This document shows positions 1 to 53,509 of a stretch of 53,509 nt of DNA, in pieces; position 1 is the first letter of the stretch, and each line of letters opens with the position of its first letter. This DNA comes from Fragilariopsis cylindrus CCMP1102 (lineage: Eukaryota > Bacillariophyta > Bacillariophyceae > Bacillariales > Bacillariaceae), in NCBI GenBank assembly GCA_900095095.1, contig FMBT01000554.1, positions 1 to 53,509 of the forward strand, read 5' to 3'. A program made the position numbers and the translations under genes. The notes under the pieces are model-generated. The model had not been told where the DNA came from, ran no database searches, and saw only the letters and a list, made by a program, of their open reading frames with translations.

Positions 1-626
1 TGTATGTTCACGCTTTAAAACTAACATTCCTTACATACCGCAACTCAATAGAGAGAGAAATGTCGATTCGATTCAATCGTTCAAAAGATGGCACAACCTC
101 TTGAATGAAACACCTATTGACACTATCTCGAGCATTTCTTACGAAGCATCTATATATCTATCTATCTCATTAGGTGTTGCATCCTACTTCTTAGAATTCA
201 AATTCGGTCGGCAGAGGGCGAAAAAAGCAACCAAAGACGTATCGTATCGTGCCGTATCGTATCGCGGATCATTGTGTTTTTTGGGTCGTGCGCCTCGCGA
301 ATTTGCGCATCAAGTTTTTTAACGAGAATTTTTACCTTTGTGAAGATTCCTTCGATTTCGATTCATTCATCGTCATTCAAGAAGAAAACAGAACGATTTT
401 GGTTGTCGGCAAATACTGTATATACATATATTATCACTGTATATTGGAATAGTAAAATTTCGATTTCTTATCATCTCTATCGAAAAGGTTGTCAATCATT
501 GTATTGAGTTCATAATCTGAAAAAAAAGTTTTGAGAAGGGTAGGGGAGTCATACCGATACACTGTTCGGCATTTGTTGTGAAGAAAAATAATTCGAATCG
601 AATTGTAATCCGCGACGTTGTCCAAC
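1..626. other. Upstream intergenic region of the CCCH gene
   Basis: No convincing gene is seen. Short open frames here have no recognisable composition or motif. Several copies of the pentamer cgtat lie near 238-265. The last part presumably holds the promoter and 5' UTR of the zinc-finger gene starting at 627. Confidence 0.5.
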
Positions 627-2399
627 ATGTCGGTCCCTTCTCCATACACACAAGGACAAAGGACGTCTCCTAACGATGTTCAATGTAAAGTTTTATCGAA
701 TAATGATCAAGCGAACAAGGGTGAAAACTGTCGAGATTATCTTAGGACTGGAAGATGCAAGTACGGTCCTTCTTGTAAATACTATCACCCTGCAAACGTG
801 CAAAGTGGAGGAGGTATGAAGGCACCAGTTGATTCATCTGAACCACTTTTTCCTGAACGTTATAATGAACCCGTTTGTCAATACTACATGAAGCATGGTA
901 CTTGTAAGTTCGGACAGTCATGTAAATTCAACCATCCGCCTCAAGTAGCAGGAACTTCCAACACGATGAATGGAAATGGAAATACCAATGTACTTGTTAG
1001 TATACCACTAAGTAATCGGAAGGAAGATGGGGCACAGACCATGTGGAATACCAGTGGAAATGGAAACGACTCGAATGTACAACTTTTACCACAGAGACTA
1101 GACGAACCGAATTGTATGTATTTCCTTAAGAACGGTCGCTGTAAGTACGGAGCATCATGTAGATACCATCATCCACTGAACTACAATCAGAGCCAGCATG
1201 ATCGCAGAGGCAGATTTGAAGATAACCGAAACAGACAATATCATCAGCAGGATCATCACAGTGCTCATAAAGTACAATACGTCACCGCCCTACCACCAGG
1301 TTCAATGCAACAAGGACATTTCGTTGTTGAGAATGGTACAGTGACCTTCTTATCCTTGGACGGAAATACTCCAGCACATGTTGTTTCAATACCTCAGAAC
1401 ACCTGTAATACCGGAGTAGGAGGAGGAGTAGGCAAGGAATGTGCTTCTTTTTATAATACTACAACTCCTGCTACTACTGTTGCATCATCATCTACGTCAT
1501 CAACATCGATTGCATCCTCTTTTGAAACTCCTTTCTCTAACGTTGAAACTCACGAATTTTCTGGTGGCTCGCTATGGAATCGAAAGGCCGCAGGTGGAAT
1601 TGAGGGAAGTGCGTACAACCTCCCTCGTGTAGTCTCTACTGGAAGTTCACAAATCGAAAGTAACAACACTCCATACTATAATGATGCCAATAATGGTAAT
1701 GGACCGCCAACGTGGAGAGGTACACGATCTTCCTCGTTTGATCACACGAGGTTCCGATCATCAAGTCTTGGCAACATTCAAGATGAGGATATACATAAAA
1801 GCACTAGTGTTCAGAGTGCATTGGACGAACGAGCTATAGCTACTACACGACCTCGTAGCTCGTCGACGACAGATCAAGGTACGAGAAGTCAACGTCTACC
1901 AGGGAAGGTCGACGATGGTCTTTCAATGATGACATCTGCTCTGTTAAGTATGCTCGATACACCTGAAGAAGCTGCTACTTTTGCGAATCAAGTTCATCAT
2001 CAAAGCTACGAATTTGATGAACAGCAGAATATACGTCCCTATGAATACACGAAACCTGTTTCAAGCAGAACAACGGCTACGCTTGAAGATTCCAGAGAAT
2101 ATCATAACCACAACACTGCTACCTACGATGGACAACAAACATTTTTGGGACAAGGAATGGGAACTGATCAAAACACCTCTGTTGATGAAGGCCATACCTC
2201 TGATCCTGGCCCTTTAGGTTTTCTTTCCAGTCAGCAGGAAGGTCAAGATAAAGGGAATCAAATGAATCGGATTGAATCATGGCAGGGTTCAGCCGTTGCT
2301 GGGGTGATCCATGAAAATTCTCAATTTTCGTCTATCAATCCAAATCATCAAACATCGAGTTATCCCAACTCTTCAACAGATGTTGGCTTATATTATTGA
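627..2399 (+). CDS. Triple CCCH-type zinc-finger protein, probable RNA-binding regulator
   Basis: A 590-residue protein. Three C-x8-C-x5-C-x3-H fingers are visible at about residues 35-54, 84-103 and 163-182, each with the KYG or KFG signature between the second and third Cys. Such tandem CCCH fingers usually bind AU- or U-rich RNA; the spacing resembles plant ZFN-type proteins with several separated fingers more than the TTP/TIS11 pair. The remaining 400 residues are low-complexity, rich in Ser, Asn, Thr and Gln, and look disordered. The start is the ATG at 627; an open frame extends 9 bases further upstream but has no other ATG. One exon, intact. The gene converges on the HCF101 gene. Family assignment is firm; the RNA target and physiological role are unknown. 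Confidence 0.9.
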   Translation: MSVPSPYTQGQRTSPNDVQCKVLSNNDQANKGENCRDYLRTGRCKYGPSCKYYHPANVQSGGGMKAPVDSSEPLFPERYNEPVCQYYMKHGTCKFGQSCKFNHPPQVAGTSNTMNGNGNTNVLVSIPLSNRKEDGAQTMWNTSGNGNDSNVQLLPQRLDEPNCMYFLKNGRCKYGASCRYHHPLNYNQSQHDRRGRFEDNRNRQYHQQDHHSAHKVQYVTALPPGSMQQGHFVVENGTVTFLSLDGNTPAHVVSIPQNTCNTGVGGGVGKECASFYNTTTPATTVASSSTSSTSIASSFETPFSNVETHEFSGGSLWNRKAAGGIEGSAYNLPRVVSTGSSQIESNNTPYYNDANNGNGPPTWRGTRSSSFDHTRFRSSSLGNIQDEDIHKSTSVQSALDERAIATTRPRSSSTTDQGTRSQRLPGKVDDGLSMMTSALLSMLDTPEEAATFANQVHHQSYEFDEQQNIRPYEYTKPVSSRTTATLEDSREYHNHNTATYDGQQTFLGQGMGTDQNTSVDEGHTSDPGPLGFLSSQQEGQDKGNQMNRIESWQGSAVAGVIHENSQFSSINPNHQTSSYPNSSTDVGLYY

Positions 2400-2775
2400 T
2401 AAGAAAAGTCAACGCCTTCTTTTACTATTCGGGTCACATAATGCAGACCTTGTGTACATTCACGCGCGCTATAAAATTTGTTTTTTTGAGGCATCTTGCT
2501 CTACCCGAAATGGAATCGATCGCAGCTCAATTGAGAATTTGCTTATATTAGCTGCAACGATCCCATATGGTTTGTATGATGCTCTCATGTATAGTATATA
2601 TTATTGTTTAATAATACCGTGATGCGTTTAGAATTGCCAGCCACTCAATATAGAGAGGAAATCAGGTAGTCACGGACGCATCTAGCTATTTCTTGGGTTA
2701 GAATTTAATTGTTTAAAATGTAAAATAGTTAGCTGGTTAAAATATTCAAGAACTCTCATTCTTTAGAATCATTAT
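2400..2775. other. Intergenic region between convergent genes
   Basis: About 375 bases that must hold the 3' UTRs and poly(A) signals of both the CCCH gene and the HCF101-like gene. No ORF or RNA gene was recognised. Confidence 0.5.
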
Positions 2776-4836
2776 TTATTCTACTAGTATTCCGCCTGCA
2801 GCAATAGCAATTACGCTACGTTTATAGATGAAGCGTTCACCAGAGGACCATTTTATCTCAAAACCTACGAGTCCTTTCTCTTCGATTCGATCGGGGACAA
2901 TTTTTACTCGATCTCGGTCAGTATTGAAGTAGTCCTCATTATCTTTCTGCACTTGTTTCTTTTCGCTTGTTGTGGATGTGGACGACTTGTCATCTATTAC
3001 GTCTCCAGTCTTGGGATCAAGAGCATAGAGATTTTGTGAGGGGATCCTCTTCTGCAGGGCTCCAGTTTCAGAAAAGAATCGAATTAGAAGCGACCCTTTA
3101 TCTTCTGACAAATTAATCTTCGACAAGTCAAATTTTTCATCTTCTAAAATTGCCATTCCTTCTGAAGATGCCGCTCGAAACGTTGGCGGAAAAAGTTCTC
3201 TTGAGACAATTTTCGCCAGCTTTTGGAAGGCTTCCAGTTCCTTCTTGGCATTTTCGGGGCGTGAAAGACATATCGGAACTCCGGTATCATTGCAATTGTT
3301 GGCAGTTTCCGAAATTGGGAGCTTGCATATATTTTCAGCTTTCAATGCATTGATACCTAAAATTTTGCTTGTTACACTTTCGTCTCCGGTAAACCCTCTA
3401 CCAAACGGATAATGCTTACGGCCTGTCTCAGACTCAAAGTAGGACATATTTTCTACCATAGCAACCGTCTCAATTCCCATATTGTTGAACATAGAAATAC
3501 CTTTACGAGCGTCAGCAATGGCCAATTTTGATGGTGTTGTTACACCAACCGCAAAACTAAGATTTGTCTCTTGACAAACTGTCAACTGGACATCCCCAGT
3601 TCCGGGGGGCAAGTCGAGGATGAGAACATCTAAATCCCCCCACTCTGTGCCTTTTAATAATTGTGTCACGACTTTCCCTGCCATAGGTCCACGCAGAATT
3701 GCAGCATCGCTGTCCTTACCGCTCCCAGGAATACCGCTATTAGGTGATACAAAACCCAAAGATAATAATTTAACGCCCTTGTGTTCAATTGGACATACCA
3801 TGTTCGATCCCAGTGACGACGTACGAACAGCAACATCGTCGGGTTGTACAAGCACGGGAAGGGAGGGTCCATAAATATCCAAATCCAGAAGACCAACACG
3901 ACCACCTAAACGGGCTAATTCGTATGCTAGATTACATGCGACGGTGGACTTTCCAACTCCACCTTTACAGCTATATACGGCTAGAAAGTGTGATACGTTG
4001 GAAAGACCAGGACCTAGTTTAGACGTAACATCCTCCTGACTTTGTTGTCCAGTTTGGACAATCCATGGAGTAGGTTGTTCTGGAATGACATTGACGTTAA
4101 CATCGAGTAGGCTCATATCATCTTGCTCATTTGATGTGCCTGTAGTAGTTGTTATCTGCAATTTATTATCTGATGCCCATTGAACGATCTCTCGTTTAGC
4201 CGCTTTTCGAACCATAGACTTCACCTGTTCAAGGTGCTCTAGTAGTAGCGTCGGTACCTGTAAAAGTATTTGGACGGCATCCTGACTGCTTGTATTGCCT
4301 TCTTCTTTGCTACTACTTGTGTCACTAGTTCCTTTCTTCGAAACACCCAATCTGCGTTGATTCCATCCAAGTTTCTTAAGATATAAATCCGTATCTGGAT
4401 ATTTGACATTCGACCCCACAGCAGACCACACTCGTTCCTCGAGGTCAGCCATTTGACGAGGTGAAGCTCCTGTAATACTGTGGTAGCGTCTGGTCCTGCT
4501 GCACATTCTTCTTCTTCTTTGATGTTGACCAAATAATGTTGCTAATTCGAACGGACGATCATCTGAACAACCTAGTTTATTATACCTTGGTGAAGAATTA
4601 AAATGATCATTATTGAAAAGGGAGGTAGAATAACCTTTATCATTGTTTCTTAAGGAACAATAATGATTGATTTTTGCCGCATTATGATGACGAATCAGAT
4701 TCGTATTCGACGTTCCAACTGATTTTTTGCAGCAAAACCATCTTACAATATTAGTTTTACGTTGTTTGATTGTATCATTCCTCGTCTGGGAAGTATGGAT
4801 ATGCGACAGACGGATTGCCACATTGCATCTTTTCAT
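2776..4836 (-). CDS. HCF101: HCF101/Mrp-family P-loop ATPase, Fe-S cluster carrier
   Basis: A 686-residue protein with the three-part HCF101 layout: an N-terminal MIP18/DUF59-like segment (about 131-260), a Mrp/NBP35 ATPase, and a C-terminal DUF971-like domain (about 600-686, with a GFEIKWSSGERF segment). The ATPase has the deviant Walker A CKGGVGKST at 290-298, LLDLDIYGPS just after it, and a DLPPGTGD Walker B region. The MVENMSYF segment is followed by residues without the CxxC pair seen in Ind1/NBP35, as in HCF101. The family carries 4Fe-4S clusters for organelle assembly. The first 120 residues are rich in Arg, Lys, Asn and Ser with no clear hydrophobic signal peptide, so mitochondrial targeting is as likely as plastid. 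Start ATG at 4836, single exon, intact. Divergent from the RRF gene. Confidence 0.92.
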   Translation of the reverse strand: MKRCNVAIRLSHIHTSQTRNDTIKQRKTNIVRWFCCKKSVGTSNTNLIRHHNAAKINHYCSLRNNDKGYSTSLFNNDHFNSSPRYNKLGCSDDRPFELATLFGQHQRRRRMCSRTRRYHSITGASPRQMADLEERVWSAVGSNVKYPDTDLYLKKLGWNQRRLGVSKKGTSDTSSSKEEGNTSSQDAVQILLQVPTLLLEHLEQVKSMVRKAAKREIVQWASDNKLQITTTTGTSNEQDDMSLLDVNVNVIPEQPTPWIVQTGQQSQEDVTSKLGPGLSNVSHFLAVYSCKGGVGKSTVACNLAYELARLGGRVGLLDLDIYGPSLPVLVQPDDVAVRTSSLGSNMVCPIEHKGVKLLSLGFVSPNSGIPGSGKDSDAAILRGPMAGKVVTQLLKGTEWGDLDVLILDLPPGTGDVQLTVCQETNLSFAVGVTTPSKLAIADARKGISMFNNMGIETVAMVENMSYFESETGRKHYPFGRGFTGDESVTSKILGINALKAENICKLPISETANNCNDTGVPICLSRPENAKKELEAFQKLAKIVSRELFPPTFRAASSEGMAILEDEKFDLSKINLSEDKGSLLIRFFSETGALQKRIPSQNLYALDPKTGDVIDDKSSTSTTSEKKQVQKDNEDYFNTDRDRVKIVPDRIEEKGLVGFEIKWSSGERFIYKRSVIAIAAGGILVE

Positions 4837-5291
4837 ATTCTATTCTATTTTGTTACTGTTGTTTTTTGTCGTTGTCTATTTTCTGTGATCAGAGTGTGTT
4901 CATGTCTTCCATACTGCTGTTGCAGGAAGTTACCACTTGTTAATTGTTTTGTTGATGTATGTTATTTCGTAATTGTGGAAGGAAATGAACAATGAATGAA
5001 TCATCCATAAATTTCGAATTTGATGATTATGGACCATAATCCATTATCATCAAATTCGAAAATGTACAGGGCCATGCATGCTTGCGGGACTCAATCATGC
5101 TTTTGAAGTATCTAGGTCCCGATTGTACGTCAGCATGAAGCAGCATGTCAATTACTGCCAGTGCGTGTCTAACAACCGCTGACTTGCGATCTTCATGTCC
5201 CTGTCTATCAATCAATTTAAGTTACTACTTACAAGTCATAGCAATCACCTCTTGACACTTTTACCCCCCGAGACTATTTATAAACAAAACA
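4837..5291. promoter_or_regulatory. Shared intergenic region between divergent HCF101 and RRF genes
   Basis: About 455 bases separate the two start codons, so this is presumably a bidirectional promoter for two organelle-targeted proteins. It holds a long perfect-arm hairpin (listed separately at 5012-5061). No TATA box or other motif could be assigned with confidence. Confidence 0.5.
5012..5061. repeat. Long inverted repeat (hairpin) with an 8-base loop
   Basis: The left arm at 5012-5032 begins tttcgaatttgatgat and pairs with the right arm at 5041-5061, which ends atcatcaaattcgaaa. Twenty of 21 positions pair and the loop is 8 bases. It lies in the spacer between two divergent genes, near the HCF101-RRF midpoint. 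It could be the core of a degenerate miniature transposon, a small-RNA hairpin or a protein-binding palindrome. Confidence 0.85.
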
Positions 5292-5987
5292 ATGATGCAG
5301 CAACTCACTTTGATGACCTTCTTGGTAGCGGCTGTTGCCGTCGTACCTTTTCTGACATCCATTACGGCATTTGCTCCAACACAACGTATCGTTCGTGCAA
5401 CACCCGTTCTGTTTATGGCAGAAACCGTTACGGTCGAGGAAACAAATGCTGATGCTACCGACAAAATGAAGAAATCAATCGATTCTCTGTACCTGAATAT
5501 GAATTCTGTACGAACAGGACGCGCTTCACCTGCAATTTTGGATCGTGTCAGAGCCCAGTATTATGGAACTGAAACACCTATCAGTCAAATGGCGACTATA
5601 TCGGTTCCGTCAGCACAGCAACTAATGGTCGATCCATTTGATAAGACAGCTCTAGGTGATATCGAAAGGGCGATTGTGGATGCCGATATCGGTTTAACTC
5701 CTCAAAATGATGGAAGTGTCATTCGATTGAATATTCCCGCATTGACGGAAGATCGTCGTAAGGAAATGATGAAACAATGCAAAGCGATTGGTGAAGAGGG
5801 GAAGGTTGCCATCAGAAATATCCGTCGAAAAGCTGTTGAAACCATCAAAAAATTAGAAAAGAGTAGTGATATTGGTGAAGATGAATCAAAAATGGCCCAA
5901 GATAAAATTCAAAAGATGACCGATAAAAATGTAAAGGAGGTTGATGACATTGTTGATCGAAAGGAAAAGGAAGTCATGACCGTGTAA
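5292..5987 (+). CDS. RRF: Plastid-targeted ribosome recycling factor
   Basis: A 231-residue protein. Residues about 45-231 match ribosome recycling factor, including the RTGRASPAILDRV segment, the ISVPSAQQLMVDPFDK hinge region and the C-terminal long helix with MTDKNVKEVDDIV. With EF-G it splits post-termination ribosomes. The N-terminus is a hydrophobic signal peptide (FLVAAVAVVPFLTSI) followed by TAFAPTQR, the Phe-containing cleavage motif that marks complex-plastid import in diatoms and relatives. The mature length is close to the roughly 185 residues usual in bacteria. Start ATG at 5292, with a second ATG directly after it. Single exon, intact. This is the best evidence in the window for a red-lineage secondary plastid. 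Confidence 0.95.
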   Translation: MMQQLTLMTFLVAAVAVVPFLTSITAFAPTQRIVRATPVLFMAETVTVEETNADATDKMKKSIDSLYLNMNSVRTGRASPAILDRVRAQYYGTETPISQMATISVPSAQQLMVDPFDKTALGDIERAIVDADIGLTPQNDGSVIRLNIPALTEDRRKEMMKQCKAIGEEGKVAIRNIRRKAVETIKKLEKSSDIGEDESKMAQDKIQKMTDKNVKEVDDIVDRKEKEVMTV

Positions 5988-6750
5988 AAAATCATAGTTC
6001 ACATATCATGTTGGGATTGTAAGCAATAGCTTTGCAATGTATATCAGTACGAACATCAAAAATTATTGCAATCCAATTAAAAATTAAAAAATAAGGGAAT
6101 CATCGATCTTCCGAAATCTATTAATGCTAGCTAGATCAATGGATACGAAAAATGACGACGACAACCCATAATTAATGACAATTACTTACTTGCTTACAAC
6201 ATTTACAATGACTTAATTATTTAGAGTCCTTCATTTATCTGCTACAATATTGCATTTCTGGTGATAGACTATTCTTCTTTCATAGACATAGTTAGAAATC
6301 TATTCTTCTAGAGGGCATATTTTAGCATCATCATTGTGTCATTCAATTCTCAAGCATTTATTTGTCATCGTACAATCAGTATAATGTTTAGTCTTAACTA
6401 GCTGCCTGTATACTCTCCTGGAATGAATAGATCAACAGAGGGAAAATCTGGTTGTCCATATGTTACACATTGATTGAGGACTGAAATTTTGATTCCTGTA
6501 CTATGCCATAATGCAATACACTTGTGCAATGAATAAATTTAGTTCAGAGTGTCCTTGACAATATCATTAATTCATACTTAAGAATCGCAATGTACATAAT
6601 AATCTATCTTTGTTTGATGCTTACTACTGTTGCTGTAGTAGTAGTATTAGTTGTTGTAGTATACATAATGATGGTCTACTAGGTCCATTGAAGAAAGGTA
6701 CATGGCATGATTTTAAGATCTTGTTGAAATGATAGCTATTAACAGCAAAC
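5988..6750. other. AT-rich intergenic region before the Copia element
   Basis: Follows the RRF stop codon. It is AT-rich, holds short CTA/GTA-rich runs near 6626-6660, and has no supported gene. It ends at the 5' LTR. Confidence 0.5.
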
Positions 6751-6995
6751 TGTATTGGGGACTGAATTAGTTCCTACTCGATACTGCGTTACTAAGAATC
6801 GTATTCTACGATCGAACGCTAGCCACACTATCTGTGTACAGTTGATACTGTAACAGCGTGTGTGGTATCATTACAATGATATCTACTTGATATCATTGTT
6901 ATTTATAAACTTAACATTATAAGAGATTATTTCTTTTATTAACTGCTTCTAGTTATTCTATGCATTTAGCACGTAGATTAGCTTAGATTATAACA
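6751..6995 (+). repeat. 5' LTR of the Copia element
   Basis: Starts tgtattgggg and ends attataaca. Contains a hairpin with 11-base arms (acaatgatatc / gatatcattgt at 6873-6883 and 6889-6899) around a tactt loop, a possible regulatory or RNA-level structure. No mismatch to the 3' copy was seen on base-by-base reading. Confidence 0.95.
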
Positions 6996-7091
6996 TTTAT
7001 AAATAACAATCGGAACAGATATACGATAGAGGAAACCATCGAACAAGTTTGTTGAACACATTATTCTCCTACAACCAAGGTCAATACAATA

Positions 7092-8279
7092 ATGTCCTCT
7101 GCCCCAACCAGTGGCAGCACCCCCCCTGCTACGGGAGGCAACAATACCAACAACGGAGGTAGAACAGGTTATCAAGGTAATCGTAATCGTAACAACAACA
7201 ATAATAATAACAATGCGTCAAAACGAAATCAATTCAAAGGATTAGCTGGAAGCGACACTGCTCTACATGAAAAAGTGGTAACAGTAGGACCGAACCAGTC
7301 CACACAGATCGTCGATCTGACTGATGCATTAGTCACGTACTGTGGCTCAAAAGGATATGGCAAATGGGCTGAGTCAATCACCGAATTAAACAGGTTTGAT
7401 GAAGCAGACTTTGTTGGCGCACCACCATCACAATCAAGTTACGGTACTATCGCAGCAAACGTATTCACTTACAGCGCAACTGGTGCAGAACAGTACAAGA
7501 TTGCGTATGATATGTGGAAGGCACGTTACAACCACACATTGAAGGACTTCATTGAATATGAAAAGAATGCAATCCACATCTTCCTTGCATTAAAAGGGCA
7601 ATTTGAACAAATCGCTTGGGATGATTTACAGCACGACGGAAGGTATGCCGCAGTAGTAGCATCCCAATGCCCTGTACAGCTAATAGAGCTTCTCCTAGAA
7701 ACATGCTCCACCAATGAGACATCAACATGGGAACCATTAGCAAGGCTCCGACATATTCGTAAGTCCATTACTTATATGCAAAAGCCCAAAAATGCATCCA
7801 CTGCTGTCGACACAGCACAATACAAGCGACACCTATCAGTCTATGTTAGCAACGCATGTAGGGCAGGAGGTGACTTTGTCTTTGGAACAAAGCTATACGA
7901 GCCCTTCCTAGTGGACGCGGGTGAAACACTGGTCTCATACTTAGGTATGGTCCCATCCGATAAGAAAGTGTATGACAAGAAAGTTAATGATTTAATAGTT
8001 GGAATTCTGATGATTGAAGGCTGCAAGAGCAAGAACCTCAAGACTAACCTCAAGAACCAATTCCTTACAGGAAATGCGGACTGTTACCCAGTAACAGCAT
8101 CGAAAGCATATGAACTTATTGACAAGTATGAAGACGATTCACCAACTTCTAATGATCAAACTCCCCGAACTCAAACTGCAAGCAAAAGAAAGCCGCGGCT
8201 GCTCGCAAAGCAGCGGCCGAACAAGAAGATGGCAATGTGGCTGGTGCGCACGTGGTTGATACCACCACCAAAGCAGTAG
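7092..8279 (+). CDS. Copia Gag polyprotein, N-terminal frame
   Basis: A 395-residue frame from the ATG at 7092, the first ATG-led long frame after the 5' LTR. The first 45 residues are Gly/Asn/Ser/Thr-rich; a helical capsid-like region follows (for example YDMWKARYNHTLKDF). No CCHC zinc knuckle was seen. The last ~30 residues, from about base 8190, are probably out of frame: the -1 frame gives a Lys/Ala-rich helix that continues smoothly into the next block. The function is inferred from position in the element. Confidence 0.8.
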   Translation: MSSAPTSGSTPPATGGNNTNNGGRTGYQGNRNRNNNNNNNNASKRNQFKGLAGSDTALHEKVVTVGPNQSTQIVDLTDALVTYCGSKGYGKWAESITELNRFDEADFVGAPPSQSSYGTIAANVFTYSATGAEQYKIAYDMWKARYNHTLKDFIEYEKNAIHIFLALKGQFEQIAWDDLQHDGRYAAVVASQCPVQLIELLLETCSTNETSTWEPLARLRHIRKSITYMQKPKNASTAVDTAQYKRHLSVYVSNACRAGGDFVFGTKLYEPFLVDAGETLVSYLGMVPSDKKVYDKKVNDLIVGILMIEGCKSKNLKTNLKNQFLTGNADCYPVTASKAYELIDKYEDDSPTSNDQTPRTQTASKRKPRLLAKQRPNKKMAMWLVRTWLIPPPKQ

Positions 8280-9217
8280 TTTTAGCTGCAGTGAGTGATG
8301 ATGGTATCATCCATCAAAATGCTTTTGAAGCAATCATGTCAAGAGAAGAATTCGAAGACGAAGACCTTGGTGAAGTTGCATGTATTATCATTGGAGACCA
8401 CTATTACCCCAGTGATGACGACGATGAAAGAATGCCAGCTCTACACGACAGAGCAATGGAAGATGATAGTTCAAGTGACGATTCAAGTGTCGATTCGAAT
8501 GATCCATTCAATATTGTCCACATCGACGGTCAAGATGATTCAACTTATATGACCAATGATTCAATGGATTTTGATACTGATGATTTCTCTTATGATGACT
8601 CAATCAGTGATGGTGAAATGCCTGGCCTACAGCCTAGGACGTATGGCGCTTCAACGACATCATCGGAGTCTAGCGCAAGTACCACTATTGGCAATGAAGA
8701 TATCCAGACGGTCATATGCGAAGCATCCTATGTATGCGATACAGATGAAGACAGCAGTGCTGCAACATTCACATCCCATGACGACAGTGTCATTACCAAT
8801 ATTGGAGTCTTAACTGACACGGGTAGCTCAATGAACATCACCAAACTAAATGTGCCCATTAAGATGGAACAATCCGTCCGACAATATCTTACATACACTG
8901 CAGTAGATGTACCAAAGGTAACAATGATCAATGGCAAAAAGTCTACCAATATTGTCAATCTGGTTGATGTAAGACAAAGATTCGGTGGCAACATTCAGTT
9001 CTTCCGAAAAGAATCTAAATACCTTGGACTATCAACTACCCAGTTCACTCTCTACAAGTTATTGCCTTTCCTAAGCAGATCGGGACCTCCTACAAGCATC
9101 TTTCCAGATCAATTTGACACATTACAGGACGTAATGACTTTGGATATGCCTGGGGCGTACGTATACTTGGACCCAACAGACCATGGTTATCAGGATTTTC
9201 GGAGGGGCAGACACTAA
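8192..9217 (+). CDS. Copia gag-pol middle block, acidic, with a DTGSS motif
   Basis: The continuation of gag in the -1 frame, with no ATG of its own. It opens with an Ala/Lys-rich stretch, then a very acidic Asp/Ser region, then a folded-looking part holding VLTDTGSSMN near 8816-8827. That resembles the D-T/S-G active site of aspartic proteases, although the canonical Copia protease motif occurs again downstream. It ends at 9217 close to a run of G (9201-9208), where the -1 frame continues as FSEGQTLNSKRL into the pol frame. Best read as part of one gag-pol polyprotein broken by two single-base losses. Confidence 0.6.
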   Translation, partial: AAAARKAAAEQEDGNVAGAHVVDTTTKAVVLAAVSDDGIIHQNAFEAIMSREEFEDEDLGEVACIIIGDHYYPSDDDDERMPALHDRAMEDDSSSDDSSVDSNDPFNIVHIDGQDDSTYMTNDSMDFDTDDFSYDDSISDGEMPGLQPRTYGASTTSSESSASTTIGNEDIQTVICEASYVCDTDEDSSAATFTSHDDSVITNIGVLTDTGSSMNITKLNVPIKMEQSVRQYLTYTAVDVPKVTMINGKKSTNIVNLVDVRQRFGGNIQFFRKESKYLGLSTTQFTLYKLLPFLSRSGPPTSIFPDQFDTLQDVMTLDMPGAYVYLDPTDHGYQDFRRGRH

Positions 9218-9246
9218 ATTCCAAGCGTCTACAGCCCGTTAATCAA

Positions 9247-12200
9247 ATGGTAATCAATGTGGGGGAGGATCAACAGCCATCGATCCTTGATATCCCCGAT
9301 GCAACAATCATTCCATCTACATCGTATTCATTCGCGACAGTCAAGTTTGAAGAAGATAGTGGTGGAGTGCTTCCCAATGCCCAATTGTTTCCAACAATGA
9401 GACCTAGTGAAGCAAGGAGTGGGCACAACAAACTCTCCCGTGGAAATATATCGCTAAATGCGCTAGTTCTAGACAGTGGTGCATCACTGCATCTGTTTGC
9501 GAATGCAGACATGCTCCAAAAAGTGAAGGCAAACCCAAGCCCAACAACTATTCACTGTGGTGGCAAATCGTGGTCTAATAATCAAGTTGGCGAACTCTGT
9601 GATGATCTAAAAACACTTCCTTTGCCACAAGATACTCTACACCTACACAAGGACGGAGTGGCGAACCTGATCTCGCTGGCCGAGCTTTCTAAGCTCCATC
9701 GTATCACCCTTGATACTAGTGTTGATAATGCCTTCTATGTCTACAAAGATAATGGCGAATATGTCAGATTCGGAGTGGAACCAAATGGGCTATACTGTTT
9801 ACATGTGGATGACGGATCATCCCCAGCCACCCTGTTAACCACGGTTGAAGAAGAAAAGAAACTGTTTTCAGCCCTAGATGTCAAGAGGGCTACGATGGCC
9901 CGCTACATTCAAGATTGCTTATGCCTCCCCTCTGATGAGGACTTTGCACATGGGCTAGAAACAGGTGCGATTAAGGAGTGTGGCGTGAGTCGGAGAAACA
10001 TAAATATAGCTAAGGCTATTTTCGGGCCCAACAAGCATTCTGTACAAGGCAAAACTGTCCAAAGAACAAACAGAATGCCAAGAGAAGACCAAATCCTCGG
10101 AGTACCACCTTCCATACTTAAGCACTATTCGGAGGTGACTGCGGGCATAGATGTTATGCATGTTAATGGAGTCGCGTTTCTAATTGCCACTTCCAAGCAC
10201 ATACGTTTCATCCAATGCATATGTATTAGAAACAAGTCGGACGACATGTACATTGCAGCAATAAAGAAGATGGATAATATTTATAAGCTTCGAGGCTTTA
10301 AAATAAAAACTATGTATGCAGACCGAGCTTTCCAACACTGTCTCGATGCGCTTGCCCTGCAAGAAATAACCCTAATCTGCTGTGACAGGAATGCACATGT
10401 ACACTTCATTGAGAGGTGTATCAGGTTCACCAAGGAAAGGATCCGAGGTGTTCGATCTATGATGCCGTTCACGAAGATTCCGAAGCGGCTACTTATGGAA
10501 GTGGTATACACGGTGGTACAGTTAATGAATGCCATCAACAGGAAAGGGGGAGTGCACCCCACGATGTCTCCTAGACAAATCATAACAGGCAAGAAGCTAC
10601 TTATCCCACCATACATGCCCGGTGCATATGTATATGGTGTTCCTGGAGGAAGCTCAAGCAGTGTGGAGAAACCAAGAACGTTTGATGCCCTCTATCTACG
10701 ACCAAATGATGGGGGTGGTGGTCATTTTGTGTATAACATCAGTACCAAGCAAAGGAACTCAGTTCCAAGAGTGATTGGACTAGAAGGGAAAGGGATTCCC
10801 ATGACAAGTGACATCATTGCAACTATCAATGAGCAGGGCAAGAGCGAGGGTCAACCTGATGGACTAATCTTTGGTGACATTGATAACCTAACAACCGTCC
10901 TTGACCTAGAACCAAGTAATGAAGAGGGTGAAGAGCCCGAATTTGATGACGACGACGCATCAGACCAGTCGTACAATCCACAAGAGGATGACGATAGTGT
11001 ACTCATTGACGACCACAACATGAACCCACATCAATACGATGATGAGGAAGCAGGAGTGAATGACGACAATGTAGATGACAATGAGGTACCACAGGATGGT
11101 GATGACCCAATGCTCGAGGAGTTGAATGTGGTTGAAGAAGATGACGACAACGACACCGTTGAAGAATACGTTATCGATGAGATTGATGAAGGCTCGGACC
11201 CAGGTTCGATCCACGAAGGCTCGGACCCAGGTTCGAACCCATCTGAAGAAGAAGAAGACCGACCAAGAATGGAAGGTCTGGATGGTGATTACTGGAACAG
11301 GAAGGGTGAAGCAAACTACTGTCTATCCATCATAAAAGGCTTCGGAAACCTAGAAGCGACGCTGTCGACCCCACAGTACGGATTCAAAAAGGGACTAACT
11401 GTATTTGGTGGTCCAGGGTATGATGCGACTATTAAGGAGCTAGATGAAAATCTAATTGGTAGGGATGTGATACAAATGTTGCACCCAAGTTCAGTGACTT
11501 ATGATATATTCAAGCTATCACTAAGTTACCTCATGTTCCTCAAGAGGAAGAGATGTGGTACGATCAAGGCACGAGGTTGTGCAGACGGTCGATCACAGAG
11601 AGATTACATTACCAAAGACGAGTCGAGTTCACCCACAGTGAAAACACAAGCCCTTATGGTCAGTTCCCTCATTGATGCGATCGAACGGAGATGCATTGTG
11701 ATCGCAGACATTCCAGGAGCATTTCTCCAGGCGGATTATCCACAAGAAGAAGGCAAAGAGTGTTACCTCAAGTTTGAAGGAGTAATGGTTACTATGATCT
11801 GTGAAATCAAACCTGAATACACCAAGCTCATCAAAAGGAATAAAAAGAACGGCAAGCAATGGTTAGTAGGCAAGGTCACGAAAGCTATTTATGGAACGCT
11901 CCTTGGTGCCAGACTATTCTATGACAAGCTACGAGCATTCCTGGAATCAATTGGATTTACAGTGAACGATTATGATGAATGTACATTCAACTCCATGATT
12001 GAAGGAAAACAGTGTACTATACAATTCCATGTGGATGACCTGAAGATGTCTCATGTGACACAGTCCGTGCTGGATGATGTCATTGACAAGCTGAACAAGG
12101 AATTCGGAGTGAACAAGAAGATGTCTGCAAGCTATGGAAAGATCCATGAGTACCTGGGGATGACCATTGATTACTCTGAAGATGGCATTGTGAAGTATAC

Positions 12201-12468
12201 AATGTACGATTATTTGGAAGACATCATGGTAGAAGCACCAGATGATATGGATGGTAAATCAGTAACAGTAGCAAGTGATCACCTGTTTACAGTTGATGAA
12301 GAATGTGAAAAACTGGACCCTGAAGTTGCAGATTATTATCACCGAACAGTGGCAAGGCTGCTGTTTGCAGCCAAAAGGGCCGTCCGGACCTGCAGACGGC
12401 TGTTGCATTCCTATGCACCAGAGTTGCCTCACCAGATAAGGATGACTACAAGAAACTGGCCAAAGTAA
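9247..12468 (+). CDS. Copia Pol: protease, integrase, reverse transcriptase
   Basis: A 1073-residue frame; the same frame is open upstream of this ATG to at least about 9190. Domains in order: aspartic protease LVLDSGASLHLF (near 9466-9500), a pre-integrase segment with DGVANLISLAELSKLHRI, an integrase core (Asp in TAGIDVMHV, Asp in MYADRAF, Glu in HFIERCIRF), a long acidic linker with a short duplicated block (near 11190-11235), and a Copia-type RT (RVT_2) with GRSQRDYITK, IVIADIPGAFLQADY and the catalytic FHVDDLKMSH. The last ~30 residues after ARLLFAAKRA are out of frame: the RNase H domain continues in the -1 frame from 12381. The break lies at the run ccaaaagggc. Enzyme motifs all look intact. 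Confidence 0.93.
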   Translation: MVINVGEDQQPSILDIPDATIIPSTSYSFATVKFEEDSGGVLPNAQLFPTMRPSEARSGHNKLSRGNISLNALVLDSGASLHLFANADMLQKVKANPSPTTIHCGGKSWSNNQVGELCDDLKTLPLPQDTLHLHKDGVANLISLAELSKLHRITLDTSVDNAFYVYKDNGEYVRFGVEPNGLYCLHVDDGSSPATLLTTVEEEKKLFSALDVKRATMARYIQDCLCLPSDEDFAHGLETGAIKECGVSRRNINIAKAIFGPNKHSVQGKTVQRTNRMPREDQILGVPPSILKHYSEVTAGIDVMHVNGVAFLIATSKHIRFIQCICIRNKSDDMYIAAIKKMDNIYKLRGFKIKTMYADRAFQHCLDALALQEITLICCDRNAHVHFIERCIRFTKERIRGVRSMMPFTKIPKRLLMEVVYTVVQLMNAINRKGGVHPTMSPRQIITGKKLLIPPYMPGAYVYGVPGGSSSSVEKPRTFDALYLRPNDGGGGHFVYNISTKQRNSVPRVIGLEGKGIPMTSDIIATINEQGKSEGQPDGLIFGDIDNLTTVLDLEPSNEEGEEPEFDDDDASDQSYNPQEDDDSVLIDDHNMNPHQYDDEEAGVNDDNVDDNEVPQDGDDPMLEELNVVEEDDDNDTVEEYVIDEIDEGSDPGSIHEGSDPGSNPSEEEEDRPRMEGLDGDYWNRKGEANYCLSIIKGFGNLEATLSTPQYGFKKGLTVFGGPGYDATIKELDENLIGRDVIQMLHPSSVTYDIFKLSLSYLMFLKRKRCGTIKARGCADGRSQRDYITKDESSSPTVKTQALMVSSLIDAIERRCIVIADIPGAFLQADYPQEEGKECYLKFEGVMVTMICEIKPEYTKLIKRNKKNGKQWLVGKVTKAIYGTLLGARLFYDKLRAFLESIGFTVNDYDECTFNSMIEGKQCTIQFHVDDLKMSHVTQSVLDDVIDKLNKEFGVNKKMSASYGKIHEYLGMTIDYSEDGIVKYTMYDYLEDIMVEAPDDMDGKSVTVASDHLFTVDEECEKLDPEVADYYHRTVARLLFAAKRAVRTCRRLLHSYAPELPHQIRMTTRNWPK

Positions 12469-13121
12469 TAAGATATATTAGAGAGACCATCCATCTACCA
12501 CTTGTATTGGGATGGGACGAATCTGGAAGATTGACATGGAGTATTGATGCATCATTTGCTGTCCACATGGATATGAAAAGCCATACAGGCTACTGTCTAA
12601 CGATGGGAAGAGGATCCGTTGTATCAGGGTCCATCAAACAGAAGCTTACGACTAGAAGTTCGACTGAATCGGAATTGGTGGGTGTCGATGATACCATAAC
12701 ATTTATTGAATGGATTAGTTTGTTCATGAAATGCCAAGTTAAAAACTACCCTGATAGTGATCCACTGAAGCTACTTGGGACCAAAGTCCTCGCATTGCAG
12801 GACAACACAAGCACCATTAAGCTAGCGCGAAATGGTCGACGTTCATGTGGGCAGAGAACTCGCCACATTAACATTAGATATTTTTATATCACGGATAAGA
12901 TTAATGATGGTACAGTTGTTATGTTATATTGTCCAACAAAGGAAATGGTATCAGACTATTTCACCAAGCCGTTGCAGGGGTCACTGTTCAGATTGCACAG
13001 GAATGCTATCATGGGAGTATCACAAGCTGACTATAACTGGTATGAAGAACAGTACAAGGAAGCCAAGAAAGCATCGAAGCTATTAGCAGATAAGCTTTTA
13101 GCAGAAACTAATACAACCTGA
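12381..13121 (+). CDS. Copia RNase H domain, separated from RT by a frameshift
   Basis: The frame continues directly from the RT block after a one-base shift. It holds the Copia RNase H catalytic pattern: Asp in WSIDASFAVH, Glu in RSSTESELVG, Asp in ALQDNTSTIKL, and the conserved end KEMVSDYFTKPLQGSLF. It has no ATG near the break, so it is not a separate gene. Without repair of the frameshift the element would make RT lacking RNase H. Confidence 0.9.
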   Translation, partial: RPDLQTAVAFLCTRVASPDKDDYKKLAKVIRYIRETIHLPLVLGWDESGRLTWSIDASFAVHMDMKSHTGYCLTMGRGSVVSGSIKQKLTTRSSTESELVGVDDTITFIEWISLFMKCQVKNYPDSDPLKLLGTKVLALQDNTSTIKLARNGRRSCGQRTRHINIRYFYITDKINDGTVVMLYCPTKEMVSDYFTKPLQGSLFRLHRNAIMGVSQADYNWYEEQYKEAKKASKLLADKLLAETNTT

Positions 13122-13169
13122 GTTGTTATTACATTATCATATATGGATTCACTCATGACAATGTAGGAG

Positions 13170-13414
13170 TGTATTGGGGACTGAATTAGTTCCTACTCGA
13201 TACTGCGTTACTAAGAATCGTATTCTACGATCGAACGCTAGCCACACTATCTGTGTACAGTTGATACTGTAACAGCGTGTGTGGTATCATTACAATGATA
13301 TCTACTTGATATCATTGTTATTTATAAACTTAACATTATAAGAGATTATTTCTTTTATTAACTGCTTCTAGTTATTCTATGCATTTAGCACGTAGATTAG
13401 CTTAGATTATAACA
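13170..13414 (+). repeat. 3' LTR of the Copia element
   Basis: 245 bases, identical to 6751-6995 on direct reading. A purine-rich tract (gtaggag) precedes it and would prime plus-strand synthesis. Confidence 0.95.
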
Positions 13415-14483
13415 AGTAGGGTTCATCTGTACCTCCTTCTTTGTCTATTATAACTGTATCTCCTGCAGCATCTCCTAATGCAGCATATATTATCTCACTT
13501 ACAGACTCAAGAAAGTAGGAACAAGAGCTTTATAGCATAGCAGGTAGCAACAAGAATAAGAAGAAGAACAACAACAACAACAACAAATGGAATCATTGAG
13601 AACGTCATCATCATTGAGAATGTCAACATCAATGTGATTGTGTTTCTTGGGAATCAACCCATATAGAATTATTCCTCATATACAAAACATACTGGGGTTA
13701 CTGAACTACTACTAATGCAGGTATAAAGATTGCCCCCATCCCACACACAATTCATGCATGAATCATCCATCGTTTTAGGTTCAAATAGTCACAGAACTTT
13801 ACAAAATAAAAAAGGGGGGGGGGGGGGGCATAATGCACATAACACAAGCTTGATGAATTTTGAAGTCTGTACTGTACAAGCATATTGGGGTTTATTGTTC
13901 AAGGTGGATCATATCTCCATAGCAAAATATAACTTACTTAATTAGGCAGGTATAATAATACAACATTCTATTAATGTTTAGCTAGGGGCTGGATTGTTCA
14001 CTGAATAGAGCCTAATTAGCCCCTTATCTAGTCACGACAAAATTAAGTCCCGTCAAAGATGACGTGTCCTTCAATCTACGTGGGAAGTACAGGGCTATTG
14101 AGGAATTTTCACAGAATATAATGTTAGATTTTAAAGGGTTCTCCACCCTTTTAGGGTGTGAAAATTCCTCACCATAGCCAAGTACGCAGTAGCTAGCGGA
14201 AAGCGAAGTACAGTTACCATAAGTATTAGGTGAGCACAAAAAATTGTACACAAAGTCGAAGAAGTAAAGTAATTACATCGTAGACCCGTAGATCCGTAGG
14301 TGCGTGTATAATAATACCAGACGAAACGATTACGATTACGATACCGATACAATCTGAAAGCAGAGGAGGAGAGAGAAGAGGAGAGGAGAGGAAGACGCGG
14401 AAGGAATAACCGCCGATGCGCATATCACACACACAAACACACACACACGAACCAACAGGAACAGGAACACAGGAACTTCAACG
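13415..14483. other. Intergenic region with repeat remnants
   Basis: Contains AAC/AAG runs near 13555-13590, a long poly-G tract near 13812-13829, two weakly similar blocks around gcaggtataa (13718 and 13946), an inverted repeat at 14092-14179, and a GA-rich and CA-repeat leader at 14357-14450 just before the patatin-like gene. No supported gene. Confidence 0.5.
14092..14179. repeat. Nested inverted repeat, MITE-like
   Basis: Perfect 14-base arms, gaggaattttcaca (14100-14113) and tgtgaaaattcctc (14157-14170), extend with one irregularity through ggctat / atagcc to about 21 bases. A second inner stem (aaagggt / accctttt) sits between them. The whole could fold into one long hairpin. The size and symmetry suggest a miniature inverted-repeat element or a structured RNA. 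Target-site duplications were not identified. Confidence 0.7.
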
Positions 14484-14676
14484 ATGACCAGTAGTTCCAG
14501 TATGACAATTATCACTCCAAAACCTTCTGTAATTTTTTCTACGACATCGTCCTCTAGTAGTATTAGGAGTTGTTGTGGTGACGATGATAATGGTAATGGC
14601 AATGTCGGCGAAGAAGGAGAATTCGATGGACAAGAAGACGAACAGATTGGATTGTATGTTGACGATTCGGCGGGTA

Positions 14677-14707
<31 letters not shown>

Positions 14708-15902
14708 CGAACAAAAAATAACAACATTATTCTCATCTTCTACCACTACCTCGTCTACTACCGCTCTCACGTCTACTACTACGGACGAAGCGCAAATACA
14801 TAAGTTAACGACAATGCAAACCACAACAAGAAAAATAATGACGGCATTAATGATGAATATCAGCAAACGGATACTACAATTATTTATGATTCATTTCTTT
14901 GTATACATATCAATTACGGTATATTATCAATCTACCAATCGATTATTGATGAAAGATATTATCGGTAGTAGTGGTGATAGTGGTTTGATATCATCGTCGT
15001 CCATCTTGACTTCAAATACGAATACGAATTCAAATACAACATTATTCAATGATATCAATATCAATAACGATAACGATAATAATAGTAGTATTGATCATCA
15101 GGATTGTTATTATGTTCCTGGTGGTGGATTTAGTGGCTATTGGTTTTTACTGGGACGATTACAAAAAATGAAACGACATCAGAATAATATGAATGATAAA
15201 AAATTTGTTTGTTATTCGTCGGGATGCTTAGGTGTAATTGCTACATTATTAATGAATGACAATGATAATAATAATGTTGATTCAATCTATAATATGGCAC
15301 GTACAATACAAATGGAATGGAATGAAGGACGGTTACATCAATATCAAGTTGTTGAAAGTTTTATAGATGGATTACTATCACCGGTATCAGATAATGGTAA
15401 TAATAAAGAACAACAGCAACAACAAGAAGAAGAATTTCTTGAAACTATACGTAATAATTTGTATATCATTACCTCAACATATGACGATAACAGTAATGAT
15501 AGTAGTACTAATATGCTTAGTAGTACTATACCAACAGCAATAATCCAACAACCAACAAATATTCAGGAATTAAAACAGATGTTATTACAAACAGCATGGA
15601 TACCACTCGTCACGGGTTCCTCATGGACCTATAAAAACCAGATGGATGGTGCATTTTCAACATTTCAACATCCAAAATGTAAGACAAATATTGAATTAAT
15701 AGTACCAGAAATAATGATACCATCAATACTACTAACAGCAACCGCAACGGTAGTAGAACCAGAACCAGAACCGGAAACGGAAACAAAACCATCAATAACT
15801 ATAATGCAAGCATTAAAATTATGGACTAATATATTAAATGTCAATTTAAAGAAAAATGATGTTGATCTATTATGGAAAATGGGATTCGATTATGGTGTGT
15901 AG
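14484..15902 (+). CDS. Patatin-like phospholipase-type protein with low-complexity N-terminus
   Basis: A 472-residue protein from the ATG at 14484. Residues 1-115 are Ser/Thr/Asp-rich, including a run of Asp. One membrane segment (ILQLFMIHFFVYISITVYY) is near residues 130-148. After it come the patatin hallmarks: a glycine-rich oxyanion motif (VPGGGFSGYW), the nucleophile-elbow candidate VCYSSGCLG, and MDGAFSTF as the DG[G/A] aspartate motif. The usual G-x-S-x-G reads C-Y-S-S-G here, so the first Gly is replaced. If active, it would hydrolyse acyl esters at a membrane. Asn-rich inserts interrupt the domain. Single exon. The assignment is moderate because the Ser motif is atypical. Confidence 0.6.
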
Positions 15903-16000
15903 TGTCAAATAAGTCAAATAAACAAATAATGTAATATTTAAATAAAAGTCAATGTAGTTTTGTAGGATAGAATGGAGTAGCAATAAATGCAAAATACCAA

Positions 16001-17347
16001 TCAGAGTAAGGTCTTTAACAACTTCTTTGCCGCAGATTCTGTAGCCGCGTTAAGGTTATAGTTGTTATTGCTGGAATCCAAAATTAAACCAAGCGTGATC
16101 ATGATACCTGGTGTTTTTGCCATTTCTGTCATGCCAATCACATCACCTGCCTTTTGAAGAAAACAGAAGGCCATTTCTTTTTTCGCTTCGTTTGGTGCTA
16201 ATTTGATGTACTCAATAAAAAATGAAATAATGAGTTTTAAATCGTCATTGTTATCCGTTGAAAAGAACTCCAGATTATAACAACCTATAAAAGTTTTTGA
16301 CGATATAGACCAAATTCTTTTGTTATAGTACCAATGTCTGTTAGAATCCTTCAAGGCATCAACACATGTTTGAAAAACTTTCCTTCTTTTGAAATCACCA
16401 GCAACCAGTGCTGATTCTATATGTTGAGAACCAGATAATATTGCTATACAATAAATGATTAGAATTTTGGGCTCTCGTACCCTAGCATTCTCAGCTGCGC
16501 CATCTACGACATTCAGCAATCGTAGGGTTGCTAGAGCGTCATCTAACAAGTTTAGCTGTTTGTCCTTCTCTAGTTCATTCAATACGATTTTATGAGAAAG
16601 GACATTGGTAAGGGTTGCCCAGATACACTGTATGGCTTTTAATTGTATATCATCATCTCCACCATTGTATTCCTCATTTGCAAGGAGCATGGTATGTATA
16701 CCACCTCTTTCAGCAAATTTCTTTGCAATTGCTATAGCAATGTCATCATCTTCGCCATTATCCCCCTTGTGTGTACAATGAGCAAGAATCATGCAAACGA
16801 GTTTGACGTATTCCATATCATTCATATTGCTTGGCACCATAAGAAACTTCAAGACACGTGAAAATCCGCCAAGTTCGAAAAATTCTTTGCAAATTTCACC
16901 ACGATCATTAGTATTGTTTCTTGGACTTACCCATCTGGTAAGATCATGCAATACCTGTAGAATTTCGTGGTCTGTATATTTCTTCTTTCTGTCACTGACA
17001 ACCGATAGCGCAAATTCGATGTTGTCGGAGCTGGGTATCGTATCATTCGTAAAAAGAGTGATGCGTGAAAATAACCAAGCATCCGATGGAGGCTGAGACA
17101 ACGATACAGCAGCATCAGGAGATACAACAGGATGAAGATCGTCGGAGGCAGCATCTGGAGATACAGCAGGATGAGGATCGTCGGAAGCAGCATCTGGAGA
17201 TACATCAGGAGATGCAGCAGGATGAGAATCGTCGGAGGCATCAAGTATAGATACAACAGGATGAGGATTACCAGAGGCAGCAGCAGGATTACTGCCACTG
17301 CCACTACGCGATAAACGCGGTCGTTTAGCTTCTGGGGGATCAGTCAT
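16001..17347 (-). CDS. ARM/HEAT-like helical protein with 13-residue N-terminal repeats
   Basis: 448 residues from the ATG at 17347. It starts with a basic Lys-Arg-Pro-Arg cluster (residues 8-11) that could be a nuclear signal. Residues ~34-85 are tandem 13-residue units of the type AASDDPHPAVSPD. From ~90 onward the protein is mostly amphipathic helices in the style of armadillo-like folds (for example LVCMILAHCTH, LKAIQCIWATLTNVL). No catalytic motif was recognised. Similar helical proteins in diatoms are often annotated only as armadillo-type fold; partners are unknown. Convergent with the patatin-like gene (about 100 bases apart). Single exon, intact. Confidence 0.7.
   Translation of the reverse strand: MTDPPEAKRPRLSRSGSGSNPAAASGNPHPVVSILDASDDSHPAASPDVSPDAASDDPHPAVSPDAASDDLHPVVSPDAAVSLSQPPSDAWLFSRITLFTNDTIPSSDNIEFALSVVSDRKKKYTDHEILQVLHDLTRWVSPRNNTNDRGEICKEFFELGGFSRVLKFLMVPSNMNDMEYVKLVCMILAHCTHKGDNGEDDDIAIAIAKKFAERGGIHTMLLANEEYNGGDDDIQLKAIQCIWATLTNVLSHKIVLNELEKDKQLNLLDDALATLRLLNVVDGAAENARVREPKILIIYCIAILSGSQHIESALVAGDFKRRKVFQTCVDALKDSNRHWYYNKRIWSISSKTFIGCYNLEFFSTDNNDDLKLIISFFIEYIKLAPNEAKKEMAFCFLQKAGDVIGMTEMAKTPGIMITLGLILDSSNNNYNLNAATESAAKKLLKTLL
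17115..17280. repeat. 39-base coding minisatellite
   Basis: Imperfect head-to-tail units, two of them exactly 39 bases, starting ggagatacaacagg or ggagatacagcagg, inside the ARM-like gene. The unit length is a multiple of three, so copy-number change keeps the frame. Units vary by small substitutions and one in-frame insertion. Confidence 0.8.
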
Positions 17348-17945
17348 AAGATTCTACTGTTGCTGTTGTTGCTTCGTTCGTTTGTTCCTTCGTTCTTTCC
17401 TTCCTTCCTTCATATTATGACTATGTGTTTGTAATATTGATATCTTGTTCAAGCGAAGAAACATCTGTTGTCTTTGCAAAAGAGTCGTGAAAGGTATCTT
17501 TTTTATTCGTACAGTATGGGATCGATTTTTAAAAAATGAGCGAAGATACCATTGTTCTTCGAGCCCCTCCCAATCACCGTACGCCGTACGTACTTTATTG
17601 TACTAAATTAGTCCCTCCTGCACGTTTTTTTTATTTTAAAATGCGATAATAATGCATCAAACATTTAAAACATATCCTTGCTCACTTCTCCAACAACAAA
17701 TTAAAAAGACAACACAGCACAAATATAATACTAGTAACACAAGAGGCACACGAGCTTTCTTAGATCTCAGTCGATCCTCTTCTAGCTATCTTCCGTTTCA
17801 ATACTTTAAAATCGCGAAAATTGAAGTCTGTACTTTTGAGATTGATTCATTCATCCAAAACATCGAGGAGTCAACTCAAAAAAAAATCACATCGTCTACA
17901 ACCAGCAATTGATTACCACAACTATCACTAGAAAGCTTTGAAATA
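17348..17945. promoter_or_regulatory. Intergenic region between divergent genes
   Basis: About 600 bases between the ARM-like gene (minus) and the DUF4116-like gene (plus). Contains a CTTCC/GTTCG-rich stretch at 17366-17412 and a palindromic gtacgccgtacgtac near 17580. No credible ORF. Confidence 0.4.
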
Positions 17946-20781
17946 ATGCGTTTCTATGACGTATCCTCTTCGATCGATCGTCGCAGAGCCCTAGATGATC
18001 TCATCGGAAAGAATGACAAGAACCACCATCCTAACAATAATTATAAGAACAACGTTAAGAACAACGAGAACAATGTCAAGAATATATGGATTAAATTACC
18101 AAATGAATGGCGACGTGATAAGGAATTCGTTTTGACGGTTTTGCGTGTTACAGCACCTACTCCTGCTGCAGCTACAGCTACAGTGGTCGTGTCCTCATCT
18201 GAAGATAACGAAGAAAATGATTTCGATGATAACAACGAATACAAAGAAGATGACGAATCCTCTGACGAAGAAGAAGAAGACGACGACGTCAATAACGAAT
18301 CAAATGTGTCTTTCTCGACCAACAGCAGCAGCAGCAGCAGCATCAATATTCCGTCATTACCATCAAAGTCAGAATTCGAGAGATTGTTTCCACAATCACT
18401 TCGTTTCGATCGTGACGTAGTCTTAGCCTGGGCCAGACGATCAGACTTTCCTAAATTATACAATTCCAGACATTTGTTTTTACCACCCTGTCTTAGTAAT
18501 GACAAGGAAGTTTGTCTTGAATATTGTCGTCAAATACCACGTTCGTTACAAGATTGTCACGTCGATTTGTGTGACGATATTACACTGGTTACAGCTGCAA
18601 TTGAACGATGTGGTGGACTTGAACTCCAATATGCAAGTTATCGATTGCAATGTGAAGAAAGTGTCGTCCGAAAGGCATGTTCGTCGGATGGTAAAGCATT
18701 GTCATTTTGTCCACCAATATGCGACGCTTTTATTAATATCACTTCGGATCGTAACTTTATGTTGAATGTTGTCTTGGGTAGTGGTAGTGGTGATGGTGGT
18801 GATGGAAGAAGAAAAACAAAAAGAAGAGGAAGATCATCGTCGTCGGGAACTATGTGGAGACTTTTGGATAAATCCATCAAAGAAACTGATGAAGAACTCG
18901 CATTACAGGCATTAAGGAATGGATTGGCTCTACGAGATGTACCGAAACAATTCGTTGACGCAGCATTCTTAAAACGAGCACTGACAAATAATTCCGTTCC
19001 TTTGTATTTAGAATTGTCACAAAAATGGCAATCCATCGATGAAATAGCATTAGAGGCTGTAATAGCGAACGATTCTACACCGGATGTTCATTCCAAGGCA
19101 TTCGAACTAAATGACGATGATTCTGTCTACCTTAGAGACAATCGCGATGTCGTTTTGGCAGTATGTCAACGTGGCAGTGTTGAGCTGTTACGTGAGTTGT
19201 TAGGTCAACCAGTGGAAATTCCTATTGTTAATGGGGATAATAACATACAACCGCCGGATTTGAATCAATTTTTGCAATTGATGAGAGTCGCCATGCCTGA
19301 TCGAAATAATAATGTGAATGCGAACATCAATGCAAACGTAAATCGTAACAATAACAATAACAACGCAAACAATGGTATCAACGATGCAAATGCAATTGTG
19401 AACGCAAACATTGATGTCAACGATGAAAACAATGTCGTGCGTTTCGACATGAACAATCTAAATAATGCAAATATGATGGACAATGGCGATGAAGATGAAC
19501 TCAACAACAATGCAATTGCTGACGCAAATTTTGGTGATCATTTCAATGATATAATGAACCTAATCGTTCCCCCGCAACGACCTATAATGGTACATACACG
19601 ACGACGACGACCGCCCTCAAAGTTTCTGGACGATTATGATGTAATGAGAGTGGCTGTAGCGAAAGATCCAAGGATTTTTGGGAATGCTTCTATGCGGTTA
19701 CGAGAAAATGTTGATATTATCTTGGCTAGCATCGCAGATGGTCCTTCCGCTTGGATTAGATTGAAAAATATTCCATGGGACGTTCAAAGACAAAATCCAG
19801 CAATAACCATACGGTGCCTAAATTTTATGGAGAGTAAAAATCTAAGATATCTGCCCAACTATCTGCCCAATGTGAGTGTCCCCTCTATGCGTGTATTCCC
19901 AATGCGAGCTGCCTGTGTATATACGTGTCATTGTCATATTTTAAGTTTTATTCTATGACCTCTTCTCTTATCATTGTACAACTCACCCCTTTTTCATCTG
20001 CCCGTTTCTCTCACTTTTTACTTAGGATGTTTGGACTGCAAATCGTGATTTGCGCGTAGCATGGATTCGTAGGAAAGGGAACGTTTTACTATGTTTTTAT
20101 CCTGGTATAACGACAGATGAAAAATTAGCGTTAGAAGTAGCGAGGCATACATGGACGCAATTATATAAAGTCGGTGATGCTTTTTTGACCGACAAACAAT
20201 TTGTGATGAAGGCCTTGGAGCTAGACGGACGATGTATCGAACACGTACCGGCGGAGTTGAAAAACAAGTTTGATGTTTTGACCGTTGCAGCCGCTAACTA
20301 TTACACTCGATACGACTACGAAGTAGCGGCAGCTACCGCTATGAAAAAGAAAAAACGGACCGAAGATGACAGTAGTTCAACTGACAGTTCAACTGACCAG
20401 ATGCTGACAATAGCATCAATGGGTAGAGCGTTTCACTTCTTGGACATAGATCAATTAAAAGCAAAAATAATTCGAAAATTAGAGTTGCACGACACTTTTG
20501 TGTTGGAATTTTTGCGTGGAATTGCAATTGATTCATCGTCTCCCCTATCTCCCCGAAGAGGACCCCGAGGTCCTCCAGCGTTGAGATCACAGCTGACAAT
20601 GCTTGATAGAGGCGTCGAAACTTCCGAAGCCTTCAAAAGATTAATAGCAGAATACTTAGCTGTACCACTTGGTAAAGAGCTCACTAGTTTACGAAATGCA
20701 CTCGTAAATATAAAACGTTCGGCTCCGATCGGCGACGCAAATGATCATACCAAACCGCAGCAACGAACGTTCGTGTGGTAA
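17946..20781 (+). CDS. DUF4116-like repeat protein, two exons
   Basis: Exon 1 is 17946-19871 (642 codons). A 154-base GT-AG intron follows at 19872-20025 (gtgagt ... cttag). Exon 2 is 20026-20781. The product is about 893 residues. Several segments resemble the DUF4116 unit (charged D-[RKN]-[ED]-[FV]-V-L core): DKEFVLTVL, DRDVVLAWA, NRDVVLAVC, ENVDIILASI, TDEKLALEVA, TDKQFVMKAL. The function of the family is unknown; it is expanded in some protists. An acidic region (residues ~75-115) and a long Asn-rich low-complexity region (~455-525) separate the repeats. The intron is supported by exact reading-phase continuity (YLPN then DVWTANRD). Both exons are intact. Confidence 0.75.
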
Positions 20782-21954
20782 AGACTAAGTTATCAATATG
20801 CGATGATGTGACAATTACATAAATGAACGAAGTAATAGGGATATTACCGCAGGATACGACCGCTTTGGGAAAATTCTGCTTTTGCGGGCTCATAATAGAT
20901 GACGAAGCCAAAGCAGGACGTTGATCTGGCTACATTTTGAATTCGAATTGATTTATAATTACACATAGTAATGTGAATGGTATTGTTTCCAAATAAATAG
21001 AATAAAGTGCTACTTTACCTAATCAAAAATTACATTTTTACTAGCTATAAAGATTGATATCATTTACAGTCTCGCCTGTACGAATACGCCGCAGATCCTG
21101 GTCCATCATATCTATAGCACCTTCGTTGTTGTCTCGTTGTCGCGGCTGCCGCTGTGATGGTCGAACCACAAACTCTATCTGATGTTGTATCAATGGTTGC
21201 TACGGTCTTGGTCTCGGTTGAGGTGCAACTGGTCTCTCTCGCACTCCAACTTCCATCAACCGTCCATAGAAGCCCAAAGAATTCCTGCTGCTGCTGCTGC
21301 TGCTGCTGCTCGTGGTGGCTGCTGCTGCACACGAACGTTAGCAACTCCACATCCTTTCGGTGATGATATAACCAGGTATCCATTTGCTTGCTTAATTGTT
21401 TGCAAAAGGCGTTCTTCTTTATATAGCGAGTCACCATATTAATCTTCTTCAGGTTAAGATATTATCGCACATCAGATATTCAGAAATGTTATCGAGACCA
21501 GTTGATTCATTCTAGTAAGAAAACTGAAATTGTATGATCTTAGCTGTTAATCTCTATCCATAGGTTTTTCCTTCTCTTGTGATTGCTTATGCACATCCAA
21601 TGTTTCTCCTACATATACCAAATTATGCTGTCTGTCTACCCTATGATTATTCAGGCACACTAACTACTACTATAATACACTCTATTTCACATTTATTAGT
21701 GGAGATATAGCGATGAAAGGAGGATGTGTTTCCCTATTTTTGGACTGAATTTTCCTCAGGATGTTATTGTTACTGTCATATTTACTGTTACTGTTACTGA
21801 TATGTTGCTGCTATTGTTGCTACTAACCCACATTCACATGCTGAAACATTATATTTTGTACACACATTGCACACACACACACACACACACACACATGCAC
21901 TATGATGTACTACTACTACTACTACTACCTAACCTCACATTATTAATAGATGAA
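20782..21954. other. Intergenic region with microsatellites
   Basis: Holds a (CTG)8 tract at 21285-21308, a (CA) tract near 21867-21895 and a (TAC) tract near 21910-21928. A 125-residue minus-strand frame (21060-21437) spans the CTG tract as poly-Gln but has no other support. Nothing else was recognised. Confidence 0.5.
21285..21308. repeat. (CTG)8 trinucleotide repeat
   Basis: Eight uninterrupted CTG units. It would read as poly-Gln on the minus strand or poly-Cys/Leu/Ala on the plus strand, depending on frame. Probably non-coding. Confidence 0.9.
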
Positions 21955-22626
21955 CAAGTGGTAATAGGATGGGACAATCTCCTCAGAGGAAAATTCTCAA
22001 AACAATGGAAAATTCAACAGAAAGCATTCATATTCAGAAGAAAAATGATGGATCCAAGAACATATGCAAGAGTACAAAGGAACAAGAAACGAAAAGCTAC
22101 AATGGGCAAAACCGTCCTGAAGAAGAAGAACAAAACAGAAGCTTTCAGTGCTTTCTTCCAAGCTATCATACCAATTATACAGGAGATATGGACAGACAGA
22201 TGCATTGATTGAATCACACCTGTATTAGGGGGCTGAATCGTGGCTGAATATGATTCCCTATCCAAGAAAGTCACTCACTTGTATACACTGAAGGAAATGG
22301 TACTGCCAGAAGATGAATTAAAGATGTATGATATAACACTTGCAACAGGATTAGAAGATACAAATCAACAATTGAAGAAATGGATAAACAGATGGAGACA
22401 AGTCATAGACCACAGCATGAAAAGAGTGAAGGAGCTGGCAAAAGAAAACAGCAAACCGATATGGAGACACTTTACGAAGAACAAACCAGCAAAGATAACA
22501 GTGTCAAGGAAGATAAGCACAAAGATACATAGTAAGCTGAAGAAAATGTTCAATAATCCACTCACTAATGTGTTCAAACGCCTACGAAAGAAAGTGAAGC
22601 GGCAGCTATCCTACGAAAGAAAGTGA
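21955..22626 (+). pseudogene. Decayed retroelement C-terminal fragment
   Basis: One frame runs through this span with two in-frame TGA codons (22210-22212 and 22234-22236). The readable part contains VIGWDNLLRGKFSKQW, IIQEIWTDRC, and, after the stops, VTHLYTLKEMVLPEDE and LKKWINRWRQVI. This pattern (a W-x-x-x-L-x-G-x-[FI]-S-x-x-W block, then I-W-x-x-R, then a Tyr/Leu-rich block) recurs in diatom genomes near reverse-transcriptase-like reading frames, as I recall. Both stops could have arisen from CGA by C-to-T change. The fragment ends in a 29-base tandem duplication. Not an active gene. Confidence 0.5.
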
Positions 22627-22638
22627 AGCGGCAGCTAT
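22581..22638. repeat. 29-base exact tandem duplication
   Basis: Two adjacent identical copies (22581-22609 and 22610-22638), each beginning cctacgaaagaaagtg, at the 3' end of the decayed retroelement frame. Confidence 0.95.
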
Positions 22639-23087
22639 TAAATAATAAGTTATATACTACCTAACCTCAACAACAACAACAACAAGGGAAAGACTACAGT
22701 GTACTATGGAACTAAATTCCCCCTTTTTCACTTAAAGAAGCATGATTATCATCATCTAACTATACACCCTAAAAATTTAAGGTTGCCTAAGTACCTACAT
22801 TACCATCATCTTGCCATGCCAACATCATAATAATAATAAAAGATGCAAAGTAAGTAAAAATGTGGATATTATCTATGGTCCACGTGTCAGGATTTCAATC
22901 GTGTCTCCGTCTATAAATGTAGGAACCCCTCGCAGACCTAAATCCTTTTAATGTACAGAATAGACTGCTACCTATTCAGTCCAATTTCCTGAACGTATTG
23001 CTTTATGTAGTGTATGTTGAAGTTAGAACACGGCGAGTACAATCCTCCTACTGGCTAACGTCACATCATCAAGCGACAAATACATGT

Positions 23088-23341
23088 AGAATCTACTTCG
23101 CCCAATTCACGTGCGCCGTCTCGGCTGGTCTGCTCCTACAGAATGCATGGCATGTGCTGGAGGCACTATTTCTAGCTATGTGATCTACCTATGGTCCTAT
23201 GAATACTATGTTTAGTACATAGGAGTGATTGGCAGGTTAACTAAGCTGCTAGAGAGATAGTGAGTGATTACTGTAGAGATTGCATTTCGGTATTCGGGTT
23301 TGGGGATCCCGAAATTGCGATCGTTGCAGGAAGCGCGATGC
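23088..23341 (-). repeat. Split direct repeat B2 (element 3' end)
   Basis: 254 bases, identical to B1. The outer edge at 23088 is the downstream boundary of the element. A 20-base C/A-rich spacer (23342-23361 on the coding strand) separates it from A2. Confidence 0.95.
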
Positions 23342-23361
23342 GAGGTGTGGGTGGGTGGGAA

Positions 23362-23692
23362 AAAGAAAAATCCCATGGTGAGATCCTGTTAGCTAGATTA
23401 GCTTGATAGGAATCGCAACCCATGGAAACAGACATCAGAAGAAACAATGGAACGAGTGAGTTTACGTTCCGTCGTCTGATTTCCCTATCCTTCCTCTCTT
23501 GGCGATTCTGCTTTGCCGGATCGTCATATCCTGTACCTTAAGGGTACTGCCTTACTCTACCTACGAATCTTATCTACGTATCCTACTAGTATGCTTCGTT
23601 GGTAACGGCGCGAATCTTCAAGCGTGGTTCGGGGTAAACGGACGGACTGTGATTGTCCTTCCGTTGCCTGTTGTCTGGAGTCTTGCACTGGA
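23362..23692 (-). repeat. Split direct repeat A2
   Basis: Second copy of A, directly abutting B1. The A2-B1 junction is what would form if the outer ends A1 and B2 were joined in a circle, as the replication model for this class predicts. Confidence 0.95.
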
Positions 23693-23945
23693 GAATCTAC
23701 TTCGCCCAATTCACGTGCGCCGTCTCGGCTGGTCTGCTCCTACAGAATGCATGGCATGTGCTGGAGGCACTATTTCTAGCTATGTGATCTACCTATGGTC
23801 CTATGAATACTATGTTTAGTACATAGGAGTGATTGGCAGGTTAACTAAGCTGCTAGAGAGATAGTGAGTGATTACTGTAGAGATTGCATTTCGGTATTCG
23901 GGTTTGGGGATCCCGAAATTGCGATCGTTGCAGGAAGCGCGATGC
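23692..23945 (-). repeat. Split direct repeat B1
   Basis: 254 bases, identical to 23088-23341. Lies between the element body and A2. Contains a small inverted repeat ttcggg / cccgaa near 23897-23917. Confidence 0.95.
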
Positions 23946-24275
23946 TCCTAACACCGCCACTAATGGGCTGCGACTATAATGAGTCGGTTGATGGTGTTTG
24001 TACCAGTAATCGGTGAGTTCGTAGCCGCCATGTAAATATAGTGGCAGGCCAGCCGGATAAAAAAGAAAAGAAAAGAAAGTTTTTTTTTTTTTTTTTTTTT
24101 TTGAAATTTTTTTATATAGTTAATATTATACTTTGTTGTATGTTATTTGGCATAATCGGGTATAGATGATGCCAGTTATGTTATTTGGCATGATCGTATG
24201 TAGATGATGTCAGTTGTAGTATAGTGGGACGTATTTGTATGTACGCTCACGGTATGTATGTATTGTTATTGTATA

Positions 24276-24406
24276 GTGAGTCTGTCGAGGATCAGTGCTC
24301 ACGGATCGTATGTAATGTAATGTATAGTGAGTCTGTCGAAGGATCAGCGCTCACGGATTGTATGAAATGTATTGTATAGTGAGTCTGTCGAAGGATCAGC
24401 GCTCAC
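24276..24406. repeat. Triplicated ~51-base unit containing a GTGAG...CTCAC hairpin
   Basis: Three units start at 24276, 24327 and 24379. Each has gtgagtctgtcga, then ggatcag, then gctcac, able to fold GTGAG against CTCAC. They lie between the last ORF and B1, in the presumed 3' untranslated part of the YR element. A second duplicated block around ttatttggcat lies just upstream (about 24143-24215), and a long poly-T run at about 24080-24102. Confidence 0.8.
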
Positions 24407-24429
24407 AAATGTATTGGTGGATTGTATGT

Positions 24430-25446
24430 TTAACCAACCCTAGTCCCAGTTTTGGCAGCGATAGTCCACGCCTTGAGGTATTTCAATTCGCGGATCTGAG
24501 AACGCTTTGCATTGGCCTTTCCAGGTCGAATGTCCACAACAGGACAGATCTTGTTGTGCAGGCAGGTGTTAATATAGTTTTTGAAACCTTTTCGATCCCA
24601 ATCTTGCTCCAAGAATTGGGAACCAAGAATAAGACCGGCACTGGTGTCGTTGAAAGGGAGAAGGAGTCGTTCCTTTCTGAATAAAATGCAGAAGATGGGC
24701 CAATAATGGGGGCCAGCCTCATCTTCAAATTTGTGTTTAGTCGCGCAATACTCGATGATGATCGGTTTTGTGTGGTCAACTGACAATAGGGCTTCGTAAG
24801 TCATCTTTGGAACCTCCCACGTTTTAACGCCGTTTTTATTGAGGAAACGTATAACGTCGTCTGCTGGCATGTTATCACCGCGATCACGCGGAATATGGTT
24901 AGCGAATTGTGTGTTGACACTACTGATGACAGCGTCCGTAGCCTTCGTCATCTGGAATACTGTGTATAGCAGCTGCATTGCGTTGAATTTGTAATACGGG
25001 TGCGGTCCGGTACTCAATTCCTTCACGACGACCTCGATCGTGGGTGAAGAATACTTCTTTAGATAGTGGTTGATAAGCGCATTGCCGAAAATGTGGTGGA
25101 TTCCATATTCGTCCTTTTCCGACAACATTGCGTCGAGTGCCGCTTCGTTGGGTGGAGCAAAGTCGAGTCGACGTCTTACGTTACGATCCGATTCAGGTGT
25201 GACCCCGACGATGCTCGTTTGTGCGGTTGCTACCGGAGTCTTTGTTCCAATAGCAGCGGCGTAGGTTGTTGTACCAGCCGCGGCAAGCCCGGAATACAAT
25301 CGCTTGATATGTCCAAGGACCATGAATTGTTGCGCTACTGGTAAAGCACCCAACATATTATAGTACGATGGATCAACCGGAGGAGGTGGGACAATCGGAG
25401 GAGATGGTGCCTTTTTAGGAGACATGAAGCCGAATAGACTTTTCAT
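24430..25446 (-). CDS. YR-element accessory ORF, unknown function
   Basis: 338 residues from the ATG at 25446, intact. It begins with a Pro-rich tail (KKAPSPPIVPPPPVDP), then an Ala/Thr-rich linker and a C-terminal folded-looking domain (~residues 105-338) with KPIIIEYCATKH, GPHYWPIFCILF and LLLPFNDTSAG. No recombinase, RT, methyltransferase or SGNH-hydrolase motif was recognised, although related elements of other hosts often carry methyltransferase or hydrolase ORFs. It lies downstream of the recombinase, before B1, so it belongs to the element. It is the only long element ORF other than gag and the recombinase that begins with ATG and shows no internal break. Confidence 0.65.
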   Translation of the reverse strand: MKSLFGFMSPKKAPSPPIVPPPPVDPSYYNMLGALPVAQQFMVLGHIKRLYSGLAAAGTTTYAAAIGTKTPVATAQTSIVGVTPESDRNVRRRLDFAPPNEAALDAMLSEKDEYGIHHIFGNALINHYLKKYSSPTIEVVVKELSTGPHPYYKFNAMQLLYTVFQMTKATDAVISSVNTQFANHIPRDRGDNMPADDVIRFLNKNGVKTWEVPKMTYEALLSVDHTKPIIIEYCATKHKFEDEAGPHYWPIFCILFRKERLLLPFNDTSAGLILGSQFLEQDWDRKGFKNYINTCLHNKICPVVDIRPGKANAKRSQIRELKYLKAWTIAAKTGTRVG

Positions 25447-25931
25447 TGTAATCGGTAGTGTGTATTTGAACTCGGGGATTGATTTGTCGAGTTTTTGAAT
25501 TTATGTGTACGTTATGGACAGAACGTTTGTGTGGAAAAGTGAAATATTGAAAGTTTTGTACATCGTTGCCGATGTATGCTGGTTACTATAGCATGGTTCT
25601 GTATGTTGGTTACGAATAATAGAAACGACGAAAGAGAAACGTGATGATTCCGTTGCGAATTGCATCGATAGGAGTATATGATGTTATGCTGAAAATTGTC
25701 AGTTGTGGTCGAATGTAAAATGTGTGTCAGTTGTTGACATCGCGATTCTGGATGCGCGATTATGCGCGCAATATTCAAATTTTTACGACTAGAAAAAAAC
25801 GGTCGGATCAACGGCTTTCGCATTTGGCGATCCGATGGTTGGTAAATTTGAGAGGCGTATATATTAGTATTATTTATTTTTAGAGAGCGTTCGTAATATG
25901 CAATCGGTACAGTATGTATTGGAACGATTGA

Positions 25932-27080
25932 TTAATATGCGTCCAATAGTTGTGTAACGGTTTCCAATTCATTTGACATTGTATTTGACAAGTCAATCGA
26001 TTCGCTCCAAAGGTTTCGAGTGTATAATTTCCATGATTCGCTGCACCATCTTAGTGCTCGCTGGATATAGTCCCCCGATTTCCCTTGCGATTGGAGAATA
26101 CATGCCATTCCTACTCGGATAGAATGATTTGTCCATTTGCTAAGTTCCTTTGGATCGGTTATGCCGTATTCAAGGCGGACGATGTTCTGTAGAATACTTT
26201 TTGAATCGTCGGAACAGATGTTCAACACTTTCCCTTTGGCATAGTCATAATAAATTGCAAGAGGGCGTGTCTTGTCTTCTAATCCAACCAAACGGGAGAA
26301 GCGTTCGAGAATGGTTATCCAATGGGTGATTTGATCCATGAACGGTGATCTATAGTTACGCGCAAAGCGCTTTACTTCTCCGTTCTTTCCGTTTTTCTGC
26401 ACTCTGAAAGTGAGTTCCACGAAGTACACCTCATCACGATTTTGTATTGCATATGGCGTTGTAAAGCGTCTCTGTCCTATTCCAAGGAACTGGACATCAT
26501 CAACACAGAATGCATACGTTTCGTTTCGAATGTTGAGTTCTGGTTCTTTGGTGGGATCCCGGCTAGCATACGGTTGGCACCATTCGATGCGTCGGCAACC
26601 TGCTGGGAGAACGCAACTAAACCACTGGAATCCTACTTTAGTTAGGCTATCAGCAGGTTCATCTTGCGATTCTTTGTATAATCTGGCTTGAAGTTGTAAT
26701 GTCCAAGGCTCTCTTCGGTTCGGTTGTTTTTCAAACCGCTTCATTTCATCAATGACCTTTTTGATCGGGGGTGCAAGAACAGCGGTCCCGGTAAACATAC
26801 GAGCGTCCCGATCACTTATTTCGTCGAAGTTTTTTAAAAACTTCTTGATAGTAAGAAGATATGCATCGACTGTTCCCGATTTGATACTTTTCAAGCCGAT
26901 CGCATGTCCTGTTGCCAGGAAAGCTGTGTAACAGGCTAGGAGGTAGACCAGAGACGTATCGGTGAGTGTGATTAGAGGAAATATTGAGTCGTAGACACCT
27001 CGGATTGTGCACCAGTAGATAAAATGGCATCGACGGGTACAAGCTGTCCGTTTCTCTGTGGCTTTTGTGGACGCTCCCAT
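25932..27080 (-). CDS. Tyrosine recombinase of the YR retrotransposon
   Basis: 382 residues from the ATG at 27080. A helical SAM-like core-binding segment (YLLACYTAFLATGHAIG ... VDAYLLTIKKFLKN) precedes the catalytic domain. Visible catalytic pattern: box I Arg in LPAGCRRIEWCQ, then HSIRVGMA as the H-x-x-R box, RWCSESWK in place of the H/W position, and Tyr in KLYTRN. This is the DIRS/Ngaro/Crypton style. It would integrate circular cDNA by strand exchange. The upstream RT/RNase H frame probably continued into this one: a -1/+1 frame between them (about 27000-27220) still reads as a linker with LPILRSYRVFLLSPEL. The catalytic half is intact. Confidence 0.88.
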   Translation of the reverse strand: MGASTKATEKRTACTRRCHFIYWCTIRGVYDSIFPLITLTDTSLVYLLACYTAFLATGHAIGLKSIKSGTVDAYLLTIKKFLKNFDEISDRDARMFTGTAVLAPPIKKVIDEMKRFEKQPNRREPWTLQLQARLYKESQDEPADSLTKVGFQWFSCVLPAGCRRIEWCQPYASRDPTKEPELNIRNETYAFCVDDVQFLGIGQRRFTTPYAIQNRDEVYFVELTFRVQKNGKNGEVKRFARNYRSPFMDQITHWITILERFSRLVGLEDKTRPLAIYYDYAKGKVLNICSDDSKSILQNIVRLEYGITDPKELSKWTNHSIRVGMACILQSQGKSGDYIQRALRWCSESWKLYTRNLWSESIDLSNTMSNELETVTQLLDAY

Positions 27081-27206
27081 CTCACATTTTTTAACAATGA
27101 TGAGCTCAGGACTGAGAAGAGCTCTGGACTCAAGAGGAAAACCCGATAGGATCGCAGAATTGGAAGTTTCTGACAGACCTGTTTAACGAGTGTAGAGAAA
27201 GGGACA

Positions 27207-28421
27207 TCATAAATTGTTGTTAGTTTTTGGAGTAAAGAGTTCGTGAGGACGCGAAATTGTATCTCCCATTTCGTTCTTGATTCCTTGCAAATGTTCCGCA
27301 TACGATTTGACATTGGCATCGATGGAATACTCTGCAGTCAATCGGATTTGGTTTTGTCCCATTGTAGAAGCTGTACTGTGGTGGTTGAGCCACGAAACCG
27401 ATGGCGTATTGTCACCTAACGCCAAGTGCGTTGGTGAAGGAGGAAACGCCAACGGGTTTTCGTCGTAGATTTCGTTGATGATGATATGAGCCAGCTGGAG
27501 CGCGATGTACTCGAGGCTATTAATGAAGACTTCTTTGTCTTTTCCTAGGCCTTTGATTCGTGAGAAAAGGTCTTTGCCGAATGGTACCAAACAAAATACT
27601 TTGGCTTGCTTGATGTATACGGATAGGGCTAAATCAGATGCATCGCCCGATGTTGTCCAAGTCGGCATTCTAGGAATAATATGTCCTATGGGACATTCCC
27701 ATCGCTTATCTGCTAGACTGCGTATGATAATCATGACACACTTAGTTATTGGTTCACTGAGTGCAAAATAGATTCCGTTACGGTACATGTAGGCAGCATA
27801 TTCTGTTGCAACGATGCTTTCCATCCGATGCCTCATGGTGGTGGGCAATCGACGTACTTTATTATCGATTAGCTTTTTAAGTCGTTGATCGATTTTCGCT
27901 TTTTTGTATCGTATTGCCAGTTCCTCTCTTACGAGGTTCTGCAGTATGAATAATTGGGCTCGAGCCCAAGGATTATATTCTGCTGCTGAGCCAATTAAAC
28001 CCAAGACGGTGCATGCTTCTCTGATTGATTTAAGTGAACCTACTACTGTCCACCCTTCATCGGTCAGATATGCTATGACCTTAGCACGTCGTCGTACTGA
28101 AACGACGACTACCATTCTACGCGATTGCACTTCGTGTCCGACGGTGAGTCGTTCTTCGTTGTACAATGGATTGAACTTCTTTTGTGATAGGGCCTTCTCC
28201 TGGCACGGATGGTCTACTCCAAAAACGTCCTCAAGAGACATGATGCTAGATGCTGCAGTCAGTTTGAAATATTCTTCGACGTCAGCATACATGCAATCAT
28301 CTACTTGCATAGGAAATTCCGGTGGTTTCCGTGATCCGTTATTCCGAAACACGCCCGTGTTGAGGGCGTCCTTTGATGCTTGTGTGAATGATTCCGTCGA
28401 GGTGCATTCTTCAAAGACCAT
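27207..28421 (-). CDS. YR-element reverse transcriptase C-terminal part and RNase H
   Basis: 404 residues from the ATG at 28421. Near its start it has FPMQVDDCMYADVEEYF, which fits RT motif C (x-V-D-D), followed by a thumb-like region. The RNase H pattern follows: Asp in TTSGDASDLALS, Glu in INSLEYIALQL, Asp in LALGDNTPSVSWL. A fourth acidic residue may lie in EMGDTISRP. The first ~10 residues are uncertain: the frame joins the upstream RT block through at least one single-base shift at 28425-28490. The C-terminal end is also probably frame-shifted, as the neighbouring frame continues the polyprotein towards the recombinase. Confidence 0.8.
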   Translation of the reverse strand: MVFEECTSTESFTQASKDALNTGVFRNNGSRKPPEFPMQVDDCMYADVEEYFKLTAASSIMSLEDVFGVDHPCQEKALSQKKFNPLYNEERLTVGHEVQSRRMVVVVSVRRRAKVIAYLTDEGWTVVGSLKSIREACTVLGLIGSAAEYNPWARAQLFILQNLVREELAIRYKKAKIDQRLKKLIDNKVRRLPTTMRHRMESIVATEYAAYMYRNGIYFALSEPITKCVMIIIRSLADKRWECPIGHIIPRMPTWTTSGDASDLALSVYIKQAKVFCLVPFGKDLFSRIKGLGKDKEVFINSLEYIALQLAHIIINEIYDENPLAFPPSPTHLALGDNTPSVSWLNHHSTASTMGQNQIRLTAEYSIDANVKSYAEHLQGIKNEMGDTISRPHELFTPKTNNNL

Positions 28422-28444
28422 TCGGCTTGTATGGTCCCACTGCT

Positions 28445-29404
28445 CTAGCTAAAGTACGTTCTGGGTTCTTTCTCCAGAGATAGCTTGCCTTGTTGCTGCC
28501 GTCCTTTTTGCTCTTGGTCAAAATTCGGTGGAGAAAAACAGGCGCCGAAGCATTGTCCTGTAGAGAACCCGAGATGCCCATTCGCCATGAAGCCATTCAT
28601 GGCAACTGTAGACGGATTGTTTTTGATGAATCTGAAAGCATTCGTCATATCGTCGTCGCCAAGGAGGATACGTCGCTTTGGATATGAAATCCTTAGGTTG
28701 TATATCCACTGGCAGAATCGAACGAAACTTCCAGCAAAATAGACTGGAGGTTCGTTCTTTTTGTTGGTCCAATCATTGATTGACATCGATTCCGGGTGTA
28801 CGCGATGTGAGCAATCGGATATGTGGCGGGCCTCTTTCCATAGATTAAAAAGGTCTGCAAGTCCTTGTGGAGAAAGATGACTGTTCGGGATGTACGCGAA
28901 TAGTCTTGGATCGACGAGTAAAGTGTTACCTCTTCGGTGATCCTTTAGAAGTACTTTCTCAACTTCGTCTTCATTATCGTTAACGGATTCGTGGTTGCCG
29001 TATTGGTAGTAATCTTTCAAGTTCTGTTCAGTATTGGTGGCATTAATATGCCTTGGCGAACCGTGCTCGAAGACACGCTTGATTTCGGCTAGGATTTCTG
29101 GTTGTACCCCTTTCTTTAAGTCTTGGAGGATTTTTGGTACATTCCGGTTTGCCCCAACGTGTGGGCCACCGAGGTAATATACCAATTTCTCAACATCGCA
29201 GCTATGTTGTAGCAGAGCTGCCGAATGGAGACGGATGCGATGCTTGTTGAGTTCTGTTTCGTCTCGGAAATCTTTGTAGTTTTCAAATCCGCGAATAGGT
29301 TCCGTATCGACCGAACCGTACTCGGATTGTAGTTCTGAAAACTGTTTCGCTAGGAACGAAACTTCTTCGAGGTTCCTTCTGGCTTTCCTTGTCAAGGAAT
29401 TCGC
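28445..29404 (-). CDS. YR-element reverse transcriptase, N-terminal part
   Basis: An open frame of about 316 residues without an ATG at its start. RT fingers/palm features: ILLGDDDMTNAFRFI is motif A with the catalytic Asp, and GHLGFSTGQCFGACFSPPNFD-type wording (positions ~28530-28600) fits motif B. An upstream segment with a WKEARHISDCSHRVHPESM core fits the RT fingers. It likely follows a 3' splice site (tttag at 29405-29409 on the coding strand) and continues the exon at 29492-29820, with one frameshift near 29370-29400. The motif C part lies in the next block. Confidence 0.75.
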   Translation of the reverse strand, partial: ANSLTRKARRNLEEVSFLAKQFSELQSEYGSVDTEPIRGFENYKDFRDETELNKHRIRLHSAALLQHSCDVEKLVYYLGGPHVGANRNVPKILQDLKKGVQPEILAEIKRVFEHGSPRHINATNTEQNLKDYYQYGNHESVNDNEDEVEKVLLKDHRRGNTLLVDPRLFAYIPNSHLSPQGLADLFNLWKEARHISDCSHRVHPESMSINDWTNKKNEPPVYFAGSFVRFCQWIYNLRISYPKRRILLGDDDMTNAFRFIKNNPSTVAMNGFMANGHLGFSTGQCFGACFSPPNFDQEQKGRQQQGKLSLEKEPRTYFS

Positions 29405-29491
29405 CTAAATACAAGAAAGGGATAATATGGCGAAAACGATATTCACTAGTAAACGAAATATTTTTATGTCGCATACTCTTTGTATTCTTAC

Positions 29492-29820
29492 CATTTATGT
29501 CGAATAAGGGTTGTTTGACTCCCTCCGGCAGGCTTTTGGCCCAATTATGTAGTTCGTTGGTTGAGAACGAGGCAGGAGGTCAGCGTTCACGAACGGACTT
29601 TGGTTGGGATGACGATGAGACTCAACGTTTGCTTTTGGGAAGGAATTCTTCGGTAAAGGCAGGCGATCGTTCATGATTGTTTTGCTCGCTATTTTAAATA
29701 GAGGACTACTAGGATCGCACCCGAGTGGTACACTGGATCAATAGGGATTATTGGTTGGAGTACCTTGTTGCTTGAGAAAGCACAAGAAAACAGGCATCGA
29801 GCGTGCTGGTGTTTGGCTCT
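29492..29820 (-). CDS. Putative pol 5' exon of the YR element
   Basis: Between gag and RT. If a GT-AG intron is removed at 29971-29821, the gag frame runs on here for 27 codons to a TGA, and the same frame then stays open for a further ~60 codons. After a one-base shift it reads NELHNWAKSLPEGVKQPL up to a donor consensus gtaaga at 29491. A second intron (29491-29405, 87 bases) would then lead to RT. This is inference from frame continuity and splice consensus only; the TGA and the shift are unexplained unless they are sequence errors. Confidence 0.4.
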
Positions 29821-29963
29821 CTGCAGATAGGTGAAATAAGTGCTAGTGAAGGAATGTTAGAATAAGAGTATGTAAATTAAACGAAAATTAGTTAATCTTA
29901 TATGTAATGTGTATTTGTTCGATTCGTGGGCGTGGATAGTAGACATAAGAAACGTGGTTTTGT

Positions 29964-32288
29964 TTACTCACTATTCTTGGGTTCTCTTCCAGGTGCCCAT
30001 CGGACTTTGTTTTTCTTATCGTTTACCCAAGTTCTGACTCTTCCTTGGAATTCCGGGGTAAGTTTGTCGAAACTGTTGGCATGGATGCGATTGCATGCAT
30101 CTGCACCGCAGTGACGTCCCACATAGATCCAGCCATTGCATAGGCGTTTTCCATCATGGAATTCCCCGCAAGAAGGTAATTTCTTGCTGGTTCCAGTGTA
30201 CATGAGCCATCCCTTTTTCTCTTTCTCTATTACCTCGTTGGTCTTGACGGCACGATTAGGATTGTCCTTTACAGGCTTATCGTGCTTTGCGACACCTTTG
30301 GGCTTTCCCGAAGCAGGTGCGTCGCCCTTTTTCGCATCTTTCTGGTGTGTCGGTGTGCCAGAATAGTCCTGTTGTTTGATAGTAAACTTCCTTCCTGATA
30401 TTAGAGGAAACCAGGAAAACGTCTCTGGGGCGTTGATGAAAGTGCTGACAGGTTCGACGCATCGTTGTGTCCAAACAAAGTGCATTTTTTCGCATACTGA
30501 CTTGATGCGGTTGGCATGTGCGCCAGGAATTTCAGCATCGTTCTTGACCATTCGGACAAGGGCATCGTTGTTGGATGTAAATTTCTGGACACCTACCAAC
30601 AGTATTTGTAACTCGCAGACCAAGTGATGGATAGTGTTCGAATAGGTACGAGTATTCAAAGTTAACCAACCGGCCCCTTCGGAACTCTTGACGTATGTGA
30701 GTAGGTTCTCAAATCCCTTGTAGATTAGCGATTCTTTTCCATTCTCGAACATAACACGGATAAAACACATGAATGTTGCGATACAGGTGTAAAGATGGAA
30801 ACGATCGACCTGATAACCGTCGATGAAGAGATTGGTGGTCCGCTTAGTATGTTTCGTAATATCGCATTCCATCTGATCCTCCTCTTGGGCCGTTTGGTCA
30901 GATTGTAACATCTTCTGGAATGCTAGATTGTCCTCGTCGGCAGGAAGAAAATTTAAAATGGTGATCTGAGCGTCGAAGTCCAAACGGTTGTGTGCAAGGG
31001 CTGTTCTCATAAATTGCATACTTTTCAATTTGACAACAAAGACCGCGTTGAATTGGCGTTCGTTGAAGATCAAGTTGTCCGCTGCGATGTTTCCCCCTTC
31101 ATCCGTCATGGCTACTGCTTCGGAGTGCATAGCGTTCTGGAAGCATTGTGCTGACAAGGTTTTGTTTTTATCAGCGAAGATACTTTTGCACGCTTCGGAA
31201 ATTGTTCCTAGCACAAGAATTTCTTCACCGAAACCGTTTGTCCCGGTAGATGCTCCAAAAAGTTTCAATTTCTCCTCAACGTTGTTGGAGAAACCTGTCT
31301 TTTTAGCATCATCCGATTTGCTACGCTTCGCGAGTGCGTCACCGATAATTTTTGAATATCCGGCGAGGTCAGTCGCTGTAGTCTGATTCGGTTGGACTGT
31401 TTCGGTAGACGCGCATTGTCCGACATCGAACAATGCTCGTCTTGTAACAACTTCCGCCTCGTCGAAGTGCTGACGATGGAAATCAGATGATGGCAAAACT
31501 GGCATTGGACATAGGACGTAAGTATCTTTCGAAATCATGTCTCCTGTAGCTTGAATGATCCTGTCGTAGTTGTTCTCTTCAGCATCAGCATCAGCGACTG
31601 TTTCGTGGAACTGGTCGCGACCGAAAAGCATGTCGTTACCTGCCACTGAACCAGTTACTGGTACACCCTTGTTGATGGCTTGGAGGATCTTGACTGCCTT
31701 TAACCAGGCTAAGAAATATGGGGGATATTCCACTTCGGAAGGTGGAAGATCTTCATCGACTTTATGGCCGAGGGGTAAAGGATGTCCATGAGGAATGGGA
31801 ATAGCAATTGGTAAGATTACCAACTTCGGATCGTCCTCGTTACCATCGAGGCCGATGTCCGCTAAAGTGACGAGAGAACCATCAGGTTTGATGAGCTCAT
31901 CGACGTCGACGTCATCGATCGTTCGGAACCCTCCCATGTTTACCATCTCTCTACTCATGATAGCGACGAAGTTGTTGAAAACTGTGTTGCCGTTGCGAAG
32001 GCGGACCATTGTTGTATCCATAATGCCGTCTCCAGCAATTGCTGCCATGTCATATCCCTCAGCTGGAATGACGCAGCGTAATACATCGAGCTTCATGTCC
32101 TCGTTGATGAACACGTATCGTAGATTTTCGTCAGGTTGGATGCGACCGATGTTCGAGGACGCATCTTTTCCAAGATTCAAGTGGTAATCTTTTACGTTGG
32201 TTCTTGGTGTTCGTAGTGGTAGTACAGAGTAGGTGTTGTAATTCTTGTTAAAGCAATTTAATCGTAAGACGTTGGTTTGGGAAGCCAT
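29964..32288 (-). CDS. Gag-like protein of the YR retrotransposon with CCCH-type finger
   Basis: 774 residues from the ATG at 32288 (MASQTNVLRLN). The frame is open slightly further upstream but only with a GTG. The long N-terminal part has no recognisable domain; it is a mix of helical and acidic stretches, with a core typical of nucleocapsid-forming proteins only by position. Near the C-terminus there is a basic Lys-rich linker and a metal-binding cluster, C-x9-C-x4-C-x3-H (CNGWIYVGRHCGADACNRIH), a CCCH-like finger that would bind RNA. Uninterrupted, unlike the pol part. Its TAA stop overlaps a splice donor consensus (gtgagt at 29971-29966), see findings. Confidence 0.8.
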   Translation of the reverse strand: MASQTNVLRLNCFNKNYNTYSVLPLRTPRTNVKDYHLNLGKDASSNIGRIQPDENLRYVFINEDMKLDVLRCVIPAEGYDMAAIAGDGIMDTTMVRLRNGNTVFNNFVAIMSREMVNMGGFRTIDDVDVDELIKPDGSLVTLADIGLDGNEDDPKLVILPIAIPIPHGHPLPLGHKVDEDLPPSEVEYPPYFLAWLKAVKILQAINKGVPVTGSVAGNDMLFGRDQFHETVADADAEENNYDRIIQATGDMISKDTYVLCPMPVLPSSDFHRQHFDEAEVVTRRALFDVGQCASTETVQPNQTTATDLAGYSKIIGDALAKRSKSDDAKKTGFSNNVEEKLKLFGASTGTNGFGEEILVLGTISEACKSIFADKNKTLSAQCFQNAMHSEAVAMTDEGGNIAADNLIFNERQFNAVFVVKLKSMQFMRTALAHNRLDFDAQITILNFLPADEDNLAFQKMLQSDQTAQEEDQMECDITKHTKRTTNLFIDGYQVDRFHLYTCIATFMCFIRVMFENGKESLIYKGFENLLTYVKSSEGAGWLTLNTRTYSNTIHHLVCELQILLVGVQKFTSNNDALVRMVKNDAEIPGAHANRIKSVCEKMHFVWTQRCVEPVSTFINAPETFSWFPLISGRKFTIKQQDYSGTPTHQKDAKKGDAPASGKPKGVAKHDKPVKDNPNRAVKTNEVIEKEKKGWLMYTGTSKKLPSCGEFHDGKRLCNGWIYVGRHCGADACNRIHANSFDKLTPEFQGRVRTWVNDKKNKVRWAPGREPKNSE

Positions 32289-33447
32289 GATGTTTGATTT
32301 CCGTTTGTAAGTTCTCGTCAAGCGTATTGTGAGCACCTGATCTGATTATTGTGTTACGTTGTGGTTTTGTGAAGAGACGATTCGTAGGTAATGAATCGTT
32401 GTTTTCTCCTGTGAAAAGACGGTTCTTGTGCAGTTAATCGTTGTTTATCCATATATCTATCAGTATATATTGGTTAGACATCGACATTGACGTCGGAGTC
32501 GACGTCGGAGTCGACATAGACATCGATATTTACTATCGGTTTTTGATTGCTGCGATTTGTACATAGCTGAATGTAGTCTTTGAAAGAGGCATTAGGTCAG
32601 TTGTATCAGCATCGGTTCTTCTACGATCGCGAACTTTGTCCGATGCAGTCTTCGTTTGAAGAGCGCGATCGATCATCGAGTTGTTGTTTAAGGATGTAAT
32701 CATGGTTGTGAAGGAATCCTCATATATGTTTGATTATATATATATATATATGATTCGGCAATTATGAATAAAGTCACTTTTGTCGAATTTTGTATCGGAA
32801 TAGTAGTCGTGGTGACATGTGGTTCATCTTATATGTTTGGTGAATATTGTTACACTTAGTGAATGTGACTTTCACGAATACTATGTACCTAAGCATTCCA
32901 TTTGTTTGTGCTTGGTTCCAATTGCCTCGACTAGTCACTTCAACTCGGAAAGGAGAACATGTACTCCCCTGAAAGCCAATGTTGGACTGTTCGTTAAGTA
33001 ATTTTTGAAAGTTGAGTCAAGGTTCGCAGTCGAAGCATCAGTCACGAATCGCCACAGAGGATTCGTGAATTAGTTTTGCTAATAAACGATTCGTGGATTA
33101 GTTTCGCTAATGAAAAACTGTCGATTGACGATGGTGAAGATTGATCCTTGTAAGGAGTCCTCAGATTTGGTTTTGTGAATCGCTAAGCGAAACGTCGTGA
33201 GACGGTAGTCGTGAGACAGGGTGTCGTGAGACGGTAGTCGTGAGACAGGGTGTCGTGAGACGGTAGTCGTGAGACAAGAATATGGTGTAAATCGCATGTC
33301 TGATTATGGTAATACAGATATTTGTTACGATTATTGAGTTTTGTGTCATCTTTGTATTTGGACGTTAGTTGTTGTTTCGTGTTCGGTAGAACAGAAACGG
33401 TTGATATGTTGTCAACGAATTGGTTGTGAAACCTGTTTGTTACTGTT
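32289..33447. other. 5' leader of the YR element
   Basis: Non-coding, between A1 and gag. Contains a GACGTCGGAGTC-type short repeat near 32487-32512, a TA dinucleotide run near 32737-32751, repeated attcgtgaatta/attcgtggatta motifs near 33060-33110, and a 29-base minisatellite at 33194-33275. It presumably carries the element promoter. Confidence 0.5.
33194..33275. repeat. 29-base minisatellite in the YR element leader
   Basis: The decamer gtcgtgagac occurs six times, alternately followed by ggta and agggt, giving nearly three 29-base units without mismatches. Confidence 0.95.
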
Positions 33448-33778
33448 AAAGAAAAATCCCATGGTGAGATCCTGTTAGCTAGATTAGCTTGATAGGAATC
33501 GCAACCCATGGAAACAGACATCAGAAGAAACAATGGAACGAGTGAGTTTACGTTCCGTCGTCTGATTTCCCTATCCTTCCTCTCTTGGCGATTCTGCTTT
33601 GCCGGATCGTCATATCCTGTACCTTAAGGGTACTGCCTTACTCTACCTACGAATCTTATCTACGTATCCTACTAGTATGCTTCGTTGGTAACGGCGCGAA
33701 TCTTCAAGCGTGGTTCGGGGTAAACGGACGGACTGTGATTGTCCTTCCGTTGCCTGTTGCCTGGAGTCTTGCACTGGA
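33448..33778 (-). repeat. Split direct repeat A1 (element 5' end)
   Basis: 331 bases, matching 23362-23692 except one T/C difference (33760, in the motif ttgcctggag). The outer edge is the element boundary with the host gene at 33833. Confidence 0.95.
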
Positions 33779-33832
33779 AGATCGATAGATAGTACCATAC
33801 ACTGTACCAAAAAGGAACACGATACGAGGACG

Positions 33833-34405
33833 ATGTCATCAACAAATGATAGTAATCCACTGTCACCATCATTACCACTACCACCACCGCCACAGAAGGA
33901 TGATACAGCCCTGACGGACTGGTACGTTTTGTCTTTTTCTCGACAACGTTAATAAATCGTCGTCCCACACGGTAATATGAATTGAGAATTGAGTACTGAC
34001 TTTTCTTCGTTTTTGCTTTGATTTATGATATATAAGATTACCGTACTCACAAATTTCTATATAAATGTACTCTTATCTTGAATGAAATGGATATATCTCG
34101 TAACTTCCATTCCCCGTACGATACGAATTCACTAACTAACTAATAGTTTGTTATCACAATATCGATTAACTGCATCCGGTATTGGTTTAGGAACAGCATA
34201 TTCATTAAAATATAAAAAGGGATTAATACCTATGATAGCAGCTGGTGCGATTGGTTCAACATGTGATTTAGTTTATGGATACTTCATAGAATGTGCGCAA
34301 TTTACAAATAATACAAATAATAATAATAATAATGATACTGATACTGATAATGGTACACCGAATATAAATTCCAATTCAAAATCAAATGAAAAATACTTTA
34401 AGTAA
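33833..34405 (+). CDS. Small two-TM glycine-motif membrane protein (MIC10-like?), two exons
   Basis: Exon 1 is 33833-33921; a 225-base GT-AG intron spans 33922-34146 (gtacgt ... taatag); exon 2 is 34147-34405. The product is 115 residues. A Pro-rich N-terminus precedes LTDCLLSQYRLTASGIGLG, then YSLKYKKGLIPMIAAGAIG and DLVYGYFIECAQF, then an Asn/Asp-rich tail. Two short hydrophobic segments, each with Gly-x-Gly spacing and separated by a basic loop, recall MIC10 of the mitochondrial MICOS complex, but the match is from memory and weak. The splice phase is exact. The YR element ends 54 bases upstream of this start codon, so its original promoter is displaced by 10.7 kb or replaced. Confidence 0.6.
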
Positions 34406-35235
34406 TAATGATACGAATGAAATATCAAATGAAAATCAAATGTAAATGTAAATCAAATGAAAATGATATCGTATTACAAAAAAGCAACAGTAGATACTGA
34501 TACATACTGTAATTGGAACGACGACGACGACGATGACGACAACAGCTAAAACACAACAACAGCTAAAGCAATAACGTGACGTGATGAGTGACGATAGAGT
34601 CCAACACTATCAATATCAATATCAACACCAACATCTGGTGTAGATAGCTTTGGCGACGGTGAACAACAAGCGATAAACGATAAAAGAGAGAAATAAACAT
34701 ATTTATGATAAAAGATGGATGGAAACTCTACGTTTTAATTTGATTTAATTTAGTTCAATTTTGTTCTATTTTTATTTTATTTTAGTAGTAGCATTTTATT
34801 TTCGAAAAAGATGAAGATAACAATATAATGATGATGATGATGACAATCAATCTTATCAATCTTATATATCCTCCTCCTCTACCAAAACGACCACGACGAC
34901 GACGACGATGACGACAACAGCTAAAACACAACAACAGCTAAAGCAATAACGTGACGTGATGAGTGACGATAGAGTCCAACACTATCAATATCAATATCAA
35001 CACCAACATCTAGTGTCGATAGCTTGGCGACGGTGAACGACAAGCGATAACGATAAAAGAGAGAATAAACATATTTATGATAAAAATGGATGGAAACACT
35101 ACGTTTTAATTTGATTTAATTTAGTTCAATTTTGTTCTATTTTTATTTTATTTTAGTAGTAGCATTTTTATTTTTCGAAAAGATGAAGATAACAATATAA
35201 TGATGATGATGATGATAACAACCTATCTATCAATC
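34406..35235. other. Intergenic region dominated by a tandem duplication
   Basis: Lies between the small membrane protein gene and the TAM41 3' end. Most of it consists of the two ~375-base copies listed separately. Both copies contain possible poly(A) signals (aataaa near 34693 and 35064). No ORF is supported. Confidence 0.6.
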
Positions 35236-35266
35236 TTATCTATCCTCCTCCTCTACCAAAACGACC
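34518..35266. repeat. Tandem duplication of ~375 bases next to TAM41
   Basis: Copy 1 is 34518-34892 and copy 2 is 34893-35266. Both run from a GAC-rich start through gacgacaacagctaaa to ctaccaaaacgacc. They differ mainly by single-base gains or losses (for example gctttggcg versus gcttggcg) and a few substitutions. Copy 2 includes the last ~30 coding bases of TAM41; copy 1 holds a duplicate of that end without the rest of the gene. Confidence 0.9.
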
Positions 35267-36527
35267 TTTGATAGTTTAGCTTTAGCATATTGTATAGATT
35301 TACGTAATCCTAATGTAAAAATTCCTTTAAAGGATTGATTCCGAGCAGCGGGTGCTACAATACCCGCTAACGTTGTTGCTAATACTTGTACTTGTACATC
35401 GCGATCTACTTTTTTGTGGTAATAAGTTATTGTGTTTGTTTTTGTTGTGATTATTCATACGTTGTTGTAACGATTGTGGTAATTGTTGTTGTAGATATGA
35501 TATCGTAGATGGATATTGGAATCCCATTCGAGACCACCATCTTTTTTTATCGATATTAATCCCATTTTTTGGAAAGAATCCTGTAATATTGGTTGATACA
35601 ATGAATTGGAATCGTTGTATTTGTCCAGGTCCTTGTACTAATTTATCAATTTTTGTATGGATCTTCTCCACCAACTTTCATACGAAAATCACCAGTATAA
35701 CTCAAAGAAGATATTTGTTTATAAAATGATGACCAAGATAATGATGTGTTGTTTGACGACGGCGACGATGATGATGATGATGACGACGATGATAGTAATA
35801 GTGCTGCAGCCGTAGCTGATTTTAAATTTTTCATTTGTGCTACCATTAATTCGTTATCATCATCATCTGGAATAATAATCGGTAAAGTAGGTTTGTGTAA
35901 CCGTCCTGCTAAGTATAATGAATCCCATTCCGTTAAATCCTGTATCAAATCTTCTTTATCGACGACTCCATATTTCATTTTTGGAAGATGATGATGATTA
36001 TCATTATTATCATTGTCATCAACGACATGAAATAGTACATTCGCATCGGGAAGTAATAAGTGCGAGGATAATGGAAATAACAGTCCCTTTTCGTTGGATA
36101 TTCGTTACAAGATTAGGTCACCATAACGTAACCATGGTGCGTAATGATTAGGAAATATTTTCAAATTTTCTTTATGAAATTTATATGTATCATCAACGAC
36201 TAAAATTAGATCTAACATCCCCTACCAGCGTTACTACTACCACCACTACCACCACACACCACCCAACCATTGTCTTTATTCTTACTGTCTTTACTATTAT
36301 CATTATTCGATGCCATTGTTGCAGTTGTCGTTGTCGTTGTATTTTTTAAGGTTTGAGTAAATACACCCGACCCGTACCCAAACTATACAACTAAGTTATT
36401 TTGAGGGAATTTAGAAAAGAATTTCGTCACGGATCATACGTTTCGATGCCAATTGACCATCACTATCGTCATCACGAATCTTGTCGGCGGAATCGCCATT
36501 GTTCGTTGTTGTTGTAGTCGTCGTCAT
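35236..36527 (-). CDS. TAM41: TAM41 mitochondrial CDP-diacylglycerol synthase, frame-broken
   Basis: Homology blocks appear in TAM41 order on the minus strand, in several frames: MTTTTTTT start region (ATG at 36527), FGYGSGVFTQ nucleotidyltransferase motif (~36377), MLDLILVVDDTYKFHKENL with the catalytic acidic cluster, MKYGVVDKEDLIQDL (ATG-like at 35978), WDSLYLAGRLHKP, LSYTGDFRMKVGGEDPYK, IDKLVQGPGQ, and a C-terminal block with GIVAPAARNQSFKGI and a TAA at 35236-35238. TAM41 makes CDP-DAG in the mitochondrial inner membrane for cardiolipin synthesis. At least four single-base shifts and two stops break it; examples are an A run near 35650 and a G run near 36218. Residues stay conserved across breaks, so this is either recent decay or sequence error. 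Confidence 0.85.
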
Positions 36528-37038
36528 TGTTGTCAATGATATTATTGCTTACGTCAACAACACCCACAAAAGCGTTCAAATCTTTTGTTGTTAGGTTCTT
36601 ATTTTAGTGCTACCGCCCTTCACTGCTAATTAATTATACTATGCTCTGTTTCTGCTCTTGTCTTTCTATCGCACTTTTTCATCGTCGCATCATCTTGAAA
36701 ACGCCACAACCACACTAAGGCCAATCGAAATAATGGTGATATGGAGCTGTGCAATTATGGTTTGTGGTTTAATAGAAAGTCTCAAAACATCAGAGTCCCC
36801 CCAAATTCGAAAATAATAGAAGAAAAAGGGGGCAAAAAGCTTCATCGGACACGTTTAGTTCCTATCTATTATAAGTTGTATTATGTTAACTATATTTTAT
36901 CATATATATTTTTTTATTATATTATTCTTGTTATTCTCATTATTCTCGTTACATATATTCTCATTATTATTATTATTCTTATTATTCTTATTATTCTTAT
37001 TCTTCGCAAGATTATTTGGATTTTCTCTCTCTCATTGA
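36528..37038. other. Intergenic region with ATT/CTT microsatellite
   Basis: Lies between the TAM41 start and the cyclase-PDE stop. A TTA/TTC-rich tract at about 36900-37012 creates a spurious hydrophobic open frame rich in Ile and Leu. No supported gene. Confidence 0.6.
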
Positions 37039-40000
37039 TCATTCTTCTATCAATGTTGTATTTGTGTTGTTTTGGCAGTAGCGAGCGGCGTAACCTTTGA
37101 CAATTTCCTCTCCCTTCATATTCCATTCTGAGCGGTTGGCTTCTGCATAGTCCAGGAATTCATCACATGATACACCAAACAATTACATTCCTTTAGTTTC
37201 TTAGCAAGCGGAATCACATAATGGTCAAAGAAGCCAAGCTCTCCACTGTAACCAAAAGTAAGTGGATCTTTAACCCAATCGGCCGCTACTGTATGCCTCG
37301 CTCATTTCGTGGAACAATCGTTCATTCTGTTTTCGAGTCGAAAGGTATAAATAAGTGTGAGCAAGATGTAAGCCAAATGGTAGGTGAAGGATGGCAACAA
37401 AGTGAATTTTCAGAGTAGACTAACTTACCCCATTTGACGTAAACGTGCCAATGCTGCATTGTATGTGCAACGTCACTTGCCTGGATCAAATGCTCCAGAA
37501 CAATCATTACCTTGAGGGAGTTGACATCTTCGAAACCATCCTCGCCTACCCTACTAAGGACGGCAACACTCGATTTGGACCCGAAGACGTGGTCCCATCT
37601 TTCATTTCTACTTTTTCCTGAGATCGCCATCAAATAAATCTGTAGCAAGAACGGCATTTATCACAAGTTTTTTCAAGCGATCTTTTTCTTCCTCGGTCTG
37701 ACAAAGACATTCGACGAGGTCTTTGTATTGGGGCTGCATAAGAGTATTCCAGGCCAGATGAATAGAATTGTTTTCAGCTGGAGACTTGTCGTCATACAGG
37801 ACTGCTACTCGATCTTTTTCTTTCACAAGTTGGCCGTTTGAAACACCCGTGTGGTCAACGTCGTGAATAAGAGCCGAGAAAACCACAGCAAATTGGGCGA
37901 GTCGATCGCTCGTGATATCGTTCTGGTATCTATCCACTGATCGTTTATCTTTCGATGTTTCCATGACACGGGATAACATTTTTTCCATATAAGAGTAACA
38001 TGTGATGCATGCTCATAATTGTGGAAAGGATTGTCTCGATACATGGAAGCAATCTCTTCGACGTAGTCATGAAGTTGGTCGGCTACCGCTGGGCTCAATT
38101 CAACATCATGCTTGACTCCGTCATCATCCAAATGACTATTGCGATCGCTTAGAATTGCCTTGACACGACGGACAAGCACTTCAGTATTCCAAGAGACTAA
38201 CCGTTGATTTTTTGTTCACCAATAATGGCATTATTACTGGTTTCTTCGCCCCTTGCGTGACTGTCATCTGTACTAGCACAGAGGTACTGGTGTTGGTACC
38301 AAAGGTTTTCTTGAAGAAGTAAGTTTCCTGCCAACCTTTACCTTTAACATCGACTTGTTCTGAACGCTTTTCAATCCACTTTCCTTTCCTGCAGCAATGA
38401 GCTTCTGAGCCGTTGCTTCTGACATTTGGATTCTATCCTTTAAACCAGTGCTTTCCATCCTACTTGCTTGGTTCACTGTATCCCCAAATAGTTGAAAGCG
38501 AGCATTCTGACCACGCAACGGGAGAAATGAAAGGTGAGGAAACAATGATTGGGGTGGAGCTTGGTGCGTTTATAATGTTAGGAGGAGACTTTTTCGATTG
38601 CCGTATCTTACCTGACCACGCAAAACTCCACCCGTTACTGGTCCTGAGTGCATACCAATTCTGTACAATTGCATAAGAGAGAAATGTAAAGTGAGGAAAC
38701 AATAATTGGGATATGTTATGGTTGGAGGAGAATTTTTCGAGTGCCGTATCTTACCTAAACGAAAGTTCTGCGGTATCAGGGCCAAGCGCTACCTCAAGTT
38801 GCTGGCTAAGAGATGCCATTCTTAGTTGACAGTCTCGTGCAAAACGTGTCATGGCTACAGCATGATCCTCTCGGCTCTGGAAATGACAGAACGAAAACAA
38901 GTTCATTCTTTTTGGTAAGACAACAATTATTTGAATACTCGAATAAGATAAAGTTAATAATAATTGTTGGCCAACGTTGTAATTTACCTGGTAGACCACA
39001 TACTGCAACGTAACAATCGCCTACAGTTTCAACCTTAAAAACCCCTCGCCTTAATGCAATCTGATCCATCGCTCCGTAAACCGTCTCTAACAGTTGAAAG
39101 ACTTGCTCTGGCTCACGTGAGCTACTCCATGCTGTGAAGCCCGCAATGTCAGCGAAAAGAACAGTGGTTTGGGGAAAAAAGTTGCTATAACACCCCCTGG
39201 GTTTGATGTTCCATGGGTTCCATCATGGACACCTTTGAGTACTTGATCTTGGATTCCAGAAGGAAAAAGAGATGCGACGACCTGAAGCGCTGCAGTCTTT
39301 GTACTTTCTCTCTTTGTGACCAAACGTTCATAGATCAAAAAGCAAATCGTGGTTACAACGAATGCGCATGCTACAATACTTGTATAAATTCTGGATGTAA
39401 GCAAGCGACAAAGGAAGGGAAGAGATTAAATAGTTGAGACAATAGAGAAGAAAAATCGTCAAAATCACGACCGATACACTGTAGAACTTACAATGGTTTC
39501 CTGGTGTGAAGGGATTCTACGAAAGCCGGAGAGGGTAGATATGAAGGTCATGAGTGCAAAGGTCTTCTGAGGTATTATTATATAGCTCCATAGGAATCAT
39601 CGCTTCGTATTCTTCCATCCCTTCATGTAGGTCGTGAAATCCAATAAATGTAGCTTCAGGACCATTTAACAAGAACGTTAAGTTTGCTGTACAGGCACTT
39701 GATCCAGTAAGGACCACATAGATACCATCCGCTTTCGGTGGAAGAATATTCTCGAAGAGATGTCTGTAAGACGTAAGGCCCATGATCAATCCGATTGGTT
39801 CCGATTCGGTACTGGATAAATTAGCATACACTGGTTCCATTAGGAACGCATGTGGTTCTTCTTTTTTCCTTCCTCTTCGGGACTGTACATCCAACCGAAA
39901 AGGTCTCCTATCATAGTTGCAGACGACATCACAGTTTGGTTTGTTTCTCGCATGTTCTTATACAACTTAGCGACACGATAATCGGACAGCATATCCGAGT

Positions 40001-40983
40001 TAACAGTGTTTGCATTTGCAGGACTACTCTGCCAGAATGGAGCAAGAAGCTGATCGTCGGATACTGGTTCTAGCTCAGTTTGTTACCTTCGTTCCATGTC
40101 CAAATCTTGTTCGGAATGGGTTCAGTTTTTCCACGAATATTACCGTCGACTCCAATGAGATCGATTGCATCCGTTTCGTGATCCTGATAAGTTTCCTTCA
40201 AGTGGACGTAAATGTTTGGCCGTGATCTGTCGCCAATCTCGCACTTTCTTCGAGCCATCCTTGGTTTTCTACAGAGTATGCCTTCCCATTCCTTGAGCTT
40301 AGATGCAGCAAGTAAAGGAATAAACATTGCGGTCATTACCCCACTCAAACATCAGTAAATCCCCCATGACTTCGAATCGAGGTAATGTAATGTTAGGAGC
40401 CACTTGATTACTAGCCAAGATTTCTGACGTAACACCTGCAGATAGCTGTTGAAGCAAGGCAAAATTGTACTGGACTTCCACACAATATCGTGCTGAATGT
40501 TTTTCAACAAATGATTCGTACTAAGAATAAGACACGATTGGTATGAGAAAACAACAGTAAGAGTGTTAGTGAAATGAATTCTACTGCTACGTGTTCCGCG
40601 TTCGGCGTTGCGTTAAATTGCCAGCTGTTCTTGTACACTTACCTCCAATTCGAGCTGCTTCTTGTCGTAATCCGTGGCAAAGAAGTATACTATAATACAT
40701 ACAGTAGTGGCAGAAAAGAGGATAAAGGTAATCATTACAACGAATGATATTAACATGGCGCTCTTCTTTTTCAGCAATTTCCAATTGTTGGAGGTTCTGT
40801 ACTGTTTTCCCCGTTAATGCTTGAATCACCGGCCTGTACTTGCGCGCTCAGAAGTTTCGGACAAGATAGAATTAGCAGAAGAAACACTGTTGTTCACTAG
40901 CAAGAGGAATTCCGACGAGAGGAATATCGGCCATAATTGATGACCGCTTTCCCGTTATTGCTTCCATCAGCAGAAAGATTCAT
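37039..40983 (-). CDS. Receptor-type guanylate cyclase fused to cyclic-nucleotide phosphodiesterase, multi-exon, frame-broken
   Basis: Read from 40983 (ATG, MNLSADGSNNG). A first TM is near 40680-40750 (SFVVMITFILFSATTV). Intron 40642-40521 separates it from a sensor region (VEVQYNFALLQQL, FIPLLAASKLKEWEG, EPIGLIMGLTSYRHLFENIL). A second TM follows near 39340-39400 (IVACAFVVTTICFLIYERL). The class III cyclase has TTVLFADIAGFTAWSS and FKVETVGDCYVAVCGLP, where Glu in VET suggests GTP, then GMHSGPVTGGVLRGQ and FGDTVNQASRMES. The PDE has DNPFHNYEHASHV, SALIHDVDHTGVSN, HLAWNTL, ATDLF, NERWDHVFG, IQASDVAHTMQHW and GFFDHYVIPLAKKL, ending at TGA 37039-37041. Further introns separate the cyclase and PDE blocks. 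At least eight single-base shifts interrupt it. It would make and degrade cGMP behind one membrane sensor. Confidence 0.85.
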
Positions 40984-41049
40984 AGTTAGAGAATAATATT
41001 AAGATAAATACTACTACAATTGTACAAGTAATCCGACCCTTTCTGAGAT

Positions 41050-41195
41050 AATGATTGTTCGATTTCGAAATTGTTATTGGTAATTTTATGATTGTTGGAT
41101 TTCGGAACTGTAATTGTAATTTATGACTGTTGGATTTCGGACCTGTAATCGTAATTTTATGGTTGTTGGATTTCAGAATTGTAATCGTAATTTTA
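41050..41195. repeat. ~36-base degenerate minisatellite, four units
   Basis: Four consecutive units of the type gattgttggatttcgga followed by a tgtaatcgtaatttt-like half, with 1-5 differences between units. It lies upstream of the cyclase-PDE start codon, so it may be in its promoter. Confidence 0.85.
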
Positions 41196-41485
41196 TGTGG
41201 ATATCTTGATGAATTGTACATATGCATATCTTAAATATATCTGTAGGACCTAAAATAAAGTTACTGATATACTTATATCTATGTCCTGAAAGTTAATAAG
41301 TCATTGGTTTAAGGCTCAAGGTTCGAAGTTTGTGTTACAGTTGCAGCAGGTTCGGGCTTCCATATTAATCGTAAAATGGAGTGTTGGATGGATGAGTTAA
41401 TTGCAAAAAAATGGGATGGACATTGATTGTAACAGTGGTACAGAAATTAAATGGAATATATTCGTAACGAATGGCTCACTTAAGT

Positions 41486-41588
41486 AACAAGTTGAATTAA
41501 TTCAACTTGTTCTTAATTCAACTGGTTTTTAGAACAAGTTGAATTTTCTCGACTTGTTTTTAGAACAAGTTGAATAAATTCAACTTGT
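41486..41588. repeat. Cluster of palindromes built on AACAAGTTGAA
   Basis: A perfect 26-base palindrome lies at 41486-41511 (half-site aacaagttgaatt). Three further copies of the half-site follow, two in each direction overall: one with a mismatched partner (tcgacttgttt) and one forming an 11-base-arm hairpin at 41565-41588. Four hairpin-capable elements within about 100 bases is far from random. It may be a miniature element, a protein-binding array or a structured RNA. Confidence 0.85.
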
Positions 41589-42299
41589 AAAAATAAAAAT
41601 AAAACATAATTTCTCAAAGCACCCTTTTTGTTTCACATAAAAAATAATTTTATACTAAGACTTGTACAATGTACTACGACAACAACGGCACAAACACCCA
41701 TTGACAATGGGCCCTCTTCTAACACTCTAATAATAAAACCAGCTACCATACTTAATAGTATAACTATAAGAGACTTTACACTACTATTCGTCTAGCTCTT
41801 ACTCTATTATTTGATTCGTATTTCTCCTCTCTTATATATGCACATCTTGTGAAGATTTGAAATTCAACTCTGTATTCATTCGCACCTCTGTAGAAGATTC
41901 CCCCCTGAATCGAATTAGACCACACCTCTTCCTAGCTGTTAACAGTAAAAAGCGCTTTCTTTTGAATCCACTATGTAGTAATCTAACCAGTACCAACTGA
42001 GGTTCGATTAATTACATTCCAACCGTCACACTTTGAAAACTTCTGACACGAGTGCTGGAACAGAAAAGGAAACAAAACAACACCTCAAGATATGATGGTA
42101 AATTGAGGTACCACTGCACTGACAACAAAGCTTGCAAGATGCTAGATGTGTTTTGAGAAGAGTCCAGGTCCAAACGGAATTCATACCGTACAGCTTTTAA
42201 AAATCTTGATTTTTGATGTTTTTAGTTTATTAGTAAGGCACATGGTAACCAAATTAGCTCTTAGCATCTAGAAATGTATTCCTGTTGGCCTCCAGCCTT

Positions 42300-42790
42300 T
42301 CCAGACTTTCCTAAAAGCCATGATACAATGCATTCCTAGGTCCTCTTCTACCTTCTAAGTCATAATGATTGATGAAATATACTATAGCAATTTCCAAGTT
42401 CTTCTCTTCTTACTTGTTCATTTGAGATGTGATGGTCATTTACATCATAGAGATTGTGATTCACATCTACCATTCTCCTTAAAGATCTATGATGGCAGAC
42501 TTCAAGCTTTCTTTGTAGTTCTTCAGTTAGTGCCCAACCATTGCATTCCCTATTATAGAAGAATATTGATAACAGTTGCGTTGTATATCCAAATTCGATA
42601 GTTGGCTGGTATATCTTTATATTACAAAGTACTCCTTTCATAGGAGCAAACATACCACATACTTGACTAGTAAATTTCTGAATATCATCATTGTCTTTCA
42701 ATAATGGTGTAAAAATAGAACCAAGGAATTTGTATTCATCACAATATGGAAACATATCATCTTCATCATTAATACATAAATCTGCTGTAT
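42300..42790 (-). pseudogene. LINE-type reverse transcriptase C-terminal fragment
   Basis: The readable frame 42755-42360 contains YCDEYKFLGSIFTP, KIYQPTIEFGYTTQLL and RKLEVCHHRSLRRMVDV. It matches the connection region after RT in many non-LTR elements (Y-K-[YF]-L-G-S-x-[FI]-T..., then a W-x-L-T block: CNGWALTEELQ). It runs upstream to about 42790 as DLCINDEDDM. After 42360 a neighbouring frame continues briefly, so there is a frameshift as well. No endonuclease or catalytic RT motif is present. A 5'-truncated, dead copy. Confidence 0.65.
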
Positions 42791-43342
42791 CGATTTTCTC
42801 TTACAAATATTTATCCACGTATGAACGGAAGATAACAGAGGTAGTATGGTCCAGAAAAATACAGTGTTCTTGCTCATTGGATTGTCGTAAACCGTAAACG
42901 ACACAAAAATAATAAATGTTGAAATCGCCTTTGCAATATTACGAATTTGACTGGCCTCCTCTTGAATGCTCATTAAGTAACGGAAGAAAAATTCTTTTTG
43001 CTCCCTTTTGCGCCGGCAGTCACCTCTGGGCATGAATGTTGGCGTTCTTTGGGCAATTGCTTCTTGCTTTGAATTTTTAAAAAATAAGTAAACGCAAATA
43101 TACGTCATATCTTCGTACACTTTCAAATTGGCAAAACTTACTAAGTACACAAAATACACACCTTTTTCTACACCAACAACATACGTAACGTTACGCCTAT
43201 CTTTTGCCTTTTTTTCTAATTTTCCCAGATTATCTTCCAGATTATCTGTCACCGTACTACGCGTAGTACACTTGTAGTACACTTGTAGGACAAGGCCTTC
43301 CAACTGCACTGTATCAAACTCACTTTTGTTGGTATTAACCAA
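42698..43342 (-). CDS. Uncertain ORF with hydrophobic segments, unknown
   Basis: An open frame of 214 codons without an ATG at its start; the first ATGs are internal. It has a charged stretch (RRKREQKEFFFRYLM) followed by two hydrophobic segments (AISTFIIFVSFTVY and FFWTILPLLSS). The last ~30 codons overlap the LINE fragment in another frame. It may be an exon of a membrane protein truncated by the LINE insertion, or chance. The upstream part has LGKLEKKAKDRRNV, which looks protein-like, followed by possible gtgtgt/gtaag donors. It faces away from the PPR gene start at 43435. Not recognised. Confidence 0.25.
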   Translation of the reverse strand: MVNTNKSEFDTVQLEGLVLQVYYKCTTRSTVTDNLEDNLGKLEKKAKDRRNVTYVVGVEKGVYFVYLVSFANLKVYEDMTYICVYLFFKNSKQEAIAQRTPTFMPRGDCRRKREQKEFFFRYLMSIQEEASQIRNIAKAISTFIIFVSFTVYDNPMSKNTVFFWTILPLLSSVHTWINICKRKSIQQIYVLMMKMICFHIVMNTNSLVLFLHHY

Positions 43343-43434
43343 CTTCTTATGATTCTATTCTAATCTGCGTTCGAATATCAAGTTGCTCCACCAAAGGTAC
43401 CAAAGGTGTACCAGACGATAATAATCCTTGTGCA

Positions 43435-46400
43435 ATGGTAAAGGGTAGTCATTACCACTCACGTCATCGGCAACCAAATCACAAATCACGTCTTGGTACC
43501 TTCTACCCACCAATAGAAGTACCTCACTCCAGTTCTGGGGAAGAATCGAGAGAAGATCTTGATTCCAAATTTTCCAGCCATAATAACAATACAAGTAACA
43601 ACATTCGTAGTGGCTATCACGAATCGTCGGCCCATTCATGGGATATGAGGGCCGCACCACCGCCCCACACATCGACCAACGCTGATGCTCAACCACATTT
43701 GAACCCGCAACACGATACTACCGGCGTTGATTCTTACCAACAACGTCACCATAATGTTCATCCCGATGTTGCTACCAATGAATGGGAGGACTATTCTGCG
43801 CAATCTGGACATGGAGGAGCCACTAACAAACACCGTGACGCGAATACCAATAAGAATATATGGTCCTCAAAGAAAGTGTCAGTTCAAAACAATGATCATA
43901 ATGTAGACTCGTATTCTTCTTACCTTCATAACGAAAGAGGTCCCGATGCTTCCTCTAGCTCTACGACTGGTACGTTATCTGTGGATGCACATTCGTGGAA
44001 TCATCAATACAGCATGGGACAACAGCAGCAGCAGCAGCAGCATTATTCCTCCCATCATGACAGTAGTATCATCCGTGACATGTCTGTTACAATGAATGGA
44101 CTAAATGTATCTTCAACTGGTACGAAAGGTAATAACAAGACTGTGACTGGTGCTTCTGTAACATCAGGTTATTCATACAGCAGTAACACTATTCCCGGTG
44201 TTGTTGGGGCCAATTCTGGATCTACAGGCGGCGAAAGTTCATTGACGCAAGGTCAGCGATATCAATCGAATTATTCATACGGTAATCAGCAACATGGTGC
44301 TCATTCAATGATGAATCCAGGTGGGCAACCATACTACCCTAGTCAACATCCTATACAACAACAGCAGCCGCAGCAGTGGCACCCACCAAATCAGTCTATA
44401 GGCTTATTTCGGCCCATTAGAGATCGAGAAGCTCCACCAGGATTTCATTTCAACCAAAGTCACGAAAGGACATACACTAGTATAAACTCAACGTCACAAA
44501 TTCCAGAAGAAAGAAACTTGATCTATCCCAAAGAAAGCATGAGCACAAACGATAATCACCGTGAAAGTACAAGGAAGCAAGGTGGGGGCAGACATCGAGA
44601 GGGAAAAAGCAGGGATCGAAAGAAACATGTTGGGGAATATACAGGATCAAAAAGAGAACAAGGAAGTAGTCATCATAGAAGGAATCGTTCGCAGCAACCA
44701 CAGCGACATCATCACCACCCTCGAAATGACGAAGATGACTACCGGTATGCTGCTGCACAGGAAGGAACTTCTTTGGCAGGATCGAACGCTATCCGTATGA
44801 TCATGAATCCTCACGGAGTAGAACCAACATCTTCGTCTGCTAGCCTAACCTCTTCCAATACAAGTGCGTTGGTTGCGAATCGATTGCCTCTAGAGCGCCT
44901 GACTGACGATATCAGCCAGGTTGATTCTTCTATAGCATCAACGGCAGGAGCAACAGCAGCAGCATCAAAATGTCTGATCGACCAATCTTACCCTCTATTA
45001 AAGATATCGGGAAGTTCTCACACGAAGTGGGTAATGATGAATTTCACGATGACGACGATGCCGACGATGAAGAAGAGTCATATTTCTGGGGAGCTGATTC
45101 GTCTATTGACGGTACAACCATATCGACGCATTCAAAAAAGAGAGATTGGCTGTTGCGAAATGAATCGTCGACTTACGGAAGTTCCTATCGGTGAATTAGA
45201 TCCTTCAGTCACACCAATATCCGCCATCATGAATGCATGGGCTAAAACGAAGTCTTCTAATGGAGCAAGTATGGTAGAAGCATGGCTAAATCGGGCCCAA
45301 GAAGAATTCGATGCAGGGAACACAAAGGTAGTACCTACAAATAAGATGTTCACAATGGCCGTTGATGCCTGGGCAAAAAGTGGAGAAGGGGTCGGCGCTG
45401 CACAGCGTGCCGAGACGATATTACAGCAAATGATACAAGGTACCAATCTACTGGTCTGGAAAACTTAAGGCCCACTACAGGTATCTTCAATGCCGTGATC
45501 AACGCCTGGGCAAGGTCTAAAGATAAGATAGCACCAAATCGTGCTGAACAGATTCTAAAGTGGATGGATAACTTGCCATAAAACGAACCCAAGTATACGA
45601 CCAGACAAGTATACATTTAACACGGGTACGTGAAATACAAATTGTCATTTGTCCCTTCTATATTTTCTGTGTTACTTATATGTATCTGTTGTTGTCTATT
45701 TCCCTCCTATATACTAAAATACTTGTAGTAATCCATGCTTACGCCAAAACAGGAGGTGTGGGAGCTGCGAAGAAAGCACAAGAGCTACTCATTAGTATGC
45801 ATATGATGTACCGAAAGGCAATCATCTTGCGAGGCCCGATACAATAACTGTGAGTTATCCTAATAATATTATGTTCTCTTTAAGTCCCCTCCTCCCCCCA
45901 TTTTTTCTAACACATTTTTTCCAAACACCAGTACAATGTCGTTATCAATTCTTTGGCCAAAAGTGGAGGAAAGGATGCAGCGAAAGAAGCAGAAAAATTA
46001 CTAGGGAAAATGCATAAGCTTTACGAAGAAGGAGATCTTCATGTAAAGCCGAACGTCGTTACATATGGCGCTGTCATTGATGCATACGCAAGAGCGGAGA
46101 AAAGTACGCCGCAGCCCGAGCGGATACGTTGCTCGCAAAAATGATACATTTAAACCAAATGGATCCTGTCACAAATTCAGACTTACAACCAAATACGTAT
46201 GTTTTAACACGGTAATTAACGCACACGCCAAGAGCAAAGAGGTAAGAGGAGTATATAATGTACATGGTTGTCATGCGTTATCAAATGTTATCAGCTAATT
46301 CTGTCTCACATGCCTATTTTCTTCTCTATCTAACAGCATGATGCGGCATCGAAAGCTGAAGAAATGCTTTTAGCTATGAATAGGCTCCATCTTCAAGGCC

Positions 46401-48232
46401 TGCCAAACCTAAAACCAGATGCCTTTACATACACAGCTGTCATTGATGTAAGTGCCTTGTCGATGTACAGGCTGAAAATCCTTCCTTGCCGAATAAATCG
46501 TTTCGTCATTATTTTAATCACCATATTATTTCTGTCTCTAATTTATATTTTTCATTTGAATACTTATTTAAATCAAGGCATGGGCAAAAAGGTGAGCTAT
46601 CTATTTCTATTGCTCACTACACATTGGCGATGTCGTTATGTTGCAACTTAATATTGTGCAATTAACATTATGCACTTACCAAATACCTCTTTCTCTCTCC
46701 ATAATCAAACCATAGTGGATATCGCGGTGCTGCAGCAAGAGCAGATCAACTTCTGGATAAGATGGAATCGAAGTATATGGCAGGTGATATGGACCTAAAG
46801 CCAAACACTTTTACATACAATGCGGTAAGTATTTCTGGGGACGAGTCTTAACTATCGAGTAACCACGATCTTATCTAACAATTTATCCTCCATTACAAAG
46901 GTGATTAACGCCCTAGCAAAGAGCGGAGAACCAAGTGCAGCGGAAAAGGCCGAGCGAGTACTACACAACATGGTCAATCGACATAAACATGGTGCTAGTG
47001 ATGATGTCAAACCTACAACCATCAATTTTAATTCAGTAAGTTGAAATAAAATTCTCTTTGTTGCCCTTTCAATCATCAGTACTCTAACATTCATTTTGCT
47101 ATCTTTCATAGGTTTTGGATGCCTGGGCAAAAAGTGGTGGGGGGAGAAAAGCTGCAGAAAGAGCAGAGGAAATTCTTGAGTGGATGGATCGACTCTACAA
47201 ATCTGGTAACTACGGTGTTCGACCCGATACAATCACTTTCAACGCCGTACTTGATGCTTGGGCTCGCTCTGGAGATCGGATGGCCGCCCATCGCGCAGAA
47301 CAAATCCTTGACCACATGGATGAACTTTATAGGACAGGGAATCAGGGAGTGAAACCCGATACATATACTTATAATACTCTCATCAATGCACATGCGAAGT
47401 CGTCAGAAAAAGGATCTGCTGCTCGAGCTGAGCATGTTTTGCAAGTGATGAAGCAACGTTATCTAGACGGGGACGAAGATTTCAAACCAAACACACGAAC
47501 TCACACAAGCGTCATTGATGCTTGGGCAAAATCTGGAGAAAAGGGTGCAGCAAGACACGCCGAACAAATCCTTAATAACATGATTGCACTGTTTGAAGAA
47601 ACCGGTGACCATGATTCAAAACCGAATGTTCATACAGCTAATGCTGTTTGCAATGTACGTTTATGTGATGCTCTTGGTTTTTCTTCCATAAAATTGGAAT
47701 CATTCAAAGACTCTTTCCTCCTAGCTAAAACGCTGACTCTTATCTTCTTCATCATCGATATTTTCCACTACTTTTATAGGCTTGTGCGTTCACCAAAAGG
47801 GACGAAGACCGACGTGATGCATTACAGATTGCTTTTCGCGTCTACGATTGGTTGTCAGCTCAATCCAAAATGGAACCAGATTCATACACATACACTATTC
47901 TCCTATCAGTTTGTTCTAATCTTCTGCCTCGCGAAGACCGGGCCTCTCGGTTCTCACATGCACAATCGTTTTTCATAAAATGCTGCGAAAGTGGACACGT
48001 AAACGACTACGTTCTTCGAAAGTTGCGGCAAACTTTATCCGAACAGGAATACCTAACGCTGGTGGATTATCAAGGGACTGGTACACTACCTCCTTCTTGG
48101 TCACGGAAAGTGGGTCATAAGAACACGCGCTTTGTCAAATCCGGAGGTGGTGGCGGCAATAGTACAGGAGGCCGCAGCAAAAATAGTGGACGGTCGTCGT
48201 GGAATAAACAAAGAGGAAGCTACAACCGATGA
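43435..48232 (+). CDS. Pentatricopeptide repeat (PPR) protein, nine exons, frame-broken
   Basis: Exon 1 43435-45625 encodes a ~500-residue Gln/Ser/His-rich N-terminus and the first PPR units. Introns: 45626-45728, 45850-45931, 46242-46336, 46448-46577, 46592-46715, 46825-46900, 47036-47111, 47655-47779, all GT-AG. Exon 5 (46578-46591) is only 14 bases. About 11 PPR-type units follow the pattern YNAVIDAWAKSG ... RAE-x-IL ... KPDT, each around 40-48 residues, longer than the classical 35. The C-terminus is Gly/Ser/Arg-rich (SGGGGGNSTGGRS), RNA-binding-like. PPR proteins bind organellar RNA in a sequence-specific way. No clear targeting peptide was seen. Single-base shifts occur near 44960, 45180, 45460, 45580, 45815, 46105 and 46205; exons 4-9 are intact. 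Confidence 0.88.
46578..46591 (+). other. 14-base microexon of the PPR gene
   Basis: The segment gcatgggcaaaaag is preceded by an AG acceptor (aatcaag) and followed by a donor (gtgagc). It supplies exactly the Ala-Trp-Ala-Lys-Ser core of a PPR unit, between VID of exon 4 and GYRGAAARAD of exon 6, and keeps the frame on both sides. Confidence 0.8.
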
Positions 48233-49400
48233 TGGTCACCCAACCTTTGACTCCATACAAACTTACAACAAAATTTATACGAAACACTCCCACAAGATCT
48301 TACATGATGCATACTTTCTAATATTTCACTAATAATACAAACAACGCAAGAAGAGACGTCCTTCAAACATTCATTATTTATAATCAATTCACCCTACAGT
48401 ATTTACAATTTATAATATAATATTTATATATTCCTACATTCGTATATAATATGAAATAGCATTTAGGATAGAAATTAGCCCACCACTAGATCAAGACTGA
48501 ATATATATATATATATATATATTGTACAACATGATCTCTCTTTGGATTATTTATTTTCTTCTTTTCTTGGAAAAATTACTGAAAATTCTTCCTTTGAATT
48601 CCTTTGGAACTTTGATCTACATGGTGACCTTATTATACTTTATCCTGTCCAAACTTCCCCCCTGTCTCTGCCCCCATTACTATTAATATATATTCTTCTT
48701 TCTACTTTTTTACATTAAAGCACTCTACTGATAACTGTATCCCTGCAATATTCAAAACCTGGAATCAAAGTGATATTAATAGCATTGGGCTTACATTATA
48801 ATTCAGATGTCAATCCCTTTTGGCTTGACTATACTCTTCTGGAGAGGGTGTGCGTTTTTATGAGTATAGTAAGAAAACATATAGATAATTACTTAGCTGG
48901 TTTCTTGTAACTAGGTTTGTTCATTTCAGGAACATCAATTCAAGGTCAGAGACCATTGGCACCACCATACTACCAAAAGCAATTGATGAAACAATTCACA
49001 CTGATAAAATAGATGAGGTGCTGTGCTTTACCAAAAGCTAAGTGGTTCTTTGCTCATGGACAGTAAATTTTTATTGAATTCGTGGGTCGGTCGGTCAGTC
49101 GGTCGTGAAAGAAGAAAGAAAGATTTTTCTGTCTTCATCGGCAACACAACAAAATGATTATGAGAAAATAGTTGTTTTGTGTTTTGTGATGTGCATTCTA
49201 ATAATGAAGAAGTATTCAGCATTTATGTTCACCAATCAGCAAACCAAATATCACTCTCAGGACGCCTAATAACACTACTACAAGTATGCGAGTAAGATAT
49301 TACTTTCGAGAATAGAAACTTGAATGTTTGAATGTGGTGATTCAAAGCTGAGTTCCAAAAGTCTCGATCCAACAAGAGGAACGTAGGAACCATAAACATC
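48233..49400. other. Intergenic region
   Basis: AT-rich, with a TA dinucleotide run at about 48500-48523. A short GGTCG/GTCGGTCA repeat lies near 49084-49105. No supported gene. Confidence 0.5.
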
Positions 49401-50814
49401 ATGAGAATTATTCGATTGTTCTTTATTCGACTTGTCGTGGTATATTTAGGGGAATTTCCAACAATTACTTCGTTTGTCGTGTCGCCTTCATCATCATCGT
49501 CATCGTTATCGTCATCGTCATTCCACCAATGGATCAAACGACGAGAAACAAAAAGAGGTTTGAAGCAAGGACATCAAAGAGAAGAAGAGGAAGCATACAA
49601 CGATCCTGGGAGAAGAAAGATTGGAAGTGACGATGTGGACGAGGACAAAGGCGACGGAGTGAGTACTAATGGCTTAAATCGACCCGAACTATTGGCGTAC
49701 AACGACGAAGACGAAGAAGAAATTGGTCCCGCTACTACTACTTCTTCTTCCTCTGCTACTACTACTGCCCCCACCCCACCCCACCCCGAACAGCAACAGC
49801 AACGACAATCCCGACAGAGCGATTAGTATCGTATCAGAACTGAAGGCAAATGCTGCGTTGTTTGCCGCATTCGCATACGGATCGCTTAATTTGCCTAACA
49901 CCCTTACTGTATCAGAAAGCAAAGTCACAAGTGTTACAACATCTATTTCTATTTCGAGGCCATTGCCTGATACGGACCTTGTTCGGATATTTGTGGTCCT
50001 CGATGTCTCCACGTTATGTTTGATGATATCATGCGTTGCTGCCTCCCAATTGCTTATATACCGTCTAACTGATGGAAGCTACGAAGAAGAATATCGCAAA
50101 AAGAAAAATATTGATAATCCTCGAGACTCTGCCCTAGGACGTTTAGTAACAACTTATCGCGACGAATTTACTGTCGCACGGATTACATTCGATTTTGGGT
50201 TAGTGACGTTGCTTTTGGCTGTTGGGGTTAGAACCTTAGCCATTTTTGATGAGGATATTTCCGTGCCAGTAACATCCGTCATCGTAACAACTGCAGTGTT
50301 CTTAGCCACTGCGTACCTTACTTCATACATAGAGGTTTTTCAGAAAGCGGAAAAATTCTCAAAGGACGACGACGACGACGACGACGACGAAATAAATCAA
50401 AAACGATCACCATTTCCATTTTCTACAAAAACTAATACTAACAACGATAACGGGGAAAACCGAAAAATCATTCCTCGGATCATCCTTCCTTTGACAATAT
50501 CGATAGGATTGGGAGTATATTTTTCCCTTATGGATGGATCGTCAGGGCTTGATCTACAACGCCTAGGACCATATGGTTTCACACCAGGAGGAAGTAAGAT
50601 ACGTGTCGTTACTGAAAAGATCGATTCGGAAAAAGTAAAACAACGTGTCGTTACTGAAAAGATCGATTCGGAAAAAGTTAAACAACTTAAACTTGATGCG
50701 AAAGAACGCAAAGAAAAGAAATCGTTTTTAAAGAAAGCCACCAGTAGGAGCAATGCTGATATAAATAATAGTTTAGAGAAAGCTACTGCACCAGAAAAAT
50801 TACCATCGGACTAA
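49401..50814 (+). CDS. Four-TM membrane protein with plastid-type N-terminus, one frameshift
   Basis: From ATG 49401: a hydrophobic signal-like start (IIRLFFIRLVVVYLG) followed by TSFVVSP, similar to the Phe-containing plastid cleavage motif. A Ser- and Asp/Glu-rich linker then runs to a C-rich run (accccaccccaccccacccc) at about 49770-49790, where the frame shifts by one. The second frame reads SELKANAALFAAFAYGSLN and continues to 50814. Hydrophobic segments: TLCLMISCVAASQLLIY, ITFDFGLVTLLLAVGV, SVIVTTAVFLATAYL and IILPLTISIGLGVYF. An Asp run and a duplicated 14-residue unit (RVVTEKIDSEKVKQ) lie in the soluble parts. Total length (1414) is one base off a multiple of three, consistent with one indel. 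No family recognised. Confidence 0.65.
50602..50685. repeat. 42-base in-frame tandem duplication
   Basis: Two copies starting cgtgtcgttactgaaaag (50602-50643 and 50644-50685) with one synonymous difference at the 3' end (gtaaaa versus gttaaa). They encode a duplicated charged 14-residue helix. Confidence 0.95.
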
Positions 50815-51447
50815 GGCAAAAACTATTATGACGGATGAAGCAAATCCCGGTGCTGTATAAAGATAAAATTCTATCTACAATATATATATATATATATATC
50901 AGAGAGAGAGAGAGAGAGAACCCCGTAATCTGTGTATTGTAGAAGAAGGAAGAAGTATCTGCTCGAATAGTTGGTCATACTTGGATGCACGTGGTATTGC
51001 AAAGTATAGAAAGAGAACTATTTTTATTAGACACCCTCACCTTTTTCAATACCAAAAAGTTGACCTCAGAAACACAATTAAAAGCATAGAAGATTCAATC
51101 TCTTCATCAGGGCCTTCCGTTAGTAAGCCAAACGTGTCATTTTCGGCGATTTAAATAATTTTTATTTAGGGGAGCTCTTCATAAAGGGGGCAGAATCATC
51201 TGAAACAAGGTGAAAATGTTTCACCTTGTTTGACAAACAAGGTGAAACTTTTATTCTGATGCCAATTCGTTTACGCGCGCGCAAGAAGCGCCCAAATCGA
51301 TACGCGCCAAAAAAAATCGTCATTTGTGTAAACATTGACTGACATAAATACCTCATTCTCATTTCTCCTTAACGACACACTTTTTTCTTCAATTTCACAT
51401 CACAACCACTTTTCATCTGCGGATACACTCTGCAATGCTCATATACC
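50815..51447. other. Intergenic region with TA/GA repeats and a hairpin
   Basis: A TA run then a GA run at about 50880-50919, and a hairpin with a third half-site at 51203-51248. No gene seen. Confidence 0.5.
51203..51248. repeat. Inverted repeat plus third half-site, AACAAGGTGAA family
   Basis: Arms aaacaaggtgaaa (51203-51215) and tttcaccttgttt (51219-51231) are perfect over 13 bases with a 3-base loop. A third direct copy, aaacaaggtgaaac, follows at 51235-51248. The half-site differs from that of the 41486-41588 cluster by one base (ggtg versus gttg). Confidence 0.9.
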
Positions 51448-52099
51448 ATGTCCTCAGATTCTGATTCCGAAACATCCTACTCTTCGGCCGAACAGCCCGA
51501 GGAATGCCGTATCTGTAAATCCACTACTGGCTCAAGCAACCTTCTATCTCGCTTTTATCACGCTGGCGCATATGGTTCCGGTTTTGTGGGCAATGACGAA
51601 ACAGATTACGTACACTATGATTGTGCTGATGCCAACCGTGGTTGTAAATCAGAATGGGCCGTTCTTTCGGTAGCGCAGGCGAAGAAAAATTATGGTATGT
51701 TTTACATTACAATTGATGAACTGAACAGCTCTATTTATTTATTCTCGCGTATGCTTGCTTGTATATATTGACTCGATTCGAGAGACTCGACTCAAAATTT
51801 TATAACATGTGATATAATGATATAATCACATTAAATCATCCACCCTCATAGGGCAAGGAAAAGCAGCAAAAGCTGCCTTTTCAAAAACACGCACGGCTTC
51901 TGGTCCACGTCGGTTCGGAAACGTTACAGAGTTGGTACTAGTGAAAGAATTAGAAAGCAATATTCGAGCAGCGGGTGGTGACCCTATGAAGAAGAAGAAG
52001 GCATCGATTGCAAAGAAGAAGGTTCCCAAAAAGAAATCTAGAATGACAAAGGCAGAGAAGAAGGCTTACATGAAGCACTACATGAGGCACTTTAGGTGA
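51448..52099 (+). CDS. Small zinc-binding protein with basic C-terminal tail, two exons
   Basis: Exon 1 51448-51694, intron 51695-51851 (gtatgt ... catag), exon 2 51852-52099; 164 residues. A Ser/Asp/Glu-rich start is followed by a Cys/His cluster: ECRICKS, then DYVHYDCADANRGCKS, a possible single-zinc site (C-x2-C ... H-x2-C ... C). The second half is rich in Lys/Arg (MKKKKASIAKKKVPKKKS), likely nuclear or RNA/DNA binding, and ends KHYMRHFR. The splice phase is exact. No family is recognised with confidence; the cluster recalls truncated RING/PHD-type zinc modules. Intact. Confidence 0.65.
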
Positions 52100-52572
52100 A
52101 ATAGATAGAATGAAAAAGCAAAATTGGAGAGTTACATTATATTATTAATACGATGAGATCATCTAGAAGTTATTTAACATTTCAAAATAAAAAGGTTCAG
52201 AGCACGAACGTGTGGTTTGAAGTTTGAAGAGACAGAAAAGCCAACGTTATCTAACATCATAATAATATTTGAAGTTATGTATTCTTTCGAGATCCCATCC
52301 AATCTCATTGGAAAATTTCACTCGATTCGATTCAGTTCAATTTTCAATTGGATTTAATTTCATATTATTTAGTTTATATATTCTCAAATAGTAATTATAT
52401 CTCGTTTTTAACCTTTTGCCCTCTCCAACAACTTTTGTACAATGTACAATGTCGCCGCTGGCCTTATACAGGGTGTAGTCAAGCAAGTCAAGTCAATAGA
52501 GAATAATGTTGATGGGACATTGTCTTGAAATAGCATTCCTTAGCGTATTTAATACAGTAGAATTAATTACTG
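52100..52572. other. Intergenic region between convergent genes
   Basis: AT-rich, with a ttgtacaatgtacaat palindrome-like motif near 52435-52450. No gene seen; presumably 3' UTRs. Confidence 0.5.
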
Positions 52573-53387
52573 TTAATATTGTACACCACCCATAAATTTT
52601 CTAGCATCAGGTACACTTCCATTAAAATCAGCACCACGAAAATCAAAACCAGGATTTTCTTCTTGAAATTTTTCTAATAATAAATCTTTTTTAACTTGTT
52701 CTACAGAAATTGCATCCATAGTATTGGAGGAAGCAGAACTTGCCGTTGTTGCTGATGCTGCTGCTGCTGCTGCATTAGGATTACCCTTTAGTGCTGCTTC
52801 CCATGCTGTTCCACGATTTGCTTTAGTCAATGTAATGACAATAACTTTTTTTCGACTTCCGTTGTCGTTATTAATTTTATCTTTGGATTTATTGTCTTCA
52901 TCGTTATCATCATCTTCTAACGTCCACGTTGATGCATCAACCTCAACTGTTCCATATGTATCTTCATTTAGGAACCATGATTGTTGCTGTTGTTGTTTTG
53001 CGTCGTTTGCGTTATTTCCGTTTCCATTGTTATTATTTACAACCAATCCAAGTTTTAAATGATTTGGTGATATGATACAATTAATTTGACGTCCCTTTGT
53101 TATAAATGGGGGAGGAATTACGTATATAGTAACATCATCAAGACTTTGTTCAAATTCATATATTGTATTGTCATTGTATTCAAAACGGTACCGTCCAGTA
53201 GTAGTATCTCGTCGAATAGTAGTACCGGAACTGTTACCACCACTATTAGTATTACTATTACTTGTACTACTATTTGGAGGAGCAGGAGCAGCTGCTACAC
53301 TTTCTTGTCATTTTTCTCATCGTTTTCGTCATCGCTGTCCTCTTCCAACAAATGGTCGAACTTCGAATAATCAGTTAGCTTGCTCAT
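52573..53387 (-). CDS. NudC/CS-domain co-chaperone-like protein (NUDCD2-like), one frameshift
   Basis: From ATG 53387: MSKLTDYSKFDHLLEEDSD, typical of an N-terminal acidic lead, then a one-base shift near 53307 (a lost A in an A run) into an Asn/Ser-rich linker. A CS (p23/HSP20-like) fold follows: IYEFEQSLDDVTIYV, GRQINCIISPNHLKLGLV, an Asn/Gln-rich insert, EDTYGTVEVDASTWTLED and KKVIVITLTKANRGTAWEAAL. It ends with FQEENPGFDFRGADFNG, which matches the C-terminal FQ-x-ENPGFDFSGA element of NUDCD2. These proteins assist HSP90-type folding and dynein-related complexes. The total length is two more than a multiple of three, as one lost base would give. Confidence 0.8.
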
Positions 53388-53509
53388 GATGGTTGTGTTG
53401 ACTGTGTTGACTTTACTTGGTACAAATAAATGTACCAATTATGAAAATTGTCGGTGTTTAAATAAAAATTATATATCGCGTTGTTGTTTGAGGCAATCTC
53501 GAAATCTAA
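53388..53509. other. Upstream region of the NudC-like gene, window end
   Basis: About 120 bases, containing the presumed promoter start of the minus-strand NudC-like gene. Nothing specific seen. Confidence 0.4.

What the first reader, a model, noticed from the sequence alone, without database searches (positions are those of the whole stretch)
23088..33778. A PAT/Ngaro-like tyrosine-recombinase retrotransposon with complete split direct repeats in a diatom-like genome
Seen: 331-base A repeats at 33448-33778 and 23362-23692 (one difference) and identical 254-base B repeats at 23692-23945 and 23088-23341, ordered A1-body-B1-A2-B2 on the coding strand, with Gag, RT, RNase H and an HxxR...Y recombinase between them. 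Known: this layout belongs to PAT/Ngaro/Kangaroo-type YR elements. Inferred: a recently active member in a stramenopile, a lineage where such elements are not commonly described to my knowledge.
Basis: partly seen in the sequence, partly recalled or inferred. Interest (0 to 1): 0.92.

Follow-up and report, generated by a model that had tools for sequence, protein, structure and literature searches.

The report
Tyrosine-recombinase retrotransposon in a diatom
A diatom genome carries many almost identical copies of a jumping gene that appears to copy itself through RNA and to splice itself into chromosomes with a recombinase enzyme; the layout is known from other organisms, but the proteins are very divergent and it carries an extra gene of unknown function that differs between copies.

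Summary
The host fits a diatom (silicon-transporter genes). Eighteen of 19 full-length A repeats found are identical, so the family moved recently; eight left and six right ends share the same end points. Corrections: this copy's RT/RNase H frame is broken by differences absent from the copies compared, and its two flanks belong to different loci, so the contig is chimeric or the copy recombinant. Two empty sites do not decide whether insertion duplicates a few target bases. Subgroup open: no room for a methyltransferase domain, which argues for Ngaro/VIPER-like and against PAT-like, but no phylogeny was possible. PAT-like and Ngaro elements are published from other stramenopiles, and DIRS copies are listed for the diatom Phaeodactylum. 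The least expected feature is ORF4: in one copy its protein is 38% identical although the recombinase upstream and the ends are almost identical.

The parts
33448..33778 (-). A1, left terminal repeat (331 nt); element begins TCCAGTGC on the coding strand
29964..32288 (-). Gag-like ORF, 774 codons from the first ATG
   Evidence: no Pfam family above its cut-off; named Gag by position
30081..30140 (-). C-x9-C-x4-C-x3-H motif near the C-terminus of the Gag-like protein; same spacing in family II (C90), not found in family III
   Evidence: zinc-finger reading is recalled
28445..29404 (-). first part of the reverse transcriptase (DDD and FG motifs, recalled), 319 open codons
   Evidence: the frame ends at differences absent from 11 of 11 other copies aligned
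27207..28448 (-). second part of the reverse transcriptase (VDD motif) and RNase H (D, E, D aligned across three YR families)
25932..27080 (-). tyrosine recombinase, 382 codons from the first ATG; R, K, H, R, W, Y at residues 197, 263, 353, 356, 379, 387 of the 416-codon open frame
   Evidence: weak profile match to Cre
24430..25446 (-). ORF4, 338 codons, function unknown; variable or replaced in other copies
24288..24391 (-). two 52-nt tandem units downstream of ORF4
24080..24102 (-). 23-nt A run on the coding strand, near where the C684 copy returns to identity
23693..23945 (-). B1, internal copy of the right terminal repeat (253 nt)
23362..23692 (-). A2, internal copy of A (331 nt); B1|A2 equals right end joined to left end
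23342..23361 (-). 20-nt spacer between A2 and B2, present in 6 of 6 right ends examined
23089..23341 (-). B2, right terminal repeat (253 nt); element ends GTAGATTC on the coding strand
33779..34721 (.). left flank, belongs to locus X (aligns to empty site on C678)
22300..23088 (.). right flank, belongs to a different locus Y (22300-23083 aligns to empty site on C770)

Best explanation
A recently mobile YR (DIRS-order) retrotransposon of a diatom, structurally closest to Ngaro-like/VIPER-like elements. Inferred cycle: the element is transcribed, the RNA is packaged by the Gag-like protein and copied by RT/RNase H. The internal B1-A2 block carries the two termini already joined, so it can serve as the template that restores the ends lost from the RNA and closes a circular DNA. 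The recombinase then recombines the B|A junction of the circle with a chromosomal site, giving a left end that starts with A and a right end that ends with B. ORF4 is an accessory gene of the element. Shown here: layout, shared ends, repeat identity, YR active-site residues, empty sites without a long duplication, ORF4 replacement. Inferred: RNA intermediate, circle, template role of B1-A2, all protein activities. The window copy itself is probably not functional as read, and its contig probably joins two loci.
For: Repeats and order. 19 full-length A repeats, 18 identical. Same ends at 8 of 8 full-length A repeats with a genomic left flank (6 distinct flanks) and at 6 of 6 right ends (6 distinct flanks). 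Empty sites on C678 and C770 for the two flanks, with no duplication longer than about 10 nt needed. YR residues R, K, R, W, Y kept in two other families of this genome, H in one of the two. RNase H D/E/D and the VDD motif align across three families. A profile of the YR alignment finds Cre as best solved structure, weakly (E 0.075). No methyltransferase-sized gap between RNase H and YR. Host: 27 matches to the silicon-transporter family, all over its cut-off.
Against: None of 14 frames scanned (9 of them expected to hold RT, RNase H or YR) matches a Pfam RT, RNase H or integrase family at E up to 1. Both single-sequence structure predictions failed (pLDDT 34.0 and 38.9). Lack of a target duplication, expected for YR insertion, is not shown: at C678 no duplication scores best by a hair (90.5 against 90.0 for 2, 6 or 10 nt), at C770 a 6-nt imperfect duplication scores best (101.0 against 98.5). 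RT-RH and YR frames overlap, whereas Ngaro and VIPER usually lack ORF overlap (PMC3266345, passage). The window copy has private frame breaks and mismatched flanks.
Confidence: 0.88

Rival explanations
1. A PAT-like (Toc3-like) element that has lost the methyltransferase domain.
For: PAT-like elements share split direct repeats (PMC4157794, passages); the RT-RH and YR frames overlap here, unusual for Ngaro/VIPER; PAT-like families exist in the brown alga Ectocarpus; losses of the methyltransferase domain have been inferred.
Against: No room for a methyltransferase domain between RNase H and YR.
Confidence: 0.25
2. The window copy is a real product of ectopic recombination between two elements at loci X and Y, not an assembly chimera.
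For: Left flank X and right flank Y each have their own partner elsewhere (C684 and C669); 10-kb near-identical copies favour ectopic exchange.
Against: C743 carries the same left flank X with yet another right flank; four contigs (C84, C265, C342, C773) give second-unit matches of equal score whose loci are cut short at the same length, which looks like a repeat-graph effect.
Confidence: 0.2
3. An LTR retrotransposon with rearranged ends.
For: Direct repeats at both ends, RT and RNase H; a short target duplication is not excluded.
Against: YR with a full active-site set and no integrase match; split A/B order with B1-A2 joined exactly as the two ends would join.
Confidence: 0.03

Closest known systems
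Ngaro-like elements (Cafeteria burkhardae Ngaro types 1-4, PMC8547959; Xenopus Ngaro, PMC9210276; passages)
   Same: A1-[ORFs]-B1A2B2 repeats, Gag / RT-RH / YR order, no methyltransferase, and in amphibians an extra ORF after YR
   Different: Cafeteria Ngaro proteins were assigned to Pfam RT, RNase H and integrase families, these give none; the amphibian extra ORF is a hydrolase, ORF4 matches no family; RT-RH and YR frames overlap; about 10.7 kb instead of about 6 kb
VIPER-like elements (VIPER, TATE; PMC6681497, passages)
   Same: A1 at the 5' end, B1-A2-B2 at the 3' end, no methyltransferase
   Different: described from kinetoplastids; sequence relation not testable here
PAT-like elements (Pat1, Toc3, Kangaroo; PMC4157794; Ectocarpus families PMC12477816; passages)
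   Same: split direct repeats, RT-RH and YR
   Different: no room for a methyltransferase domain; a CCCH-like motif in the Gag-like protein and no match to the CCHC pattern tried
DIRS1-like
   Same: RT-RH and YR
   Different: DIRS1-like elements have inverted terminal repeats; the repeat finder gave no inverted pair of 40 nt or more here
DIRS copies of Phaeodactylum tricornutum (PMC5859163, one table row seen)
   Same: DIRS-order retrotransposons in a diatom
   Different: 14 copies, 18,118 bases; their structure and sequences were not seen, so kinship is untested

Membership tests
YR retrotransposons (order DIRS) | reverse transcriptase and RNase H with catalytic motifs | tested here: met
   motif level only: alignment A2; no Pfam hit
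YR retrotransposons (order DIRS) | tyrosine recombinase with the R-K-H-R-W-Y set | tested here: met
   family III aligns K in place of H
YR retrotransposons (order DIRS) | no target-site duplication (recalled) | tested here: inconclusive
   two empty sites; 0 nt best by a hair at C678, 6 nt imperfect best at C770
Ngaro-like | split direct repeats A1...B1A2B2 with internal repeats downstream of YR | tested here: met
Ngaro-like | no methyltransferase domain | tested here: met
   short RH-YR spacing; ORF4 matches no Pfam family; a very divergent domain in ORF4 is not excluded
Ngaro-like | RT/RH clusters with Ngaro in a tree | not tested
   no reference sequences; protein search switched off
Ngaro-like | no overlap between RT-RH and YR frames (usual, not strict) | tested here: not met
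   frames overlap, read through in C265, C329 and C99a
PAT-like | split direct repeats | tested here: met
PAT-like | methyltransferase domain after RNase H | tested here: not met
PAT-like | zinc finger in Gag (Pat1 only) | tested here: inconclusive
   CCCH-like motif, no match to the CCHC pattern tried
VIPER-like | split direct repeats and no methyltransferase | tested here: met
VIPER-like | RNase H grouping with hepadnaviral RNase H, YR near Crypton (PMC6681497) | not tested
   no references available
DIRS1-like | inverted terminal repeats and internal complementary region | tested here: not met
   0 inverted pairs of 40 nt or more with 15-base seeds

The most novel reading that the evidence does not exclude
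The element belongs to a deep, so far uncharacterised YR-retrotransposon lineage of diatoms that carries an exchangeable accessory gene. ORF4 is kept under purifying selection but is replaced en bloc, from near its start codon to the A run before B1, by versions diverged to synonymous saturation, while the recombinase and terminal repeats on either side stay nearly identical; template switching between co-packaged RNAs would do this. Such turnover would fit a gene engaged with host silencing or with rival elements.
Probability: 0.28. Interest if true: 0.6.

Novelty: new member of a known kind. Interest (0 to 1): 0.38.

Why it matters
It adds a very divergent, young YR retrotransposon family with exact ends from a diatom. 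DIRS copies are already listed for one diatom (PMC5859163), so presence in diatoms is not new; in the passages I opened I saw no structural description of one, but only some of the listed papers were opened (listings; open PMC papers only). Near-identical copies with defined ends make circle formation and integration testable in an alga. ORF4 asks why a retrotransposon would exchange one gene while keeping the rest.

Tried and rejected
Viral contigs: four scans and one scan of bacterial/archaeal genomes: no relative confirmed. Phage records by tblastn with YR: none. Pfam on 14 frames (13 from YR families, one flanking frame): no RT, RNase H or integrase match. Structure predictions of ORF4 and YR from single sequences: pLDDT 34.0 and 38.9, not used. 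PDB search with ORF4: none; with YR alone only chance-level hits.

An intron upstream of RT suggested itself in the window copy; rejected as unnecessary because the stretch is read through in frame in C342. A single RT-RH-YR polyprotein (1314 codons, C342) was considered; rejected as the usual state, because it depends on a one-base difference absent from the window and from 7 of 7 other copies aligned there. Tandem arrays as products of circle integration into an existing copy (second units on C99, C84, C265, C342, C773) were considered; not claimed, because four of them give equal scores and are cut off at the same length, as an assembly effect would. A cysteine-protease reading of ORF4 was dropped: its H is not conserved in the relatives.
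Full report
What is there. The repeats are as described: A at 23362-23692 and 33448-33778 (331 nt, one difference), B at 23089-23341 and 23693-23945 (253 nt, identical). On the minus strand the order is A1, body, B1, A2, 20-nt spacer, B2. The joint B1|A2 reads GTAGATTC|TCCAGTGC, the element's right end abutting its left end. Between A1 and B1 lie a Gag-like frame (29964-32288), RT in two frames (28445-29404, 27207-28448) with RNase H, a recombinase (25932-27080) and a fourth frame, ORF4 (24430-25446).

Host. The window is contig C641 of a 67.9-Mb, 818-contig assembly. All 27 matches listed for the silicon-transporter family PF03842 exceed its cut-off (several are probably exons of one gene), the best with E 1.1e-226; of 14 control genomes one rings and none exceeds the cut-off. 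That fits a diatom.

Family and ends. A is found at 42 places (40 candidates scored, a lower bound), 19 of them full length; 18 of the 19 are identical and the odd one is the window's own A2. Of the 19, 8 have a genomic left flank, 6 lie between B1 and the spacer, and 5 lie between a B and a further body. All 8 left ends start TCCAGTGC, with 6 distinct flanks (C641, C743 and C21 share one); a ninth, C669, lacks the first two bases. All 6 right ends finish GTAGATTC with 6 distinct flanks. Five of the 6 distinct left flanks end in T; with so few this is not a site preference. Degenerate copies (C421, C155, C648, C721, C411) are 72-86% identical over the part of A they match.

Integration. C678 carries the left flank of C641/C743/C21 next to the right flank of C684, and C770 the left flank of C669 next to the right flank of the window; the aligned flank pieces are about 82-95% identical, so these may be alleles or related loci. 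Realigned with 0 to 14 bases allowed as duplicated, C678 scores best with none (90.5) but 2, 6 and 10 nt score 90.0, the flank being a short repeat; C770 scores best with 6 (101.0 against 98.5 for none). So no long duplication is made, and a short one is neither shown nor excluded.

The window copy. Its left flank belongs to locus X and its right flank to locus Y. The contig is therefore chimeric or the copy is a recombinant; I favour a chimera, because C743 has the same left flank with a third right flank. In the RT frame it carries a cluster of differences absent from 11 of 11 other copies aligned, and at the RNase H-YR border one absent from 8 of 8 (11 loci given, 3 did not span). These break the RT-RH frame in this copy. 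In C342 RT, RNase H and YR form one 1314-codon frame, but only through a difference not found in the window or in 7 of 7 others. In the other 7 the border sequence puts YR in another frame than RT-RH; the overlapping RT-RH frame can be followed to its end in C265, C329 and C99a, while other copies have breaks elsewhere.

Proteins. None of 14 frames scanned matches a Pfam RT, RNase H or integrase family at E up to 1. Aligned with two other YR families of this genome (26% and 18% identical), the recombinase keeps R197, K263, R356, W379 and Y387; H353 is kept in one of the two and is K in the other. The roles of these residues are recalled; coordinates are. A profile of that alignment finds Cre as its best solved structure, weakly (E 0.075). 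RNase H residues D269, E313 and D346 and the VDD motif align across the three families. The Gag-like protein has C-x9-C-x4-C-x3-H, with the same spacing in family II and no such motif in family III.

ORF4. It lies between YR and B1, the place where amphibian Ngaro elements carry a hydrolase ORF (PMC9210276, passages), but matches no Pfam family or solved structure. Eleven other copies were compared with the window. In 7 of the 10 with both regions covered ORF4 differs more than RT-RH-YR at nominal P below 0.01, in one (C773) at P 0.03, and in two (C743, C99a) it does not; C86 lacks the RT-RH-YR region. C773, C342, C265 and C84 give identical ORF4 counts (15 of 997) and may not be independent; in C53 the stretch between YR and ORF4 differs even more (7.4%) than ORF4 (3.1%). 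The extreme is C684: RT-RH-YR differs by 0.69%, ORF4 by 169 of 444 aligned bases (38%) with 555 more not aligned, and the 3' stretch by 11%; the switch is close to the ORF4 start codon and identity returns at the A run before B1. The window and C684 proteins are 38% identical, with dS about 1.7 (near saturation) and dN/dS 0.37; the other five comparisons give 0.48-0.58. Further relatives stand at C571, C260 and C86. A sudden change of one gene between nearly identical sides means replacement, not gradual drift. If the assembler had made the joint, two element types with nearly identical sides and different ORF4 would still have to exist. It is one locus.

How it works. From the anatomy and the model proposed for Ngaro and PAT elements (PMC6681497, passage), the B1-A2 block supplies the joined termini during reverse transcription, a circle forms, and YR inserts it. 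No RNA, circle or enzyme activity was seen here.

What it belongs to. [quoted passage not shown] the overlapping frames do not fit the usual Ngaro/VIPER pattern (PMC3266345, passage), though overlaps are called frequent in this order elsewhere (PMC9210276, passage). PAT-like elements share the repeats but not the missing methyltransferase (PMC4157794, passages). That paper warns that these features recur independently, so structure alone cannot decide. I file it as a YR retrotransposon with split direct repeats, subgroup open.

Known before. Ngaro and PAT-like families are reported from Ectocarpus (PMC12477816, passages), DIRS/Ngaro-like elements of Ectocarpus already in 2011 (PMC3145265, passage), and Ngaro from Cafeteria (PMC8547959, passages). 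From diatoms, a table lists 14 DIRS copies in Phaeodactylum tricornutum (PMC5859163, passage) and CryptonS is described (PMC3212892, passages). Passages opened in two diatom papers (PMC2806351; PMC3155517) mention DIRS only as probes and reference sequences or from another organism; those opened in PMC2774666 speak of copia elements in diatoms. Subscription papers and Repbase were not searchable, and not all listed papers were opened.

Noticed in passing
window 6751-13414: A second mobile element: 245-nt identical direct repeats, starts 6.4 kb apart, enclosing long open frames of up to 1116 codons that look like a copia-type LTR retrotransposon; the type is my reading, not tested.
   Followed up: no
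L079, L073, L050, L080 (C90:245000-257900); L084 (C573): A second YR family (recombinase 26% identical). C573 shows a B-A-B arrangement at its right end; C90 lacks the last B, is flanked on both sides by the same 72 nt, and has a 215-codon frame on the opposite strand downstream of its recombinase.
   Followed up: partly
L075 (C184:659500-665000) and matches: A third YR family, plus further weak recombinase matches (36 matches, its own copies included): this genome holds several YR lineages.
   Followed up: partly
C53:48820-88217 (L018, L017): A copy whose left and right A repeats are 39 kb apart; the alignment stops about 480 nt inside the left end, as if a large insertion sat there.
   Followed up: no
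C84, C265, C342, C773 (loci L056-L059): Four contigs give equal match scores in a second unit, and their loci stop at the same length, as if an assembler had copied one repeat path into each.
   Followed up: partly
L047 (C172): A sister copy about 67% identical over window 26881-28211, with the 3' tandem repeats close behind the recombinase fragment, so ORF4 appears to be missing.
   Followed up: no
window 34518-35173: Two segments (133 nt and 92 nt) repeated about 375 nt apart in the left flank.
   Followed up: no
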